The position numbers and the translations under genes are program-made. A stretch of 64,000 nt of DNA from Streptomyces humi (GTDB lineage Bacteria > Actinomycetota > Actinomycetes > Streptomycetales > Streptomycetaceae): assembly GCF_001005085.2 (NCBI RefSeq), contig NZ_LBMU02000091.1, positions 1 through 64,000 on the forward strand, in the 5' to 3' direction. Below, piece after piece: positions 1-64,000 of this stretch (positions are counted from its first letter, which is position 1; every line of letters starts with the position of its first letter). The notes beneath the pieces are model-generated. The model saw nothing but the letters and a program-made list of their open reading frames with translations, was not told the DNA's origin and searched no databases.

Positions 1-3000
1 ATCCACGCCACCGTGGTGACCGCTCGGGGCGCGGACGGTGACCGGCGTCTGGTCGCCTACGTGGTCCCGGCCGACGCGGCTGCCGGAGTTCCGTCGGTGT
101 CGGAACTGCGTGAGCTTGTGCGTGAGGTGCTGCCGGAGTACATGGTCCCGTCGTTGTTCGTCGAGCTGGCGGCGTTGCCGCTGACCCCGAACGGGAAGAT
201 CGACCGTGCCGCGCTGCCCGAGCCGCAGGCCCCGCACGCCGGCTCCTCGTACACGGCCCCGGCGACCGCGACCGAGGAACTGCTGGCCGGTATCTGGGCG
301 CAGGTGCTCGACGTCGACCGGATCGGCACCCAGGACAGCTTCTTCGAACTCGGCGGACACTCCCTGCTCGCCACGCAGATCGTCTCGCGGGTGCGTGAGG
401 TGTTCGCGGTGGAGATTCCGTTGGCCGCGCTCTTCGACCAGCCCACCGTGTGCGGTCTGGCCGCCGTGATCGACGGCGCGGGCCGGGGGAGTGTCCTGCC
501 GCCGGTCACACCGGCGGACCGCGAACGCCCGTTGCCGCTGTCGTTCGCGCAGCAACGACTGTGGTTCCTGGACCAGTTGGAACCGGGGTCGACCGAGTAC
601 AACATGTCGACCCGGCTGCACCTGCCCGGCGAGCTGGACCTGCGCGCCCTGGGCGCGGCCCTGGACGCGATCGTCGCCCGCCACGAGGTGCTGCGCACCC
701 GCCTGGTGGCCGACGCCGACGGCGTACCGCACCAGATCATCGACCCGCCCACCTCCCTCCCCCTCCCCGTCATCGACCTCTCCGGAGCCACGCACCCGGC
801 GCGTGAGGCCGACGCGGTGACGGCTCGACAGGGCCTCGCTCCCTTCGACCTGGCGACCGGCCCTCTCGTGCGGGCCGGCCTCCTGAGGATCGCCGACAGC
901 GACCACGTGCTCGCCCTGACGTTCCACCACGTCGTCTTCGACGAGTGGTCCGACCGCGCCTTCCAGGGGGAACTGGTCGCCCTGTACGAGGCGTTCCGCG
1001 CGGGCCTGCCGGACCCGCTTCCGCCGTTGGCGATCCAGTACGCCGACTTCGCGGTGTGGCAACGGCAGTGGTTGAGCGGCGAGATCGTGGACGCCCAGCT
1101 CGGATACTGGCGGGAGAAGCTGACCGGTGTGCCGGTGCTGGAGCTGCCCACCGACCGGCCGCGTCCGCCCGTGCGGTCCACCGACGGTTCGGTGCGCCGG
1201 TTCGCCGTTCCCGCGGAGACGGCGGACGCCCTGCGTGCCCTGTCGCGTGAGCACGGCACGACGATGTTCATGACGCTCCTGGCTGCCTTCGACGTGCTGC
1301 TGAGCCGCTACGGCGGCGCGGAGGACATCGCGGTCGGCACACCGGTGGCGAACCGGAACCGGGCCGAGACGGAGGACCTGCTCGGGTTCTTCGTGAACAC
1401 GCTCGTGCTGCGCACCGACCTGTCCGGTGACCCCACCTTCACCGAACTCCTGGCGCGGGTCCGGGAGACGGCGCTCGGCGCCTACGCGCACCAGGACCTA
1501 CCGTTCGAGCAGGTGGTGGACGATCTGGTCGTCGAGCGCGACCGCTCCCGCACACCCCTCTTCCAGGTCCTGTTCAGCTATGACTCCGAGGAACGCGGCT
1601 CCGGCTCCGAGGGACGCGTCGGCGAGCCCAGCGCCCAGGCCCTCCCGGTGAACCTGCCCGTCAAGTTCGACCTGATGGTGACGCTCGGCACGGAGAGCAC
1701 GGAGAGCGCGGAGAGCGCGGAGAGCGCGGAGAGCGCGGAGAGCGCGGAGAGCGCGGAGAGCGCGGAGAGCACGGAGGGCACGGAGGGCACGGAGGGCACT
1801 GACGCCGGCGCCCTGACCGGGGAGATCCAGTTCAGCACCGCCCTCTTCGACGCCTCGACGATCGAGCGGATGGCCGGGCATCTGACCGCACTGCTGGAGG
1901 CCGTCGCCGCCGACCCCGGCCGGCCTGTCGGTGTGCTCCCACTGCTCACCGAGCCCGAGCGCGACCACCTGCTGCACACCTGGACCGACACCGCCGCGGC
2001 CCTGCCGGAGGTGAACGGTATCCATGAGCTGATCGCCGAACGCGCGGCCGCACGGCCGGACGCGGTCGCCGTGGTGTCTGGTGAACACACCCTGACCTAT
2101 GGGGCGTTGCTCGCCCGTGCGAACCGGCTCGCGCACCTCCTGCGCGGCGCGGGCGTGGGCACGGAGTCCGTGGTGGGCCTGTGCCTGGAACGCGGTCCGG
2201 ACATGGTCGCCGCCGTGCTGGCGGTGTGGCAGGCCGGCGCCGCCTACCTGCCGCTGGACCCCTCGTACCCGGCGGACCGTCTGGAGTACATGCTCGCCGA
2301 CAGTGGCACGTCGGTGCTCGTCGGGCACCGGGAAGTAGCCGCGGGCCTGGTCGGCGCCGGCGGACCGGAGACGGTCGTATGGCTGGACGACCCGGCCACC
2401 CGCGCCGCCCTCACGGCCCTGCCGGACACGTCGCCGCGGGTGCCCGTCCTGCCGCTGGAGCTCGCGTACGTCATCTACACCTCGGGTTCGACCGGCCGTC
2501 CGAAGGGTGTGCAGATCACCCACCGGGGTGTGCTGAACCGTGTGTCGTGGATGCAGGACCGCCACCGACTGGCCGACTCCGAAAGGGTGTTGCAGAAGAC
2601 ACCGCTGACCTTCGACGCCTCGGTGTGGGAACTGCTCTGGCCGCTTTCCACGGGTGCGGAACTCGTCCTGGTGGCGCCGGGCCGGCACGGGGACCTGGAC
2701 CACGTAGTGGCACTGCTGGAGTCCCGGCGGATCACGGTGGTGCAGTTCGTGCCCTCGCTGTTCAAACTGTTCGTGGCCCATCCATGGCCGTCCGCCCTGC
2801 CGTCGCTGCGCGCGGTGTTCTGCGGGGGTGAGGCGTTGCCCGTGGACGACGTGGCGCGCTTCTACGCCCGCAACGCCACGGCCGTCGTCGCGAACCTCTA
2901 CGGTCCCACCGAGAACACCATCGACGCGGCCAGTACCGTGTGCCCGCGGCCGCACGGCACGACGGACTGGTCACCGGGCGGGCTGGTCCCCATCGGTGAA

Positions 3001-6000
3001 CCGCTCACCAATGTGCGGCTGCTGGTGCTGGACGAGCGGCTGCGGCCGGTGCCGGTGGGTGTCGCGGGTGAGCTGTACATCGCGGGTGAGTCGCTGGCCC
3101 GGGCGTACGGGGACCGGCCGGCGCTGACCGCCGAACGGTTCGTGGCCGACCCGTACGCGGGGGACGGCTCCCGTGCCTACCGGTCCGGCGACCGGGTGCG
3201 GTGGCGGGCCGACGGGCGGCTGGAGTTCCTGGGCCGCATGGACCAGCAGGTGAAGGTACGGGGCTTCCGCGTCGAGCCCGGTGAGATCGAATCGGTCCTC
3301 ACGGCGCATCCCGGTGTGCGGTCCGCCGTCGTGACGACCTGGGGCGAGGGCGCCGACCGCGCCCTGGTGGCCTATCTGGTCCCGGCCGAACCGGCCGACG
3401 GCGTCCCCGCCGCCACCGAACTGCGGGAGCATCTGCGGCACAGCGTTCCCGAGTTCATGGTCCCGGCCGTCTTCACCGAACTGGCCGCGCTGCCGCTGAC
3501 CCCGAACGGAAAGCTGGACCGGGCCGCCCTCCCGGCGCCCCGCGCGACCCGGTCGGACGCCGACGCCTTCGTGGCGCCGTCCGGTACGGCCGAGGAACTG
3601 CTGGCGGGGATCTGGGGCCGGGTCCTGGGCGTGGACCGGGTCGGCGCACAGGACGACTTCTTCGAGCTGGGCGGGCACTCGCTGCTCGCCACCCAGGTGG
3701 TCTCCCGGATCCGGGACGTGCTGGGCGCCGAGGTGCCGCTCGCCGCGCTCTTCGACCGGCCCACCGTCCGCGGGCTGGCCGCGCTGGTGACGGCCTCGGA
3801 GCGGACCACGGTGCGGCCGGTGACCCCGGTCGGCCGGGACCGGCTGCTGCCGCTGTCGTTCGCGCAGCAACGGCTCTGGTTCCTGGACCAGTTGGAGCCC
3901 GGGTCCACCGAGTACAACCTGCCGATGCGGGTGCGGACGGGCCGGGACCTCGACATCAGGGCGCTGCGGTCGGCGCTCGGGGCGCTCGTCGCACGGCACG
4001 AAGTCCTGCGGACGCGGCTGGTGACCGGCGCGGACGGGGTGGCGTACCAGGTGATCGACCCGCCTGCGGAGTTCCCGCTGCCGCTGGTCGACGTCTCCGG
4101 CGCGGGCGACCCGCTCGGGGCCGCCGGGCGGCTGGTCGCGACGGACGAGGCGACGCCGTTCGACCTGGCGGCCGGGCCGCTGATCCGCGCCACCCTCGTC
4201 CGGCTCGCCGCCGACGACCACGTGCTCGCGCTGTCGCTGCACCACGTGGTCTCCGACGAGTGGTCGACGCGGATCTTCCAGCGTGAACTCACCCACCTCT
4301 ACGACGCGTTCCGCGCGGGCCGGGCGTCCGAGCTGCCCGCGCCGGCCGTGCAGTACGCCGACTTCGCGGTGTGGCAGCGGCAGTGGCTGACCGGTGACGT
4401 CCTCGACGCGCAACTCGCCCACTGGCGCGACCGGTTGCGTGGGGCGCCGGTGCTGGAGCTGCCCACGGACCGGCCCCGTCCCGCGGTGTGGTCCCCGGCG
4501 GGTGCCCGGGCCCGCTTCACCGTCCCGCAGGAGACGGTGGCCGCGCTGCGGGGACTGTCCCGCGAGCACGGCACGACGATGTTCATGACGCTGCTGGCCG
4601 CTTTCGACGTCCTGCTGGGCCGCTACGCCGGTACGGACGACGTGGTGGTCGGCACGCCCGTCGCCAACCGCAACCGGGCCGAGACCGAGGATCTGATCGG
4701 GTTCTTCGTCAACACCCTCGTGCTGCGCACCGACCTGTCCGGCGACCCGGCCTTCACCGACCTGCTGGGCCGCGTCCGCGCACTGGCCCTCGACGCCTAT
4801 GCCCACCAGGACCTGCCGTTCGAGCAGCTGGTGGACGATCTGGTCGTCGAGCGCGACCGGTCCCGCAGCCCGCTCTTCCAAGTGCTGTTCAACTACTTCT
4901 CGCAGGGTGACGGCGGCGAGGTCGTCGACGACGACCAGGCGTTCCTGGACGCCGGCGGTGACGTCCTGACCACCCGCTTCGACCTGCGGCTGGTGCTCGT
5001 GGAGGACGGCGGCGCGCTGTCCGGGGAGTTCGAGTACAGCACCGCGCTGTTCGACGCGAGCACGGTCGAGCGGATGGCACGGCACCTCGTGACCCTGCTC
5101 GCGGGCGTGGCCGTGGACGCCGACCGGACCGTGGGCGAGCTGCCGCTGCTGGCCGACGACGAGGCCCGACGGCTGGTGCGCGACGCGGACGACACCTGCG
5201 CGCCGGTGCCGTCCGTGCGCGGTGCGCACGACCTGATCGTCGCGCGGGCGACGGCGGCACCCGACGCAGTCGCGCTCGTCGCGGGCGGGCGGACGCTGAC
5301 GTACGCGGGGCTGCTGGAGCGGGCCGGGCGGCTGGCGCACTACCTGCGGGACACCGGAGTGGGCGCCGAGTCGGTCGTCGCCGTGTGCCTGCCCCGGGGG
5401 CCGGAGATGGTGGTGACACTGCTGGCGGTGTGGCTGGCGGGCGGTGTGTACCTGCCACTGGACCCGGAGTACCCGGCCGAACGGCTGGGGTTCGTGCTGG
5501 CCGACAGCGGAGCGTCGGTGCTCGTGGGCACCGAGGACCTGGTGGACGACCTGCCGGTCGGACGGCTGCGCACGGTCGTCCTGGACGACCCGGCCGTGGC
5601 GACGGCCCTCGCCGGCCGGCCCGCACGGCCGCTCGACGTGACCGTGCACGGCGGCCAGTCCGCGTACGTCATCTACACGTCGGGATCGACCGGGCGTCCG
5701 AAGGGCGTCCAGGTCACCCACGCGGGAGCCGTGAGCCTGGCCGCGGCGCAGCGGTCGGTGCTCGGCCCGGACGCGGGTACACGCGTGCTGCAATTCGCGC
5801 CGTTCGGGTTCGACGCGTCCGTCTGGGAGGTCCTGATGGCCCTGGCGGGCGGCGGCACGCTGGTCATGGCCGGCGCCGTGGAGCGGGCCGAACCGGACCG
5901 GCTGGCCACGCTCGTCGCGCGCGGCGGGGTGGAGGTGGCGACCGTGCCGCCGTCGCTGCTCGACGTGCTGCGGCCGCAGGAGTGGAGCACCGTGGGCACC

Positions 6001-7005
6001 CTGTTCACGGCTGGCGAACGGCTGGAGGGGCACCTCGCGCGGCGCTGGGCCGCCGGGCGCCGGCTGTTCAACGCCTACGGCCCGACCGAGACGACGGTCT
6101 GTGCCACGGTCGGCGCGTGCGACACGGCCGGCACGCGGGCGCCGTCGATCGGCGAAGCGGTTCCCCGCACCCGGGTGTACGTCCTGGACGCCACGCTGCG
6201 GCCGGTGCCTCCAGGAGTGGCCGGTGAGCTGTTCATCGCGGGGGCACAGGTGGCGCGCGGGTACCTCGGGCGGCCGGCGCTGACGGGCGAGCGCTTCCTC
6301 GCCGACCCGTTCACGGGCGACGGGCAGCGCATGTACCGGTCGGGGGACCGGGTGCGCCGGCTGGCGGACGGGCGGCTGGAGTTCCTGGGCCGGGCCGACG
6401 ACCAGGTGAAGGTGCGCGGGTACCGGATCGAGCCGGGGGAGATCGAGGCGGTCCTCGGCGCCCACCCGGCGGTCCGCACGGCCGTGGTCACCGCCCACGG
6501 CGACGACACCGACCGGCGCCTGGTCGCCTACCTGGTCCCCGCCGACCAGCGTGCGGGCCTGCCCCCCACCGCCGAGCTGCGGGCCCACGCGGCCGGCCGG
6601 CTCCCCGCGTTCATGGTCCCCGTGGTCCTCGTCGAGCTCACCGAGCTGCCGCTCACCACCAACGGCAAGGTCGACCGGGCCGCCCTGCCCGAGCCGGCCG
6701 GTGCGGCCCGTACGGACTCGGCGCAGGCGTACGTGGCGCCCCGTACCGGGACCGAGGACGTGCTCGCCGGGATCTGGGCGGAGCTCCTGGGGGCCGAACG
6801 GGTCGGTGTGCAGGACAACTTCTTCGACCTGGGCGGACACTCCCTGCTGGCCACCCAGCTGGTCTCGCGCATCCGGGAGGTGTTCGACGTCGGTCTGACC
6901 CTCGCCGAGGTCTTCGAACAGCCCACGATCGCGGCGATCGCCGCGATCGTGGGCCCGGACGGCGAGGCCGAGGACGGGGCAGAGTACGAGGAGTTCGACC
7001 TGTAG
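1..7005 (+). CDS. Nonribosomal peptide synthetase, 3' part (A-tail, T, C-A-T, C-A-T)
   Basis: Multimodular peptide synthetase; the reading frame is already open at base 1, so the 5' part lies outside the window. Visible domains in order: end of an adenylation domain (NGKID at about 190), carrier protein (GGHSLL near 350), condensation domain (HHVVFDEWS near 925), adenylation domain (YTSGSTGRPKG at 2476, FDASVW at 2611, NLYGPTEN near 2893), carrier (near 3665), condensation (HHVVSDEWS near 4240), adenylation (YTSGSTGRPKG near 5670, NAYGPTETT near 6070), carrier (GGHSLL near 6833), then the stop. There are no epimerase or thioesterase domains. Aligning the pockets with PheA by eye gives DAWQFGLID for the first complete A domain (from memory, Gln-like) and DAWTFAAVC for the second (Phe-like). 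Because no thioesterase follows, this protein is either not the last enzyme of the line or is released by something outside the window. The first condensation domain carries a run of TES/AES/TEG repeats. Confidence 0.96.
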   Translation: MHATVVTARGADGDRRLVAYVVPADAAAGVPSVSELRELVREVLPEYMVPSLFVELAALPLTPNGKIDRAALPEPQAPHAGSSYTAPATATEELLAGIWAQVLDVDRIGTQDSFFELGGHSLLATQIVSRVREVFAVEIPLAALFDQPTVCGLAAVIDGAGRGSVLPPVTPADRERPLPLSFAQQRLWFLDQLEPGSTEYNMSTRLHLPGELDLRALGAALDAIVARHEVLRTRLVADADGVPHQIIDPPTSLPLPVIDLSGATHPAREADAVTARQGLAPFDLATGPLVRAGLLRIADSDHVLALTFHHVVFDEWSDRAFQGELVALYEAFRAGLPDPLPPLAIQYADFAVWQRQWLSGEIVDAQLGYWREKLTGVPVLELPTDRPRPPVRSTDGSVRRFAVPAETADALRALSREHGTTMFMTLLAAFDVLLSRYGGAEDIAVGTPVANRNRAETEDLLGFFVNTLVLRTDLSGDPTFTELLARVRETALGAYAHQDLPFEQVVDDLVVERDRSRTPLFQVLFSYDSEERGSGSEGRVGEPSAQALPVNLPVKFDLMVTLGTESTESAESAESAESAESAESAESAESTEGTEGTEGTDAGALTGEIQFSTALFDASTIERMAGHLTALLEAVAADPGRPVGVLPLLTEPERDHLLHTWTDTAAALPEVNGIHELIAERAAARPDAVAVVSGEHTLTYGALLARANRLAHLLRGAGVGTESVVGLCLERGPDMVAAVLAVWQAGAAYLPLDPSYPADRLEYMLADSGTSVLVGHREVAAGLVGAGGPETVVWLDDPATRAALTALPDTSPRVPVLPLELAYVIYTSGSTGRPKGVQITHRGVLNRVSWMQDRHRLADSERVLQKTPLTFDASVWELLWPLSTGAELVLVAPGRHGDLDHVVALLESRRITVVQFVPSLFKLFVAHPWPSALPSLRAVFCGGEALPVDDVARFYARNATAVVANLYGPTENTIDAASTVCPRPHGTTDWSPGGLVPIGEPLTNVRLLVLDERLRPVPVGVAGELYIAGESLARAYGDRPALTAERFVADPYAGDGSRAYRSGDRVRWRADGRLEFLGRMDQQVKVRGFRVEPGEIESVLTAHPGVRSAVVTTWGEGADRALVAYLVPAEPADGVPAATELREHLRHSVPEFMVPAVFTELAALPLTPNGKLDRAALPAPRATRSDADAFVAPSGTAEELLAGIWGRVLGVDRVGAQDDFFELGGHSLLATQVVSRIRDVLGAEVPLAALFDRPTVRGLAALVTASERTTVRPVTPVGRDRLLPLSFAQQRLWFLDQLEPGSTEYNLPMRVRTGRDLDIRALRSALGALVARHEVLRTRLVTGADGVAYQVIDPPAEFPLPLVDVSGAGDPLGAAGRLVATDEATPFDLAAGPLIRATLVRLAADDHVLALSLHHVVSDEWSTRIFQRELTHLYDAFRAGRASELPAPAVQYADFAVWQRQWLTGDVLDAQLAHWRDRLRGAPVLELPTDRPRPAVWSPAGARARFTVPQETVAALRGLSREHGTTMFMTLLAAFDVLLGRYAGTDDVVVGTPVANRNRAETEDLIGFFVNTLVLRTDLSGDPAFTDLLGRVRALALDAYAHQDLPFEQLVDDLVVERDRSRSPLFQVLFNYFSQGDGGEVVDDDQAFLDAGGDVLTTRFDLRLVLVEDGGALSGEFEYSTALFDASTVERMARHLVTLLAGVAVDADRTVGELPLLADDEARRLVRDADDTCAPVPSVRGAHDLIVARATAAPDAVALVAGGRTLTYAGLLERAGRLAHYLRDTGVGAESVVAVCLPRGPEMVVTLLAVWLAGGVYLPLDPEYPAERLGFVLADSGASVLVGTEDLVDDLPVGRLRTVVLDDPAVATALAGRPARPLDVTVHGGQSAYVIYTSGSTGRPKGVQVTHAGAVSLAAAQRSVLGPDAGTRVLQFAPFGFDASVWEVLMALAGGGTLVMAGAVERAEPDRLATLVARGGVEVATVPPSLLDVLRPQEWSTVGTLFTAGERLEGHLARRWAAGRRLFNAYGPTETTVCATVGACDTAGTRAPSIGEAVPRTRVYVLDATLRPVPPGVAGELFIAGAQVARGYLGRPALTGERFLADPFTGDGQRMYRSGDRVRRLADGRLEFLGRADDQVKVRGYRIEPGEIEAVLGAHPAVRTAVVTAHGDDTDRRLVAYLVPADQRAGLPPTAELRAHAAGRLPAFMVPVVLVELTELPLTTNGKVDRAALPEPAGAARTDSAQAYVAPRTGTEDVLAGIWAELLGAERVGVQDNFFDLGGHSLLATQLVSRIREVFDVGLTLAEVFEQPTIAAIAAIVGPDGEAEDGAEYEEFDL
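1690..1797 (+). repeat. Twelve 9-bp tandem units inside the NRPS gene
   Basis: Twelve contiguous 9-bp units of the type (a/g)cggag(a/g)gc encode the tripeptides TES, TES, seven AES and three TEG. They sit in the C-terminal half of the first condensation domain, between its FDLMVTL and GEIQFST segments. At the same place the second condensation domain of the same protein has only an ordinary short loop, so the insertion is local and probably arose by slippage. Confidence 0.95.
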
Positions 7006-7032
7006 GCGTCCTCCTCAGGGAGGACACCACGG

Positions 7033-7072
7033 ACGCCGCCCATCCCTCATGTGGGGGAGGGGCGGCGTTTTT
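7033..7072 (+). terminator. Intrinsic terminator after the NRPS gene
   Basis: Perfect 9-bp stem acgccgccc (7033-7041) and gggcggcgt (7060-7068), followed by a run of five T (7068-7072). It starts 27 bases after the NRPS stop codon and separates it from the exporter genes, which therefore probably have their own promoter in about 7075-7150. Confidence 0.85.
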
Positions 7073-7150
7073 CCTCCCTCACAGGGGCGCCGTGAAAGCT
7101 GGCTCTGTGCCGTGACGACCGCGGACCCCGTTCTCCCTAGGGTTTTCACC

Positions 7151-8104
7151 ATGGAGAAGACGATCGATGAGTCGGATGCGACGATCGAGGTCAGGGACGT
7201 GCGCAAGCGCTTCGGGAGCACCCAGGCGCTGGACGGGATGACGTTCACCGTCAGGCCCGGTCAGGTCACCGGCTTCGTCGGTCCGAACGGTGCCGGGAAG
7301 TCCACCACGATGCGGGTGATCCTCGGCCTCGACAAACCGGACGCGGGGAGCGCCCTGGTCGGCGGCCGCCCCTACCGGGACCTGCGCACACCGCTGAAGC
7401 ACGTCGGGGCGCTGCTGGACGCCGCCGCCGTGCAGCCCAGCCGTTCCGCCCGCCACCACCTGCTGTGGCTGGCGCACTCACAGGGACTTGACGGCGTCCG
7501 GGTCGACGCGGTGCTCCGCCAGGCCGGCCTTCAGGAAGTGGCCCAGCGAAAGGCGGGCGGGTTCTCGCTCGGCATGCGACAGCGGCTCGGCATCGCGGCG
7601 GCCCTCCTCGGCGACCCGCCGGTCGTCATGCTGGACGAGCCGTTCAACGGCCTCGACCCCGAGGGCTTCATGTGGATGCGCGGCTTCCTCGCCTCGCTCG
7701 CGGCCCAGGGCCGGGCGGTGCTCGTCTCCAGCCACCTGATGAGCGAACTCCAGGACACCGCGGACCACGTGGTCGTCGTCGGACGGGGCAGGGTCCTCGC
7801 CGACATGAGCGTGCGTCAGCTGCTGGAGTCCATGTCCGAGGGACGCGTCACCCTGCGCACCTCCGCCCGCAACGACGCCATGACGGTACTGGCCCGCGCC
7901 GGCGCCACCGTCAGCTCCAGCGGAGCCGACACCATCAGCGTCACCGGCATGCCGGCCGAGAACGTCGTCTCCCTGCTCGGCGCCCACGCGGTGCCGTTCT
8001 CCGAGGTCTCCTCGCACCGCGCGTCGCTGGAGGAGGCCTACATGGAACTCACCCGGGACGCCGTGCAGTACCGCGGGACGATGCCCGAGGAGGCCGGTCG
8101 ATGA
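7151..8104 (+). CDS. ABC transporter ATP-binding protein (ABC-2 type exporter)
   Basis: ATPase subunit of a drug- or peptide-exporter of the DrrA type. Walker A GPNGAGKST, signature SLGMRQRL and Walker B VVMLDEPF are all present, and the length (317 aa) is normal. The ATG at 7151 was chosen because the conserved domain starts about 13 residues later; there is no strong Shine-Dalgarno sequence, so an upstream GTG near 7109 remains possible. The stop overlaps the start of the next permease by 4 nt (ATGA). Its position directly after the NRPS suggests export of, or self-protection against, the peptide, which is inference. Confidence 0.9.
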   Translation: MEKTIDESDATIEVRDVRKRFGSTQALDGMTFTVRPGQVTGFVGPNGAGKSTTMRVILGLDKPDAGSALVGGRPYRDLRTPLKHVGALLDAAAVQPSRSARHHLLWLAHSQGLDGVRVDAVLRQAGLQEVAQRKAGGFSLGMRQRLGIAAALLGDPPVVMLDEPFNGLDPEGFMWMRGFLASLAAQGRAVLVSSHLMSELQDTADHVVVVGRGRVLADMSVRQLLESMSEGRVTLRTSARNDAMTVLARAGATVSSSGADTISVTGMPAENVVSLLGAHAVPFSEVSSHRASLEEAYMELTRDAVQYRGTMPEEAGR

Positions 8105-9654
8105 CCTCCACCCTCACCCCGCCCCGCGCGAGGCCACGGCCGGAACGCGGCGGCTTCGGACGGCTGCTGCACGCGGAATGGACCAAGTTCCGCACCGTGC
8201 GCGGCTGGACCGCGAGCAGCATCGGCGCCGTCCTCGTCATCTGCCTGGTCGGACTGCTCGCCACCGCCGCGGGCAACGCGTCGGGTACGGACGGCAGCGC
8301 CGCGCTGCCCGTCGGCCCCGGCGGCGAAGCGGTCAACGACAGCTTCTACTTCGTGCACCAGCCGCTCCAGGGCGACGGCACCATCACCGTCTCCGTGTCG
8401 TCGCTCACCGGGGTGGTCGCCACCGACCCCGAGCACAGCCGTACCGGACTCGCGCCCTGGGCGAAGGCCGGGATCATCGTCAAGGACGGCCTGGACCAGG
8501 GCTCGGCGTACGCGGCGATGATGCTGACCGGCGCACACGGCGTGCGCATGCAGTACGACTACACGCACGACATCGCCGGCCCGTCCGGACGGGCCGGCCG
8601 CGAGCAGCCGGCCTGGCTGCGTCTGAAGCGCTCCGGAGACACCGTCACCGGCTACCAGTCGGCCGACGGCACCAAGTGGACCGAGACCGGCAGCGCACGG
8701 CTCTCAGGGCTGTCGGCGACCGCGCAGGTCGGGCTGTTCGTGACCTCGCCGTCCGTGGAGGAGAAGACCGGCACCGGGACGGGCTTCGCGCCCGCCGTGG
8801 CCACCGGCACCTTCGACCAGGTGGACCTCGGCGGCCAGTGGACCGCGGGCAACTGGCAGCAGGTTCAGGTCGGTGACGGGGCGGGCACCTCCGGCAGCTA
8901 CAGCCAGAACACCAAGGGCCAGGCCGTCCCGTCCGGCAGCGGCTTCGCCGTCACCGGCGCCGGAGACATCGCGCCGGTCGTGGGCGGGCCCGCCACCAGC
9001 GGCGTGCGGACCATCGAGAACTTCCTCGTCGGAGCGTTCGCCGGGCTGATCATCATGGTCGTCGTCGGCGCGGGCTACATCACCGTCGAGTACCGGCGGG
9101 GCCTGATCGGCGTCACCCTGGCGGCGAGCCCGCGCCGCGGCCGCGTCCTGGTGGCCAAGGCACTCGTGGTGGGCACCGTCGGGTTCCTCGTGGGGCTGGT
9201 CTCCGCGGCCGTCATGGTGCCCCTGGGCGGACAGCGCTCGAAGGCGAACGGCTTTCCCGTGCTCACCGTGCCCACCGGCACCGAACTGCGGGTCGTCGTC
9301 GGCACGGGCCTGCTGCTCGCCGTCGCGGGCGTCCTCGCCCTCGCCGTCGGCACCGTCCTGCGGCGCAGCGCCGTCGCCATCACCGTGGTCGTCGTCGGCA
9401 TGGTGCTGCCCTACCTCCTCGCCACCGCCTCGGTGCTGCCGGACGGCGCCTCCGAGTGGCTGCTGCGGGTCACCCCCGCCGCCGGCTTCGCCATTTTGCA
9501 GAGCGTCGCGCGGTACGAGCAGGTCGTCACCGTCTACGCGCCCGGTTCGGGCTACTTCCCGCTGGCGCCCTGGTCCGGCTTCGCCGTGCTGTGCGTCTAC
9601 GCGGCCGTGGCGTTCGCCGCCGCCGTGGTCCTGCTGCGCCGGAGGGACGTATGA
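8101..9654 (+). CDS. ABC-2 type permease with large extracytoplasmic domain
   Basis: Membrane subunit of the exporter, 517 aa. One transmembrane helix at about residues 38-60 is followed by a soluble segment of roughly 230 residues, then by five or so hydrophobic helices at about 310-517. The soluble part has the look of a laminin-G/concanavalin-like fold (Trp- and Gly-rich, with WLRLKRSGDTVTGYQSADG). Such an insert is far larger than in ordinary DrrB-type permeases and would face outside. Start and stop overlap both neighbours by 4 nt, so the three exporter genes are translationally coupled. Confidence 0.85.
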   Translation: MTSTLTPPRARPRPERGGFGRLLHAEWTKFRTVRGWTASSIGAVLVICLVGLLATAAGNASGTDGSAALPVGPGGEAVNDSFYFVHQPLQGDGTITVSVSSLTGVVATDPEHSRTGLAPWAKAGIIVKDGLDQGSAYAAMMLTGAHGVRMQYDYTHDIAGPSGRAGREQPAWLRLKRSGDTVTGYQSADGTKWTETGSARLSGLSATAQVGLFVTSPSVEEKTGTGTGFAPAVATGTFDQVDLGGQWTAGNWQQVQVGDGAGTSGSYSQNTKGQAVPSGSGFAVTGAGDIAPVVGGPATSGVRTIENFLVGAFAGLIIMVVVGAGYITVEYRRGLIGVTLAASPRRGRVLVAKALVVGTVGFLVGLVSAAVMVPLGGQRSKANGFPVLTVPTGTELRVVVGTGLLLAVAGVLALAVGTVLRRSAVAITVVVVGMVLPYLLATASVLPDGASEWLLRVTPAAGFAILQSVARYEQVVTVYAPGSGYFPLAPWSGFAVLCVYAAVAFAAAVVLLRRRDV

Positions 9655-10427
9655 GGAGGGCCGGACACGCCGAGTGGACCAAGCTGCGTACCGAGGCCGG
9701 CAACGGCTGGCTGGTACTGGGCGTGGTCGCCCTGACCGTGGCGGTCGGCGCCGCGGTGGCCATGACCTCCCGCTGCGACGCCGCGGGCTGCGGGCAGGAC
9801 CCGGCCCGGCTGAGCCTCACCGGGGTGATGGTCGGGCAGGTCGTCGTCGCCATCGTGGCGGTGCTCATGGTGGGCAACGAGTACAGCAGCGGCATGATGA
9901 AGACGACCCTCGCGGCGGTGCCGCGCCGCCTCACCGTGCTGGGCGCCAAGGCGTCCGTCCTCACCGCGGTCATGCTGGTGGCCGGTACGGTCGCGGTGCT
10001 GGCGTCCCTGCTGACCGGCCGGATCGTCCAGCCGGACCGCGGATTCACCAAGGCGCACGGCTACGGAGCCCTGTCGCTGGCCGACGGGTCCACGCTCCGG
10101 GCCGCCGTGGGCTCCGTGCTCTACCTCGTCCTGATCGGTCTCCTCAGCCTCGGGATCGCGCTGGTCGTACGGAACTCGGCGACCGCCATCGGCATCGTGC
10201 TCGCGTTGCTGTTCGTCTTCCCGATCCTCGCCCAGGTGGTCGCCGACCCGGACTGGCAGCGCCACCTCCAGCAGATCTCCCCGATGACCGCCGGCCTCGC
10301 CGTCCAGAGCACCATCGACCTGGACAAGCTGCCCATCGGACCCTGGAAGGGCCTGGGCGTGCTGGCGCTGTGGGCCACCGGCGCGCTGCTGGCGGGCGGC
10401 TGGCTGCTGCGCTCGCGGGACGCGTGA
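9651..10427 (+). CDS. ABC-2 type permease
   Basis: Second membrane subunit of the exporter, 258 aa, with about six hydrophobic helices. The N-terminal pattern HAEWTKLRTEAGNGW resembles the start of the preceding permease (HAEWTKFRTVRGWT), so the two genes look like diverged paralogues. The ATG at 9651 overlaps the preceding stop codon. It is the last gene of the exporter operon; a long inverted repeat follows. Confidence 0.85.
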   Translation: MRRAGHAEWTKLRTEAGNGWLVLGVVALTVAVGAAVAMTSRCDAAGCGQDPARLSLTGVMVGQVVVAIVAVLMVGNEYSSGMMKTTLAAVPRRLTVLGAKASVLTAVMLVAGTVAVLASLLTGRIVQPDRGFTKAHGYGALSLADGSTLRAAVGSVLYLVLIGLLSLGIALVVRNSATAIGIVLALLFVFPILAQVVADPDWQRHLQQISPMTAGLAVQSTIDLDKLPIGPWKGLGVLALWATGALLAGGWLLRSRDA

Positions 10428-10452
10428 CGGAACCTCCGCACCGCACCACCCG

Positions 10453-10498
10453 GTTCGCGTGTTCAACCGCCGCGCGGGAAGCGGTTGAACACGCGAAC
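10453..10498. promoter_or_regulatory. 18-bp perfect inverted repeat, StrR-like operator or terminator
   Basis: Left arm gttcgcgtgttcaaccgc (10453-10470) and its exact complement at 10481-10498 are separated by 10 bases. The inner part reads GTTCAACCG-N12-CGGTTGAAC, close to the site known for StrR-family activators (GTTCGACTG-N11-CAGTCGAAC). It lies about 160 bp upstream of the biosynthetic operon starting at 10658. No T-run follows, so I favour an operator, but a terminator for the exporter operon cannot be excluded. Confidence 0.5.
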
Positions 10499-10657
10499 AA
10501 GCCGTCCCGCACGGGCACTTATGGATGAGCAGGCACCATTGCCGTACGCTGAGAGCGCCTAATCACGCGACAACACGTTTCGCGGCATTCCGACGAACTC
10601 CTTTTCCCGGTGCTGCGCGTGCCCATGTTCGCCGTCGGCTCGCTTTCGGAGGTTCCG

Positions 10658-10933
10658 GTGAGGAAGTACTGCAAGTCCTACCTGCTGGGTGAATTGCGTC
10701 GGTTCCCGGGCTGGGCGGCCGGCGCTCAGCCGGAAGAGCGCGAGATGACCGACGACACCACGGTGTTCCTCTGTGACGAACTGACCGTGCTGATCAGCCC
10801 GGTCGGCGTCGACAAGGACAAGAGACTCTTCACCGAGGACACCCCCGAGTGGCGCGAATTCTGCGAGACCACGCTGAAGTTCCGCATTCCCGAGGACCTC
10901 GCCTTCGCCTACGCCGACTCCGAGCAGAACTGA
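10658..10933 (+). CDS. Small protein of unknown function in the NRP cluster
   Basis: 91 aa, not recognised. The GTG start at 10658 is preceded by a good ribosome binding site (cggagg). The sequence opens VRKYCKSYLLGELRRFPGW and later contains WREFCETTLKFRIPEDLAFAY: a compact alpha/beta-looking, acidic protein with two Cys and no signal peptide or membrane helix. It is the first gene of what looks like one operon through the Hmo-HpgT fusion at 18618. A chaperone-like or carrier-interacting helper is possible, but nothing in the sequence proves it. Confidence 0.75.
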   Translation: MRKYCKSYLLGELRRFPGWAAGAQPEEREMTDDTTVFLCDELTVLISPVGVDKDKRLFTEDTPEWREFCETTLKFRIPEDLAFAYADSEQN

Positions 10934-10961
10934 GCCCACGAGAAGCCCACGAGAGGCTGCC

Positions 10962-11300
10962 ATGGATGAGCTGACGCAACGCCTGAGCGACGCACAGCCG
11001 GTGGAGGTGGGCGGACCCAAGCCCACCCTGGAGGAGCTGCACACCCGTCTCACCGACATCGGCACCGTGTTCGTGAAGTTCACCGAGACCCGCGGCGGCA
11101 CCGACCTCGGGATACGCCTGGACCGGGACGCGACCGAGCTCGGCGCGGCCGACTTCGGGCAGGGCACCGGCACCGTCCACGTCGAGGGCACCCTGATCCT
11201 CAACGACGACCCGGTGCGCTGCATCGCCGACATCGACCTGGCGACACTCAAGGGAACCGGTCGCCTCGTCGTCGTGGAGATGTCCGAGGCCGCCGGCTGA
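10962..11300 (+). CDS. Small acidic protein of unknown function in the NRP cluster
   Basis: 112 aa, not recognised. ATG at 10962 with gagagg upstream. It has an amphipathic N-terminal segment followed by beta-rich sequence (GTVHVEGTLILNDDPVRCIA), no signal peptide, no cofactor motif and a strongly acidic composition. It lies 28 bp after the preceding small gene and 12 bp before the Dap-synthase-like gene, so it is very probably co-expressed with both. A role with the PLP enzyme or NRPS loading would be guesswork. Confidence 0.75.
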   Translation: MDELTQRLSDAQPVEVGGPKPTLEELHTRLTDIGTVFVKFTETRGGTDLGIRLDRDATELGAADFGQGTGTVHVEGTLILNDDPVRCIADIDLATLKGTGRLVVVEMSEAAG

Positions 11301-11312
11301 CAGGTTTCCATC

Positions 11313-12320
11313 ATGAGGGCGGTGAGCTCTCCGCATCCGGCGCTTCCCCCGGTCGGGACCACTCCGATCGTGGATGTCGCCGTGACGGTGCACGGACTCG
11401 AGCGCCGGCTCCGGCTGAAACTCGAATCGCACAATCCCCACGGCTCGTTGAAGGACCGCATCGCCGCCTTTCTCATCGAGCACGTGGCCGACCGCATCGA
11501 CAAGGACATCGGCATCATCGAATCGACGTCGGGGAATCTCGGCGTCGCGATGGCGGCCGAATGCCAGGGGCGCGGAATTCCCTTCAACGCCGTCGTCGAT
11601 CCCCGCACCAGCTCGTTCTTCGTGGACCGCATGCGTGAACTGGGCGCGCGGGTCACGGTCGTCGACGAACCGGATTCCTCCGGTGGTTATCTTCTCAACC
11701 GCATCCGGCACGTCCGGGAACAACTGCGCACCCGTCCCGGACTAGTGTGGACCAACCAGTACCGCAGCGAAGCCAATCCCCGCGCCCACTTCGTGACCAC
11801 GGCGCCCGAACTCAGACGGCAGGTGCCCGGCCCCGCGACCCTGCTGGTGCCCGTCTCGACGGGCGGCACCCTGGCGGGCCTCGCCCGGTACGTCGACGAG
11901 ACCGACGTCCCCTGGAAGCTGGTCGGTGTCGACGTGCACGGCTCCGCCGCACTCGGCGGGGCACCGCCCGGCAGGCGGCTGCTGTCCGGGATCGGGGCCA
12001 GCTGTCCGTCGTACTTCCTGCCCGCCGACCGGGCGCAGGCCCTGTACGTCGACGTCAGCGAGGCGATCGCGGCCTGCCTGTGGCTGTCCGAGCACGCCGG
12101 CATCGGCGTCGGCGGCAGCTCCGGAGCCACCGTCGCCGCCGCGCTGCGGCTGTTCGGCGAGGAACCGGAGACACACGAACTGGTCTGTCTGTGCCCCGAC
12201 GGCGCGGACCGGTACCTGAGCACCCTCTACCACCCCGGCTGGCGGGCGGCCCACGGCATCACGGCGGCCCGGATCGGCGGCGCCGGCGCCGGGGGAGACC
12301 CGGCCGAACCGTTCGGGTGA
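11313..12320 (+). CDS. Cysteine-synthase-like PLP enzyme, probable 2,3-diaminopropionate precursor synthase
   Basis: 335 aa fold-type II PLP enzyme. The Schiff-base lysine is K47 in HNPHGSLKDR; the phosphate/substrate loop STSGN and the PLP-phosphate loop VSTGGTLAG are present. Family knowledge: SbnA and VioB-type homologues in siderophore and peptide clusters replace the phosphate of O-phosphoserine by glutamate nitrogen, on the way to 2,3-diaminopropionate (Dap). The cluster setting and the carbamoyltransferase directly downstream argue for Dap rather than primary cysteine synthesis. No SbnB-like partner dehydrogenase is seen in the window, so it would have to lie upstream. A primary cysteine synthase is the main alternative. 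Confidence 0.8.
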   Translation: MRAVSSPHPALPPVGTTPIVDVAVTVHGLERRLRLKLESHNPHGSLKDRIAAFLIEHVADRIDKDIGIIESTSGNLGVAMAAECQGRGIPFNAVVDPRTSSFFVDRMRELGARVTVVDEPDSSGGYLLNRIRHVREQLRTRPGLVWTNQYRSEANPRAHFVTTAPELRRQVPGPATLLVPVSTGGTLAGLARYVDETDVPWKLVGVDVHGSAALGGAPPGRRLLSGIGASCPSYFLPADRAQALYVDVSEAIAACLWLSEHAGIGVGGSSGATVAAALRLFGEEPETHELVCLCPDGADRYLSTLYHPGWRAAHGITAARIGGAGAGGDPAEPFG

Positions 12321-12342
12321 AGCCCCTCGAGAGCGGAGAATC

Positions 12343-13284
12343 ATGGTCGCAAGGGAACGCGGGCTGCTCACGCTGTCCGACCTGACCAGGCAGGACCTGG
12401 AACGCCTCGCGGCCCGGTCCCGGGACCTGTTCCACGACGAGACGGCGCACGGACGTCCGCTCCGCGACAAGGTCGTCGGGGTGCTGTTCACCAAGACGTC
12501 GACGCGCACCAGAACCGCCTTCAGCGCGGGCACCGTCAAACTCGGCGGATTCCCCCTGCTGTACGGCCCCCAGGACCTCCAGACGGCCACCGGGGAAACC
12601 CTCCAGGACACCGGACGTGTCTTCGGATCCATGCTCGACGGACTCGTCGCGCGCACGGCCGGACCGCTGCGCGAACTGCGGGAGATATCCCGCGCCGGCG
12701 ACCTTCCCGTCATCAACGCGATGGCCACCGAGGAACACCCGACTCAGGGCGTCTGCGACCTGGGCATCATGCTCGTGGAATTCGGGACCCTGGAAAATCT
12801 GACGGTGCTGTACGTGGGGGAGGGGAACAACACGGCGTCCGCACTCGCGCACGGGCTCTCCCGACTGCCGGGCTGCGACGTCACGTTCGCCACGCCACCC
12901 GGCTACGGACTCGACCCGCAGATCCTCGACGACGCCGCGAAGCAGGCGGCCGCGGCCGGCGGAACCGTCCGGCAGGTCCACGACCTCGACGAACTCCCCG
13001 ACCAGGTGCACGTCGTCTACACCACTCGCTGGCAGACCACCGGCACGGTCAAACCGGATCCCGACTGGCGCCGGGTCTTCCAGCCGTTCCATGTCGACGA
13101 GCGGCTGATGGCCCGCTGGCCCGACGCGAAGTTCATGCACGACCTGCCGGCCCACCGCGGCGAGGAGGTCTCGGCAGCCGTCCTCGAAGGGCCCCGCTCG
13201 ATCGCCTGGAAACAGGCCCGTATGAAACTCACCAGCGCCATGGCGGTCCTCGAAGAAGTCATCGCCGGGACGGATCGCGCCTGA
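12343..13284 (+). CDS. Ornithine-carbamoyltransferase-like enzyme with altered substrate site
   Basis: 313 aa, the length of normal OTCases. The carbamoyl-phosphate motif STRTR is at residues 53-57 and HPTQ at 132-135. The ornithine-contacting motif HCLPAHRGEEV of OTCases reads HDLPAHRGEEV here (H266, D267), and the usual SMG loop is replaced by YTTRWQTTG, reminiscent of the aspartate-carbamoyltransferase loop. Substrate is therefore unlikely to be ornithine. Next to a Dap-synthase-like gene, carbamoylation of Dap to 3-ureidoalanine is the best guess; VioL/CmnL-type enzymes carbamoylate Dap-derived residues in tuberactinomycins. The ATG has ggag 10 bp upstream. Confidence 0.85.
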   Translation: MVARERGLLTLSDLTRQDLERLAARSRDLFHDETAHGRPLRDKVVGVLFTKTSTRTRTAFSAGTVKLGGFPLLYGPQDLQTATGETLQDTGRVFGSMLDGLVARTAGPLRELREISRAGDLPVINAMATEEHPTQGVCDLGIMLVEFGTLENLTVLYVGEGNNTASALAHGLSRLPGCDVTFATPPGYGLDPQILDDAAKQAAAAGGTVRQVHDLDELPDQVHVVYTTRWQTTGTVKPDPDWRRVFQPFHVDERLMARWPDAKFMHDLPAHRGEEVSAAVLEGPRSIAWKQARMKLTSAMAVLEEVIAGTDRA

Positions 13285-13351
13285 TCGCTCTCCGCAGGTG
13301 CCCCGCCCGGCGCCGCAGTTGAACAGAGTCATTCCCGGTTGTCTTCCGGTG

Positions 13352-13365
13352 GAATCAGCTGATTC
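13352..13365. promoter_or_regulatory. 14-bp perfect palindrome upstream of the hydroxylase gene
   Basis: gaatcagctgattc is a perfect palindrome in the 189-bp gap before the CmlA-like gene. A StrR-like right half-site (cagttgaac, 13316-13324) lies just before it, but no matching left half-site is found at the expected distance. The function is unproven. Confidence 0.3.
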
Positions 13366-13391
13366 TCTGAAGTGGTCGTTCCACCTCAGGC

Positions 13392-13438
13392 ATTCCCCGA
13401 TTCCCCGATTTCTCGCATCCCGATTTCTCGATTTCTCG
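13392..13438 (+). repeat. Six short tandem units (attccccg / atttctcg)
   Basis: Units attccccg, attccccg, atttctcg, catcccg, atttctcg and atttctcg follow each other in the leader of the CmlA-like gene, 36 bp before its start. They are unusually AT-rich for this genome. They may be a slippage product or a translation-affecting leader. Confidence 0.7.
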
Positions 13439-13473
13439 ATGTCCGATCGGTTTCTCCTGGAGGCGGCAAGCAC

Positions 13474-15057
13474 ATGGCTGAAGAGCAGCTGTATCTGCGG
13501 TCCAAGGTCATCGTCGAGCCGCTCGTGGACCGGTTCTACGTCTGGCCGCACACCCTCGCTCCCGTACAGGCCGCGATGAACCTGGCCTTCCTCCAGGTCC
13601 CGCTGCTGGAGTCCTACCTGCAATCCCCCAAGGTCCACGTCGCGGCCAGCCACAACCCCGAACTGCGCGGCGGCTACTTCATCAACATCCCCGAAGAGCG
13701 CGCCGACGAGGTACGCGACCTGCTGGCCACCATCAAGCGCGAGCGGGCGGAGATGCTGCGGTTCGCCGAGGCCATCGCCGAGGGCCAGGAACTGCTGCGG
13801 GCGAACGCCACCGGCTTCGACCTCACCCCGCTCTACCCGAAGCTGCCCCCGGAGCTCGGCGGCCTGGTCGAGCTGGCCTACGACACCGACAACCAGGCGC
13901 AGATCCGCTTCCTGGAGCCGCTGGCCTACCACAGCAGCGTCTACCAGGAGGCACGCCAGTCGGTACAGCTGTCCTTCGAGACCGGCATCGAACGTCCGTT
14001 CATCCTCAGCACCCCGCGACTGCCCTCCCCGGACGTCCTGGAGCTGCCGATCCCGTTCCGGCACGCCGGCCTCGAAGAGCTGTTCAGGACCCGCGTGCGC
14101 CCCACCACCCTGGCCCACCTGCGCGAGGCCCTGGAGCTGGACGAGGATCAGACGAAGCAGCTGTCCGGGATGCTCAGCGAGCAGCCCGCCCTCTCCCCGG
14201 ACCGCCACATCGACAGCGGCGGCCGGATCCGCTACTTCGGACACGCCTGTCTGGTCCTTCAGACCCCCGAAGCGGCTGTCGTCACCGACCCGTTCATCAG
14301 CGCCGACAACACGGCCGGCGACCGCTACACCCTCGACGACCTGCCGGACTTCATCGACCTGGTGCTCATCACCCACGGCCACCAGGACCACATCGTCCTG
14401 GAGACGCTGCTCCAGCTGCGCGGCCGGGTCGGCGCGGTCGTCCTGCCGCGTGCCTCGCGCGGCAACCTGGCCGACCCCTCGATGGCGCTGATGCTGAAGT
14501 ACCAGGGCTTCCCCGTCATCGAGGTCGACGACTTCGACGAGGTCGCCTTCCCCGGCGGCAAGGTCACCGCCACCCCGTTCCTCGGCGAGCACTGCGACCT
14601 CGACATCCGCGGGAAGTCCACCTACTGGGCCGAGTTCGCCGGCAAGAAGGTGTTCGTCGGCGCCGACTCCTCCGGTATCGACCCGCTGCTGTACCGGCAC
14701 GTGAAGGCGCACCTCGGCACCGCCGACATCGCCTTCCTCGGCATGGAGTGCGACGGCGCCCCGCTCACCTGGCTCTACCAGGCGCTGCTGACCAAGCCCG
14801 TGACCAAGAAAATGAGCAGTTCCCGCAAGCTGTCCGGCTCCAACGCCGCGCAGGCCGGCGACATCATGGTCGAACTCGGCGCCAAGGAGGCGTACGTCTA
14901 CGCCATGGGCGAGGAGCCCTGGCTGGGCCACGTCATGGCGACGACGTACACCGAGGACACGTACCAGATCAAGCAGATCGACGAGTTCATGAGCTGGTGC
15001 AAGGACCGCGGCATCAAGTCCGGACACCTCTACGGCCAGCAGGAATGGCGCTGGTAG
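13474..15057 (+). CDS. CmlA-type diiron beta-hydroxylase (metallo-beta-lactamase fold)
   Basis: 527 aa. The N-terminal half (about 1-240) lacks a recognisable motif and the C-terminal half has the metallo-beta-lactamase fold. The metal motif THGHQDH gives H301, H303, D305 and H306; E372 (FLGEH) and D398 (GADSS) follow. These match the order and near spacing of the CmlA ligands (H305, H307, D309, H310, E377, D403). CmlA-type enzymes hydroxylate the beta carbon of amino acids bound to an NRPS carrier. Here the target could be the Phe-like residue or the ureidoalanine; ramoplanin- and teicoplanin-type clusters use relatives on Asn and Tyr. The ATG at 13474 was chosen for its ctggagg site; longer versions have no such site. 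Confidence 0.9.
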   Translation: MAEEQLYLRSKVIVEPLVDRFYVWPHTLAPVQAAMNLAFLQVPLLESYLQSPKVHVAASHNPELRGGYFINIPEERADEVRDLLATIKRERAEMLRFAEAIAEGQELLRANATGFDLTPLYPKLPPELGGLVELAYDTDNQAQIRFLEPLAYHSSVYQEARQSVQLSFETGIERPFILSTPRLPSPDVLELPIPFRHAGLEELFRTRVRPTTLAHLREALELDEDQTKQLSGMLSEQPALSPDRHIDSGGRIRYFGHACLVLQTPEAAVVTDPFISADNTAGDRYTLDDLPDFIDLVLITHGHQDHIVLETLLQLRGRVGAVVLPRASRGNLADPSMALMLKYQGFPVIEVDDFDEVAFPGGKVTATPFLGEHCDLDIRGKSTYWAEFAGKKVFVGADSSGIDPLLYRHVKAHLGTADIAFLGMECDGAPLTWLYQALLTKPVTKKMSSSRKLSGSNAAQAGDIMVELGAKEAYVYAMGEEPWLGHVMATTYTEDTYQIKQIDEFMSWCKDRGIKSGHLYGQQEWRW

Positions 15058-15100
15058 CCGATCGACAGCCCGGATCCCCGGTCCCTCAGGAGGTACGTCC

Positions 15101-16126
15101 ATGACGGCGCACGACATAGCGCACGTCGAGCTGTACACGAAAGACGCACCGTCCACCGTCGACTACTTCGTCGAGGGCATGGACTTCACGCGCGTCGCGG
15201 ATTGCGTGCAGGCCGACCGGAGCTCCATCCTGCTGCGCCAGGGTGAGACCCACCTCGTCATCACGTCGGGCCGGGGAACGTGGAAGTTCCTCGACCAGCA
15301 CGGGGACGGCATCGCCGACCTCGCCCTGGCCTGCGACGACGTGGACGCCACCTACGCCGAAGCCGTCGCCGCCGGGGCCGAACCGCTCGACCCGGTGTAC
15401 GGCAGTCCGGTCGTGTCGGGCTTCGGGGACGTCACCCACACCCTGGTGGCCCACGCCCCGGACGCCGCGGAAGCCCGGTGGCCCGCCGGACGCCGATGGG
15501 TCCCCGCGCCGCAGGCTCCGCCCGGCCCCGCGGGGCGGATCCGCCTGCTCGACCACGTCGCGGTGTGCGTCGAGGGCGGCAGCCTCAGCAGGTACGCCGA
15601 CTTCTACGGCGCCGCTTTCGGCATGGACCGCTACTCCTCGGAGTACGTCGCCGTCGGCGGACAGGCGATGGACTCCGTCGTCGTCCGCAGCGGCACCGGA
15701 CGCGTCACCTTCACCCTCGTCGCGCCCGACCCCGGCAAGGACCCCGGACAGCTCGACGCCTTCCTGGACCGCAACGGCGGCCCCGGCGTACAGCACCTGG
15801 CCTTCCTGGTCGACGACATCATCCCGGCGGTCGGCGAGTTCCGCGACCGGGGCGTGGAGTTCCTCAGCACCCCCGGCACGTACTACGACCTGCTCGCCGA
15901 GCGGTTCGCTGACATGCGGGAGGAGATCTCCGAACTGCGCGCCGGGCAGATCCTCGCCGACCGCGACGAATGGGGATACCTGCTCCAGCTGTTCAGCCGC
16001 TCCCCCTACGAACGCAACACCCTCTTCTACGAGTTGATACAACGTCAGGGATCGCGCGGTTTCGGCAGCGCCAACATCCGTGCCCTGTACGAGGCCGTGG
16101 AACGCGATCGGCTGGCCGCCGGGTGA
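15101..16126 (+). CDS. hmaS: 4-hydroxymandelate synthase
   Basis: 341 aa iron(II)/alpha-keto-acid dioxygenase of the HPPD family. It converts 4-hydroxyphenylpyruvate to 4-hydroxymandelate, the first committed step to 4-hydroxyphenylglycine (Hpg). Iron ligands H152, H232 and E311 have exactly the spacing of the A. orientalis enzyme (H161, H241, E320). Primary-metabolism HPPD has the same scaffold, but position between the hydroxylase and the Hmo-HpgT fusion makes the Hpg role very likely. A strong site (caggagg) precedes the ATG, and the stop overlaps the next GTG start (GTGA). Confidence 0.93.
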   Translation: MTAHDIAHVELYTKDAPSTVDYFVEGMDFTRVADCVQADRSSILLRQGETHLVITSGRGTWKFLDQHGDGIADLALACDDVDATYAEAVAAGAEPLDPVYGSPVVSGFGDVTHTLVAHAPDAAEARWPAGRRWVPAPQAPPGPAGRIRLLDHVAVCVEGGSLSRYADFYGAAFGMDRYSSEYVAVGGQAMDSVVVRSGTGRVTFTLVAPDPGKDPGQLDAFLDRNGGPGVQHLAFLVDDIIPAVGEFRDRGVEFLSTPGTYYDLLAERFADMREEISELRAGQILADRDEWGYLLQLFSRSPYERNTLFYELIQRQGSRGFGSANIRALYEAVERDRLAAG

Positions 16127-18618
16127 ACGCCGCGAGCGCCGCCGAAGCCGCGGACACCCCGAACGCCGCGGGCCCCGCGAACGCCGCGGGCCCCGCGAAC
16201 GCCGTGGGCACCCCGGACGCCGTGGGCTCCGCCGGGGGTCCCTACACGCCGGCCGAGTACGCCGAGTTGGCCCGCTCCGCGCTGAGCCCCGGGACGTGGG
16301 ACTTCATCGAGGGCGGCGCGGGACAGGAACGGACCCTCGCGGCCAACGTCGAGGCGTTCGACCGGGTACGGCTCCGGCCCCGCGTCCTGACCGGCGCGGG
16401 CCGGCCGGATCTCGGCGTGCGGATCCTGGGCCGCGACTGGGCGGCGCCGTTCGCCGTCACACCCGTCGCCTATCACACGCTGGTCCACGAGGCCGGAGAG
16501 GTGGCCACCGCCCGGGCGACAGGCCGGGCCGGCGTCCCCCTGGTCGTCAGCACCTTCGCCGGGCGCACCTTCGAGGACATCGCCGAGACCGCGTCCGCAC
16601 CCCTGTGGCTCCAGGTGTACTGCTTCCGGGACCGGGCGGTGACCCGGGCTCTGGTGGAGCGCGCCGAACGGGCGGGCTTCGAGGCGCTGGTGCTCACGGT
16701 GGACGCGCCCCGCCTCGGCCGGCGGCTGCGCGACCTGCGCAACGGCTTCCGGCTCCCGGCCGGCGTCCTGCCCGCCAACCTTCCCGGCGAGCGCGTCTCG
16801 TCCCCCGCCGACCACGCGCTGACCGCGTTCGACGACCGCCTCGACTGGTCGTCCGTCGACTGGCTGCGCTCCGTCAGCTCCCTCCCCGTGCTGGTCAAGG
16901 GCATCCTGACCGCCGACGACGCGCGCCGGGCCCTGGCCGCGGGCGTCGACGGGATCGTCGTGTCCAACCACGGCGGCCGCCAACTGGACGGAGCGCCCGC
17001 CACCCTGGACGTCCTGCCCGAGGTCGCCGCCGCCGTGGACCACGCCTGCCCGGTGTTCGTCGACGGCGGGGTCCGCCGGGGTCACGACGTCCTGGCCGCG
17101 CTGGCGCTGGGCGCCGACGCGGCCCTCCTCGGACGGCCCGTCCTGCACGGGCTGGCGGTCCACGGGGAGACAGGTGTGGGACGGGTGCTGGACACCCTCG
17201 CCGAGGAACTCACCGAGGCGATGACGCTCACCGGGACGGCCTCCGTCGCCCAGGCGGGCCCCCACCTGGTGGGCGCCGCCGCCCCGGCCGCGGCGCGGCC
17301 CCGCGCGGCGCGGAGCGGTGCGGAGAGCTCCGGTCTGCGCAAGGCGGAACTGCACGGCAGTCTGCGGGATCCGGTCCTGGACACCATGAACTTCCTGAAC
17401 GAGATCACCCACCGCTACCCCGACGCGATCTCCTTCGCCCCGGGCCGCCCCTACGACGGCTTCTTCCGCACCGAGGACATCTTCACGTACCTGCGCCGCT
17501 ACCTGGACCACCTCGAGGAGGGCGGCGCCTCACCGGAGCAGGTGCGCTCCGCGCTCTTCCAGTACGGCCCGACGAGCGGGCAGATCCGCGAGCTGATCGC
17601 CGACTCGCTGCGCAAGGACGAGAACATCGACGTGGGGCCGGAGTCGGTCGTGGTCACCGTCGGCTGCCAGGAGGCGATGTTCCTGGCGGTCCGCGCCCTG
17701 ATCTCGGGCCCCGACGACGCGCTGCTGGTCTCCAGCCCCTGCTACGTCGGCATCACCGGCGCCGCCCGGCTGCTGGACGTCGAGGTGACCGCGGTGGAGG
17801 AGGACGACGACGGGTTCGACCCCGCGCGCCTTGAGGCGGCCCTGCGCGCCGAACGGGCCCGCGGACGGCGGCCCCGCGCCTTCTACGTCATCCCCGACCA
17901 TTCCAACCCCTCCGGCCGGACCATGCCGCTGAGCGCCCGGCTGGAACTCCTCGACCTCGCGCGCCGCGAGGACCTGCTGATCCTGGAGGACACCCCGTAC
18001 CGGATGGTCAGTCCGGGCCGGCAGCTCCCGACCCTCAAGTCCCTGGACCGCGACCGCAGGGTCGTGCACCTGGGCTCGTACTCCAAGACGCTGTTCCCCG
18101 GGGCCCGGGTCGGGTTCGCCGTCGCGGACCAGAGCGTCGTCGACGACGCGGGACGCACCGGACTGCTCGCCGACGAACTCACCAAGATCAAGAGCATGGT
18201 GACCGTGAACACCTCCCCGGTGAGTCAGGCCGTCGCGGCGGGCATGCTGCTGTCCGCCGACGGACGCACCTCCGAGCTCAACGCCCGGGCCGCCGCCTAC
18301 TACGGGGACGCGATGCGGGTCACGCTCCGGGAACTGGAGCGCGCCTTCCCGGAGGACGAGCGCGCCCGGCTGGGCGTGCGCTGGAACGAACCCGCCGGCG
18401 GTTTCTTCCTCGCGGCCCAGGTGCCGTTCCGTGCCGACAACGCGGCCCTCGCCCGCTCGGCGGAGGAATTCGGCGTCATCTGGACGCCCATGTCGTATTT
18501 CTATCCGCAAGGCGGCGGGGATCACGAGATCCGGCTGTCCGTCAGCTATCTCACCCATCAGGAAATAGCCGACGGAATCGAGCGTCTGACCCACTTCGTG
18601 AAAGCGCAGACGGCTTAA
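16123..18618 (+). CDS. Fused 4-hydroxymandelate oxidase and HpgT aminotransferase
   Basis: 831 aa bifunctional enzyme for the last two steps to Hpg. Residues about 40-390 form an FMN-dependent alpha-hydroxyacid oxidase (VSNHGGRQLD with H283; DGGVRRGHDVLAAL), which oxidises 4-hydroxymandelate to 4-hydroxyphenylglyoxylate. Residues about 410-831 form a fold-type I aminotransferase with PLP lysine K655 (GSYSKTLFPG), which makes Hpg and, from 3,5-dihydroxyphenylglyoxylate, also Dpg. In most glycopeptide clusters these are two genes; fused forms occur in some lipodepsipeptide clusters as far as I recall. The GTG at 16123 overlaps the hmaS stop. An Ala/Asn/Pro-rich repeat forms the N-terminus and an Ala-rich linker joins the domains. 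Confidence 0.93.
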   Translation: MNAASAAEAADTPNAAGPANAAGPANAVGTPDAVGSAGGPYTPAEYAELARSALSPGTWDFIEGGAGQERTLAANVEAFDRVRLRPRVLTGAGRPDLGVRILGRDWAAPFAVTPVAYHTLVHEAGEVATARATGRAGVPLVVSTFAGRTFEDIAETASAPLWLQVYCFRDRAVTRALVERAERAGFEALVLTVDAPRLGRRLRDLRNGFRLPAGVLPANLPGERVSSPADHALTAFDDRLDWSSVDWLRSVSSLPVLVKGILTADDARRALAAGVDGIVVSNHGGRQLDGAPATLDVLPEVAAAVDHACPVFVDGGVRRGHDVLAALALGADAALLGRPVLHGLAVHGETGVGRVLDTLAEELTEAMTLTGTASVAQAGPHLVGAAAPAAARPRAARSGAESSGLRKAELHGSLRDPVLDTMNFLNEITHRYPDAISFAPGRPYDGFFRTEDIFTYLRRYLDHLEEGGASPEQVRSALFQYGPTSGQIRELIADSLRKDENIDVGPESVVVTVGCQEAMFLAVRALISGPDDALLVSSPCYVGITGAARLLDVEVTAVEEDDDGFDPARLEAALRAERARGRRPRAFYVIPDHSNPSGRTMPLSARLELLDLARREDLLILEDTPYRMVSPGRQLPTLKSLDRDRRVVHLGSYSKTLFPGARVGFAVADQSVVDDAGRTGLLADELTKIKSMVTVNTSPVSQAVAAGMLLSADGRTSELNARAAAYYGDAMRVTLRELERAFPEDERARLGVRWNEPAGGFFLAAQVPFRADNAALARSAEEFGVIWTPMSYFYPQGGGDHEIRLSVSYLTHQEIADGIERLTHFVKAQTA
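16162..16233 (+). repeat. Four 18-bp tandem units at the N-terminus of the Hmo-HpgT fusion
   Basis: Units starting at 16162, 16180, 16198 and 16216 (aacgccgcgggccccgcg and variants) encode NAAGPA, NAAGPA, NAVGTP and DAVGSA. They precede the catalytic fold and probably form a disordered extension. Confidence 0.85.
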
Positions 18619-18669
18619 CCGTCCCGCTGCCGAAACGGCTCACCGACACGGCTTGCCGGTACGGTTCTC

Positions 18670-19212
18670 TCACTGCCCGCCGGACGCCTTCCAGCGTTCG
18701 GCGGGCAGTGCGAACACCAGCATTCCGATGCGTTCCCTGCCTGCCCGGGCGAACACCGTGCGCTGCCCCGTGCACGTGAATCCGATTCGCTCCAGCAGAC
18801 GCACGGACCGCTCGTTGCGTACGTCGCACTCGGCCGCCGCCGTGCGCAGCCCCCCGGCGAACAGGGTGCCCAGCACGCCGCGGACCGCCTCGGTCGCGTA
18901 CCCCTGTCCCTGCCGGTCACGGGCCAGGCTGAAGCCCAGCTCGGCCTCCTCGCCCGACCGTCGGCGGTGCACCGCGACGTCGCCCACCACACAGCCGTCG
19001 GCCTTCACCTCGATCGCGTACGGGAACCAGCCCGGCGCGCCAGGATCGCTGCGGGAGTACGCGCGGACCAGTCGGCGCGCCGATTCCAGGGGCAGCGGGA
19101 ACTCCCAGTCCTGATAACGGGCGACCTCCGGGTCCGAGCGATAGGCGACGAAAGCCTCGACGTCGGCGGGGGTGAAATGACGGAGCCGAAGGCGCGGAGT
19201 GTCCATCTGCAT
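18670..19212 (-). CDS. GNAT-family N-acetyltransferase (RimJ/RimL type)
   Basis: 180 aa single-domain acetyltransferase. The opening TPRLRLRHFTPADVEAF is typical of RimJ/RimL-like enzymes, and the acetyl-CoA loop is ARDRQGQGYATEAV. It stands alone on the minus strand between hpgT and dpgA, 51 bp from the converging hpgT stop. It may protect the host by acetylation or tailor the product, or it may be unrelated; the sequence does not decide. The second ATG (19206) has better spacing to a gggtgg site and may be the real start. Confidence 0.85.
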   Translation of the reverse strand: MQMDTPRLRLRHFTPADVEAFVAYRSDPEVARYQDWEFPLPLESARRLVRAYSRSDPGAPGWFPYAIEVKADGCVVGDVAVHRRRSGEEAELGFSLARDRQGQGYATEAVRGVLGTLFAGGLRTAAAECDVRNERSVRLLERIGFTCTGQRTVFARAGRERIGMLVFALPAERWKASGGQ

Positions 19213-19267
19213 CCACCCAAGGTCCCATGACGCCGTTCCGTGGGAAAGTCCGCACTGACCCGACCGG

Positions 19268-19297
19268 TTGATGGCTTTACCTTCGCCGCGTCATAGT
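19268..19297 (+). promoter_or_regulatory. Candidate promoter for the dpgABC operon
   Basis: A -35-like TTGATG (19268-19273) is followed after 18 bases by a -10-like CATAGT (19292-19297), about 115 bp before the dpgA start. This is the best match seen in the 201-bp divergent gap; no StrR-like palindrome was found there. Confidence 0.35.
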
Positions 19298-19413
19298 GGG
19301 CCCTCGCCACTGTTGTCGGACCGGCTCTCCGGCCGACTCCTGGAAGGACGAAAAGTGTTCGTACCGAAGTTTCTCGTACGCAGCAAGACCCGAATGTGGG
19401 GGTGGACCTTCCG

Positions 19414-22717
<3,304 letters not shown>

Positions 22718-22742
22718 ACCTTGGCACACCCCGCCGACGGGG

Positions 22743-23915
22743 TCACCCCGCCTCGTCGGCGCGGGCCTCGGCGGCAACCGGCTCACCGGGTCCCGCCGGA
22801 CGCGTCGCGCGGTGCGGCGCGTCCGGCAGGGTCACCACGTTCGGGGTCCAGCCGCCGGCGCGCAGCAGCCGGAAGAGATCCGCCACCGAGGTCCGCGGCA
22901 CGGACAGCGACACGTTCCCGCGCGGCGGGTCCTGGGCGCTCTCCAGCCGGACCTCCTCGATACGGCCGCCCAGTTCTCCGACCGCGCCGAACAGCCGGGC
23001 CAGGGTGCCCGGCCGGCCGGACACGGCGACGCTGAGCCGGACCGCGGCCGGCGCCCCCGATGCCGCTCCCGCCACCCGGGCACGCCCCCGGTGGCCGAGC
23101 CGGAGCAGGCCGTCCAGCTCCGCTTCCGCCCGTTCGCGCACCGTGCCGTCGGTGTGACCGAGGGCCCGCAGCGCCCCGACGGCCCGGCCGAGGTCGGCGG
23201 CGTAGGTGTCGAGGACGTCGGCCAGGGCGTCCGCGTTGGCGGTGAAGACGTCCCGCCACAGCCCCGGGTCGCCGCCCGCCGGGCCGGTGACGTTCCTGAG
23301 TCCCTGTCCCGCGACCCGGAGGTCGGACTCCGTGGCGTCCACCAGCGTGGCGGCCATCAGCGTGGAGATCAGCTGCGGCGCGTGGGAGGTGCGGGCCACG
23401 GTGCGGTCGTGCACCAGCGGATCCATGATCACGGGCACCGCTGCGCACAGGGAGACGAGTTCCAGCGCGCGGTTCAGCACCGACTGTGCGGTGCGTGCCG
23501 TGGGGGTGAGGATCCACGGCCGGTCCTCGAACACGTCGGCCCGTGCGGCGAGCGGGCCCAGGCGCTCGGTGCCCGCGAGCGGGTGGCCGCCGATGAAGCT
23601 GGACGGATCGGCGCCCGCCAGCCGCAGGTCGTCGTACGGCCGCGTCTTGACGCCGGCCACGTCCGTGTAGGCGTGGGCGACCCCACGGCGTTGCAGCTGT
23701 CCGAGCACCGGACCGGTGTGCGCCGGCGGGACGGCGATCACGGCGAGGTCGACGCGTTCGGCCGGTGCGCCGACCGAGCCCGCCCCCATGGCCTCCGCGG
23801 TCCTGACGGCCGTGGCATTCACGTCCTCGAGGTGGACGGTCAGGCCCCGTCGGCTCAGGGCGAGCGCCACGGACGTGCCGATGGCGCCGGTTCCGACGAC
23901 CGCGACGGTCTTCAC
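22743..23915 (-). CDS. Prephenate dehydrogenase (4-hydroxyphenylpyruvate supply)
   Basis: 390 aa NAD(P)-dependent enzyme converting prephenate to 4-hydroxyphenylpyruvate, the substrate of HmaS and tyrosine aminotransferase. The Rossmann motif VVGTGAIGTS is at the N-terminus, the catalytic core includes GGHPLAG and TSHAPQL, and a C-terminal ACT-like segment (VSGRPGTLARLFGAVGELG) follows. Many Hpg-containing peptide clusters carry such a copy to boost precursor flow. The ATG overlaps the stop of a small upstream ORF (ATGA), so that ORF may be coupled to it. It converges with dpgC. Confidence 0.93.
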   Translation of the reverse strand: MKTVAVVGTGAIGTSVALALSRRGLTVHLEDVNATAVRTAEAMGAGSVGAPAERVDLAVIAVPPAHTGPVLGQLQRRGVAHAYTDVAGVKTRPYDDLRLAGADPSSFIGGHPLAGTERLGPLAARADVFEDRPWILTPTARTAQSVLNRALELVSLCAAVPVIMDPLVHDRTVARTSHAPQLISTLMAATLVDATESDLRVAGQGLRNVTGPAGGDPGLWRDVFTANADALADVLDTYAADLGRAVGALRALGHTDGTVRERAEAELDGLLRLGHRGRARVAGAASGAPAAVRLSVAVSGRPGTLARLFGAVGELGGRIEEVRLESAQDPPRGNVSLSVPRTSVADLFRLLRAGGWTPNVVTLPDAPHRATRPAGPGEPVAAEARADEAG

Positions 23916-24178
23916 GCGGCCGGCTCCCGTTCACCGTTCGCGACCTCGAACTCCGTCGGGAGACCGGGCCGCGCATAAGAGTCCGATATCCGGATCCCAT
24001 TCACCCGTGGATAGACATCGCCCGCGCCGGGCGGGACGAATGCATAATCTCGCGAGCCGTCGAAGCACACCGCACGACCAGTGATCACGCCGACCCCCAA
24101 CAGATCCGGACTCCTTGCCCGGAGAACCTGCGTCGGATCGTAGTCATCGCGCCACCGTATGAGCGACTTGCGGCCCAT
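23912..24178 (-). CDS. Possible small protein coupled to prephenate dehydrogenase
   Basis: 88 aa, not recognised. The only support is its ATGA overlap with the prephenate dehydrogenase start and an uninterrupted frame. Third-position GC is lower than in neighbouring genes and no ribosome binding site is seen at its ATG. It may be a leader ORF or simply transcribed upstream DNA. Confidence 0.35.
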   Translation of the reverse strand: MGRKSLIRWRDDYDPTQVLRARSPDLLGVGVITGRAVCFDGSRDYAFVPPGAGDVYPRVNGIRISDSYARPGLPTEFEVANGEREPAA

Positions 24179-24541
24179 CGGGGAAGCCGGGTCGGGCCGC
24201 CAGGAAAGGGAATATGAAATTCCACTAAACTCTGCTTCGGAATATGGTCAGGGGATTTCGGGGCGAACGGCCGGTGGAGTGAGGGTCCGGTCCTAGTCAA
24301 GCCCTGGGCGAGATGGATTTTCCCTGTTCTGCCGGTCGACAGGTGCGAAGTGGAACAGCGACGATGGCGACCGTACGGTGTGCCAGGAGGGGTGTGGGGC
24401 GTGTAGGGGGCCCGCGCTCCTCGGTCAACCGGTTCCGGCGCGTGATCTTCGGCGCGACGGGGCCGGTGGACCCTGGTGTGAGAACGGGAGCATGTCCGCT
24501 TGCGCGGATCGAAAGGTATGTGCAGGTAGAAAACCAACGGG
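24179..24541. other. Divergent intergenic region before the StrR-type regulator
   Basis: About 360 bp without a convincing gene, more AT-rich than its surroundings. It holds two direct copies of ggaatatg 30 bp apart (24209 and 24239) and a loose inverted repeat CTGTTC-N23-GAACAG (24324-24358). The inner part of the latter (GTTC-N23-GAAC, with AAGTGGAAC as a fair right half-site) is a weak StrR-like candidate for autoregulation. Promoters for both divergent genes must lie here. Confidence 0.5.
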
Positions 24542-25609
24542 GTGGCTATTTTGGTTCAGTCGGTTCGTGCGCTGGAATCAACGTCCGATGAAAGTGCTGG
24601 GCTGATCGGTCCGGCAAGACATTCTGTAAATCCCAGGAAAAGCGCTTTCGCTGTTCCTGTCGTCTCGCTCCTCCCAGGCGATTCCCTGAGAGCACTGGGA
24701 CAGGACGAGGAACACGTGGCCCGGCTCGCGGAAATAGACGCCGCGCTGCCTCCGATTCTTGTTCACCGGCTCACCATGCGGGTGATCGACGGAATGCACC
24801 GACTGCTGGCCGCACGGGTGAAGGGCCAGAAGACGATCGAGGTCGAGTTCTTCGACGGAACTCCCGAGGACGCGTTCCTGTACGCGGTGGAAGCAAACAT
24901 CTCCCATGGTCTCCCGCTCTCCCTGGCCGATCGCCGGGCCGCGGCGACCCGGATCATCGCCTCGCACCCGCAGCTGTCGGACCGGGCCATCGCCCGGGCG
25001 GCCGGGCTGGGAGCCAAGACGGTGGCAGCCATCCGCCGACGCTGTTCCGGGGGTATACCGCACCTGAGCGCGCGGATCGGCCGGGACGGCAAGGTGCGTC
25101 CGCTCAACAGCGTGGCCGGCAGACGCCGGGCCGCCGAACTGATCGCGGAACGACCGGAAGCCTCCCTGCGCGAAGTGGCCCGGCTCGCCGGTATCTCGCC
25201 CGCGACGGTCAGCGACGTCCGCAAACGACTGGAAACCGGCCAGTCGCCGGTCACTGAGCGCGTCAAATCCCCTTCTCCGAGCGAGAGTTCGGAGGAGACG
25301 GCACCCACCGCCAAACTGCGGGCCGACCGCCGTCCGCCGCTCGTTTCGGCGGATCCCGCAAACGTGCTCGAAAAGTTACTCCGAGACCCTTCCTTGCGTC
25401 ACAAAGAGGGAGGACGCCAATTGCTGCGACTGCTGCGGCAGAACGCGATCGCCGCGGACGAGTGGGACGAACTGATGGCCGCCGTCCCGAGCCACTGCGG
25501 GGCGCTGGTGGTGGGTCTCGCCCGCCACTACGCCGAGATCTGGACGGATTTCGCACAGCTGCTGGACGAGCGCGTGCAGATCGAAGGCCGCAAGCCGGAC
25601 GACGAGTGA
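24542..25609 (+). CDS. StrR-family cluster activator (ParB-like fold, HTH), with a TTA codon
   Basis: 355 aa DNA-binding regulator of the StrR/Bbr/Tei15*/DbvR4 type found in streptomycin and glycopeptide clusters. The N-terminal ParB/sulfiredoxin-like domain shows RVIDGMHRLLAARVKG; helix-turn-helix segments follow (LSDRAIARAAGLGAKTVAAI and LREVARLAGISPATVSDV). Codon 279 (25376-25378) is TTA, the rare leucine codon read by bldA tRNA, so translation is probably tied to development. The GTG at 24542 has no clear ribosome binding site; later starts would cut into conserved sequence. Likely targets are the GTTC...GAAC sites at 10461-10490 and 22689-22717. Confidence 0.92.
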   Translation: MAILVQSVRALESTSDESAGLIGPARHSVNPRKSAFAVPVVSLLPGDSLRALGQDEEHVARLAEIDAALPPILVHRLTMRVIDGMHRLLAARVKGQKTIEVEFFDGTPEDAFLYAVEANISHGLPLSLADRRAAATRIIASHPQLSDRAIARAAGLGAKTVAAIRRRCSGGIPHLSARIGRDGKVRPLNSVAGRRRAAELIAERPEASLREVARLAGISPATVSDVRKRLETGQSPVTERVKSPSPSESSEETAPTAKLRADRRPPLVSADPANVLEKLLRDPSLRHKEGGRQLLRLLRQNAIAADEWDELMAAVPSHCGALVVGLARHYAEIWTDFAQLLDERVQIEGRKPDDE

Positions 25610-25625
25610 CCGGACCCGAGGACCC

Positions 25626-25659
25626 TCAGGCGTGCGGCCGGTCCGGCCCGCACGCCTGA
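25626..25659. terminator. Bidirectional terminator between the regulator and GT39 genes
   Basis: Perfect 12-bp stem tcaggcgtgcgg (25626-25637) with its complement at 25648-25659 and a 10-base loop, lying between two converging genes. There is no T-run, as is common in Streptomyces. Confidence 0.65.
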
Positions 25660-25672
25660 CCCGCACGTGGTG

Positions 25673-27772
25673 TCAGCCGTCGCACCGGTAGAGGGTGCCC
25701 TGTGCGTCCGTACTGTTCCCGCCGTACACGGAGGCCGGTACGACGGTGCAGTCGGTCCGCACCCAGGAGCGCACCGCGGTGATGGCCGCGTTCCCCGACC
25801 CCTGGGTCTGCGCGAACCCCTCCCAGCCGTCGGCGGCGAGGACCACGTAGCGCAACCGCCCCTCGGCGACGAGCCGTTCGACGTCCGCCACGGTGGGAGT
25901 GGGTGCGCCGCCGCTGAACCCGCCCATCGGCAGGATCCTCGCGCCGGACGCCAGGATGTAGTTCCACGACATGACGGCGGAGTCGGTGGCGAAGGCGAAC
26001 GCCGTCCTCCCGCTGTGCTGTCGGGTGTAGCGGAGCAGACGGTGCTGGGAGGCCGTGAGCGTGTCGGAGTCGTTGAGGGAGGCACGGGCGGCGGCCGTGC
26101 CCTGTGGTGCGTTCCCGCCGTGCACCACGTTCGCCGCTCTGTGCACCGCGCTGCCGCCCGTGGCGAACGGGCCGGCCGAGGCGTCCATCGCGGTTCCGGC
26201 GTACCGCGGGTCGAGCACCGACAGCGACCAGGCCGCGGGCGCCGCCAGGACGGTGACCAGCGCGGCCACCAGGCCGACGGTGGCGAGTCTTCCATGGTGC
26301 AGCCGTCTGCGGTGGGCGATGGTCAGAGCCGCGATCGCGCCCGCGCCCAGCGCGATGAGCAGCCAGGGCAGCCAGGGCAGGAAGTCGGGGTAGAGGAAGC
26401 AGAGGAACGCGCTCCACACCAGCTCCGCCCCGACAGCCGCGGGCAGTGCCCAGGTCCTGCGGCCGTCCCGGTACGCCCGCCAGAACATCACGAGCCCGGT
26501 GGCGGACAGGGCGGCCAGCGCCGGCGCGAGCATCGCCACATAGGCGGTGTGCGGCACCTCGATGGCGCTGAGCACCAGGGCGCTGAAGGTCAGCCACAGC
26601 CCCCACAGCACGAATCCGCCGCGGATCCGGTCGGTGCGCGGGGTGGTGCGCCGCCACCGCAGGCCGAGCACCAGGCTCAGCAACGCGAGCGGGTACAGCC
26701 AGCCCACCTCGGGTGCGAAGCGGCTGCCGAGCAGCTTGCCCGGCGTGGGCCCGCCACCGGAGGGGCCGCCGCCGGCAGGACCGCCGCCGGGTGCGGTCCC
26801 GTCCGGTTGCCCCGCCGCCGGGTCGCCGGCGTTCGGCGGGGAGCCCGCGGTGCCGACCATCCCGGTCATCTGGTCGACCGAGCCCTCCACCAGGTCGTCG
26901 GAGAAGCGGTTGAAGCCGTTGTAGCCGAACACCATGGTGACGGCGCTGTTGTCGGTGGTGCCGTCCACGTACGGCCGGTCGGAGGCAGGGGTGACGGCCA
27001 GGAGCAGCACCGAGGAGAGCGAGACCGCGAGGGTGACGGCGCCGGCGGCCAGGACGTGGGCCGTCCTGCGGCGCAGGGGGCCCGCGGCCAGGAGCAGGTA
27101 GGCGAGGGCGAGAGCCGGCAGGACCACCCAGGCCTGCAACATCTTGGCCTGGAAGCCCAGGCCGATCCAGGCGCCCGCGGCCAGCAGCGGCCGCAACCGG
27201 GCGCCGAGCACGGCCCGCTGACCGGCATCGGCGGCCAGGACCAGGCACATGGTGAGCGCCCCGTCCTCCATCGAGTGCCCGAACATGGACGCCAGCACGG
27301 GGGTGAGTGTCATGATGCCGGCCGCGAGGATGCCCGGTACGGGACCCGACCAGCGACGGACCACCCGGTAGGTGACGAGGACCGTGACCACGCCCTCGAC
27401 GACCTGGGGGAGCGTCAGCGCCCAGGCGTGGAAGCCGAAGAGCCGGGCGGAGAGCGCCTGCGGCCACAGGAAGCCGGCGAGCTTGTCGATGGTGAGGGTG
27501 GCGCCCGGGTCGAGCGCGCCGTAGAAGAACGCCTTCCAGCTCTGCGACATGCTGCGGGCGGCGACGGCGTAGAACGGCGCGTACCCGCTGGTGGTGATGT
27601 TCCAGGAGTAGAGCAGGGCCGCCAGGGCGGCGACGGCCAGGAGCGCCGGTCGCGCCCAGCGCGGCTGGTCGGCGGGGGACTTCCACACTTCCCAGCCACG
27701 CCGGGCGGCGGCCGGAGACGGGGAGGCGGGCTCGGGTAAGGAGGCGGCGGGGGAGTCGAGAGCGGTGCTCAT
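25673..27772 (-). CDS. GT39/ArnT-like polyprenyl-phosphate-dependent membrane glycosyltransferase
   Basis: 699 aa integral membrane protein with about 11-13 hydrophobic helices and a C-terminal soluble domain (about 560-699). The first outer loop carries the expected acidic motif (SMSQSW, then GALDPGATLTIDKLAG). A Gly/Pro-rich insertion of about 40 residues lies near 330-370. Such enzymes transfer sugars from polyprenyl phosphate outside the membrane; homologues mannosylate teicoplanin-type and ramoplanin-type peptides. It directly follows the cluster regulator, so it could glycosylate the NRP. However, paralogues of this family are common in Streptomyces with no such role, so membership in the cluster is uncertain. 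Confidence 0.85.
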   Translation of the reverse strand: MSTALDSPAASLPEPASPSPAAARRGWEVWKSPADQPRWARPALLAVAALAALLYSWNITTSGYAPFYAVAARSMSQSWKAFFYGALDPGATLTIDKLAGFLWPQALSARLFGFHAWALTLPQVVEGVVTVLVTYRVVRRWSGPVPGILAAGIMTLTPVLASMFGHSMEDGALTMCLVLAADAGQRAVLGARLRPLLAAGAWIGLGFQAKMLQAWVVLPALALAYLLLAAGPLRRRTAHVLAAGAVTLAVSLSSVLLLAVTPASDRPYVDGTTDNSAVTMVFGYNGFNRFSDDLVEGSVDQMTGMVGTAGSPPNAGDPAAGQPDGTAPGGGPAGGGPSGGGPTPGKLLGSRFAPEVGWLYPLALLSLVLGLRWRRTTPRTDRIRGGFVLWGLWLTFSALVLSAIEVPHTAYVAMLAPALAALSATGLVMFWRAYRDGRRTWALPAAVGAELVWSAFLCFLYPDFLPWLPWLLIALGAGAIAALTIAHRRRLHHGRLATVGLVAALVTVLAAPAAWSLSVLDPRYAGTAMDASAGPFATGGSAVHRAANVVHGGNAPQGTAAARASLNDSDTLTASQHRLLRYTRQHSGRTAFAFATDSAVMSWNYILASGARILPMGGFSGGAPTPTVADVERLVAEGRLRYVVLAADGWEGFAQTQGSGNAAITAVRSWVRTDCTVVPASVYGGNSTDAQGTLYRCDG

Positions 27773-27854
27773 GACGATCCATCATGATATGCGGTGTCCA
27801 TGACAACAGAGAGTAGGAGCGGCCCCACTGTTCACACCACACGGACGTCCCGTG

Positions 27855-27902
27855 AGCCCCGACCGACACAGGTTCGCAAGCCCTGACCGGCACAGGTTCG
27901 CA
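27855..27902. repeat. Two direct 24-bp repeats
   Basis: agccccgaccgacacagg-ttcgca at 27855-27878 is repeated with two changes at 27879-27902, in the gap between the kinase and GT39 genes. Confidence 0.8.
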
Positions 27903-27930
27903 CGCCCGTGTTACGAGCGCGTACTGGCAC

Positions 27931-28038
27931 GCGCCGCGTTCTCGGCCTGCGCCCCTTACCTGGCGTGCACCGCTTACTCGGCCTGCACCGCGTACCTGGC
28001 CCGCGCCGCCTACTTGGCGTGCGCCGCCTTCTTGGCGT
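27931..28038. repeat. Six degenerate 18-bp units spanning the kinase stop codon
   Basis: Units start at 27931, 27949, 27967, 27985, 28003 and 28021 (gc[ag]ccgc.t[ta]c[ct][tc]gg[cg].[ctg] pattern). Read on the minus strand they encode Ala-rich hexapeptides (AAHAKK-like). The kinase stop codon (28010-28012) falls in the second unit from its side, and four units continue beyond it with further stops. Confidence 0.8.
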
Positions 28039-29479
28039 GGCGCTTCTTTCGTGCCTGACCCGGTGGTTCGCCGTGTGCCGCGGACCTGCCCTTGCCGGCC
28101 GCGTCGGCCGTGGCCTGTCCGTCACCGCCCGGAGGAGAGACGTCATCACGGGCGGGCTGGGCGGAGCCGGCGGGCGTCCGCGCTCCGGGTACCCGGTCGG
28201 AGTCACCCGGTGAGTGGGCGGCGGCGGAAGGGCTGTGGGAGAGCGACGTGGCTCCGTCGTGACGCGCGGCGGTGTCATCGGACTTGGACGACGTGGTGGG
28301 GTCGGTGACGGACGGGGCGGCTTCGGTCGTGGTGTCGTGGTGGGGAAAACCGTCGCCGACGACGAGCCCGGCGGCGGCGAGCGCGACCAGCACGGCCGCC
28401 GACCCACGTGCCCGCAGGCGGCCGCGGGCGGACACGGGACGGGAGGGCGCCGGGGTTCGGCCGGCCGGAACGCTCGGGGTGGAGGCCGCTCCCGCGGCGG
28501 GCGACAGGCTCCGGTGGGTACGATCGACGCGATCCACCGCGGTCCGCGGCACGGTCCCGGACACGGGCCGGGGAGCGGAGGCAGACTCGGCAACGGACGC
28601 GGGCCGGGGAACGATCGTGGGCCGGGGGACGCATGCGGCGGGCTCCGCGCTCGTACCGGCGAGGCGCGTCAGGGCCTCGGCGCAGTCCCGTGCCGAGGGT
28701 CGTGTCTGCTGGTCCAGAGCGGTCATGTCCCGCAGCAGGGCGGCGAAGGAGGCGGGCAGGAAATCGGGCAGGACCGGCGGGCGGTGCAGGCGCGCTATCG
28801 CGGACTCGAGGGGGCCGCCGTCGTATTCGAGGCGACCGGTGAGGCTTTCGAGGAGCACCAGGCCGAGGGCGAAGACGTCGGCGGGGCGGCCGACAGGCTG
28901 GCCCAGCACCTGTTCGGGGGAGAGATAGGCCGCCGTGCCGGTCAGGGTGCCGGTCGCGGTGCGCGTGGTCGCGTCCAGCAGGCGGGAGATCCCGAAGTCC
29001 GTCAGATGGGGCCGTCCGGCGGCGTCGAGGATGATGTTCGACGGTTTGACGTCCCGGTGGACGATGCCTGTCTCGTGGGCGTGCGCGAGGGCGTCGCCCA
29101 GGTGCGCCCCGAGCGCGGCGGTGGCCGCGCACGGCAGGGGGCCCTCGGCGATCCGGCTCTTCAGGGTGGGGCCGTCGATCAGTTCCATGACGAGGAAGGC
29201 CTCGCCGTCATGGGTCCCGGCGTCGTAGGCGGTCACCAGTCCTGGATGCGCCAGCCGGGCCAGGATCGTCGCCTCGCTGCGGAAGTCCTCCTCGGTGTCG
29301 AGACCGGTACCGGCGCGGAAGAGCTTCACCGCTACGGCCCGGCGCAGCCGGAGGTCGAATCCGCGGTGGACGTTCGCCGCCCCGCCCGATCCGATCAGCG
29401 CGTCGAGACGGTAACGGCCCCCCAGTATTCTGGCGAAGCCTCGAAAAGCCCGCGGACCCCGTACCTGGCCCACCGTCAT
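28010..29479 (-). CDS. Membrane-anchored Ser/Thr protein kinase (PknB type)
   Basis: 489 aa. The kinase domain spans about residues 17-275: glycine loop IGSGGAANVHRG, catalytic lysine in AVAVKLF, HRDVKPSN and DFG (LTDFGISR). A long Pro/Ser/Arg-rich linker and one membrane helix (GSAAVLVALAAAGLVVG, about 370-387) follow, then an outer Ser/Thr/Pro-rich segment ending in a Lys/Ala/His-rich tail built from 18-bp repeats. There are no PASTA domains. The ATG at 29479 is preceded by ggaaggggg. Its targets are unknown; it lies downstream of the sugar ABC operon on the same strand, with 137 bp between. Confidence 0.93.
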   Translation of the reverse strand: MTVGQVRGPRAFRGFARILGGRYRLDALIGSGGAANVHRGFDLRLRRAVAVKLFRAGTGLDTEEDFRSEATILARLAHPGLVTAYDAGTHDGEAFLVMELIDGPTLKSRIAEGPLPCAATAALGAHLGDALAHAHETGIVHRDVKPSNIILDAAGRPHLTDFGISRLLDATTRTATGTLTGTAAYLSPEQVLGQPVGRPADVFALGLVLLESLTGRLEYDGGPLESAIARLHRPPVLPDFLPASFAALLRDMTALDQQTRPSARDCAEALTRLAGTSAEPAACVPRPTIVPRPASVAESASAPRPVSGTVPRTAVDRVDRTHRSLSPAAGAASTPSVPAGRTPAPSRPVSARGRLRARGSAAVLVALAAAGLVVGDGFPHHDTTTEAAPSVTDPTTSSKSDDTAARHDGATSLSHSPSAAAHSPGDSDRVPGARTPAGSAQPARDDVSPPGGDGQATADAAGKGRSAAHGEPPGQARKKRHAKKAAHAK

Positions 29480-29616
29480 CTCGTCCGCCCCCTTCCACGC
29501 ACCGGCGCCGGCCGGACGCCCGCCGCCTGCGGCCGTGGCACGCAGGTACCCACCTACCGGCCACTTGCACAACGACAAACGTTTTCACGCGGCCGGCGTC
29601 CGGTGGGGCGGGGCCG

Positions 29617-30483
29617 TTACTTGATGCCGGTGGTGGCGATGCCCTGGACGATCTGACGCTGGAAGACCAGGAAGACCGCGATGAGCGGGATGAAGCCGAG
29701 CACCGAGGAGGCCATGATCTCGGCGTACTGCGGGCTGGTGGGGTCCACCAGGGAGGCGAGACCCACGGGGATGGTCTGGGACTTGGTCTGGCTGAGGACG
29801 AGCAGCGGCCACAGGAACGAGTTCCAGGAGCTGATGAAGGTGAGGATCGCGACCGTGGACACGGCCGGCCGGCAGATCGGCATGCAGACGGTGGCGTACA
29901 CCCGCCACCAGCTCGCGCCGTCGATACGGGCCGCCTCGATCAGCGCCGTGGGGATGCCGCGGAAGAAGGAGTGGAAGACGAACACCGAGATCGGTGCCGC
30001 GACCGACGGCAGGACCAGCGCCCAGAACGTGCCGAGCAGGTGGAAGGACCGGTACTCGATGAACTGGGGCAGCACCAGCGCCTCGGTCGGCAGCATCAGG
30101 CCGGCCGTGACGACGGCCATGACCAGGCCCCGGCCCCGGAAGCGCAGGAAGGCCAGCGCGAATCCGGCCATCGAGCAGAAGGCCACCGTGAAGACCACGG
30201 CGAGTACCGAGATCACCAGGCTGTTGAGGTACCAGGTGCCGATCGGATGGTTGTCCCAGGCGGTCGCGTACGCCTTCAGCGACCAGCCGCCGTCGAAGAC
30301 CGACGTGGGGCTCTGAGTGATGGCGGCGTCGTCGCGCAGCGAGGTGATCAGTGCCCAGACGAAGGGCACCAGCCAGATCAGCGCGAACAGGGTCAGGCAC
30401 ACGGCGCAGAGCCGGTTGAAGAGCGTGGCGCCGTTGACCGCGCCGTTCGCTTCGGCGGGCCGTGGCTGGGTGATGGTGGTCAT
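29617..30483 (-). CDS. Sugar ABC transporter permease (MalG type)
   Basis: 288 aa inner-membrane permease of the CUT1 class, six hydrophobic helices, with the EAA loop EAARIDGASWWRVYATVCMP near residue 195. Last gene of the operon (binding protein, MalF-type, MalG-type). The ATG at 30483 lies 11 bp after the preceding gene. Confidence 0.92.
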   Translation of the reverse strand: MTTITQPRPAEANGAVNGATLFNRLCAVCLTLFALIWLVPFVWALITSLRDDAAITQSPTSVFDGGWSLKAYATAWDNHPIGTWYLNSLVISVLAVVFTVAFCSMAGFALAFLRFRGRGLVMAVVTAGLMLPTEALVLPQFIEYRSFHLLGTFWALVLPSVAAPISVFVFHSFFRGIPTALIEAARIDGASWWRVYATVCMPICRPAVSTVAILTFISSWNSFLWPLLVLSQTKSQTIPVGLASLVDPTSPQYAEIMASSVLGFIPLIAVFLVFQRQIVQGIATTGIK

Positions 30484-30494
30484 GGGTCCTCCGC

Positions 30495-31442
30495 TCAGGC
30501 CGCGCTGCCGGTCGCGCGGCGGCGCCGCAGCCCGTACCAGGCCGCCGAGATCGCGACGATGATGACGAAATACACCATGGTGGCGGCAGCGCCGTAGCCA
30601 CCTCGGTAGGCGGTGAAGCCGGTGTCGTAGATGTACTCGATGACCGGTCGGGTGGACTGGTCGGGTCCGCCGCCGAGCAGCTGGTAGATCTGGTCGAACA
30701 CCTTCAGCGAGGCGAGGATCTGGAGGATCAGCACCAGGCTGGTGGTCCGGCCGAGCAGCGGCACCGTGATGTGGCGGATCTGCTGCCAGGGGCTCGCCCC
30801 GTCGATCGCCGCCGCTTCGTACACGTCCGCGGGCACGTCCTGGATCGCCGCGGTGTAGAGGACGAAGTTGAAGCCGAACGTCCACCACACGGTCATCAGC
30901 ACCACGGCGGTCCAGCCGCCGGAGGTGCTGCCGATGAAGTCGGGGACCGGCAGTCCGACCGCGTCGAACACCTTCGGCAGGAGGCCGATCTGAGGGGTGT
31001 ACATCCACAGGAAGACCAGGGTGACCACGGAGGACGGCACGACGTACGGCACGAAGAAGGCGATGCGGTAGAAGAGCCGGCCGCGGCGGATGCGCGAGGC
31101 GAGGATGGCGACGCCCAGCGCGAGGACCACCAGCGGGGGCGTGGTCAGCAGGGTGAAGAGCACCGAGTGCCACATGCTCTGCCAGAAGAGGGAGTCGCCG
31201 AGCACCTCCTGGTAGTTCGACAGGCCGACGAAGTCCCCGAGGCCGCTTTTGACGGTGGTGGTGTTGAAGAAGCTCAGCACCACCCCGACGAGCAGCGGGC
31301 CGGCCAGGAACAGCAGGTAGACGATGAGGAAGGGGGCGGTGAGCAGCCTGCCCGCCCGGCGTTCGGAAGGGGCGGGCCGGTCGGCGGCGTGGTTCGTGGG
31401 GGATGCGGCGGGTGCCGGTCGCGTCGAGACGACGGTCGTCAT
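30495..31442 (-). CDS. Sugar ABC transporter permease (MalF type)
   Basis: 315 aa CUT1-class permease, six hydrophobic helices and the EAA loop EAAAIDGASPWQQIRHITVP. The cytoplasmic N-terminus is Pro/Ala-rich. It lies 12 bp after the binding-protein gene and forms the membrane channel with the next permease. No ATPase is encoded nearby; in Streptomyces such systems usually share the MsiK ATPase encoded elsewhere. Confidence 0.92.
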   Translation of the reverse strand: MTTVVSTRPAPAASPTNHAADRPAPSERRAGRLLTAPFLIVYLLFLAGPLLVGVVLSFFNTTTVKSGLGDFVGLSNYQEVLGDSLFWQSMWHSVLFTLLTTPPLVVLALGVAILASRIRRGRLFYRIAFFVPYVVPSSVVTLVFLWMYTPQIGLLPKVFDAVGLPVPDFIGSTSGGWTAVVLMTVWWTFGFNFVLYTAAIQDVPADVYEAAAIDGASPWQQIRHITVPLLGRTTSLVLILQILASLKVFDQIYQLLGGGPDQSTRPVIEYIYDTGFTAYRGGYGAAATMVYFVIIVAISAAWYGLRRRRATGSAA

Positions 31443-31454
31443 GGTGTCTGCCTC

Positions 31455-32798
31455 CTACTTCATCGTGACCGGCGGTCGGGACGTGGTGTACCGCTTCAGC
31501 GCGGAACGCATCGCGCCCGCCATGCCCTTGGGCGTGATCCGCCCGGCGAGGGCTTCGATGACCGTGCCGCCGATCACGCCCTGGAAGTCCGAGCCGGCGC
31601 CGGTGTACCAGGCCACCGGGTCGTACTGGGCGTCGAACGCGGCCTGGACGTAGTTGCGCTGCGGCGACAGTTCGAGGAACGCCGTGCTCTTCTGGGTCGG
31701 CAGCCAGGCCGGGATGTGGCCGCCCTCGGCCCACACCGCGCTGCTGTCGAGGAGACTCCTGACGAACTTCGAGGCGTTGCGTGTACGGGTCTCGTCGCCG
31801 CGGTCGTTGCGCGGCAGGATCAGCGCGTGCGAGTCGGCGTACGCGACGGGCTTCGGGCCGAGCAGCGCCGGGAACGGCACGACGTCGAACTTCAGGCCCT
31901 TCACCCCACGGTACGACGGGATCTGCCACTCGCCGTCGAAGAGGAAGCCGGCCTTGCCGGTGCTGAAGAGGGCGTTGGCGCCGGCGCCGGTGAGGTTCCT
32001 CGGCATCAGGTCCGGACCGGTGAGGCTCTGCATGAAGGCGACCGTCTCCTGCATCGCCTCGTCATCGATGACGATCTTCGTGCCGGAGTCGGTGACGATC
32101 GGTCCCGCCAGGCCGGAGTAGACCATGCTGAAGAAGCGCCAGGCGGTGGACGGGTCGGCGGTGATCGACATGACCGCCCCGTACCGGGCGCCGCCCGCGT
32201 CCTTCATCGCCTTCACCGCGGCGACGAAGTCCTCCCCGCCCTTGAGGGGCACGAGTCCGTCGCCGGCGGAGTTCAGCAGGCCCGCCTTGCGGGCGATGTC
32301 CACGTTGTAATAGAGGACGAAGGGGTGTGTGTCCAACGGGACCGCGTACACCGTGCCGTCCACGGTGGCCTTCTTCCAGGCCGCCGGGGTGAACTTGTCC
32401 TCGGTGACACCCAGCTCCCCGAGGGGGGTGTCCCGCACCGGCTGGAGCAGGCCGGAGGCGGCCAGCAGCGGGAGCCGGGAGAGATGGGTGATGCCGACGT
32501 CCGGCGGGGTGCCGCTGGCCGTGGCCAGTGCCAGCTTCGTGTAGTACGGATTGCCCCAGCCGAGGACGGTCGCCTCGACGGTCGTTCCCGGGTCGGCCTT
32601 CTGGAACGCCTTCTCCATCAGCACCATGTTGGCGCCGTCACCGCCGGTGAAGAGGTTCCAGAAGATGACATCCGCCGTGTCCGGCTGTGAGCCCGTCAGG
32701 CCGGACGCGAGCGGGGAGGAGCACGCCGCGAGCCCTCCGGTCAGGGCAAGGCCACCGCTGAGGGCAAGAAACCGCCGGCGCGCCATCGCTCCGCTCAT
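31455..32798 (-). CDS. Sugar-binding lipoprotein (CUT1 ABC transporter)
   Basis: 447 aa extracellular solute-binding protein. ARRRFLALSGG followed by a hydrophobic stretch and lipobox LAACSS marks a Tat-type lipoprotein. The body (DVIFWNLFTGGDGANMVLMEKAF) is typical of family 1 sugar-binding proteins; the ligand cannot be read from the sequence. The ATG at 32798 was chosen because the signal peptide follows directly and gaggtg lies upstream. A LacI-type operator lies 60 bp upstream of the start. Confidence 0.93.
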   Translation of the reverse strand: MSGAMARRRFLALSGGLALTGGLAACSSPLASGLTGSQPDTADVIFWNLFTGGDGANMVLMEKAFQKADPGTTVEATVLGWGNPYYTKLALATASGTPPDVGITHLSRLPLLAASGLLQPVRDTPLGELGVTEDKFTPAAWKKATVDGTVYAVPLDTHPFVLYYNVDIARKAGLLNSAGDGLVPLKGGEDFVAAVKAMKDAGGARYGAVMSITADPSTAWRFFSMVYSGLAGPIVTDSGTKIVIDDEAMQETVAFMQSLTGPDLMPRNLTGAGANALFSTGKAGFLFDGEWQIPSYRGVKGLKFDVVPFPALLGPKPVAYADSHALILPRNDRGDETRTRNASKFVRSLLDSSAVWAEGGHIPAWLPTQKSTAFLELSPQRNYVQAAFDAQYDPVAWYTGAGSDFQGVIGGTVIEALAGRITPKGMAGAMRSALKRYTTSRPPVTMK

Positions 32799-32857
32799 GG
32801 GGTTATTCACCTCGTTAATTCGATGTGAACTCGATGGCGCAGACCCTCGCACACGTT

Positions 32858-32871
32858 TTGCAACGATGCAA
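32858..32871. promoter_or_regulatory. LacI-family operator in front of the sugar ABC operon
   Basis: TTGCAACGATGCAA matches 13 of 14 positions of the perfect palindrome at 34107. It lies between the repressor gene's stop and the binding-protein start, in the promoter region of the ABC operon. Confidence 0.75.
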
Positions 32872-32916
32872 TAGATCGCCGGGAAGAAGTCCCCGAGGCC
32901 GCGGCCGGGCCCCCGG

Positions 32917-33981
32917 TCACTCCAGGGCGGTCCCGCGGCGCGAGGACTCCCGGACGATCAGCCGGTACGGCGTGGCCTCCTGGGCTGCCACCACGACCGC
33001 TCCCGCCTGCGCGTCCTCTCCGGGAGCGGCCTCGCCGGGACCTCCTGGCGCCTGCATCTGCTCCTCCAGCAGGGCCAGTGAGCGCTCGGCGATCGCGTCG
33101 AGGTCAGGGGCGATGGACGTGAGCGGCGGATGGGTGTAGGCGGACTCCTGGATGGCGTCGATGCCGACGACGGCCACGTCCTCGGGCACCCGCACCCCTG
33201 AGGCGTCCAGAGCCCGGAGCGCACCGACGGCGAGCGCGTCGTTGAAGGCGAAGACGGCGTCCGGCAGCGGGCCGTCGCCCTCCAGGAGCTCCCGCACGGC
33301 CTCGTGGCCCTGGTCCCTGGTCCAGTCCTCGACCGGTACGACCAGCCAGTTGACCCGCCGTACCCGGGCCGCGGACATCGCCTGCTCGTACCCCTCGGTG
33401 CGCTGGCGGCCGTTCTCGCTGCCGTTGCGGCCGAGCGCGACGATCCGGCGGCAGCCCTGCTCCAGCAGGTGCTCGACGGCGGTGCGGGCGGCCGCGACAT
33501 TGTCGATACCGACCCGCGGGAACTGGTCACCGACACTGTGCTCACCCAGCATGACCAGCGGAAAGTCCGGTTTCTTGGCGGCGACGTCGGCCGCCGGCAG
33601 GGTCAGGGCGCTCAGCAGTACGCCGTCGGCGACGTTGGTCAGCCCGCCCTCGATGATCCGCCGCTCCACCTCGCTGTCGCCCGCGGTCGACTCGACGAGC
33701 ACCGTGATGCCGCGCCGTCCCGCGGCCCGGATGACGGCCTGGGCCAGCTCGGCGAAGTAGGGCTCGGCGACGAACGGCACCGCCAGCGCGATGAACCCGG
33801 TGCGGCCCGAACGCAGGCCGCGGGCCAGGTAGTCCATGCGGTAGCCCAGCTCGTCGAGCGAGCGCTGCACCCTGGCGCGGGTGTCCGGGCTGACGTGCGG
33901 ATAGCCGCTGACCACGTTCGACACCGTCCGCACCGACACCCCGGCGTGCTCGGCCACGTCCCGCATCCGCACTCTGGCCAC
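32917..33981 (-). CDS. LacI-family transcriptional repressor
   Basis: 354 aa. The HTH is at residues 6-28 (MRDVAEHAGVSVRTVSNVVSG), followed by the hinge and a periplasmic-binding-protein-like effector domain. The GTG at 33981 is preceded by ggaaggagg-like sequence and places the HTH at the usual distance from the N-terminus. It lies between the ABC operon and the divergent GH2 gene, each with the same operator, so it most likely represses both and releases them on the transported sugar. Confidence 0.93.
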   Translation of the reverse strand: MARVRMRDVAEHAGVSVRTVSNVVSGYPHVSPDTRARVQRSLDELGYRMDYLARGLRSGRTGFIALAVPFVAEPYFAELAQAVIRAAGRRGITVLVESTAGDSEVERRIIEGGLTNVADGVLLSALTLPAADVAAKKPDFPLVMLGEHSVGDQFPRVGIDNVAAARTAVEHLLEQGCRRIVALGRNGSENGRQRTEGYEQAMSAARVRRVNWLVVPVEDWTRDQGHEAVRELLEGDGPLPDAVFAFNDALAVGALRALDASGVRVPEDVAVVGIDAIQESAYTHPPLTSIAPDLDAIAERSLALLEEQMQAPGGPGEAAPGEDAQAGAVVVAAQEATPYRLIVRESSRRGTALE

Positions 33982-34106
33982 TGGGGCCTCCCTTCCCGTC
34001 CTGCCGCCACCGGCGCCCGCCGGGTGACCTCCATCGGGCTCCCGACGGCCCTCAGAGTCTGCCGCACCGGTGAGCCGCGACCTCGTCCTCGTGCCCCACC
34101 CGAGTC

Positions 34107-34120
34107 TTGCATCGATGCAA
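34107..34120. promoter_or_regulatory. LacI-family operator between repressor and GH2 genes
   Basis: TTGCATCGATGCAA, a perfect 14-bp palindrome, lies 80-93 bp upstream of the GH2 start and 126 bp from the repressor start, so it can control both divergent genes. A near-identical copy is at 32858. Confidence 0.8.
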
Positions 34121-34199
34121 AAGATCACTCATGATGGCAGGGCTTCGAACGCGTAAACGCCCATGCCGGGAATTCCGGAAAAGGGCAGGAGGAGGATCC

Positions 34200-36053
34200 G
34201 TGAGGGCGAGCGAGCAGGACGGGACGTATCCGAGGCCGATCCTGCGCCGGGAACGGTGGCACAGCCTCGACGGCGTCTGGGAGTTCGGGTACGACGACGC
34301 CCGTGAGGGCGAGCGCGAGGAGTGGTTCTCCGAGGGGACGACGGGTGCGTTCGACCGGGAGATCACCGTCCCGTTCCCACCCGAGGCCCCCGCCTCCGGC
34401 ATCGGCGAGACCGCGGCGCACGCGGTGGTCTGGTACCGCCGCCGGATACCCCACGAGGTACTCGCCGTCAGCGGCGGCGAGCGGGCGCTGGTGCACTTCG
34501 GTGCCGTCGACCACCGGGCCAGGGTCTGGCTGGACGGCCGGCTGGTCACCGAACACGCCGGCGGCCAGACGCCGTTCACCGCCGACGTGACCGACGCGCT
34601 GCGCCCCGGCGCCGACGAACACGTGCTCGTCGTACGTGCCGAGGACGACCCGGCCGACCTGGCACAGCCGCGCGGCAAGCAGGACTGGCAGGACCGGCCG
34701 CACGCGGTCTGGTACGAGCGGACCACCGGCATCTGGCAGACCGTGTGGACCGAGACCGTCGCCGCCCAGCACCTCACCGACCTGGCCTGGATCCCCGACC
34801 CGGCACGGGGCGTCGAGGCCGAGATCACCCTGGCCTCGGTGCCGGCCGCCCCGGTGACCGTGGAGATCGTCCTGACCCACGACGGCGAGACCCTCGCCGA
34901 GTCCGTCACCTCGGTCCGCACCCCGCGCAGCCGCGTCGACCTCGTCGTCCCCGCCCTGCGCAACGGCATCGACCGCGAGGACCTGCTGTGGAGCCCCGAG
35001 CGGCCCACCCTGATCGACGCGCGGGTGACCGTCCGCGACGCGGCCACCTCCGAGGTGCTCGACACCGTCGACAGCTACGTCGGCCTGCGCAGCGCCGGCG
35101 TCGGCCGTGGCGCCTTCCTCCTCAACGACCGCCCCTACTACGTACGTTCAGTACTCAACCAGGGCTACCGGCCCGACACCCTGATCGCGAACTCCGGCAC
35201 CGCCGAACTGCGCCGCGAGGTCGAACTGATCAAGGCGATGGGCTTCAACGCGGTCCGTGTCCACCAGAAGGCCGAGGACCCCCGCTTCCTGTACTGGGCC
35301 GACCGGCTGGGCCTGTTGGTGTGGGGCGAGACCGGCGCCGCGTACGAGTACGGCACCGAGGCCGTCGAACTGCTCACCCGTGAATGGCTGGACCTGGTCC
35401 GGCGCGACCGCAGCCACCCCTCGATCGTCACCTGGGTGCCGGTCAACGAGAGCTGGGGCTGCTCCGACATCGCCAACTCCCCAGCACAGCAGGCCTACAC
35501 GGTCGCCCTCGCGAACCTGACCCGTGCCCTGGACCCGACCCGTCCGGTCATGTCCAACGAGGGCTGGGAGCACACCGACAGCGACATCATGGGCGTGCAC
35601 GACTACTCCTCCGACCCCGAGCTGCTCACCCGCCGTTACGGAGACACCGACGGGTTCGAGGCGCTGCTCGCCTCACCGGGCCCGGCCGGACGCGTCCTCT
35701 CCCTCACCGCACGACAGACGGAGCGCTACCGAGCCGGTGAAGCCCCGCTCATGGTCACCGAGTTCGGCGGGCTGTCCGTGGGCGCCGAGGAGGACGAGTT
35801 CTCCTACACGCGCACCAGCTCCGACACCCAGTACGCCGCCCTGCTCGGCGACATCTTCAAGGTCCTGCACACCAGCCCGATCGTCGCGGGTTTCTGCTAC
35901 ACGCAGTTCATGGACACCGCCCAGGAGACCAACGGCCTGCTCTACCCGGACGGTTCGCCCAAGCTCCCGCTGGAAACGATCCGCCACATCGTCACCGGCA
36001 CCGGGCCCCTCCCCGAAGAGAAGCCCGACCCCCCGGCTGACGGCATGAGTTGA
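34200..36053 (+). CDS. Glycoside hydrolase family 2 (beta-galactosidase/glucuronidase-like)
   Basis: 617 aa cytoplasmic-looking enzyme with no signal peptide. A sugar-binding jelly-roll domain (about 1-180), an Ig-like domain (about 185-275) and a TIM barrel (about 280-600) follow each other. The acid/base is in TWVPVNESWG and the nucleophile in MVTEFGG. The exact sugar cannot be told. The GTG at 34200 has a clear ggaggagga site; the ATG codons further upstream lie in the operator region. Co-regulation with the ABC operon suggests that it cleaves the imported oligosaccharide. Confidence 0.92.
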   Translation: MRASEQDGTYPRPILRRERWHSLDGVWEFGYDDAREGEREEWFSEGTTGAFDREITVPFPPEAPASGIGETAAHAVVWYRRRIPHEVLAVSGGERALVHFGAVDHRARVWLDGRLVTEHAGGQTPFTADVTDALRPGADEHVLVVRAEDDPADLAQPRGKQDWQDRPHAVWYERTTGIWQTVWTETVAAQHLTDLAWIPDPARGVEAEITLASVPAAPVTVEIVLTHDGETLAESVTSVRTPRSRVDLVVPALRNGIDREDLLWSPERPTLIDARVTVRDAATSEVLDTVDSYVGLRSAGVGRGAFLLNDRPYYVRSVLNQGYRPDTLIANSGTAELRREVELIKAMGFNAVRVHQKAEDPRFLYWADRLGLLVWGETGAAYEYGTEAVELLTREWLDLVRRDRSHPSIVTWVPVNESWGCSDIANSPAQQAYTVALANLTRALDPTRPVMSNEGWEHTDSDIMGVHDYSSDPELLTRRYGDTDGFEALLASPGPAGRVLSLTARQTERYRAGEAPLMVTEFGGLSVGAEEDEFSYTRTSSDTQYAALLGDIFKVLHTSPIVAGFCYTQFMDTAQETNGLLYPDGSPKLPLETIRHIVTGTGPLPEEKPDPPADGMS

Positions 36054-36071
36054 CCGACGACACCGCTGACC

Positions 36072-36124
36072 CGGCCGGCCGGCGGCTGCCCTGACGCGGG
36101 GCAGGAGCGGCTGCCGGCCGGCCG
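36072..36124. terminator. Bidirectional terminator after the GH2 gene
   Basis: Outer arms cggccggccggc (36072-36083) and gccggccggccg (36113-36124) are perfect complements, with an inner stem ctgccc/gggcag. It lies between the converging GH2 and phosphotransferase genes. Confidence 0.6.
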
Positions 36125-36213
36125 ACGGCTTCGGGGAGGGTGACGACGAGGTCGCTGTCGCGGACGAACAGCGGTGCCGTGCCCGCGGTGGCGCGGTCAT
36201 CAGACGCAGCCCC

Positions 36214-37038
36214 TCAGCTCAACAGGGCAGCCGTGAAGGACTCGCGACGGACCGCCAGCCACTCCTGGATGCGGTCCCAGCGCTGCCAGCCACCACCCTC
36301 GGACAGCGCCCGCAGGTAGCCGGGGTCACCCTCGGCCACCCGGTCGGCGACGAAGGCCCGGCAGGACGCGGTGGCCTGTTCGACGACACCGGGCAGTTCA
36401 GCGCGCTCCTGCCGGGAGAGGCCGTAACCGTCGGCGAGGATCCGCAGCCGTGCCCGGGCATCCAGCCCCGCTGGATGGCGAACTGCCGCGGACGTGGGAT
36501 CGAGCATGGGAACCCAGTAGCGGGCGGTCATGGCGACGTCCCACACCGCGCGGCCGGGAGCCGCCAGATCGAAATCGATCAGCGCCACGGCACGGCCGTC
36601 GCGGAAGACGACGTTCTCCGGGCAGACGTCGTTGTGGCACAGCATCGTCCCTCCCTCCGGGTCGGCGAGGGAGCGGGGCCACTCGACGGACGGGTCGACG
36701 GTGACGGCCCTGGCGGCATTGTGCAGCCGCCGCAGCAGTCCTCCCACCGATCGCAGCGCGCTCTCGGACATCACCCAGCGCGGAAACGGCGGCAGAGCGA
36801 CGTCGCCCGGGACGAAGGTCAGCTGCTCCCGGCCGTCCGCCGTAAGACGGATCGGCCTCGGAGCCCCGTCGAACCCGTGCTCGCCGAGCGCGCGGAGATG
36901 GGCATGCAGGGCGCGCGCGGTGGGCGGCGCCGGGCGTTCCACCAGGGCACCGTGGCGGAACACCGCGCCCACGTTCATCATGCCGCCGACCAGGGCTGCA
37001 CCCTCCGCCGCCGCATCGTCAGCCGTCACGCCGATCAC
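36214..37038 (-). CDS. Aminoglycoside-phosphotransferase/choline-kinase-like protein
   Basis: 274 aa APH-fold phosphotransferase. The catalytic motif CHNDVCPENVVF and metal-binding VALIDFDLAAPG are present; the N-terminal ATP lobe is short. The GTG at 37038 forms a GTGA overlap with the stop of the AraC gene, so the pair is translationally coupled. The substrate is unknown: small-molecule or antibiotic phosphorylation are both possible. Confidence 0.85.
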   Translation of the reverse strand: MIGVTADDAAAEGAALVGGMMNVGAVFRHGALVERPAPPTARALHAHLRALGEHGFDGAPRPIRLTADGREQLTFVPGDVALPPFPRWVMSESALRSVGGLLRRLHNAARAVTVDPSVEWPRSLADPEGGTMLCHNDVCPENVVFRDGRAVALIDFDLAAPGRAVWDVAMTARYWVPMLDPTSAAVRHPAGLDARARLRILADGYGLSRQERAELPGVVEQATASCRAFVADRVAEGDPGYLRALSEGGGWQRWDRIQEWLAVRRESFTAALLS

Positions 37039-37880
37039 GCTACCGTCACCGCCGCCTGCCACGCACCCGGGCGCATGCCTGTCGCCTTGCGGAAGAACAC
37101 CGAGAAGTTCGAGGCGTCGGGGAAGCCGAGCGTGGTGGCGCAGCGAGCCGCGGTGAGGCCGTCGTGCGCAAGGAGCCGTTTCGCCTCCAGGACGATCCGG
37201 TCGACGATGTACGCCTTCGCCGTGCGGCCGGTGACCTGCTGCACCGCTCGAGAAAGGGTACGGGGCGCGTATCCCAGGGTACGGGCGTAGTAGCCGGCCG
37301 CGTGATGTTCCCGGAAGTGCGCTTCGACACTGGCGCGGAACAGCGGGAACACCGGGTGCGTGAACCCCGCCTGGGCGTGCGGTGGCCGCAGCCGGGCGAT
37401 GAGCGCGGAGAGCAGGATCCGGGGCAGCTCCGCCGGGGCGTTCCCGGGCGGGGCGGACGCCTCCAGGAGCAGATGGTCGCGCGCCGTTTCGACGAAGGGC
37501 CAGTCGGCGTCGGGGAGCCTCCAGTGCGCGACGAGGTCCGGTGACGCGACGAGCTCACGGGTGGCGTGCGTGACCGGCGCGGTCGGCACGAACAGCACCA
37601 GGTGGCCGGCCACACCGGCGATGTCGTCCCACCGGTGTACGGCGCCGGGTGGAATCCACACCGCGGACCGCTCCTCGAGCGGGTGGTGGAGGAAGTCCAC
37701 CGTGACCGTGCCGTGCCCGGCGTCGACGACGGCGAGGACATGGAAGTCGGCGCGCTGCGTACCGCCGTCGTTCAGCTCGCGAAGGCGGTCGAACGTCATC
37801 GTCTCGACCGCGGCGGCGCGGTGCTCCGCGGGCTGGTAGGTCATCTGCCGGATCACACGCACGAGTCCATTTTTCACCAT
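37035..37880 (-). CDS. AraC-family transcriptional regulator
   Basis: 281 aa. An N-terminal cupin-like sensing domain (WIPPGAVHRW) is followed by the C-terminal double HTH (about 185-280; LSRAVQQVTGRTAKAYIVDR, AARCATTLGFPDASNFSVFF). The start at 37880 is favoured over 37955 because it opens just before the cupin domain. It is divergent from the alpha/beta hydrolase, with 95 bp between, so it probably controls that gene. Confidence 0.9.
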   Translation of the reverse strand: MVKNGLVRVIRQMTYQPAEHRAAAVETMTFDRLRELNDGGTQRADFHVLAVVDAGHGTVTVDFLHHPLEERSAVWIPPGAVHRWDDIAGVAGHLVLFVPTAPVTHATRELVASPDLVAHWRLPDADWPFVETARDHLLLEASAPPGNAPAELPRILLSALIARLRPPHAQAGFTHPVFPLFRASVEAHFREHHAAGYYARTLGYAPRTLSRAVQQVTGRTAKAYIVDRIVLEAKRLLAHDGLTAARCATTLGFPDASNFSVFFRKATGMRPGAWQAAVTVA

Positions 37881-37975
37881 CCGTCGACCAGTCGCGCCGA
37901 TGCCTCGAAGGGGCCCGGCGAGTTCACTGAAAGACAAGGGGCGACCGCCCAGCACACCGACCGGAAGAGCCCACT

Positions 37976-38752
37976 GTGAACACGACGCAGCAGACGCAGA
38001 TGCCCGCTTACGACCACCGGACCGGGGCCGGCCCGACCCTGGTGTTCCTGCACTACTGGGGTGGTTCGGCCCGGACCTGGGACCTCGTCGTCGGCCGCCT
38101 CGCGGACCGTGACACCCTCACGGTCGACTTCCGTGGGTGGAGCCGGTCGAGCGGTCTGCCCGGCCCCTACACGCTCGGTCAGCTCGCCGACGACACGCTT
38201 GCCGTGCTGGCCGACGCGGGCGTCACCGAATACGTCCTGGTGGGGCACTCGATGGGCGGCAAGGTCGCGCAGCTGGTCGCGGCCACCAGGCCCGCCGGCC
38301 TGCGCGGCATCGTCCTGGTCGGCTCCGGTCCGGCGAAGCCCGCCGCGCAGATCACCGACGAGTACCGGGCAGCTCTTTCCCACGCCTACGACTCTCCCGA
38401 GTCCGTCGCCGGGGCACGGGACCACATCCTCACCGCGACCGAGTTGGCCGCGTCGGTCAAGGCGCGGATCGTGACCGACTCGCGGACCGTCTCCGAGGCC
38501 GCCCGCACGGAGTGGCCGCTGCGCGGCATCGCGCAGGACATCACCGAGCACACGCGCATGATCGGCGTTCCCTCCCTCGTGATCGCCGGAGAGAACGACC
38601 AGGTCGAGCCTGCCGATGTGCTCCGTAGCAACCTGGTGCCGTATCTTCCCCGAGCCGACTTCGTGGTGATCCCGCGCACCGGACACCTGATCCCGCTGGA
38701 AGCCCCGGCCGACCTCGCCGACGCCATCACGGCCTTCGCACCGGCGGCCTGA
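37976..38752 (+). CDS. Alpha/beta hydrolase
   Basis: 258 aa. Nucleophile elbow GHSMGG, catalytic Asp region GENDQVEP and His in RTGHLIPLEAP. Esterase or C-C hydrolase; the substrate is unknown. It is divergently paired with the AraC regulator. Confidence 0.9.
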   Translation: MNTTQQTQMPAYDHRTGAGPTLVFLHYWGGSARTWDLVVGRLADRDTLTVDFRGWSRSSGLPGPYTLGQLADDTLAVLADAGVTEYVLVGHSMGGKVAQLVAATRPAGLRGIVLVGSGPAKPAAQITDEYRAALSHAYDSPESVAGARDHILTATELAASVKARIVTDSRTVSEAARTEWPLRGIAQDITEHTRMIGVPSLVIAGENDQVEPADVLRSNLVPYLPRADFVVIPRTGHLIPLEAPADLADAITAFAPAA

Positions 38753-38762
38753 CCGTGAGCGC

Positions 38763-38792
38763 CCCGCCCTCCGCGGAGGGCAGGGCGTTTCG
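38763..38792. terminator. Bidirectional terminator
   Basis: A perfect palindrome gccctccg/cggagggc (38768-38783) is extended by flanking cgccc/gggcg and ends in TTT. It lies between the converging hydrolase and lipoprotein genes. Confidence 0.65.
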
Positions 38793-38798
38793 GGGCGG

Positions 38799-39464
38799 CT
38801 AAGGGCAGGTCTCGCCGAACTTCACCGCGGTGACCGACACCGGCTGCCCGTCGATCGCGGTGCCCGCCCTGGGGGACTGGGTGCAGACCTCCCAGTTGGA
38901 CTCGACGAGCACCCATCGCGCCTCCGGCGAGGCGTCCTTCACGCTGAAGGACGTACTCGGATCGAGGGCCGCGCGCGCGGCCTTCACCGAGTTCCCCTTG
39001 AAGTCGGGAAGCTTTCCGCCCTCCGCGGACGGGGGCTTCTCGTCCTTCGCCGGGCAGGTCTCCTCCAGCTTCACCGTCCCGAAATCCAGGGTGGTGTCCG
39101 TAGGGACGGTCCTGCCCGCGGCGATGTTCTGGGAACACACCTTCCAGTTGCGGTCGAACGCCTGCATCCGGTCCCGGCCGAGCGCGTCATGCGACTTGAG
39201 GACGTAGAAGCCGTCCTGCTGGGCGCTGTCCTGCGCCGACTGGAGCCCCATGCCGACGAAGTTCGGCACCGTCTTGCTCACGACACCGGCGACACCGGCG
39301 ACACCGGCGTCCTTGGGGTCGTCGGCGGGACTGCCGGTCGTCCTGGCCGGTGCGGTCGTCGCGACGGGGTTCTTTCCCGAGCTGTTGGTGTCGGCAGGTT
39401 CGCATGCGGTGACGCTGATGGCCGCCACCCACAGCAAGGTGGCACTGATTGCGCGGGATCGCAC
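38799..39464 (-). CDS. Lipoprotein with two PASTA-like domains
   Basis: 221 aa. The signal peptide ends in lipobox VTAC (C21), followed by a Ser/Thr/Pro-rich linker. Two PASTA-like repeats follow at about 65-140 (VPNFVGMGLQSAQDSAQQDG) and 150-221 (LPDFKGNSVKAARAAL), each ending with a conserved Cys (EETCP, GETCP). PASTA domains bind peptidoglycan fragments or beta-lactams; no kinase domain is attached. Probably a surface protein of the cell wall. Confidence 0.88.
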   Translation of the reverse strand: MRSRAISATLLWVAAISVTACEPADTNSSGKNPVATTAPARTTGSPADDPKDAGVAGVAGVVSKTVPNFVGMGLQSAQDSAQQDGFYVLKSHDALGRDRMQAFDRNWKVCSQNIAAGRTVPTDTTLDFGTVKLEETCPAKDEKPPSAEGGKLPDFKGNSVKAARAALDPSTSFSVKDASPEARWVLVESNWEVCTQSPRAGTAIDGQPVSVTAVKFGETCP

Positions 39465-39550
39465 TGATTCCCCCTGAGTAGTACCTGTTCAGGCGGACAC
39501 GGTAGAGCAGGCGTGGGAAAACGCGAGGCCGTGCCGCCGGGTCGTCACAC

Positions 39551-39598
39551 GAACGAGCGCTCACCGCGCCGCCGCGGCGGCGCGGTGAGCGCCCGTTC
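39551..39598. terminator. Very long perfect hairpin
   Basis: gcgctcaccgcgccgccg (39557-39574) is followed directly by its exact complement (39575-39592), an uninterrupted 36-bp palindrome. The stem is extended by gaacg/cgttc (39551-39555, 39594-39598). It follows the MmpS-like gene on the minus strand and is probably its terminator. Confidence 0.65.
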
Positions 39599-39606
39599 CG
39601 CTGCGT

Positions 39607-40237
39607 CTAGTTCCAACCGCCGAAGAAGTCGCTGCTGAGCTGCGCGGAGCAGATGTTGTATCCGCCGGCCGCGTGACCCTTCTTCGTCTGCCCTTCCACG
39701 GTCACGGAGCAGTGGATGTCGCCGCCGCCCTGAAGCTGCGCGGTTACCTGGAAGTACATGGCGTCGTCGGTGAGTTTCAGCGTCTTCGTCATCGGCAGGC
39801 CGGAGCCCTGGAGGTTGTCGGTGTCACTGCCGTAGGTGATGTCCGTACCGGCCGGGGCGCTGCCCCACACCTTGAACACCACCTGGTCGGCCGCCGTCGC
39901 AGTCGTCGTGTCCTTCGTCTTCTTCGGTGTCGCCTTGGCCGCCTTGGCCTTCGCGGTCTTCGTGACGGTCACTGTCGGAGCCGGCTCAGCCTCGCCCTTG
40001 GCGGTTTCGGTGACGGTGACGCGCGGCGCCGGCTTGGCGTCAGCGGCCGTCTTCTGGTCGCTGCCGGAGGAACCGATCCCCACCCCCAGGAAGAGGATGA
40101 GAACAGCCGCGGGAATGACGACCCTCTTGCGCGCCCACTTCGGGCCGCCGGCCGGCCGGCCGGGGCGGGAGCGGAGGCGGTGGCGGCACCTGGTTCCAGC
40201 CCGAAGAGTCCGACGGCGGCGGTTGGTTGTACGACAT
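39607..40237 (-). pseudogene. MmpS-like membrane protein, frameshifted
   Basis: The start (MSYNQPPPSDSSGWNQVPPP) and the rest of the protein lie in different frames. From 40237 the Pro-rich N-terminus reads in one frame. The membrane helix (RVVIPAAVLILFLGVGIG) and the C-terminal beta-domain (VVFKVWGSAPAGTDITYGSD) are in another, which opens in the GC run at about 40155-40180. The second frame alone has its first start codon (GTG 40083) inside the helix, so it is not a sensible gene by itself. The C-terminal part resembles MmpS/transport-accessory proteins of Streptomyces. Either a real mutation or a sequencing error in ggccggccggcc. Confidence 0.65.
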
Positions 40238-40482
40238 GCGTCCCCCTGAGACGTTCGTGGAGGGATGACCGTAACGGGGAAGGTGAGAAAGATGTAAGAC
40301 TCATGAAGTCGAGGTGATGAAACCGTAACGAATGTGAAGCTTCAACGAGCAAGGGCGGCTTGGGGCGCCTTCGGCCCACCGACGCCCGTGCCACCGGAAA
40401 ATCCGGTTGCATCTACCATCGAGTCCGCGGCCATGGTCCGCGTCCCGCTAGCGGGTACCAACCGGGTTCCTGAGGAGGGACT

Positions 40483-41574
40483 GTGATCACCGTCGTCGGC
40501 GCCGGCCTCATGGGTGCGGCCACCGCCTGGCAGCTGGCGCGCCGTGGCCATGAGGTCACCCTGGTCGAGGCGTACGACATCGGGCACCGGCACGGCAGCT
40601 CGCACGGCAGCTCACGGATCTTCCGACGGGCCTACGGCGACCCCTTCTACGTCCGGCTGACCGGGCAGGCCGAGGAGCAGTGGCGGGAACTGGAGGACGA
40701 CAGTTCCACCGGCCTGCTGCGCAAGACCGGTGGGTTGGACATGGGCGAGCGTCTGGACCCGCAGGCGATGGCCGCGCTGCTCGACGCGGCCGGGGTTCCC
40801 CATGAACTCCTCGGCGCGCGGGCCGCGGCGGAACGCTGGCCGCACATCCGTGTCACGGGACCGGTGCTGTACCACCCGGACGCCGGCGTGGTCGACGCGG
40901 ACGCCACCGTGCGAGTGTGTGTGCGGCGAGCGGCGGAGCACGGGGCTGAGGTGGTGCTCGGTGCCCGGGTCACCGGTATCGACGTCCAGGCCGACGGGCG
41001 GGTGCTGCTGCGGGCGGGCGAGGACCGGGAGATCCTCGCCGACACGGTGGTGATCGCCGCCGGGGCCTGGCTGCCCGAGCTTCAACTGCCCGTTCCCCTG
41101 CCCTCGTTGCGGGTGACCCAGCAGCAGGTCTTCCACTTCCGCCAGCGCGATCCCGAGGTTCGGTGGCCCACCCTGGTCTGGGACGGGGAGCTGCAACTCT
41201 ACGGGCTGCCGTCCGGGACCGACGGAGGCCCGTCTCCCGCGGTGAAGGTCGCCGAGCACGACCGGGGCACGCCCACCACCGCCCGTACCCGCAGCGGGAT
41301 CGTCGACGCGTCGTCCCGGAGCAGGGTGAGCGCCTTCGTCAGTGACCGGCTGCCCGGCCTCGACCCGGATCCGGTGGCAGAGGCCACCTGTCTCTACACC
41401 AGCACGCCCGACGAGGACTTCGTCCTGGACCGGCACGGTCCGTTCGTCGTCGTCTCCCCGTGCTCCGGTCACGGCGCCAAGTTCACCCCGCTCATCGGCG
41501 CACTGGCGGCGGACCTGGCCACCGGCCGTACCGCACCCCACCCCCGCTTCCGCCTCAAGGGCCCCGCGCGGTAG
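40483..41574 (+). CDS. Monomeric sarcosine oxidase / N-methyl amino acid oxidase-like flavoprotein
   Basis: 363 aa FAD-dependent amine oxidase of the MSOX/SolA group. The dinucleotide motif VVGAGLMGAATAWQLA is at the N-terminus. Near the C-terminus TCLYTSTPDEDF carries the cysteine expected to bind FAD covalently, followed by SPCSGHGAKF. The GTG at 40483 has gaggaggga upstream. It acts on an N-methyl amino acid or a similar secondary amine; the substrate is unknown. It is divergent from the MmpS-like gene, and the gap 40238-40482 shows no gene. Confidence 0.92.
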   Translation: MITVVGAGLMGAATAWQLARRGHEVTLVEAYDIGHRHGSSHGSSRIFRRAYGDPFYVRLTGQAEEQWRELEDDSSTGLLRKTGGLDMGERLDPQAMAALLDAAGVPHELLGARAAAERWPHIRVTGPVLYHPDAGVVDADATVRVCVRRAAEHGAEVVLGARVTGIDVQADGRVLLRAGEDREILADTVVIAAGAWLPELQLPVPLPSLRVTQQQVFHFRQRDPEVRWPTLVWDGELQLYGLPSGTDGGPSPAVKVAEHDRGTPTTARTRSGIVDASSRSRVSAFVSDRLPGLDPDPVAEATCLYTSTPDEDFVLDRHGPFVVVSPCSGHGAKFTPLIGALAADLATGRTAPHPRFRLKGPAR

Positions 41575-41595
41575 GCGCGGCGGAAGTCACTCGGT

Positions 41596-41630
41596 CGATG
41601 GGCGATGGGCGATGGGCGATGGGCGATGGG
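41596..41630. repeat. Five tandem heptamers cgatggg
   Basis: Five exact copies of cgatggg, 22 bp after the oxidase stop codon. A related array (ctatggg) follows at 41659. Confidence 0.95.
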
Positions 41631-41658
41631 CCTTTGGCCTGCGGCCTCTGGCCTTGGG

Positions 41659-41685
41659 CTATGGGCTATGGGCTATGGGCTATGA
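41659..41685. repeat. Three and a half tandem heptamers ctatggg
   Basis: Three exact copies of ctatggg plus a partial fourth, 28 bp after the cgatggg array and differing from it in one base. The two arrays probably descend from one slippage-prone element. Confidence 0.95.
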
Positions 41686-41716
41686 TGGATCTTGAGCCGG
41701 TCGCCGAACTATCGGT

Positions 41717-41797
41717 GTGCCGGACGCGCGTTGGTGGTCCAAGGAAAGACGCCCCGCTTCCTGTGGGGAGATGCAGGTGCAAGGCCTGCCCGGCGCT
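41717..41797 (+). ncRNA. Possible structured RNA with tRNA-like helices
   Basis: Closing helix gtgccgg (41717-41723) pairs with ccggcgc (41790-41796). Inside are a hairpin ttgg-tggt-ccaa, a stem ccccg/tgggg with a 7-base loop cttcctg, and a stem gcagg/cctgc with a 7-base loop tgcaagg directly before the closing 3' strand. The arrangement recalls a tRNA, but the D-arm region is too long (28 nt) and the T-loop lacks TTC, so it is not a normal tRNA. An intrinsic terminator follows at once, as for a riboswitch or small RNA. No known class is recognised. Confidence 0.35.
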
Positions 41798-41804
41798 CGA
41801 TCAC

Positions 41805-41843
41805 GGGTCCGTCCGCATGATGCGGGCGGACCCGCATCTTTTT
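41805..41843 (+). terminator. Intrinsic terminator
   Basis: Stem gggtccgtccgc (41805-41816) and gcgggcggaccc (41822-41833), loop of 5, then gcatcttttt. It is one of the few classic T-run terminators here and follows the possible structured RNA. Confidence 0.85.
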
Positions 41844-41962
41844 GACGCGCACCCCTTCGGTAGGCGGGGCCGTTGTCGTCTCCCTCGCACGCCACGGTCG
41901 GCAGGCACCGCCCCTCACGCGCGGCCCTCGTTCGACCTGAACCGGCAACAGCCGCCGCCAGG

Positions 41963-41981
41963 GAATTGAACGTTTCAATTC
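41963..41981. promoter_or_regulatory. LacI-type operator upstream of the glycosidase operon
   Basis: Inverted repeat gaattgaa-cgt-ttcaattc (TTGAACGTTTCAA core), the look of a LacI-family site. A partial copy in reverse orientation (aaaacgattcaat, 42153-42165) lies just before the GH127-type gene. No LacI gene is adjacent. Confidence 0.55.
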
Positions 41982-42152
41982 TCTCCTCCCGGGTCTTCCG
42001 GCGGCACCTCGTTCCCGATCCCGGCCGCTCGGCAGGCTGAACCATCCATCCCCACCTGCGATGTCACGCATTCCGGCAGGCGTGGCTCGATCAATACATG
42101 TGAGAAGCCTTGACGCTTGCCATGACCGACCTTAGCGTCAGCGCCTGCATCG

Positions 42153-42165
42153 TAAAACGATTCAA
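42153..42165. promoter_or_regulatory. Second, partial LacI-type site before the GH127-type gene
   Basis: aaaacgattcaat shares the TTGAA.CG.TT core (reverse strand) with the operator at 41963. It lies 24 bp upstream of the TTG start. A short inverted repeat tgacgct...agcgtca lies at about 42112-42140. Confidence 0.4.
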
Positions 42166-42188
42166 TCCTGCCGAGGGAGTTCCGTACG

Positions 42189-44759
42189 TTGCCCGCACCT
42201 CGCGACACCTCCGGCCCGTCCCGCCGTCGGCTACTGGTCACCGCCTCTGCCGCGGCGGCGGCCACCACCGCGATCAGCCCCGCTGTCACCGCCCGTGCCG
42301 CAGCCGGAGGCGGAATCACCGCTGCCCCCGCCGCCGGGGGTCCCGCGCTCGCCGCCTTCGACCTCGCCGACGTCCGGCTCCTCGAGAGCCCCTTCCTCGC
42401 CAACATGCGCCGCACCTGCGCCTATCTCCTCTTCGTCGACCTCGACCGGCTGCTGCACACCTTCCGCCTCAACGTCGGCCTGGCGTCCACCGCCGAACCC
42501 TGCGGCGGCTGGGAGGCCCCCACCGTCCAACTGCGCGGCCACACCACCGGACATCTGCTCAGCGCCCTCGCTCAGGCGTACGCCAACACCGGGGACACGG
42601 TGTACGCCGACAAGGGCCGCGCCCTCGTCGCCGCGCTCGCCGAGTGCCAACGCGCCGCCTCCGCCGCCGGGTTCACCCCCGGCTACCTGTCGGCCTTCCC
42701 GGAATCGGTCTTCGACCAGCTGGAGGCCGGCGGCAAACCCTGGGCGCCGTACTACACCCTGCACAAGATCATGGCCGGTCTGCTCGACCAGTACCGGCTC
42801 GCCGGGAACGCGCAAGCCCTCGACGTGCTGCGGCAGCTGGCCGCATGGGCCGACGCGCGCACGGCGCCACTCTCCTACGAGCGCATGCAGAACCTGCTCA
42901 AGGTCGAGTTCGGCGGTATGAACGACGTGCTCATGCGGCTCTACCTGGTGACCGGTGACCCGGCGCACCTGCGCACCGCCCGCCGCTTCGACCACGAGGA
43001 CCTGTACGCGCCACTCGCCGCCGGGCGCGACGAACTGGCCGGGCGGCACGCCAACACCGAGATCGCCAAGATCGTCGGAACCGTGCCCTCCTACGAGGCC
43101 ACCGGTGAGGGCCGCTACCTGGACATCGCCGACACGTTCTGGGCGGCCGTGGTGCGGCACCATTCCTACGCCATCGGCGGCAACTCCAACCAGGAACTCT
43201 TCGGACCGCCGGACGAGATCGTCAGCAGACTGTCCGAGGTCACCTGCGAGAACTGCAACAGCTACAACATGCTCAAGCTCGGCCGGCAGCTCTTCCTGCA
43301 CCGCCCCGGCCGGTCGGCCTACATGGACCACTACGAGTGGACCCTCTACAACCAGATGCTGGGCGAGCAGGACCCCGACTCCGCACACGGGTTCGTCACC
43401 TACTACACCGGTCTGTGGGCCGGTTCCCGGCGCGAGCCGAAGGGCGGCCTCGGCTCCGCTCCCGGCAGCTACAGCGGGGACTACGACAACTTCTCCTGCG
43501 ACCACGGCACCGGACTGGAGACGCACACCAAGTTCGCCGACTCCGTCTACTTCCGCGCCGACGACCCGCGTTCCCCCGCCCTCTACGTCAACCTCTTCAT
43601 CCCGTCCGAAGTCCACTGGAGGCGCCAAGAGGTGATCGTCCGTCAGGAGACCCGGTATCCCGCCGAGGGACACACACGGCTCACCGTCACCGCCGGCCGG
43701 GGGCACTTCGCCCTGCACATCCGGATTCCCGGCTGGGTCGCCGACACCGGCCGGGACGCCCTGCTCAAGGTCAACGGCCGTCAGGTCACCGCCCGCGTCC
43801 GCCCCGGCGCCTACACGGCGGTCGAGCGGACCTGGCGCACCGGCGACACCGTCGAACTCACCCTGCCCAGGCGGCCCGTGTGGACCCCGGCCCCGGACAA
43901 CCCGCAGGTGACAACGCTGTCGTACGGCCCCCTGGTGCTGGCCGGCGCATACGGTGACACCGAGCTCGCGACCATCCCGACCATCGCGCCCACGTCGCTG
44001 CGCCCGGTCACCGGCACCACCAGCCGGTTCACCGCACTCGCCGACGGCGACCCGGTGGCCCTGCGGCCGTTCCACGAGGTCCAGCACCAGCGCTACAACG
44101 TGTACTGGGCGGTGTCCCCACGCCCCGGCCGCGCCCGAGACGTCGCCCGCTACCCACTGGACGAGGGCACCGGCACCCCCGCCGACGCCACCGGCCGGTT
44201 CGCCGACGCCGCCCTCGACGGCGGTGCGGACTGGGCCGACGACGGGACCGGACCAGCCGTCCGGCTGAACGGCACCGGAGGCCATGTCGCCTTGCCCGCA
44301 GGCCTGTTGACGGGCCTGGACGAACTGACGATCAGCGTACGGGTACGGGTCGACGCCCTCGCGGCCTCAGCGCGCGTCTTCGACTTCGGCTACCACAAGG
44401 ACACCTACCTCTTCCTCGCCGCCACCACCGGAGCGGGCCGTGCCCGGGCCGCGCTGAAGATCATGGGGATGGAACGGGAGGACTACATCGACGCCGCCGG
44501 ACCCCTGCCGGTGGGCAGCTGGACCCATGTGGCACTCACCCTGGCCGGCGGTACCGGGGTGCTCTACCTCGACGGCACCGAGAGCGGCCGCAACCCGGCG
44601 ATGGTCGCGAGCCCGTTGCTGCTCGGCGTGACCACCCGCTCGTACCTGGGCCGTTCGCAGAACACCACGCACCCCTACCTGAAGGGTGCCGTACGCGATC
44701 TGCGGGTGCACAACCGCGCTCTCACGGCGGCCGAAGTGGCCCGGCTCGCCGCGGCCTGA
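42189..44759 (+). CDS. Secreted GH127/GH146-type beta-L-arabinofuranosidase-like enzyme with LamG domain
   Basis: 856 aa. A Tat-type signal (SRRRLLVTASAAAAA) is followed by the DUF1680/GH127-146 alpha-barrel domain (about 50-600). Metal-thiolate residues of the family are visible in TCENCNSYNML and in FSCDHGTGLE, where relatives usually have two adjacent Cys and here only one remains. The C-terminal 200 residues form a LamG/concanavalin-like module (ARYPLDEGTG...GAVRDLRVHNRALTAAEV). The TTG at 42189 is preceded by gagggag. Likely removes beta-L-arabinofuranose or a similar sugar from plant glycans outside the cell. First of three glycosidase genes in a row. Confidence 0.88.
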   Translation: MPAPRDTSGPSRRRLLVTASAAAAATTAISPAVTARAAAGGGITAAPAAGGPALAAFDLADVRLLESPFLANMRRTCAYLLFVDLDRLLHTFRLNVGLASTAEPCGGWEAPTVQLRGHTTGHLLSALAQAYANTGDTVYADKGRALVAALAECQRAASAAGFTPGYLSAFPESVFDQLEAGGKPWAPYYTLHKIMAGLLDQYRLAGNAQALDVLRQLAAWADARTAPLSYERMQNLLKVEFGGMNDVLMRLYLVTGDPAHLRTARRFDHEDLYAPLAAGRDELAGRHANTEIAKIVGTVPSYEATGEGRYLDIADTFWAAVVRHHSYAIGGNSNQELFGPPDEIVSRLSEVTCENCNSYNMLKLGRQLFLHRPGRSAYMDHYEWTLYNQMLGEQDPDSAHGFVTYYTGLWAGSRREPKGGLGSAPGSYSGDYDNFSCDHGTGLETHTKFADSVYFRADDPRSPALYVNLFIPSEVHWRRQEVIVRQETRYPAEGHTRLTVTAGRGHFALHIRIPGWVADTGRDALLKVNGRQVTARVRPGAYTAVERTWRTGDTVELTLPRRPVWTPAPDNPQVTTLSYGPLVLAGAYGDTELATIPTIAPTSLRPVTGTTSRFTALADGDPVALRPFHEVQHQRYNVYWAVSPRPGRARDVARYPLDEGTGTPADATGRFADAALDGGADWADDGTGPAVRLNGTGGHVALPAGLLTGLDELTISVRVRVDALAASARVFDFGYHKDTYLFLAATTGAGRARAALKIMGMEREDYIDAAGPLPVGSWTHVALTLAGGTGVLYLDGTESGRNPAMVASPLLLGVTTRSYLGRSQNTTHPYLKGAVRDLRVHNRALTAAEVARLAAA

Positions 44760-44875
44760 CGGTCCACCGCCGAAGCTCACCCGCCACCTCCATCGCCCCT
44801 CCCATCGCCACCTCCATCGTCATCCCCGTCTCCGCGTCCACCTGCACGTCCCCTCGCATCCGCTGGAGCACCCGC

Positions 44876-47800
44876 ATGTCCGAACCCACCCCCGAAGTCC
44901 CCCTGTCCAGACGCGGATTCGTCGCCGCGGCCGGGGCCGGCGCAGCCCTCGCCACCGGGCTGACCGGCTTCGGTATCGCCGTACCGCAGCCGGCCTCCGC
45001 CGCGCCGGAGCACCCGGCCACCACCCTGGCCACCACCTCCGCCGCCTTCACCGCCCGCCACTTCTCCGACCCGCCCAAGGACAGCCGCCCCACCGTCTAC
45101 TGGTACTGGAACGGGCCCGTCACCCCCGACCTGGTCGACCGCCAACTGGCCGACCTGCGGGACAAGGGCATGTACGAGGTGATCCTCTTCTCCTTCGACA
45201 ACGACGCCATGCGGCCCGTCTTCTTCACCGAGGAATGGTTCGACATCGTCGAGCACGTGCTGCGGACCGCGGAACGCACCGGCATGCGCGTGTGGCTGTT
45301 CAACGACGACCACTTCCCGAGCGGCCGGGCCGGCGAGTTCATCGTGAAGGGTGGCACGGTCGGCTCCCGGACCTACCAGCCCCGCCCCGACCTGCGGCTC
45401 AAGGCGCTGTGGCGGTCCACCACGGTGGTCGAGGGGCCGATCCGCGCCGACCTCCGCCGCAGCACTGGCGTGGGGGTGGAGGCCGGGCACCTGGTCGCCG
45501 ACGCCGCCGTGCTGGCCGGCGCCACCGTGCTGCGCGGCGGCGACCACTGGACCGACCTGACCGTCACCGCGAGCGCCAAGGCCGACCACACCGCCGCCGG
45601 ACTGGTCGTCCGCGCCGCCGCCGACGGCCTCGACGGCTACGCCGTCACCTTCGACCAGACCGGTGTGGTCACCGTACTGAGGCTGGCCCGCGGCGCGGAC
45701 CCCGTGGAACTGCTGCGCAGCACCCGCACCGACGGCTTCAACAAGACCAAGTACCACACCCTCGTCGTCACCGTCAGCGGGACCACCCTCACCGTCACCC
45801 TCGACGGCCGGGCCAAGGGCACGGTCACGGACGGCGCCCACCCCGCCGGCGGGGTCGGGGTGCGCGCGGTCGGCGACGAGCGCGGCCTGTTCGACAGCCT
45901 CGCCGTCACCGCGCCCGACGGCAGCACCCTGTACACGACGGCCTTCGACGACCCGGCCGCCGCCGGTGACTTCCCCGAGCGGGCCGCCCTCGCCGTCGAG
46001 GCCGTCGCCGCCGCCGCGCGCCCGGTGGGCACCACGGACGCGTCCGCCGTCGTCGACCTCACCGACCGGCTGACGAAGAACGCCGACTGGCAGGTCCCCG
46101 AGGGCCGTTGGCAGCTCGACCTGTTCGGTGGTGTCCCGCTCGTCGACGACACCCAGGGCTACAGCCGCAGTTACGTCGACCTCCTGGACGACGAACCCGT
46201 GCGGCTCTTCCTCGACATCGTCCCCGGCGAGTACCACCGGCGCTTCCACCGCTGGTTCGGGACCGTCATCCCCGGCTTCTGGGACGACGAGCCGTTCTTC
46301 GCCTCCGCCGAGGCCCACTTCAAACGGCTGCCGTGGTCGCCGACGCTCGACCGCGCCCTGCGCGACGTCGGCGTCGCACCCGGTGTCGCCTACGCCGCCG
46401 CCTCCGACGACCTCGGCCGTGACGGCCGTATCGCGCGGGGCCGTTACTGGCAGGCGGTCTCCAACCGGTTCGCGCGCTACTTCCGCGCCCAGGGGGAGTG
46501 GTGCGCACAGCGCGGGGTCGCCCTCATCACCAATCCGCTCTACGACGAGACGGCCCCCGCCAAACGCGTCCCCAGCACCGGTGACCTGCACAAGGTCAAC
46601 CAGTGGGCGCAGGTGCCCGGCGGCGACATCATCACCGCCGAGTACGTGGCGGGCCAGCAGACCATGCTGCCCCGCAACCCGGTCTCGGTCGCCCACCAGA
46701 TGGGCCGGGAACGGACCCTGATGGAGATGTTCGGCAACATGGGCTGGCAGGTCACCCCCGGCTTCGTGCACGCGACCGTCGGCGCCCAGGCCGCCCGCGG
46801 CGTCAACCTGACCGTCCTGCACGCCCTGTGGACCGACGAGACCGTCGTCTACTTCCCGCCGCCCTTCGGGCCCCGCGCCCCCTGGTGGTGGTCGATGCGG
46901 CCGCTCGCCGAGTGGATCGGCCGGGTCATGGAGGCGGCCCGCGGCACGTCCGCCGCCCGTACCGCGCTGCTCCAGCCGCAGCGGGCCGCCGAGCAGTGGA
47001 CCGGTACCGACAAGCAGGGCACGGTCGACGGAGCGCTGAGCGACGCCGCCTACGCCCTGGAACGCGCCCAGGTCGACTTCGACCTCCTCCACGAGGGCGC
47101 CCTCACCGGAGACCCGGACCTGCTGGCCCACGCCCGGGTGCGCGACGGCAGGCTCGCTGTGGGAGAGGCCCGCTACGACCTGGTCGTCCTGCCCGAGACA
47201 CCGACCCTGGACACCGCGACCGTCCGCGCACTGGACGCCTTCGTCAGGGCGGGCGGCACGGTGGTGGCCGTGGGCACGCTGCCCGCCGACGAGGCGGACG
47301 CCGACGACCGCTCCCTCACCCGCGCCCTGCACGACCTGTTCCCCGACACCACCCCGGGCAGCCGCGCCCTGGGCCGGGGCCGCGCCGTTCGCGTGGCCGA
47401 CGCCGGCGGTCTGGGCGGCGCGGCGCACGACGCGGGAGCCGCAGCGGCCGTCCTGGAACCAGCCCAGGACTCGATCCGCGCCCTGCGCGTCACCCGGGGC
47501 GACGACACCGCCTTCCTCTTCAACAACGAGAGCGGCACCGCCGTGACGACCACCGCGGTACTGCCCGCCGACGGCGTACCGGAACTGTGGGACCCGACCA
47601 CCGGCGAGACCGGACCGGCCCCGCTCCACCGCACGGGCAGACGGGGCCTCCTGGTGCCGCTGACCTTCGCACCGTACGAGACCCGGATCGTCGTCGTCCG
47701 CGCGCACGAGTCGGTTCCGCCGCACCTCACCGCCGCCCCGGTCGACGTGCTGGCCGTCGAGCGGCACGGCCGCGTCCTGCGGGCCACCGTCGAGACGGCG

Positions 47801-48298
47801 GAGCCCGGCAGCCACCCTCTCGGCGGCACCGACGGCAGCCGCGCCTACCAGGGCACGGTCCGCGTCGACGACCCGCTCACCCCGGTGCCGGTCACCGGCG
47901 ACTGGACGCTCACCCTGGACCGGGAGGCGGACACCCCGGTCACCGGACCGCCCGGCAGCTGGACGTCGTACGCCCCGCTCTTCTCCGGCAGCGGCACCTA
48001 CACCAGGGACCTCGACGTGGACGGCGCGACCCTCGACGGCCGGCGGGTCCTGCTCGACCTCGGGGACGTCCGGGACGTCGCCCAGGTGACCGTCAACGGC
48101 ACGGCCCTCCCCCCGCTGCTGTGGGCGCCCTTCGTCAGCGACGTCACCGGACTGCTCGTCCCCGGACGCAACCGCGTCGCCGTACGGATCGCCAACACCC
48201 TCTCCAACGAACGCAACAAGCCCCTGCCGTCGGGCCTGCTCGGCCCGGTCACCCTGCGCTTCAAGCGCCGCGTGACCGTCGACCTCGACCGCGTCTGA
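44876..48298 (+). CDS. Secreted GH106-like alpha-L-rhamnosidase
   Basis: 1140 aa. The Tat signal (LSRRGFVAAAG) is followed by a GH106-like opening (FSDPPKDSRPTVYWYWNG and WLFNDDHFPSGRAGE). An inserted beta-sandwich of about 200 residues (about 165-385) looks like a LamG/DUF1080 module, then the catalytic barrel resumes (WYWN/FWDDEPFF and WTDETVVYFPPP). A C-terminal jelly-roll (about 985-1130; DLDVDGATLDGRRVLLDLGDV) is present. Substrates of the family are terminal alpha-L-rhamnose residues on pectin or glycosides. It lies 116 bp after the preceding glycosidase and 28 bp before the GH78 gene. Confidence 0.82.
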   Translation: MSEPTPEVPLSRRGFVAAAGAGAALATGLTGFGIAVPQPASAAPEHPATTLATTSAAFTARHFSDPPKDSRPTVYWYWNGPVTPDLVDRQLADLRDKGMYEVILFSFDNDAMRPVFFTEEWFDIVEHVLRTAERTGMRVWLFNDDHFPSGRAGEFIVKGGTVGSRTYQPRPDLRLKALWRSTTVVEGPIRADLRRSTGVGVEAGHLVADAAVLAGATVLRGGDHWTDLTVTASAKADHTAAGLVVRAAADGLDGYAVTFDQTGVVTVLRLARGADPVELLRSTRTDGFNKTKYHTLVVTVSGTTLTVTLDGRAKGTVTDGAHPAGGVGVRAVGDERGLFDSLAVTAPDGSTLYTTAFDDPAAAGDFPERAALAVEAVAAAARPVGTTDASAVVDLTDRLTKNADWQVPEGRWQLDLFGGVPLVDDTQGYSRSYVDLLDDEPVRLFLDIVPGEYHRRFHRWFGTVIPGFWDDEPFFASAEAHFKRLPWSPTLDRALRDVGVAPGVAYAAASDDLGRDGRIARGRYWQAVSNRFARYFRAQGEWCAQRGVALITNPLYDETAPAKRVPSTGDLHKVNQWAQVPGGDIITAEYVAGQQTMLPRNPVSVAHQMGRERTLMEMFGNMGWQVTPGFVHATVGAQAARGVNLTVLHALWTDETVVYFPPPFGPRAPWWWSMRPLAEWIGRVMEAARGTSAARTALLQPQRAAEQWTGTDKQGTVDGALSDAAYALERAQVDFDLLHEGALTGDPDLLAHARVRDGRLAVGEARYDLVVLPETPTLDTATVRALDAFVRAGGTVVAVGTLPADEADADDRSLTRALHDLFPDTTPGSRALGRGRAVRVADAGGLGGAAHDAGAAAAVLEPAQDSIRALRVTRGDDTAFLFNNESGTAVTTTAVLPADGVPELWDPTTGETGPAPLHRTGRRGLLVPLTFAPYETRIVVVRAHESVPPHLTAAPVDVLAVERHGRVLRATVETAEPGSHPLGGTDGSRAYQGTVRVDDPLTPVPVTGDWTLTLDREADTPVTGPPGSWTSYAPLFSGSGTYTRDLDVDGATLDGRRVLLDLGDVRDVAQVTVNGTALPPLLWAPFVSDVTGLLVPGRNRVAVRIANTLSNERNKPLPSGLLGPVTLRFKRRVTVDLDRV

Positions 48299-48326
48299 CG
48301 ATCCCGCCCCGCCAGGAAGGACCGCC

Positions 48327-51300
48327 ATGCCCCGTTCCGGACCCCGCGCCGGCGGCCGGCGCCTCGCCGCCCTGCTGTCCGCCACACTCACCGCCCTCGT
48401 CACCGCCGTGTCCGCCACCGTCCCGGCCGCCGCCGCGACCACCGGCCCGCTCACCCCGGTCCACCTGCGCACCCAGCACCTGGACCAGGCCCTCGGTATC
48501 GACGACACCACCCCCGACCTCAGCTGGGCAACCACCGCCCGCACCGCGAACACCCTCCAGAGCGCCTACCGCGTCCAGGCCGCCACCTCGCCCGACCGGC
48601 TGCGCTCCGGCCGCCCGGACCTCTGGGACTCAGGGAAGATCGCCTCCGCCGTTCCGGAGACCACCTACGCGGGCCGTGCCCTCGGCTCCCGCACCCGCGT
48701 CTACTGGCGGGTCCAGCTGTGGTCCGGCGCGCACCGCACCTCCGACTGGAGCGCCCCGGCGGCCTTCGAGACCGGCCTGACCAAGGCCGACGACTGGCAG
48801 GCCCAGTGGATCACCCACCCCGAATGGCGGCTCAGCGAAAGGGAGACCGAGCCCGTCGTCGTCAAGGTGCCCCGCACCACGGCCCGTTACCTCCGCCTCG
48901 ACGTCACCCGCCTCGGCCTGCCCCTCGAGGAGAGCGTCGACGCCCGCACCTGGCGCCTCCAACTCGGCGAGATCGACGTACGGGACGCGCAGTCCGGGAC
49001 GACCGGACTCGCCAAGGGCGCCGCCGTCACCGCCTCCGAGACCTACACGATCCGCAAGACCTACGAGCCCGCCCTCGCCGTCGACGGACTGACCAACAGC
49101 GCCCTGCAAACGGCCGCCGGCTACTCCAGCGCCGCCCACACCTCCGCCGACACCTCGGCCACCCCGGTCACCCTCACCCTCGACCTCAAGTCGGCGAAGA
49201 CCTTCGACCAGGTGGCCCTCTACCCGCGCGCCGACGTCCTCACCGACGACGGCAAGGTCCCGAACTTCCCCGTGGACTACGCCCTTTCGGCGGCCGACGC
49301 CGCCACCGGACCCTTCACCCCCCTCACCCAGGTCACCGGCCAGCAGCCCCCGAAGCCCTACCTGCCCGCCGGACTCCCGCTGCTCGCCGACGACTTCACC
49401 CTCCCGCACGGCATCCGCAGCGCCCGCCTCTACATCGCCGGACTCGGCATCTACGACGCCACCCTCAACGGTGAACCCGTCGGGGACGCGGTACTGGAAC
49501 CCGCCAACACCGACTACCGCGACCGCGTCCAGTACGCCACCTACGACGTCACCGGCCGGCTGCGCACCGGCGCCAACACCCTCGGCGTCGCCCTCGGCAA
49601 CGGCATGTCCGACGTCGTCAGCACCGCCGACCGCTACCGCAAGCTCTACGGGAACATCAGTGATCCCAAGCTCGTCGCCCAGCTGGAGATCACCCTCGCC
49701 GACGGCAGCCGCCGCGTCGTGAGCAGCGGCGACGGCTGGCGCACCACGCTCGGCCCCACCACCTCGAGCAACTGGTACGGCGGCGAGGACTACGACGCCC
49801 GCCGCGAGATCGCGCACTGGGACGACCCGAAGGGCGACCACCGCACCTGGGACCACGCGGTCACCGTCGCCGCCCCCGGCACCGCCGACGCCCCCGCCGC
49901 ACTCAGCGCCCGAGAGACCGAGCCGATCCGGGTCGTCCAGACCCTCACCGGCAAGGAGGTCGCGGGCGCCACCGGCAGCCGCGTCTTCGACCTCGGGCGC
50001 AACATCGCCGGCTGGCCGGAGATCACCGTCAGCGCGCGCGCCGGCACGGAGATCCGCGTCTACCCGGCCGAAAGCCTCAAGGACGGGCACGCCTTCCAGT
50101 CCGTCAGCAACGTCGGCGCACCCCTGTGGGACAGTTACACCACACGCGACAGCCGCACCGCCACCTGGCACCCCACCTTCAGCTACCACGGCTTCCGTTA
50201 CCTGGAACTGAAGGGCCTGCCCGGCACCGCGACGGTCTCGGTACGCGGCCTGGTGCTGCGCACCGACAACAACTCCGCCGGCGACTTCACCAGCTCCGAC
50301 CCGCTGATCAACGGCATCCACGGCATCATCCGCCGGGCGATCGAGGGCAACATGATGAGCGTCCTCACCGACTGCCCCAGCCGGGAGAAGCTCGGCTGGC
50401 TCGAACAGGACCAGCTCGTCTTCCCGGCCCTCGCCGCCAACTACGACATGCAGGCCTACCTGCGCAAGATCGTCCGTGACATGGCCGACGCCCAGACCGC
50501 CGACGGCCTGATCCCGAGCACCGTCCCCGAATACACCAGCCTGCCCGGCGCCTACCGCAACGACTCCAACTGGGGCGGCTCGTTCGTCCTGGTGCCCTGG
50601 CAGCTCTACACCACCTACGGCGACCGCGACACCCTGCGCACCTACTACCCGCGGATGCGCCAGTACGCGGCCTTCCTGAAGACCCAGGTATCGGCAGGCA
50701 TCCTCGACTACGGCCTGGGCGACTGGTTCACCCCGGACCGCACCTTCCCCCGCGCGGTCGCCGGCACCTACGGCTACTGGCGCGTCGTCGACGCCCTGTC
50801 CCGGATCGCCGCCGTCCTCGGCGACGACACCGCCGCCGCCGGATACCGCACGGAGGCCGACACCTCCGCACAGGCCCTCGCCGCGAAGTACTACGACACA
50901 GCCACCGGTACGTTCGGCGGCGGCGGGCAGGGCGCCGAGGCCCTCGCCCTCGACATGGGCGCCTACCCGGCGGGGGAGAAGGACCGGCTGCTGGCCCACT
51001 TCACGTCGTCCGTCGAGGCCGCCGACTACCACCTCCAACTCGGCGAGATCTCCCTGCCGTCCGCGTTCCGGGTGCTGTCCTCGGCCGGCCGCGACGACAT
51101 CGTCCACCGGATCGCCACCCGGACCACCAGCCCCAGCTACGGCTACCAGGTGCTCGCCGGCAACACCACCCTCGGGGAATCCTGGGACGGCGGCACCGGC
51201 CAGTCGCAGAACCACTTCATGCTCGGCGCGATCGACTCCTGGTTCACCGGCCGCGTCGCGGGCCTCGGCCAGACCGCCGACTCCGTCGGCTACCGCGAAC

Positions 51301-51587
51301 TCCTCGTCGACCCGGCGGTGGAAGGCGACCTGACCTCCGCGACCGGCTCGTACCGCACCCCTTACGGACTGGCCCGCACCGACTGGACCCGCACCGGCGA
51401 CACCTTCCGCCTCACCGTCGACGTGCCGGCCGGCAGCACCGCCGAGATCCACGTGCCCGCCGCCGACGGCCACGCCACCGCCCCCGCCGGAGCCCGGCCG
51501 CTCCGCGCCACGCCCACCGAGACCGTCTACGAGACCGGCTCCGGCCACTGGACCTTCCACTCCGCACTCCCACCCACCGCGTCCTGA
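48327..51587 (+). CDS. Secreted GH78 alpha-L-rhamnosidase
   Basis: 1086 aa. Sec-type signal ending AAAAT; N-terminal Fn3-like domain (PDLSWATTARTANTLQSAYR) with an inserted F5/8-type-C-like segment at about 170-340; jelly-roll domains; then an alpha/alpha six-barrel with the family's acidic motif DCPSREKLGWLEQDQ (general acid Glu) and NTTLGESWDGG. It cleaves alpha-L-rhamnose, for example from flavonoid rutinosides and hesperidosides. The ATG at 48327 has aggaagg upstream. Two different rhamnosidase families side by side point to rhamnosylated plant compounds. Confidence 0.92.
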   Translation: MPRSGPRAGGRRLAALLSATLTALVTAVSATVPAAAATTGPLTPVHLRTQHLDQALGIDDTTPDLSWATTARTANTLQSAYRVQAATSPDRLRSGRPDLWDSGKIASAVPETTYAGRALGSRTRVYWRVQLWSGAHRTSDWSAPAAFETGLTKADDWQAQWITHPEWRLSERETEPVVVKVPRTTARYLRLDVTRLGLPLEESVDARTWRLQLGEIDVRDAQSGTTGLAKGAAVTASETYTIRKTYEPALAVDGLTNSALQTAAGYSSAAHTSADTSATPVTLTLDLKSAKTFDQVALYPRADVLTDDGKVPNFPVDYALSAADAATGPFTPLTQVTGQQPPKPYLPAGLPLLADDFTLPHGIRSARLYIAGLGIYDATLNGEPVGDAVLEPANTDYRDRVQYATYDVTGRLRTGANTLGVALGNGMSDVVSTADRYRKLYGNISDPKLVAQLEITLADGSRRVVSSGDGWRTTLGPTTSSNWYGGEDYDARREIAHWDDPKGDHRTWDHAVTVAAPGTADAPAALSARETEPIRVVQTLTGKEVAGATGSRVFDLGRNIAGWPEITVSARAGTEIRVYPAESLKDGHAFQSVSNVGAPLWDSYTTRDSRTATWHPTFSYHGFRYLELKGLPGTATVSVRGLVLRTDNNSAGDFTSSDPLINGIHGIIRRAIEGNMMSVLTDCPSREKLGWLEQDQLVFPALAANYDMQAYLRKIVRDMADAQTADGLIPSTVPEYTSLPGAYRNDSNWGGSFVLVPWQLYTTYGDRDTLRTYYPRMRQYAAFLKTQVSAGILDYGLGDWFTPDRTFPRAVAGTYGYWRVVDALSRIAAVLGDDTAAAGYRTEADTSAQALAAKYYDTATGTFGGGGQGAEALALDMGAYPAGEKDRLLAHFTSSVEAADYHLQLGEISLPSAFRVLSSAGRDDIVHRIATRTTSPSYGYQVLAGNTTLGESWDGGTGQSQNHFMLGAIDSWFTGRVAGLGQTADSVGYRELLVDPAVEGDLTSATGSYRTPYGLARTDWTRTGDTFRLTVDVPAGSTAEIHVPAADGHATAPAGARPLRATPTETVYETGSGHWTFHSALPPTAS

Positions 51588-51608
51588 CGGAGCCCTCGCA
51601 CACAAGCC

Positions 51609-51690
51609 GGGCAGGAGCCGACGGCCGGCCCCCGCCCGGCACGGGCACAGCCCCCGCGACAGGCCGGCGCCGGCCCGACCGCTCCTGCCC
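51609..51690. terminator. Large inverted repeat between converging genes
   Basis: gggcaggagc (51609-51618) and gctcctgccc (51681-51690) are perfect complements enclosing a GC-rich region with further self-complementarity (ggccggc, gccggcc). Probably a bidirectional terminator for the GH78 gene and the oxidase remnant. Confidence 0.45.
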
Positions 51691-51721
51691 AGGACGGCGA
51701 GCAGCGGGGCCGGACCACGCC

Positions 51722-52807
51722 CTACGCCGGAGACACCGGTGTGCGTCCGGTCGCCGGGGCGAGATGCGCCAGCAGTGCGCGGGCACCCCGGACCGCGAGG
51801 GCGACGGACGTCAGAGTGGGATTGCAGGCGGTCGCGGTGGGGATGACGTTGTTGCCGGCGACCCACAACCCCCGGGTGCCCCAGACCCGGCTGTGACTGT
51901 CGCAGACGCTGGTGCCGTCGTCCACCGGGCCCATGCGTGTGGTGCCCTGGTAGTGCAGTGAACTGCCCGCGGGCAGCAGGACGGGAGCGTCGCCGAGGGG
52001 AATGCCCAGAGCGGCTCCCGCTTCGGTGACCGCCTTCTTGGCCTCTTCGATGGTGGCCAGGTCGTCGTCGGTGTAGCGGTAGTGGATCCGCATGTCCGGC
52101 AGGCCGTAGGCGTCGGTCGCGCCGTCGGTGAACTCGACACGGTCGTCGGCGTTCACGTCCTTGGCGCAGAACCAGCCCAGTCCGACGACGGCGCCGGGTT
52201 CGGTGCCGGCGCCGTCGGCGAGCGGGACGGGCGACGCGTCGAGTTGCATCACCTGGCCGTGGAAGGGCTGTGCGTCGGTGTACGGCACCCAGCTCACGCC
52301 GCTCTGGGGCACGATGGCGCCGTCCTCGTCGCGGGTGCGGCCCGTGACGGCCCGGTGTGCGGCCACGACCTCGTCCGGCAGCCGGACGGCATGGACGATC
52401 TGGGGCTGGTCGTTGAGATAGCGGCCGAGTGCGGCCGGCCGGACCCCGGAGGCGTGGAGCAGCTGCGGGGTGCGCAGGGCGTCCGCCGCCACCACGACCG
52501 CCCGCGCGGCGATGTCGCGTTCCGCGCCGGTGGTCAGGTCCTTCACCACGACTCCGGTCACGGTGCCGCCGTCCAGGACGACGCGCAGACACAGACAGCG
52601 GTCGGCGATCTCGACGCGTTCGTCCCGTGCGGCCGCGCCCAGGACGACGTCGGTGCCGCTCCAGGTGTGGGCGCCGTCGGGACGCGGGGTGACGGCCAGG
52701 GGCATCGGGGCCACCCGGCGGTGGCCGGGCCGGCCGGGGTCGAAGAGGGCGGACAGCCGGCGGCGTACCTCGTCCGCGAAGGGAGCCTCACGACGAAGGA
52801 CGACCAT
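51722..52807 (-). pseudogene. Pyranose-oxidase-like GMC flavoprotein, N-terminally truncated
   Basis: 361 residues matching the C-terminal two thirds of pyranose 2-oxidase/C-glycoside 3-oxidase (CarA-type) enzymes: middle FAD-domain segment ARAVVVAADALRTPQLL, substrate domain, catalytic-region SLHYQGTTRMG and GNNVIPTATACNPTLTS with the conserved Asn. The N-terminal FAD-binding region with GxGxxG, about 150-200 residues, is missing, and nothing like it is found upstream in any frame. Its first ATG overlaps the ATG of the opposite-strand gene, leaving no promoter or ribosome binding site. It is most likely a remnant left by a deletion. An alternative is an assembly gap at 52807. Confidence 0.75.
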
Positions 52808-54101
52808 GCTCGAACGCCCCATCATTCAGCAGCGCGGATTCCGCAACACGGCCGACGGCTCCGGGGCCACGGGCTTCCAGCTCCGCCTGCGCAACCCCAA
52901 CTACCGGGGAATCTCCGGCAGCCTCGTCGACGGCGCCGACGTGATCGTCGACGGCCGGGCGTTTCCGCGCGACGCGCAGCGCTGGACGCTACAGGGCCGC
53001 ACCTTCACCCTCGCCGAACTGCGCGCCTCCACGGACGTACGGTGGCAGCTCGACGAAACCGCGACGCTCCACATCGACCATCCGGGCGGTCTCGGCGCGG
53101 GCGTCCACCAGGTCGAGGTCGCGGTGCGGCTGCGCCGCCCCTACATACCCGAGATCGCCGGACCGTCGGTGTTCCGCTGCTCGACCACCGCCACGATCGT
53201 GCCGGGGACCGGCACCCCGCACGGACTGCGCCACGGCGTCTCGCTCTACAGCTACTCCGGTGACCTCTACACGTCGATGACGCTGGAGGACGCCATGGCG
53301 GACATCGCCGATCTCGGTGCCACCGGCATCGAGATCCTCGGCGAGGGCAACATCCCCGGTTATCCCCACCCCGACCCGGCGTGGATCGACGGCTGGCACC
53401 GGCTTCTCGACGAGTACGGACTCACCGCGACCAACTACGGCGCGTGGGTCGACACCGCCATGTGGCACGACCGCGACCTGACCGCCGAGGAAGGCAGCGC
53501 CCAGCTCGAACGCGACCTCCGCCTGGCCAAGCTGCTCGGCTTCACCTCCCTGCGCCCGAAGTTCGGAGTCGTCACACCCGAACTCGACCCGCACCCCCTC
53601 TGGGAGCCGGCCGTCGAGCGGGTCCTCGACCTCGCGGCCGACCTCGACATCGTGATCTGCCCCGAGATCCACAGTCCCACCCCGATCAAGCACCCGGTCA
53701 CGCAGGCCTACCTCGACTTCGTCGAGCGGACCGGCAGCGACCACTTCAAGCTGCTCATCGACACCGGAATCTTCCAGACCGCGCCCGTGGACGACGGCCA
53801 CGAGGGCTTCGAGGGCAAGAAGCGCCCGCCGTTCCTCGAACCCCTCGCCGTCCCCATGGGCGACCTCGCCGAGATCCTGCCGCACGTGCACTTCATCCAG
53901 GCGAAGTTCTTCGAGATCGACGACCACCTCACCGACCTGCACATCCCCTGGCACGACATCATCGCCACCCTGCACGCGGCCGACTGGCAGGGCTGGCTCT
54001 CCAGCGAGTACGAGGGCCGACGCGAGCCGGGCCGCGGACGTGACCAGGTTCGCCGCCAGCACGCGCTGCTCCGCTCGCTGGACGGCACCGCCCGCGCCTG
54101 A
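52806..54101 (+). CDS. Fused C-glycoside deglycosidase (CarB/DgpB-like plus CarC/DgpC-like)
   Basis: 431 aa. Residues about 1-135 resemble the small beta-sandwich subunit (DUF6379, CarB/DgpB), and about 140-431 the sugar-phosphate-isomerase-like TIM barrel (CarC/DgpC). Likely metal ligands of the barrel are E287 (CPEIHSP), D319 (LLIDTGIF), a residue around H360-Q365 and E401 (SSEYEGRR). In known systems an FAD oxidase first oxidises C3 of the sugar on a C-glycoside, then the two-subunit lyase cleaves the C-C bond; here both subunits are one chain. The broken oxidase gene next door and the rhamnosidases upstream fit C-glycosyl flavonoid breakdown. RBS cgaagga. If the homology is wrong, an ordinary sugar isomerase is the fallback. 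Confidence 0.78.
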   Translation: MLERPIIQQRGFRNTADGSGATGFQLRLRNPNYRGISGSLVDGADVIVDGRAFPRDAQRWTLQGRTFTLAELRASTDVRWQLDETATLHIDHPGGLGAGVHQVEVAVRLRRPYIPEIAGPSVFRCSTTATIVPGTGTPHGLRHGVSLYSYSGDLYTSMTLEDAMADIADLGATGIEILGEGNIPGYPHPDPAWIDGWHRLLDEYGLTATNYGAWVDTAMWHDRDLTAEEGSAQLERDLRLAKLLGFTSLRPKFGVVTPELDPHPLWEPAVERVLDLAADLDIVICPEIHSPTPIKHPVTQAYLDFVERTGSDHFKLLIDTGIFQTAPVDDGHEGFEGKKRPPFLEPLAVPMGDLAEILPHVHFIQAKFFEIDDHLTDLHIPWHDIIATLHAADWQGWLSSEYEGRREPGRGRDQVRRQHALLRSLDGTARA

Positions 54102-54275
54102 CACGGCGCCGCGCACGGGCGGCTCCGGATCCACGGCCGGGCACCGAGCGGACAGGCGCCCGGTCGATCGGCGGGCACGCGGATCGGCCGTTCGCGGCTT
54201 CCTCCGGGGCACCCGGCTGCTGTCGTCCGGTGACACCCGGCTGCTGTCGTCGGCGTCCTCGACACCCGCGGTGTT

Positions 54276-55205
54276 CTACACGGTGAGGACGAGCTTGCCC
54301 GTGAGGTGGCCGCCGTCGAGCAGCCGGTGCGCGTCGGCGACGTGCTCGAACGGGAACGTCCGCTGCACGTGGACCCGGAGCCTGCCCTGTTCGACGAGGT
54401 CGGCGAGAGCGCGCAGGGCGACCGGATCCGGGTCGACCCCGATACCGCTGAAGCGCAGGCCGGCCGCCTCGTACCTGGCGATGAGTTCCGCGTCCTCCTC
54501 GGCGACCGCCGTCACCAGATGACCGCCCGGCCGGAGCACTCCGAGCGACCGCTCGACGGTGTCGCCGCCGATCGTGTCGAGCACGAGGTCGATGTCGCGG
54601 ACCGCCTCGGTGAAGTCGACCGCCGTGTAGTCGATCACCTCGTCCGCGCCGAGCGCCTCGACGAACTCCCGCCGGTTCCCGCCGGCGGTCGTGATCACGT
54701 ACGCGCCGAGCGCCTTCGCGATCTGGATCGCGACGTGACCCACCCCGCCACCACCGCCATGGACGAGCACACGGTCGCCCTTCCCCACGCCACCCAGGTC
54801 GACGAGACCCTGCCAGGCGGTCAGCCCGACGATCGGCAGCGCCGACGCCTCGACGTGCGAGAGCGACGCCGGCTTGCGTGCCAGGTGCAACGCCGGCGCC
54901 GAGACGACCTCGGCATACCCGTTCGCCGCCCGGGGGAACAGCGGCATTCCGAACACCTCGTCGCCGGGCCTGAACCGCCACGACCCCGACGCCTCCTCCA
55001 CGACGCCGCTGATGTCCCAGCCGAGGACGAACGGCGGCCGGCCGATCAGCGGGAACTCGCCGGCACGCAGGCGTGCCTCCAGCGGGTTCAGCCCGATCGC
55101 CCTGACGCGGACGAGGACCTCGCTCGGGAGGGGCCGGGGCTCGGGGGCGTCCACGAGGGTGAGTACCTCGGGACCGCCGAGCGTGTGCTGGGTGATGACT
55201 CGCAT
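54276..55205 (-). CDS. NADPH:quinone oxidoreductase-type zinc-free alcohol dehydrogenase
   Basis: 309 aa medium-chain dehydrogenase/reductase. GroES-like N-terminus (GLNPLEARLRAGEFP), nucleotide motif VHGGGGGVGHVAIQIAKALGA; no zinc-binding Cys cluster. Reduces quinones or enones; the substrate is unknown. It is divergent from an HxlR regulator, with 87 bp between, and is its probable target. Confidence 0.92.
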   Translation of the reverse strand: MRVITQHTLGGPEVLTLVDAPEPRPLPSEVLVRVRAIGLNPLEARLRAGEFPLIGRPPFVLGWDISGVVEEASGSWRFRPGDEVFGMPLFPRAANGYAEVVSAPALHLARKPASLSHVEASALPIVGLTAWQGLVDLGGVGKGDRVLVHGGGGGVGHVAIQIAKALGAYVITTAGGNRREFVEALGADEVIDYTAVDFTEAVRDIDLVLDTIGGDTVERSLGVLRPGGHLVTAVAEEDAELIARYEAAGLRFSGIGVDPDPVALRALADLVEQGRLRVHVQRTFPFEHVADAHRLLDGGHLTGKLVLTV

Positions 55206-55292
55206 GACTCTCCAGGCTCGGTAGGGGGGACCACTCAGGCTAGGTTTCCGACAGGAACCAACAGGTGCCTGCGGCGCGGGTACCTTGGGGCC

Positions 55293-55673
55293 ATGAGCGG
55301 TTTCGGTCCCGGCGATCCCTTCCTCGCCGACTGTCCGGCGCGTCTGGCGGTCGAACTCATCGCCGACAAGTGGACGGTGGTCGTGCTCTACGGCCTCAGC
55401 AGGGGGCCGGTGCGCCACGGCGAGCTGATCGGGCTGATCGGCGGCATCTCCCGCAAGGTGCTGACCCAGACGCTCCGACGTCTCGAGGCGCACGGACTCG
55501 TCCGCCGCCACGCCTACGCCGAGGCCCCGCCCCGCGTCGAGTACGAACTCACGCCGCTCGGGGCGACGTTGATCGACCCGATCCACATGCTGACCGAGTG
55601 GGCAAGGGCGCACGGCGACGCGGTGCTCGACGCCCTCGACCCCGCCCCCGAGCCCGTCACCCACGACACCTGA
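55293..55673 (+). CDS. HxlR-family transcriptional regulator
   Basis: 126 aa winged-helix protein. CPARLAVELIADKWTVVVLYGL, RHGELIGLIGGISRKVLTQTLRRLEAHGLV and YELTPLG are the classic family blocks; the single Cys14 lies at the redox-sensing position. The divergent gap holds an imperfect inverted repeat ggtttcc-gac-aggaacc near 55241-55257, a possible binding site. Probably responds to quinones or aldehydes and controls the adjacent reductase. Confidence 0.92.
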   Translation: MSGFGPGDPFLADCPARLAVELIADKWTVVVLYGLSRGPVRHGELIGLIGGISRKVLTQTLRRLEAHGLVRRHAYAEAPPRVEYELTPLGATLIDPIHMLTEWARAHGDAVLDALDPAPEPVTHDT

Positions 55674-55819
55674 GACCCCGCCGGGGCACGGCGCACACCG
55701 AAACCCGGGCCGGTCACCCCGCGTGTGGCCGCCCCGTTCCCCATGGGCGGGACCCGCGGCAGCCCTGCCGGACGGGAAGCCGTCGTACGGGCCGAAGCTC
55801 TTCGGCTCACTCTTGACGG

Positions 55820-55837
55820 TATTGGTCTGGTCCAATA
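55820..55837. promoter_or_regulatory. DasR-like (dre) palindrome upstream of the GH16 gene
   Basis: TATTGGTCTGGTCCAATA is an inverted repeat (TATTGG/CCAATA) that matches 12 of 16 positions of the DasR element A(C/G)TGGTCTAGACCA(G/C)T. It also resembles the TGGTC/GACCA repeats in front of Streptomyces chitinase and glucanase genes. It lies 110 bp upstream of the GH16 start. Confidence 0.45.
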
Positions 55838-55946
55838 ACGTCTGCCCCGCGCAGAACCTCACATGGCTCAACACCCCCCACCATCACGTGTGTTGACGAG
55901 GCCGGCCGCCTGCCGTGGGCCTGTCTGTTCTTCGGAGGTCGGACGA

Positions 55947-57677
55947 ATGCAACTCCCCTTTGCAAGGTCAGGGCGCGGCAAGTGGAAGAGAGCTCTGACT
56001 CTGATTCCCGTCGCCGTGGTGACCGTGGCGACCACCCTCACCATGACGCCGAACGCCCAGGCGGCGGTGCCCCCGACGCCGTCGGGCTTCACGCTCACGT
56101 GGAGCGACGACTTCAACGGCGCGTCCGGTACCGGCATCGACCAGAGCCTGTGGAAGTACGACACCGGACCGGGCAGCAATTTCGGCACCGGTGAGATCGA
56201 GACCATGACCAACAGCACCTCGAACGTCTACTACGACGGCCAGGGGCATCTGGTGCTCCAGGCCCTGCACTCGGGTTCCGACGCCCGCAGCGGATGGACC
56301 TCCGGACGCGTCGAGACGCAGTCGGCGGGCTTCGGCGCCCCGGCCGGCGGCGTCGTACGCATCGAGTCCGTACTCCAGCAGCCCAACGTCACCACCGCCA
56401 ACGGCGCGGGCTACTGGCCGGCGTTCTGGATGCTCGGCGCACCGCTGCGCGACGGTGTGACCTGGCCGAAGTCCGGCGAGGTCGACATCATGGAGGACAT
56501 CAACGGCCGCAGCTCCGTCTTCAGCACCCTGCACTGCGGCGTGAACCCGGGCGGCCCGTGCAACGAGTCGACCGGCATCGGCTCGGGTGAACGGGCCTGT
56601 TCGGGCTGCCAGACCGGCTTCCACGACTACGCGGCGGAGATCGACCGCTCGGTGTCGCCGGAGCAGATCCGGTTCTACCTCGACGGGAACAACTTCTTCA
56701 CCGTCAACGCCAACCAGGTGGACGCGACGACCTGGTCCGACGCGGTGGACCACCCGTTCTTCATCATCTACGACCTGGCGATCGGCGGCGGCTTCCCGGA
56801 CGCCTTCGGCGGGGGCCCGAACGCGTCCACGGTCTCCGGCGGCAAGCTGGTCATCGACTCGGTGGCCGTCTACAACAAGGCGCCCGGCTCCGGAGGCGGC
56901 GGCGGTGGTTCGGCGACCGGTCAGACGATCACCGGGCCTGGCGGCAAGTGTGTCGATGTGGCCGGTGACGACACCGGCGGCGACGGGACCGCGGTGCAGC
57001 TGTGGGACTGCCAGTCGGCGGCCAAGGACCAGCACTGGACCTGGAGCGGCCAGACCCTTCAGACCCTCGGCAAGTGCCTGGACATAGCCGGCGGCAACAG
57101 CGCCGCGGGCACCAAGTTGCAGCTCGCCACGTGCAACAGCGGCGGCTACCAGTCATGGGTGCGGCAGGCCGACGGCACGCTGCGGAACCCGACGAGCGGC
57201 CGGTGCGTCGACTCGCCGTCGGGTGCCACCGCGAACGGCACCCGCCTCCAGATCTGGGACTGCAACGGCTCCGGCGCCCAGCAGTTCGCCATCGGTACCC
57301 CGATCTACGGACCGGGAGGCAAATGCGTGGACGTGGCGGGTGACGACACCGGCGGCGACGGCACCGCGGTCCAGCTGTGGGACTGCCAGCAGGCCACCTC
57401 CCTCGACCAGAAGTGGACCTGGAGCGGCCAGACCCTGCGCACCCTGGGCAAGTGCCTGGACATCGCGGGCGGGGTGAACGCGGCCGGCACCAAGCTCCAG
57501 CTGGCCAACTGCAACGGCGGCGGCTACCAGAACTGGGTGGCCAACGCCGACGGCTCGATATCCAACCCGACCACCGGCCGGTGCGTCGACTCGCCGTCGG
57601 GTGCCACCGCCAACGGCACCCGCCTTCAGATCTGGGACTGCAACAGCTCCGCGGCCCAGAAATTCGCCCTGGCATGA
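55947..57677 (+). CDS. Secreted GH16 endo-beta-1,3-glucanase with tandem ricin-type (CBM13) modules
   Basis: 576 aa. The signal peptide (KRALTLIPVAVVTVATTLT, cut after AQA) is followed by a GH16 domain (about 40-285) whose catalytic site GEVDIMEDIN contains both active glutamates. A Gly-rich linker then leads to a C-terminal region of about 250 residues built from two nearly identical ricin-B halves (each with KCVDVAGDDTGGDGTAVQLW and RLQIWDCN motifs). It degrades beta-1,3-glucans such as laminarin or fungal walls. ATG at 55947 with cggagg upstream; an earlier ATG at 55863 has no site. Confidence 0.95.
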   Translation: MQLPFARSGRGKWKRALTLIPVAVVTVATTLTMTPNAQAAVPPTPSGFTLTWSDDFNGASGTGIDQSLWKYDTGPGSNFGTGEIETMTNSTSNVYYDGQGHLVLQALHSGSDARSGWTSGRVETQSAGFGAPAGGVVRIESVLQQPNVTTANGAGYWPAFWMLGAPLRDGVTWPKSGEVDIMEDINGRSSVFSTLHCGVNPGGPCNESTGIGSGERACSGCQTGFHDYAAEIDRSVSPEQIRFYLDGNNFFTVNANQVDATTWSDAVDHPFFIIYDLAIGGGFPDAFGGGPNASTVSGGKLVIDSVAVYNKAPGSGGGGGGSATGQTITGPGGKCVDVAGDDTGGDGTAVQLWDCQSAAKDQHWTWSGQTLQTLGKCLDIAGGNSAAGTKLQLATCNSGGYQSWVRQADGTLRNPTSGRCVDSPSGATANGTRLQIWDCNGSGAQQFAIGTPIYGPGGKCVDVAGDDTGGDGTAVQLWDCQQATSLDQKWTWSGQTLRTLGKCLDIAGGVNAAGTKLQLANCNGGGYQNWVANADGSISNPTTGRCVDSPSGATANGTRLQIWDCNSSAAQKFALA

Positions 57678-57740
57678 CAGTGGCTCACGACCGCCGAAGG
57701 AAGCCCCTGCCAGGCTTGGCGTGAAGTGACGTCGGGTGCC

Positions 57741-57775
57741 TCGAAGGGCCGCACCTCACCCGTGCGGCCCTTCGA
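57741..57775. terminator. Bidirectional terminator after the GH16 gene
   Basis: Perfect 14-bp stem tcgaagggccgcac (57741-57754) and its complement (57762-57775) with a 7-base loop, between converging genes. Confidence 0.75.
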
Positions 57776-57811
57776 CGCGGAGGCGGCCCGTTCAGAACCG
57801 CACCTGCTGTC

Positions 57812-58138
57812 TCACACCTCCTGTGCCTGCCGCCCTTCGAGTTCCCGCCTGGCGGCAAGCGCCTTGGCCAGGACCCTGGCCCGATAGGGGTTCGCCGTAT
57901 CCAGGGCCGATGCCACCGTCACCGCCTCGTCCAACAGTGCCAGCCGCTGCTCGGGCAGGTTCCGCACCAGCGCCGAGAAGCTCGCCTCCACCAGGACGTA
58001 CGCCAGCTTCGACCCGTACACCTCCGGCTCGACCTGTGTCAGCAGACGGTAGATCCGCAGCCCCTCGGTGCCTCGCACCACCCGCTGGTTGGCACTCAGC
58101 AACTGGACCCTCGCCCGCATGACGATGTCCTGATCCAT
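57812..58138 (-). CDS. Small conserved-looking protein of unknown function
   Basis: 108 aa, not recognised. Mostly helical composition (RVQLLSANQRVVRGTEGLRI, QRLALLDEAVTVASALD), perhaps a short TPR-like bundle. No signal or membrane segment. ATG at 58138 with a strong ggagggggat site, which rules out the longer frames upstream. The next 228 bp (58139-58366) show no gene. Confidence 0.75.
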   Translation of the reverse strand: MDQDIVMRARVQLLSANQRVVRGTEGLRIYRLLTQVEPEVYGSKLAYVLVEASFSALVRNLPEQRLALLDEAVTVASALDTANPYRARVLAKALAARRELEGRQAQEV

Positions 58139-58366
58139 CGATCCCCCTCCGTTCCCCACCCCCGCCCGCACCCGTCCCGCGACGAGACAGCACGACGAAC
58201 GCGACGACACCCGGGAACGGATGCCGACACGGACGTCGGGGAGTGGATGACGACGAGTCTGCGGGCAGGCCGGCACACCGGACAAGCCTGAACGGACGTG
58301 CGCTCCGTCCTACCGGAAACCACCTTCGAACAGGCATGATGGACCTGACACTCACTCATGCCCCGG

Positions 58367-59257
58367 TCATGGACGCAGCAAGGCCCCGGCGACTTCCTCC
58401 AAGAGGGCCACGGCGAGGAGTTCGCCGTCCACAGGCCCGAAGCGCTCCAGGGCCCGCCGGTGGAGCCGCAGCACCGCGTCGGCCAGTTCGTGTGGCGTGC
58501 CGAGGTCGCGGGCCTGACCCGTGACGACCTCGAGCTGGTCGTGGATGCGGTCGAGTCCGTAGGAGGGGAGGTAGTCCCCGGCGAACAGCGCCGACAGGTC
58601 CCTGCGGACGAAGTCGCTCCCGGCCGCGCTGGCGCCCACCGTGTCACGCAGCACCGTGAGGTCGACGCCCGCCCGCTGTCCCAGCAGCAGGGCCTCGGCG
58701 GTCGCCGCGGCCTGCCCGAACCACAGCAGGTTGATGAGGAGTTTCGTCGTGTAGCCGGTTCCCGGGCCGCCCATGTGGCTGATCCGGTCCATGGTCGTCA
58801 CGGCCGACAACAGTGGCCTGCACCGGTCGAGGACTTCGGGAGAGCCGCCCACGAACAGCTTGAGGCGCCCGTGTTCGGCGTCGTCCGGGCTGCCGCCGAG
58901 GGGTGCTTCGAGGACGTCGACGCCGTGGGCTTCCGCTCGTTCGCGCAGCACCTCCGCCACCGCCGGGGCGTTGCTCGTCATGTCGATCCACACCGCCCCG
59001 GGGGCCAGGGCGGAGAACACGGCGTCCGGAAGTGCCGCCCGGGCCTCGGTGGGCCCCGGCACCACGGTGACCAGTACGTCCGCTCCGGCCGCGGCCGCCG
59101 TGACGGAAGGCGCCCAGTCCGCGCCCGACGAGCGCACCGCTTCCTCCCGTTCGGGACGCGAATCGAAGGCGGTCACCGTGTGGCCCGCGGAGACGAAGCG
59201 TCCGCACAGAGGTGTCCCCATACGGCCGACGCCGACGAGCGCTACGCGCGAGGGCAC
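58367..59257 (-). CDS. 3-hydroxyisobutyrate-dehydrogenase-family NAD(P)-dependent oxidoreductase
   Basis: 296 aa beta-hydroxyacid dehydrogenase or imine reductase-like enzyme. Rossmann motif ALVGVGRMGTPL, substrate loop DAPLGGS-like (LEAPLGGSPDDAE) and catalytic lysine region GPGTGYTTKLLINLLW. The substrate is not predictable. No operon partners. Confidence 0.9.
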   Translation of the reverse strand: MPSRVALVGVGRMGTPLCGRFVSAGHTVTAFDSRPEREEAVRSSGADWAPSVTAAAAGADVLVTVVPGPTEARAALPDAVFSALAPGAVWIDMTSNAPAVAEVLRERAEAHGVDVLEAPLGGSPDDAEHGRLKLFVGGSPEVLDRCRPLLSAVTTMDRISHMGGPGTGYTTKLLINLLWFGQAAATAEALLLGQRAGVDLTVLRDTVGASAAGSDFVRRDLSALFAGDYLPSYGLDRIHDQLEVVTGQARDLGTPHELADAVLRLHRRALERFGPVDGELLAVALLEEVAGALLRP

Positions 59258-59491
59258 GGATTCACCGCCATGGCAGTCGTTCTCACAGCGGGCATCCTAA
59301 GACGCGTCGGCGCGAACAGCGGGCGGACTCCGGTACGGCCCTGGTGGGCGCGTGCTTCCAGGTGCCGCCCGGGTCCGGGCGGTGTGACGGTCGGCGGGAT
59401 GCGTTACCGGTGTGTGTCCCGAGGTTAATTTCCCTGTCCGACGGGTTGGCTGGAAGTCGTCCGCTGGTTATCGTTCACGCACTTCACTCAA

Positions 59492-59507
59492 TCGTTCCGC
59501 TGAACGA
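59492..59507. promoter_or_regulatory. Inverted repeat upstream of the peptide ABC operon
   Basis: TCGTTC-CGCT-GAACGA, 24 bp upstream of the binding-protein start, where a repressor would block transcription or translation. The TTCCGCTGAA core recalls IclR-family sites. No regulator gene is nearby. Confidence 0.4.
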
Positions 59508-59530
59508 ATAGCGAGAGAGACGGTCGGTCC

Positions 59531-61114
59531 ATGCCCGACACCCACCTCCCGGGGCGCCGCTCGGTGCTCGCCGCGGGCGCGGCCGCTGCGGCCTCGCTCG
59601 GCGCGTCCTGGCTGCTCACCGGCTGTACGGGGGCAGCCGCCGCCCCCGGCCTGACGGCTGCCGCCCTGCCGGGCACTCCCGACCCCGGCGGCACCCTGCG
59701 CATCGCCCGGCCCCCGGCCTCCGACGCCGAGACCCTCGATCCGGCGAGTTCCCTGTCGGCGTACGAGTACCTCGGCGCCCTCTACAACCGGCTGGTCCGC
59801 GTCGGCGCGGACGGCGAACTCGCCCCCGACCTGGCCGAGTCCTGGGAGTCCGACGCCAAGGCCCGCACCTGGACCTTCCGGCTGCGCAAGGGCGTCACCT
59901 TCCACGACGGCCGCGCCTTCACCTCCGCCGACGCCGCCTACACGCTCCGCCACATCCTCGACAAGGCCACCGCCTCACCCCAGGCCGCCGTCCTCGCCCC
60001 GCTCGTCGACCCGGGCACCCTGCGCACCCCCGACGCCCACACCCTCGTCGTCCCCCTGAAGACCCCCAACGCCGAGTTCCCGAGCCTCCTCACGCACTAC
60101 AACTGCTACGTCATCCCCGACGGCAGCGCGAAGGGCATCGGCCGCACCGGCACCGGCACCGGCCCCTTCAAGCTGGAGTCCTTCGCCCCGGCGGGCCCCG
60201 GCCGGGTCACCGCGAACAAGGACCACTGGGCCGGCCGCCCGGTCCTCGACGCCATCGCCTTCTACTCGGTCGCCGACATGTCCGCCCGCGCGGGCGCCCT
60301 GCTCGCGGGCCAGGTGGACCTGCTCTCCCAGACCAACCTCGACTTCGCCACCGCCCGCGTCGTCGCCGCCTCCGACCGGGCCACCGTCACCCGGGTGAAG
60401 GACGCGCAGTGGTACGTGCTGCCGATGCTCACCACCGAGAAGCCCTTCACCGACGTCCGCGTCCGCCAGGCGATGAAACTCGCCTACGACCCCGAGCACG
60501 TCGTGAAGGCGGCCCTCCAGGGCGCGGGCACCGCCGGCTGGGACAACCCCGTACCGCCGAGCGACCCAGCCCACATCGCCGCCCACCCCGCGCACGACCC
60601 CGAGCAGGCCCGCCACCTCCTCAAGCAGGCCGGGCACGAGGGCCTGACCGTCGACCTCTACACCTCCTCCTACGACCCGCTGTTCACGCCGATGGCCCTC
60701 GCCTACCAGGACTCCGCCAAGCGGGCCGGCATCCGGATCCGGGTGAGGACGGCCGCCGCCGACTCGTACTACACGCAGATCTGGATGAAGAAGCCGCTGA
60801 TGGCCACCTACTGGTTCACCGGGCGGCCCGTCGACCAGCTCTTCACCCAGATCTTCCGTAGCGGCTCCTCCTACAACGAGACCGCCTGGGCCGACAAGGA
60901 GTTCGACGTGGTCCTGGACCGGGCCCGCGCCGAGACCGACGACACGAGACGCCGTGAACTCTACGGCGAGGCACAGACGTTGGTGATCGAGCGGGGCGGG
61001 GCGATGACCCCGATGTTCGCCGACCGGCTCGTCGGCATCTCCCGCGAGGTCCGCGGCTACGCCGAGCACGGCTTCGAGTTCGACTACCTCAGCATCGGCG
61101 TGAAGGGGGCCTGA
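59531..61114 (+). CDS. Peptide-binding lipoprotein (DppA/OppA family)
   Basis: 527 aa family 5 solute-binding protein. Tat-type signal (GRRSVLAAGAAAAA) ends in lipobox LTGC. The typical blocks DPASSLSAYEYLGALYNRLV, WTFRLRKGVTFHDGRAF and DVRVRQAMKLAYD are present. It delivers peptides, or other ligands such as nickel or opines, to the following permeases. First gene of a tightly packed ABC operon that runs off the window. Confidence 0.94.
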   Translation: MPDTHLPGRRSVLAAGAAAAASLGASWLLTGCTGAAAAPGLTAAALPGTPDPGGTLRIARPPASDAETLDPASSLSAYEYLGALYNRLVRVGADGELAPDLAESWESDAKARTWTFRLRKGVTFHDGRAFTSADAAYTLRHILDKATASPQAAVLAPLVDPGTLRTPDAHTLVVPLKTPNAEFPSLLTHYNCYVIPDGSAKGIGRTGTGTGPFKLESFAPAGPGRVTANKDHWAGRPVLDAIAFYSVADMSARAGALLAGQVDLLSQTNLDFATARVVAASDRATVTRVKDAQWYVLPMLTTEKPFTDVRVRQAMKLAYDPEHVVKAALQGAGTAGWDNPVPPSDPAHIAAHPAHDPEQARHLLKQAGHEGLTVDLYTSSYDPLFTPMALAYQDSAKRAGIRIRVRTAAADSYYTQIWMKKPLMATYWFTGRPVDQLFTQIFRSGSSYNETAWADKEFDVVLDRARAETDDTRRRELYGEAQTLVIERGGAMTPMFADRLVGISREVRGYAEHGFEFDYLSIGVKGA

Positions 61115-61116
61115 GC

Positions 61117-62073
61117 ATGCTGTCGTTCACCCTGCGCCGGCTGGCCTCGGCCGTCGGCACCCTGTTCCTCTCCTCCGTCCTGGTCTTCCTCGCCGTACAG
61201 GCCCTCCCCGGTGACGTGGCCACCCAGATCCTCGGCAAGGACGCCACCCCCGACGCCGTGGCGGCCCTGCGCCAGCAGCTCGGCCTCGACCGGCCCGCCT
61301 GGGAACGCTACGTCGACTGGATCAAGGGCGCCCTGCACGGCGACTTCGGCACCTCCCTCGTGTCCGGCAAGGGCGTCGGCGGCGAAGTCGCCCAGTACCT
61401 CGGCAACTCGGCACTCATCGCCTTCGTCACCGTCCTCTTCGCGGTGACCGGGTCCCTCGTCCTCGGTGTCCTCGCCGGCCTCTACCGCGACCGCTGGCCC
61501 GACCACCTCATCTCCACCGTCAGCCTCGTCGGCATGAGCGTCCCCGAGTTCGTGGTCGCCACCGTCCTGGTGCTGTGCTTCTCCGTCGCACTGCCCTGGT
61601 TCCCCGCGGTCGTCCTGTACGGCCCCGAGGCGGGCGTCGGTCAACTCCTGCCCGCCGTATGGCTGCCCGCGCTCGCGCTCGCCGTGGTCATGGCCGCATA
61701 CATCGTGCGCATGGCCCGCACCTCCGTCATCGACGTGATGGCCGGCGAGTTCGTCACCACCGCCCGCCTCAAGGGCCTGTCCACCTGGCGGATCGTCACC
61801 CGCCACGCGCTGCCCAGCGCCCTGCTGCCGACCCTGCACGTGATCGCCCTCAACGTCGCCTGGCTCGCGGGCGGGGTCGCGGTCGTCGAGAACGTCTTCA
61901 ACTACCCCGGCATCGGAAAGCTGATGCTCTCCTCCGTGCAGAACCGCGACCTGCCCGTCATCCAGGCCATCGCCCTCGTCAGCGCCGTGATCTACGTCGT
62001 CTGCAACCTCGCCGCCGACCTCGGCGCCATGGCCCTCAACCCCAGGCTCCGCACCCGAGGGAGGACCCGGTGA
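61117..62073 (+). CDS. Peptide ABC transporter permease (DppB type)
   Basis: 318 aa, six hydrophobic helices. The N-terminal block LRRLASAVGTLFLSSVLVF and the loop TTARLKGLSTWRIVTRHALP are typical of DppB/OppB. It starts 2 bp after the binding-protein stop and overlaps the next start by 4 nt (GTGA). Confidence 0.94.
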   Translation: MLSFTLRRLASAVGTLFLSSVLVFLAVQALPGDVATQILGKDATPDAVAALRQQLGLDRPAWERYVDWIKGALHGDFGTSLVSGKGVGGEVAQYLGNSALIAFVTVLFAVTGSLVLGVLAGLYRDRWPDHLISTVSLVGMSVPEFVVATVLVLCFSVALPWFPAVVLYGPEAGVGQLLPAVWLPALALAVVMAAYIVRMARTSVIDVMAGEFVTTARLKGLSTWRIVTRHALPSALLPTLHVIALNVAWLAGGVAVVENVFNYPGIGKLMLSSVQNRDLPVIQAIALVSAVIYVVCNLAADLGAMALNPRLRTRGRTR

Positions 62074-62969
62074 CCGCACTCGACACCACCCCGGCGACCA
62101 CGGCCGCCACTCCGGCGGGCCCGCACGCCGTCACCCGCGCCTGGCGCGCCCTGCGCTCCTCCCGCACCGCCCTGGTGGGCCTGGCCGTCGTCGCCGTCCA
62201 CATCCTCGTCGCACTGCTCGCACCGCTGCTCACCTCCTACGACCCGATCGCGGGCGACGCCTCGCAGGCCCTGCTCGGCCCGAGCCCGCAGCACTGGGCC
62301 GGCACCGACCAGTACGGCCGTGACGTCCTCGCCCGGGTCCTGTACGGCGGCCGGTACGCGCTCGGCGTGTCCGTCGCCGCCACCCTGGTCACCGTCGCCC
62401 TCGGCACGGTCGTCGGCTGCGCCGCCGCCCTGCGCGGCGGCTGGTTCGACGACCTGCTCGGCCGGGTCCTGGACGCGATCCTGTCCGTGCCGTCGATCCT
62501 CGCCCTGCTGGTCGTCGTCACCGCCCTCGGCACCGGACCCGCGGTGATCGTCCTCGCCATCGCCGTCGTCTACGTCCCCCAGGTCGTCCGCGTGGTGCGC
62601 GGCGCCGCGCTGGCCGTCGTCCCCATGGACTACGTCACCGCCGCCCGCGCCCGCGGCGAGAGCACCTGGGCGATCCTGCGCCGTGAGGTGCTGCCGAACA
62701 TCACCGACGTGGTCTGCGTCGAGTTCGCGATGCGCGCCTCCTGGGTGGTGCTGCTGATCTCCTCGCTGTCCTTCCTCGGTTTCGGCGCCGACCCGCCGAC
62801 CCCCGACTGGGGGCTGATGGTCGCCGAGAACCGCACCGCCATCACCGTCGTCCCGATGGCGAGCCTGGCCCCGATCATCGCCCTGGCCACCCTCGTGGTC
62901 GGGCTCAACCTCGCGGCCGACGGCCTCGCCAAGGCGTGGGGCGTGGACCGGATCAGGGAGGGTTCCTGA
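62070..62969 (+). CDS. Peptide ABC transporter permease (DppC type)
   Basis: 299 aa, six hydrophobic helices. GTDQYGRDVLARVLYGGRYAL and the loop TAARARGESTWAILRREVLP mark DppC/OppC. GTG at 62070 overlapping the dppB-like stop; its own stop overlaps the next ATG. Confidence 0.94.
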   Translation: MTALDTTPATTAATPAGPHAVTRAWRALRSSRTALVGLAVVAVHILVALLAPLLTSYDPIAGDASQALLGPSPQHWAGTDQYGRDVLARVLYGGRYALGVSVAATLVTVALGTVVGCAAALRGGWFDDLLGRVLDAILSVPSILALLVVVTALGTGPAVIVLAIAVVYVPQVVRVVRGAALAVVPMDYVTAARARGESTWAILRREVLPNITDVVCVEFAMRASWVVLLISSLSFLGFGADPPTPDWGLMVAENRTAITVVPMASLAPIIALATLVVGLNLAADGLAKAWGVDRIREGS

Positions 62970-64000
62970 TGACCTCTGTCGTTTCCGTCGACTCCCTCTG
63001 TGTCGCCTACCGTTCGGGAGGCCGCGAGGTGCCGGTCGTGCGCGAGGTGTCCCTGGAGGTGGCGCCGGGCCGGACCCTCGCCCTCGTCGGCGAGTCCGGC
63101 AGCGGCAAGTCGACCGTCGCCGCCACCCTGCTGGGCCACCTGCGGCACGGCTCCCGGGTCACCGGCGGCCGTGTCCACGTCGACGGGCGGGACGTGTTCG
63201 CGCTGCCCGCACGGGAGTTGCGGCAGCTGCGCGGCGGGACCGTCGCCATGGTCGCGCAGAACGCCGGACAGGCGCTGACCCCGACCATGCGCATCGGCCG
63301 GCAGATCGCGGAGGCGGGCGGCGAGATGCCGGTCGTCGACCTGCTCGACCAGGTCCGCCTGCCCCGCCCCGCCGAACTCGCCCGCCGCTACCCGCACGAA
63401 CTGTCCGGCGGCCAGCAGCAGCGCGTCGCCATCGCCATGGCCATCGCCGCCCGCCCCAAGGTCCTGGTCCTCGACGAACCCACCACCGGCCTCGACGTCA
63501 TCACCCAGCGCGGCGTCCTCGACCTGATCGCCGCCCTGCGCGACGAACTCGGCCTGGCCGCCGTGCTGGTGAGCCACGACCTCGGCGTGGTCGCGCACCT
63601 GGCCGACGAGGTGTGCGTCCTGAACGCCGGCCGGGTGGTGGAGGCGGCGGCCACCCGCCGCCTGTTCACCGCACCCCAGGACCCCTACACCAAGCGGCTG
63701 TTGGCGAGCGTGCCGCGCCTGGACGACCCGGGACTCGCGGTCGTGAACGAGGCGGGGGAGCGGACGGTCCGCGCCAGGGCCGCCGTCCCCGACGGCGCGC
63801 CGGTCGCCGTCGCCGCGAGCGACGTGACCGTCGACTACGGCAGCGCGCGTGCCGTGCACGGGGTCTCCTTCGCCGTCCGCCGGGGCGAGGTCCTCGCCCT
63901 GGTCGGCGAGTCGGGCAGCGGGAAGTCCACGCTGGCCTGGACCCTGGCGGGGCTGCGCACCCCGTCCGGCGGCACCATGAGCCACGAGGCCGGGGACCTG
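62969..64000 (+). CDS. Fused double ATPase of the peptide ABC transporter (DppD-DppF), partial
   Basis: The reading frame is open to the last base of the window (344 codons visible). The first ATPase domain is complete: Walker A GESGSGKST, signature LSGGQQQRV, Walker B VLVLDEPTTG, and the oligopeptide-type C-terminal segment DPYTKRLLASVPRL. A second domain begins at about residue 272 with its own Walker A GESGSGKST and is cut off. In most Dpp/Opp systems DppD and DppF are separate proteins; one-chain versions are known. It overlaps dppC by ATGA, so it completes the transporter. Confidence 0.93.
   Translation, partial: MTSVVSVDSLCVAYRSGGREVPVVREVSLEVAPGRTLALVGESGSGKSTVAATLLGHLRHGSRVTGGRVHVDGRDVFALPARELRQLRGGTVAMVAQNAGQALTPTMRIGRQIAEAGGEMPVVDLLDQVRLPRPAELARRYPHELSGGQQQRVAIAMAIAARPKVLVLDEPTTGLDVITQRGVLDLIAALRDELGLAAVLVSHDLGVVAHLADEVCVLNAGRVVEAAATRRLFTAPQDPYTKRLLASVPRLDDPGLAVVNEAGERTVRARAAVPDGAPVAVAASDVTVDYGSARAVHGVSFAVRRGEVLALVGESGSGKSTLAWTLAGLRTPSGGTMSHEAGDL

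Follow-up and report, generated by a model that had tools for sequence, protein, structure and literature searches.

In the 10.0 Mb draft genome of Streptomyces humi, the window analysed here (the opening 64 kb of contig C206) contains a gene resembling L-2,3-diaminopropionate (Dap) synthases followed directly by a gene of the ornithine carbamoyltransferase (OTC) family, both downstream of an NRPS with a glutamine-like A domain. This raises the question of what the gene pair makes and whether the A domain uses it. From motifs and family placement, the order of the genes, the pocket code and co-occurrence, we infer both the reactions and the loaded residue: with a probability of roughly 0.78, the two genes supply the rare amino acid L-3-ureidoalanine (albizziine) to the NRPS next to them, where it would be loaded by the A domain with the pocket DAWQFGLID. 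A preliminary description of the locus had proposed a 3-ureidoalanine pathway and a matching A domain as mutually supporting observations, an interpretation that the motifs, the presence of an SbnB partner and the co-occurrence data support. This kind of pathway is already known from viomycin, capreomycin and zwittermicin; the peptide it serves appears to be new.

In the proposed pathway, an SbnA/CmnB-type enzyme (11313-12320) would couple O-phosphoserine with glutamate, and an SbnB-type dehydrogenase, whose gene lies at the opposite cluster end on contig C160, would then free L-2,3-diaminopropionate. The transcarbamylase (12343-13284) would carbamoylate the side-chain nitrogen of Dap from carbamoyl phosphate, after which the DAWQFGLID A domain in the penultimate module would load 3-ureidoalanine, probably as the L form. 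A Phe-like residue would be added to the chain after it.

The window opens with the C-terminal part of the last NRPS (1-7005), which is truncated where the contig begins and has the domain order A(end)-T-C-A-T-C-A-T (two C, two AMP-binding and three PP-binding Pfam domains); like the other window genes described here, it lies on the forward strand. A Pfam domain search found no thioesterase in this NRPS, and its orthologue in G401, a genome containing a complete relative of the cluster, is a 10933-aa NRPS with an identical domain ending. An ABC exporter follows (7049-10427; Pfam ABC_tran and ABC2_membrane), consisting of an ATPase (7049-8104) and two permeases (~8101-9654 and ~9651-10427) in a gene order that is kept in relatives. 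Two genes for small conserved proteins, s1 (10610-10933; 82-97 % identity in syntenic relatives) and s2 (10962-11300; conserved in syntenic relatives), stand directly before the SbnA gene in all syntenic clusters, and family searches gave no match for s1 and nothing above the cut-off for s2. The Dap synthase and transcarbamylase ORFs are arranged head to tail on the same strand with a gap of 22 bases.

Downstream of the pair lies a gene for a CmlA-type diiron beta-hydroxylase (13474-15057; CmlA_N 283 bits plus a beta-lactamase fold) with a predicted carrier-bound amino acid substrate. Hpg would be supplied by an HmaS (4-hydroxymandelate synthase-type) dioxygenase (15101-16126; 4HPPD 325 bits), assigned to Hpg from its neighbours, and an Hmo-HpgT-type fusion of FMN dehydrogenase and aminotransferase (16123-18618; FMN_dh and Aminotran_1_2), while DpgA (19396-20565; NF042429, 644 bits), a DpgB-like protein (~20580-21278) and DpgC (~21374-22621; NF042432, 711 bits) are assigned to Dpg, with ECH_1 as a further family match in this group. 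Relatives have the same gene order, with transcarbamylases 74-93 % identical to that of the window, and since the Dap synthase, the transcarbamylase and the A-domain features all recur in them, the combination is not a chance one.

The first enzyme of the pair is a 335-aa PLP protein whose best PDB match is CmnB, the capreomycin Dap synthase (8if7). It contains the PLP-lysine motif GSLKDR at residue 44, ESTSGNLG at 70 and PVSTGGT at 180, and in an alignment with CmnB the lysine, ESTSGNLG and VSTGGT all match. On the SbnA model TIGR03945 it scored 275 bits, under the cut-off of 350, and the characterised CmnB (fragment 51-353), used as a control, scored 286 bits, also under 350. The cut-off is uninformative here because CmnB itself falls below it, and excluding the protein as a Dap synthase for its low SbnA score was dropped. 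The 64-kb window has no SbnB gene, and this absence was considered as a pathway gap and set aside upon finding an SbnB-type gene on contig C160 (16010-17029), with TIGR03944 as its best NCBIfam match (206 bits against a cut-off of 327). G254, G186 and G401 each have an SbnB orthologue within this cluster, and because both cluster ends share one contig in these three genomes, we treat C160 and C206 as opposite ends of a single cluster, joined by synteny rather than by assembly. The Dap-synthase-like enzyme seen earlier can be specified as a predicted CmnB-type enzyme with its SbnB partner in the same cluster. Other OCD-family genes were considered on contigs C214, C131, C172 and C191, and a second SbnA/SbnB pair is located at the end of contig C172 (51014-54083; L064:16015-19083).

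The second enzyme, of 313 aa, had been singled out as an OTC-family protein with HDLP and a YTTRWQTTG loop. Both features were confirmed and constitute the published signature of L-2,3-diaminopropionate transcarbamylases (DPTCases), described in a family review as (T/S)RWQTTG plus HDLP together with a list of contact residues (PMC4581275). YTTRWQTTG spans residues 226-234 (TTRWQTTG, the 240s loop, 227-234), HDLP replaces HCLP at H266 D267 L268 P269, and the carbamoyl-phosphate contacts are S53, T54, R55, T56, Q80, R104, H132, Q135 and K295, so that every residue on the published contact list is present (PMC4581275). Among 80 named DPTCase loci, 35 have SbnA and/or SbnB no more than 10 kb away, as do 16 of 33 other sampled loci; both counts are lower bounds, with several contigs being short. 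Taken with the phylogeny presented below, the motifs and the SbnA/SbnB neighbours indicate that 12343-13284 very probably encodes a DPTCase that makes 3-ureidoalanine.

DPTCase-like genes were also seen beyond actinobacteria, in Bacteroidota (L144, L168), Bacillota (L152, L161) and Tengunoibacter (L178), and some of these adjoin NRPS A domains. A different arrangement, with the order SbnA, AurF-like diiron oxygenase, (SbnB) and DPTCase, occurs at L044, L045 (7906-8826) and likely L047; no A domain was found near these genes at L044 and L045, whose product is possibly an N-oxygenated ureidoalanine or Dap.

Alignment to the pocket of GrsA PheA gave DAWQFGLID for the first complete A domain of the NRPS (core 2431-3000) and the Phe-like DAWTFAAVC for the next and last (5677-6400). 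The first code agrees with the preliminary description, which said that it resembles Gln codes; the code itself stands, and "resembles" is too weak, as DAWQFGLIDK is listed for Gln in tyrocidine synthetase (PMC2866473). Because glutamine and ureidoalanine are isosteric and the tyrocidine code is identical, the code alone cannot separate the two substrates, and DAWQFGLID was rejected as proof of ureidoalanine. This identity is what favours the strongest competing explanation, in which the DPTCase makes ureidoalanine for use elsewhere and the DAWQFGLID domain loads glutamine. We nevertheless regard glutamine loading as improbable, given the genomic distribution and ancestry of such domains.

At a threshold of at least 80 % identity, and across two partly overlapping samples of 294 and 393 genomes, the window A-domain lineage was found in eight genomes. 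In each of the eight, a DPTCase with at least 74 % identity is encoded about 10 kb further downstream. Outside this lineage, the closest A domains in the sample were ~55 % identical or less and had the serine code DVWHxSL(I/V)D or one close to it, not a Gln code. A similar pocket, DA[WL]Q..T[IV]D, marks a second, unrelated lineage, which was searched with a DAWQFATID domain from another DPTCase locus and was present in 32/294 genomes. A DPTCase was found in 31 of these 32, compared to 45/294 genomes overall for a relative of at least 50 % identity (Fisher p 6.5e-30, a value that overstates independence as the counts share ancestry and clusters are inherited whole). The single exception has the divergent code DAWQSGTNE, and where domain and DPTCase share a contig they are usually 4-30 kb apart. 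Finally, among the readable A-domain codes of the complete G401 cluster, no other suits ureidoalanine. The matching of this A domain to the ureidoalanine pathway thus draws its support from co-occurrence with DPTCase in both lineages. Clusters combining DA[WL]Q..T[IV]D, DPTCase and Asn-like DLPKVAEVG domains are widespread (L059, L056, L150, L167 and others).

With the nine pocket columns left out, a tree (from a short search with SH-aLRT support only) nested the window A domain in the serine group (support 98), gave the DAWQFATID group a clade of its own (99), and put the DASQFAHID/DATQFALID domains, which were found by searching around DPTCases and so carry no independent count, in a third clade (100). 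These unrelated A domains beside DPTCase have A236, Q278, I/V330, D331 and a small residue at 301 in common. Because separate lineages share pocket residues beside the same enzyme, the window pocket was probably reached from serine-type A domains by convergence on ureidoalanine.

A less likely course of events is that Dap is loaded first and carbamoylated later, either while carrier-bound or once the peptide is complete. The capreomycin domain CmnA-A1 activates free Dap (PMC12400406), which shows that Dap and ureido residues can coexist in such pathways. The window transcarbamylase, however, keeps the residues of a small-substrate DPTCase, and the pocket is of the neutral Gln type rather than one that would be expected for a second amino group, making late carbamoylation quite unlikely.

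The phylogeny of the carbamoyltransferase, which the preliminary description had put forward as a check, placed 12343-13284 within a 60-row clade with the DPTCase signature, in which a few members have RWETTG or RWNTTG. This clade (RWQTTG/HDLPAHRG) is separate both from OTC and from a clade with RWQTMG/HDLPAVRG. Members of the latter (L071, L073, L074, L076) occur near A domains such as DSYYWGAVF and are candidate DBTCases. The padanamide DBTCase acts on 2,4-diaminobutyrate (Dab) and has the loop RWQSMG (PMC4581275), and a DBTCase role for the window enzyme would fit HDLP and a related loop, which are common to both types, as well as a published DPT/DBT distinction that is thin (PMC4581275). 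We consider this very unlikely, as the window loop is RWQTTG and not RWQSMG, the enzyme lies outside the RWQTMG/HDLPAVRG clade, and the cluster has the Dap genes SbnA and SbnB. Least credible is a spare OTC for citrulline or arginine: the best general models are indeed ornithine carbamoyltransferase (TIGR00658), but the score of 233 bits is under the cut-off of 281, the DxxxSMG and HCLP motifs of true OTCs (DVWxSMG in full) are missing, the enzyme is outside OTC in the tree, and an OTC-like gene with DVWVSMG on contig C40, which is cut, makes a separate arginine enzyme likely in this genome.

With 3-ureidoalanine as the favoured product of the pair, the complete relative in G401 (C2:228000-337000; L256-L261), on one contig, gives a view of the peptide it would enter. 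The G401 cluster begins with SbnB, VioC-type and VioD-type genes, a two-component system, an ABC transporter and an alpha/beta hydrolase, continues with four NRPSs, the ABC exporter, the two small proteins, SbnA and DPTCase, and ends with CmlA, HmaS, Hmo-HpgT and the Dpg genes, of which DpgA comes first. The four NRPSs contain 24 A domains, an unusually long assembly line of the arylglycine type. Codes were readable for 22 of the 24, and DAWQFGLID appears once, in module 23. DALSLGTVM and DALSLGGVI probably mark arylglycine modules and DAEDIGAIT probably a capreomycidine module, while codes elsewhere point to Thr, Asp, Tyr, Phe and Gly.

The capreomycidine assignment has a counterpart in S. 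humi, where genes for a VioC-type arginine/enduracididine hydroxylase and a VioD-type capreomycidine synthase adjoin SbnB (C160:17060-19460; L065:9062-11459); the corresponding clusters of G254, G186 and G401 contain their orthologues. The VioD copy scored 533 bits against a capreomycidine synthase cut-off of 391 and the VioC copy 424 bits against 419, with the related enduracididine hydroxylase GntD as the best match of the latter. In viomycin, the acyl-CoA-dehydrogenase-type desaturase is VioJ. No desaturase of this type was found in the contig stretches searched, and the ureidoalanine residue therefore probably stays saturated. By analogy to CmlA, the probable substrate of the CmlA-type hydroxylase is an aromatic residue held on a carrier. 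Ureidoalanine is an improbable substrate, since hydroxylation of the carbon bearing the ureido group would give an unstable product. Conservation across the clusters is higher for this hydroxylase (88-96 %) than for the DPTCase (73-93 %).

On balance we lean, by a little over even odds, towards a product that is an undescribed Hpg/Dpg-rich peptide of ~24 residues with capreomycidine and ureidoalanine, in which a serine A domain gave rise to ureidoalanine selection, separately from at least one other Streptomyces A-domain lineage with a similar pocket. A literature search for ureidoalanine combined with arylglycine peptides returned nothing relevant, and a 24-module arylglycine line with tuberactinomycin-type building blocks was not found described in the literature searched. 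If these readings are correct, a DAxQ(F..)(A/G)x(I/V)D code beside a DPTCase would denote ureidoalanine and not glutamine in actinobacterial NRPS clusters, which would change structure predictions for many clusters, given the frequency of DPTCase relatives among the sampled genomes. Glutamine and its isostere would also offer a natural pair for testing A-domain choice, and the cluster would point to a very large unexplored arylglycine peptide.

Several known systems share parts of this logic. The capreomycin and viomycin pathways (CmnB/VioB, CmnK/VioK, CmnL/VioL) have in common with it the CmnB-type Dap synthase, the SbnB-type partner and the DPTCase, and their VioC and VioD steps also have equivalents among its capreomycidine genes. 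The tuberactinomycins, however, are cyclic pentapeptides, whereas the window cluster would build a 24-module arylglycine-rich chain and showed no desaturase in the stretches searched. In zwittermicin A biosynthesis in Bacillus cereus, a DPTCase carbamoylates Dap to ureidoalanine (PMC4581275). The step would be the same, but the host phylum and the assembly line are different. The zwittermicin A cluster is not known to contain Hpg, Dpg or capreomycidine genes. The padanamide DBTCase shares the OTC branch and HDLP with the window enzyme and differs from it in loop and in using Dab. The tyrocidine Gln module has an identical nine-residue pocket, while serine A domains of actinobacteria surround the window domain in the tree; tyrocidine is not known to have a DPTCase partner. 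Peptides of the feglymycin/ramoplanin type share the Hpg and Dpg supply genes, and a CmlA-type hydroxylase is also present in ramoplanin. Compared to these, the window-type cluster has 24 modules, as seen in G401, and adds genes for capreomycidine and ureidoalanine.
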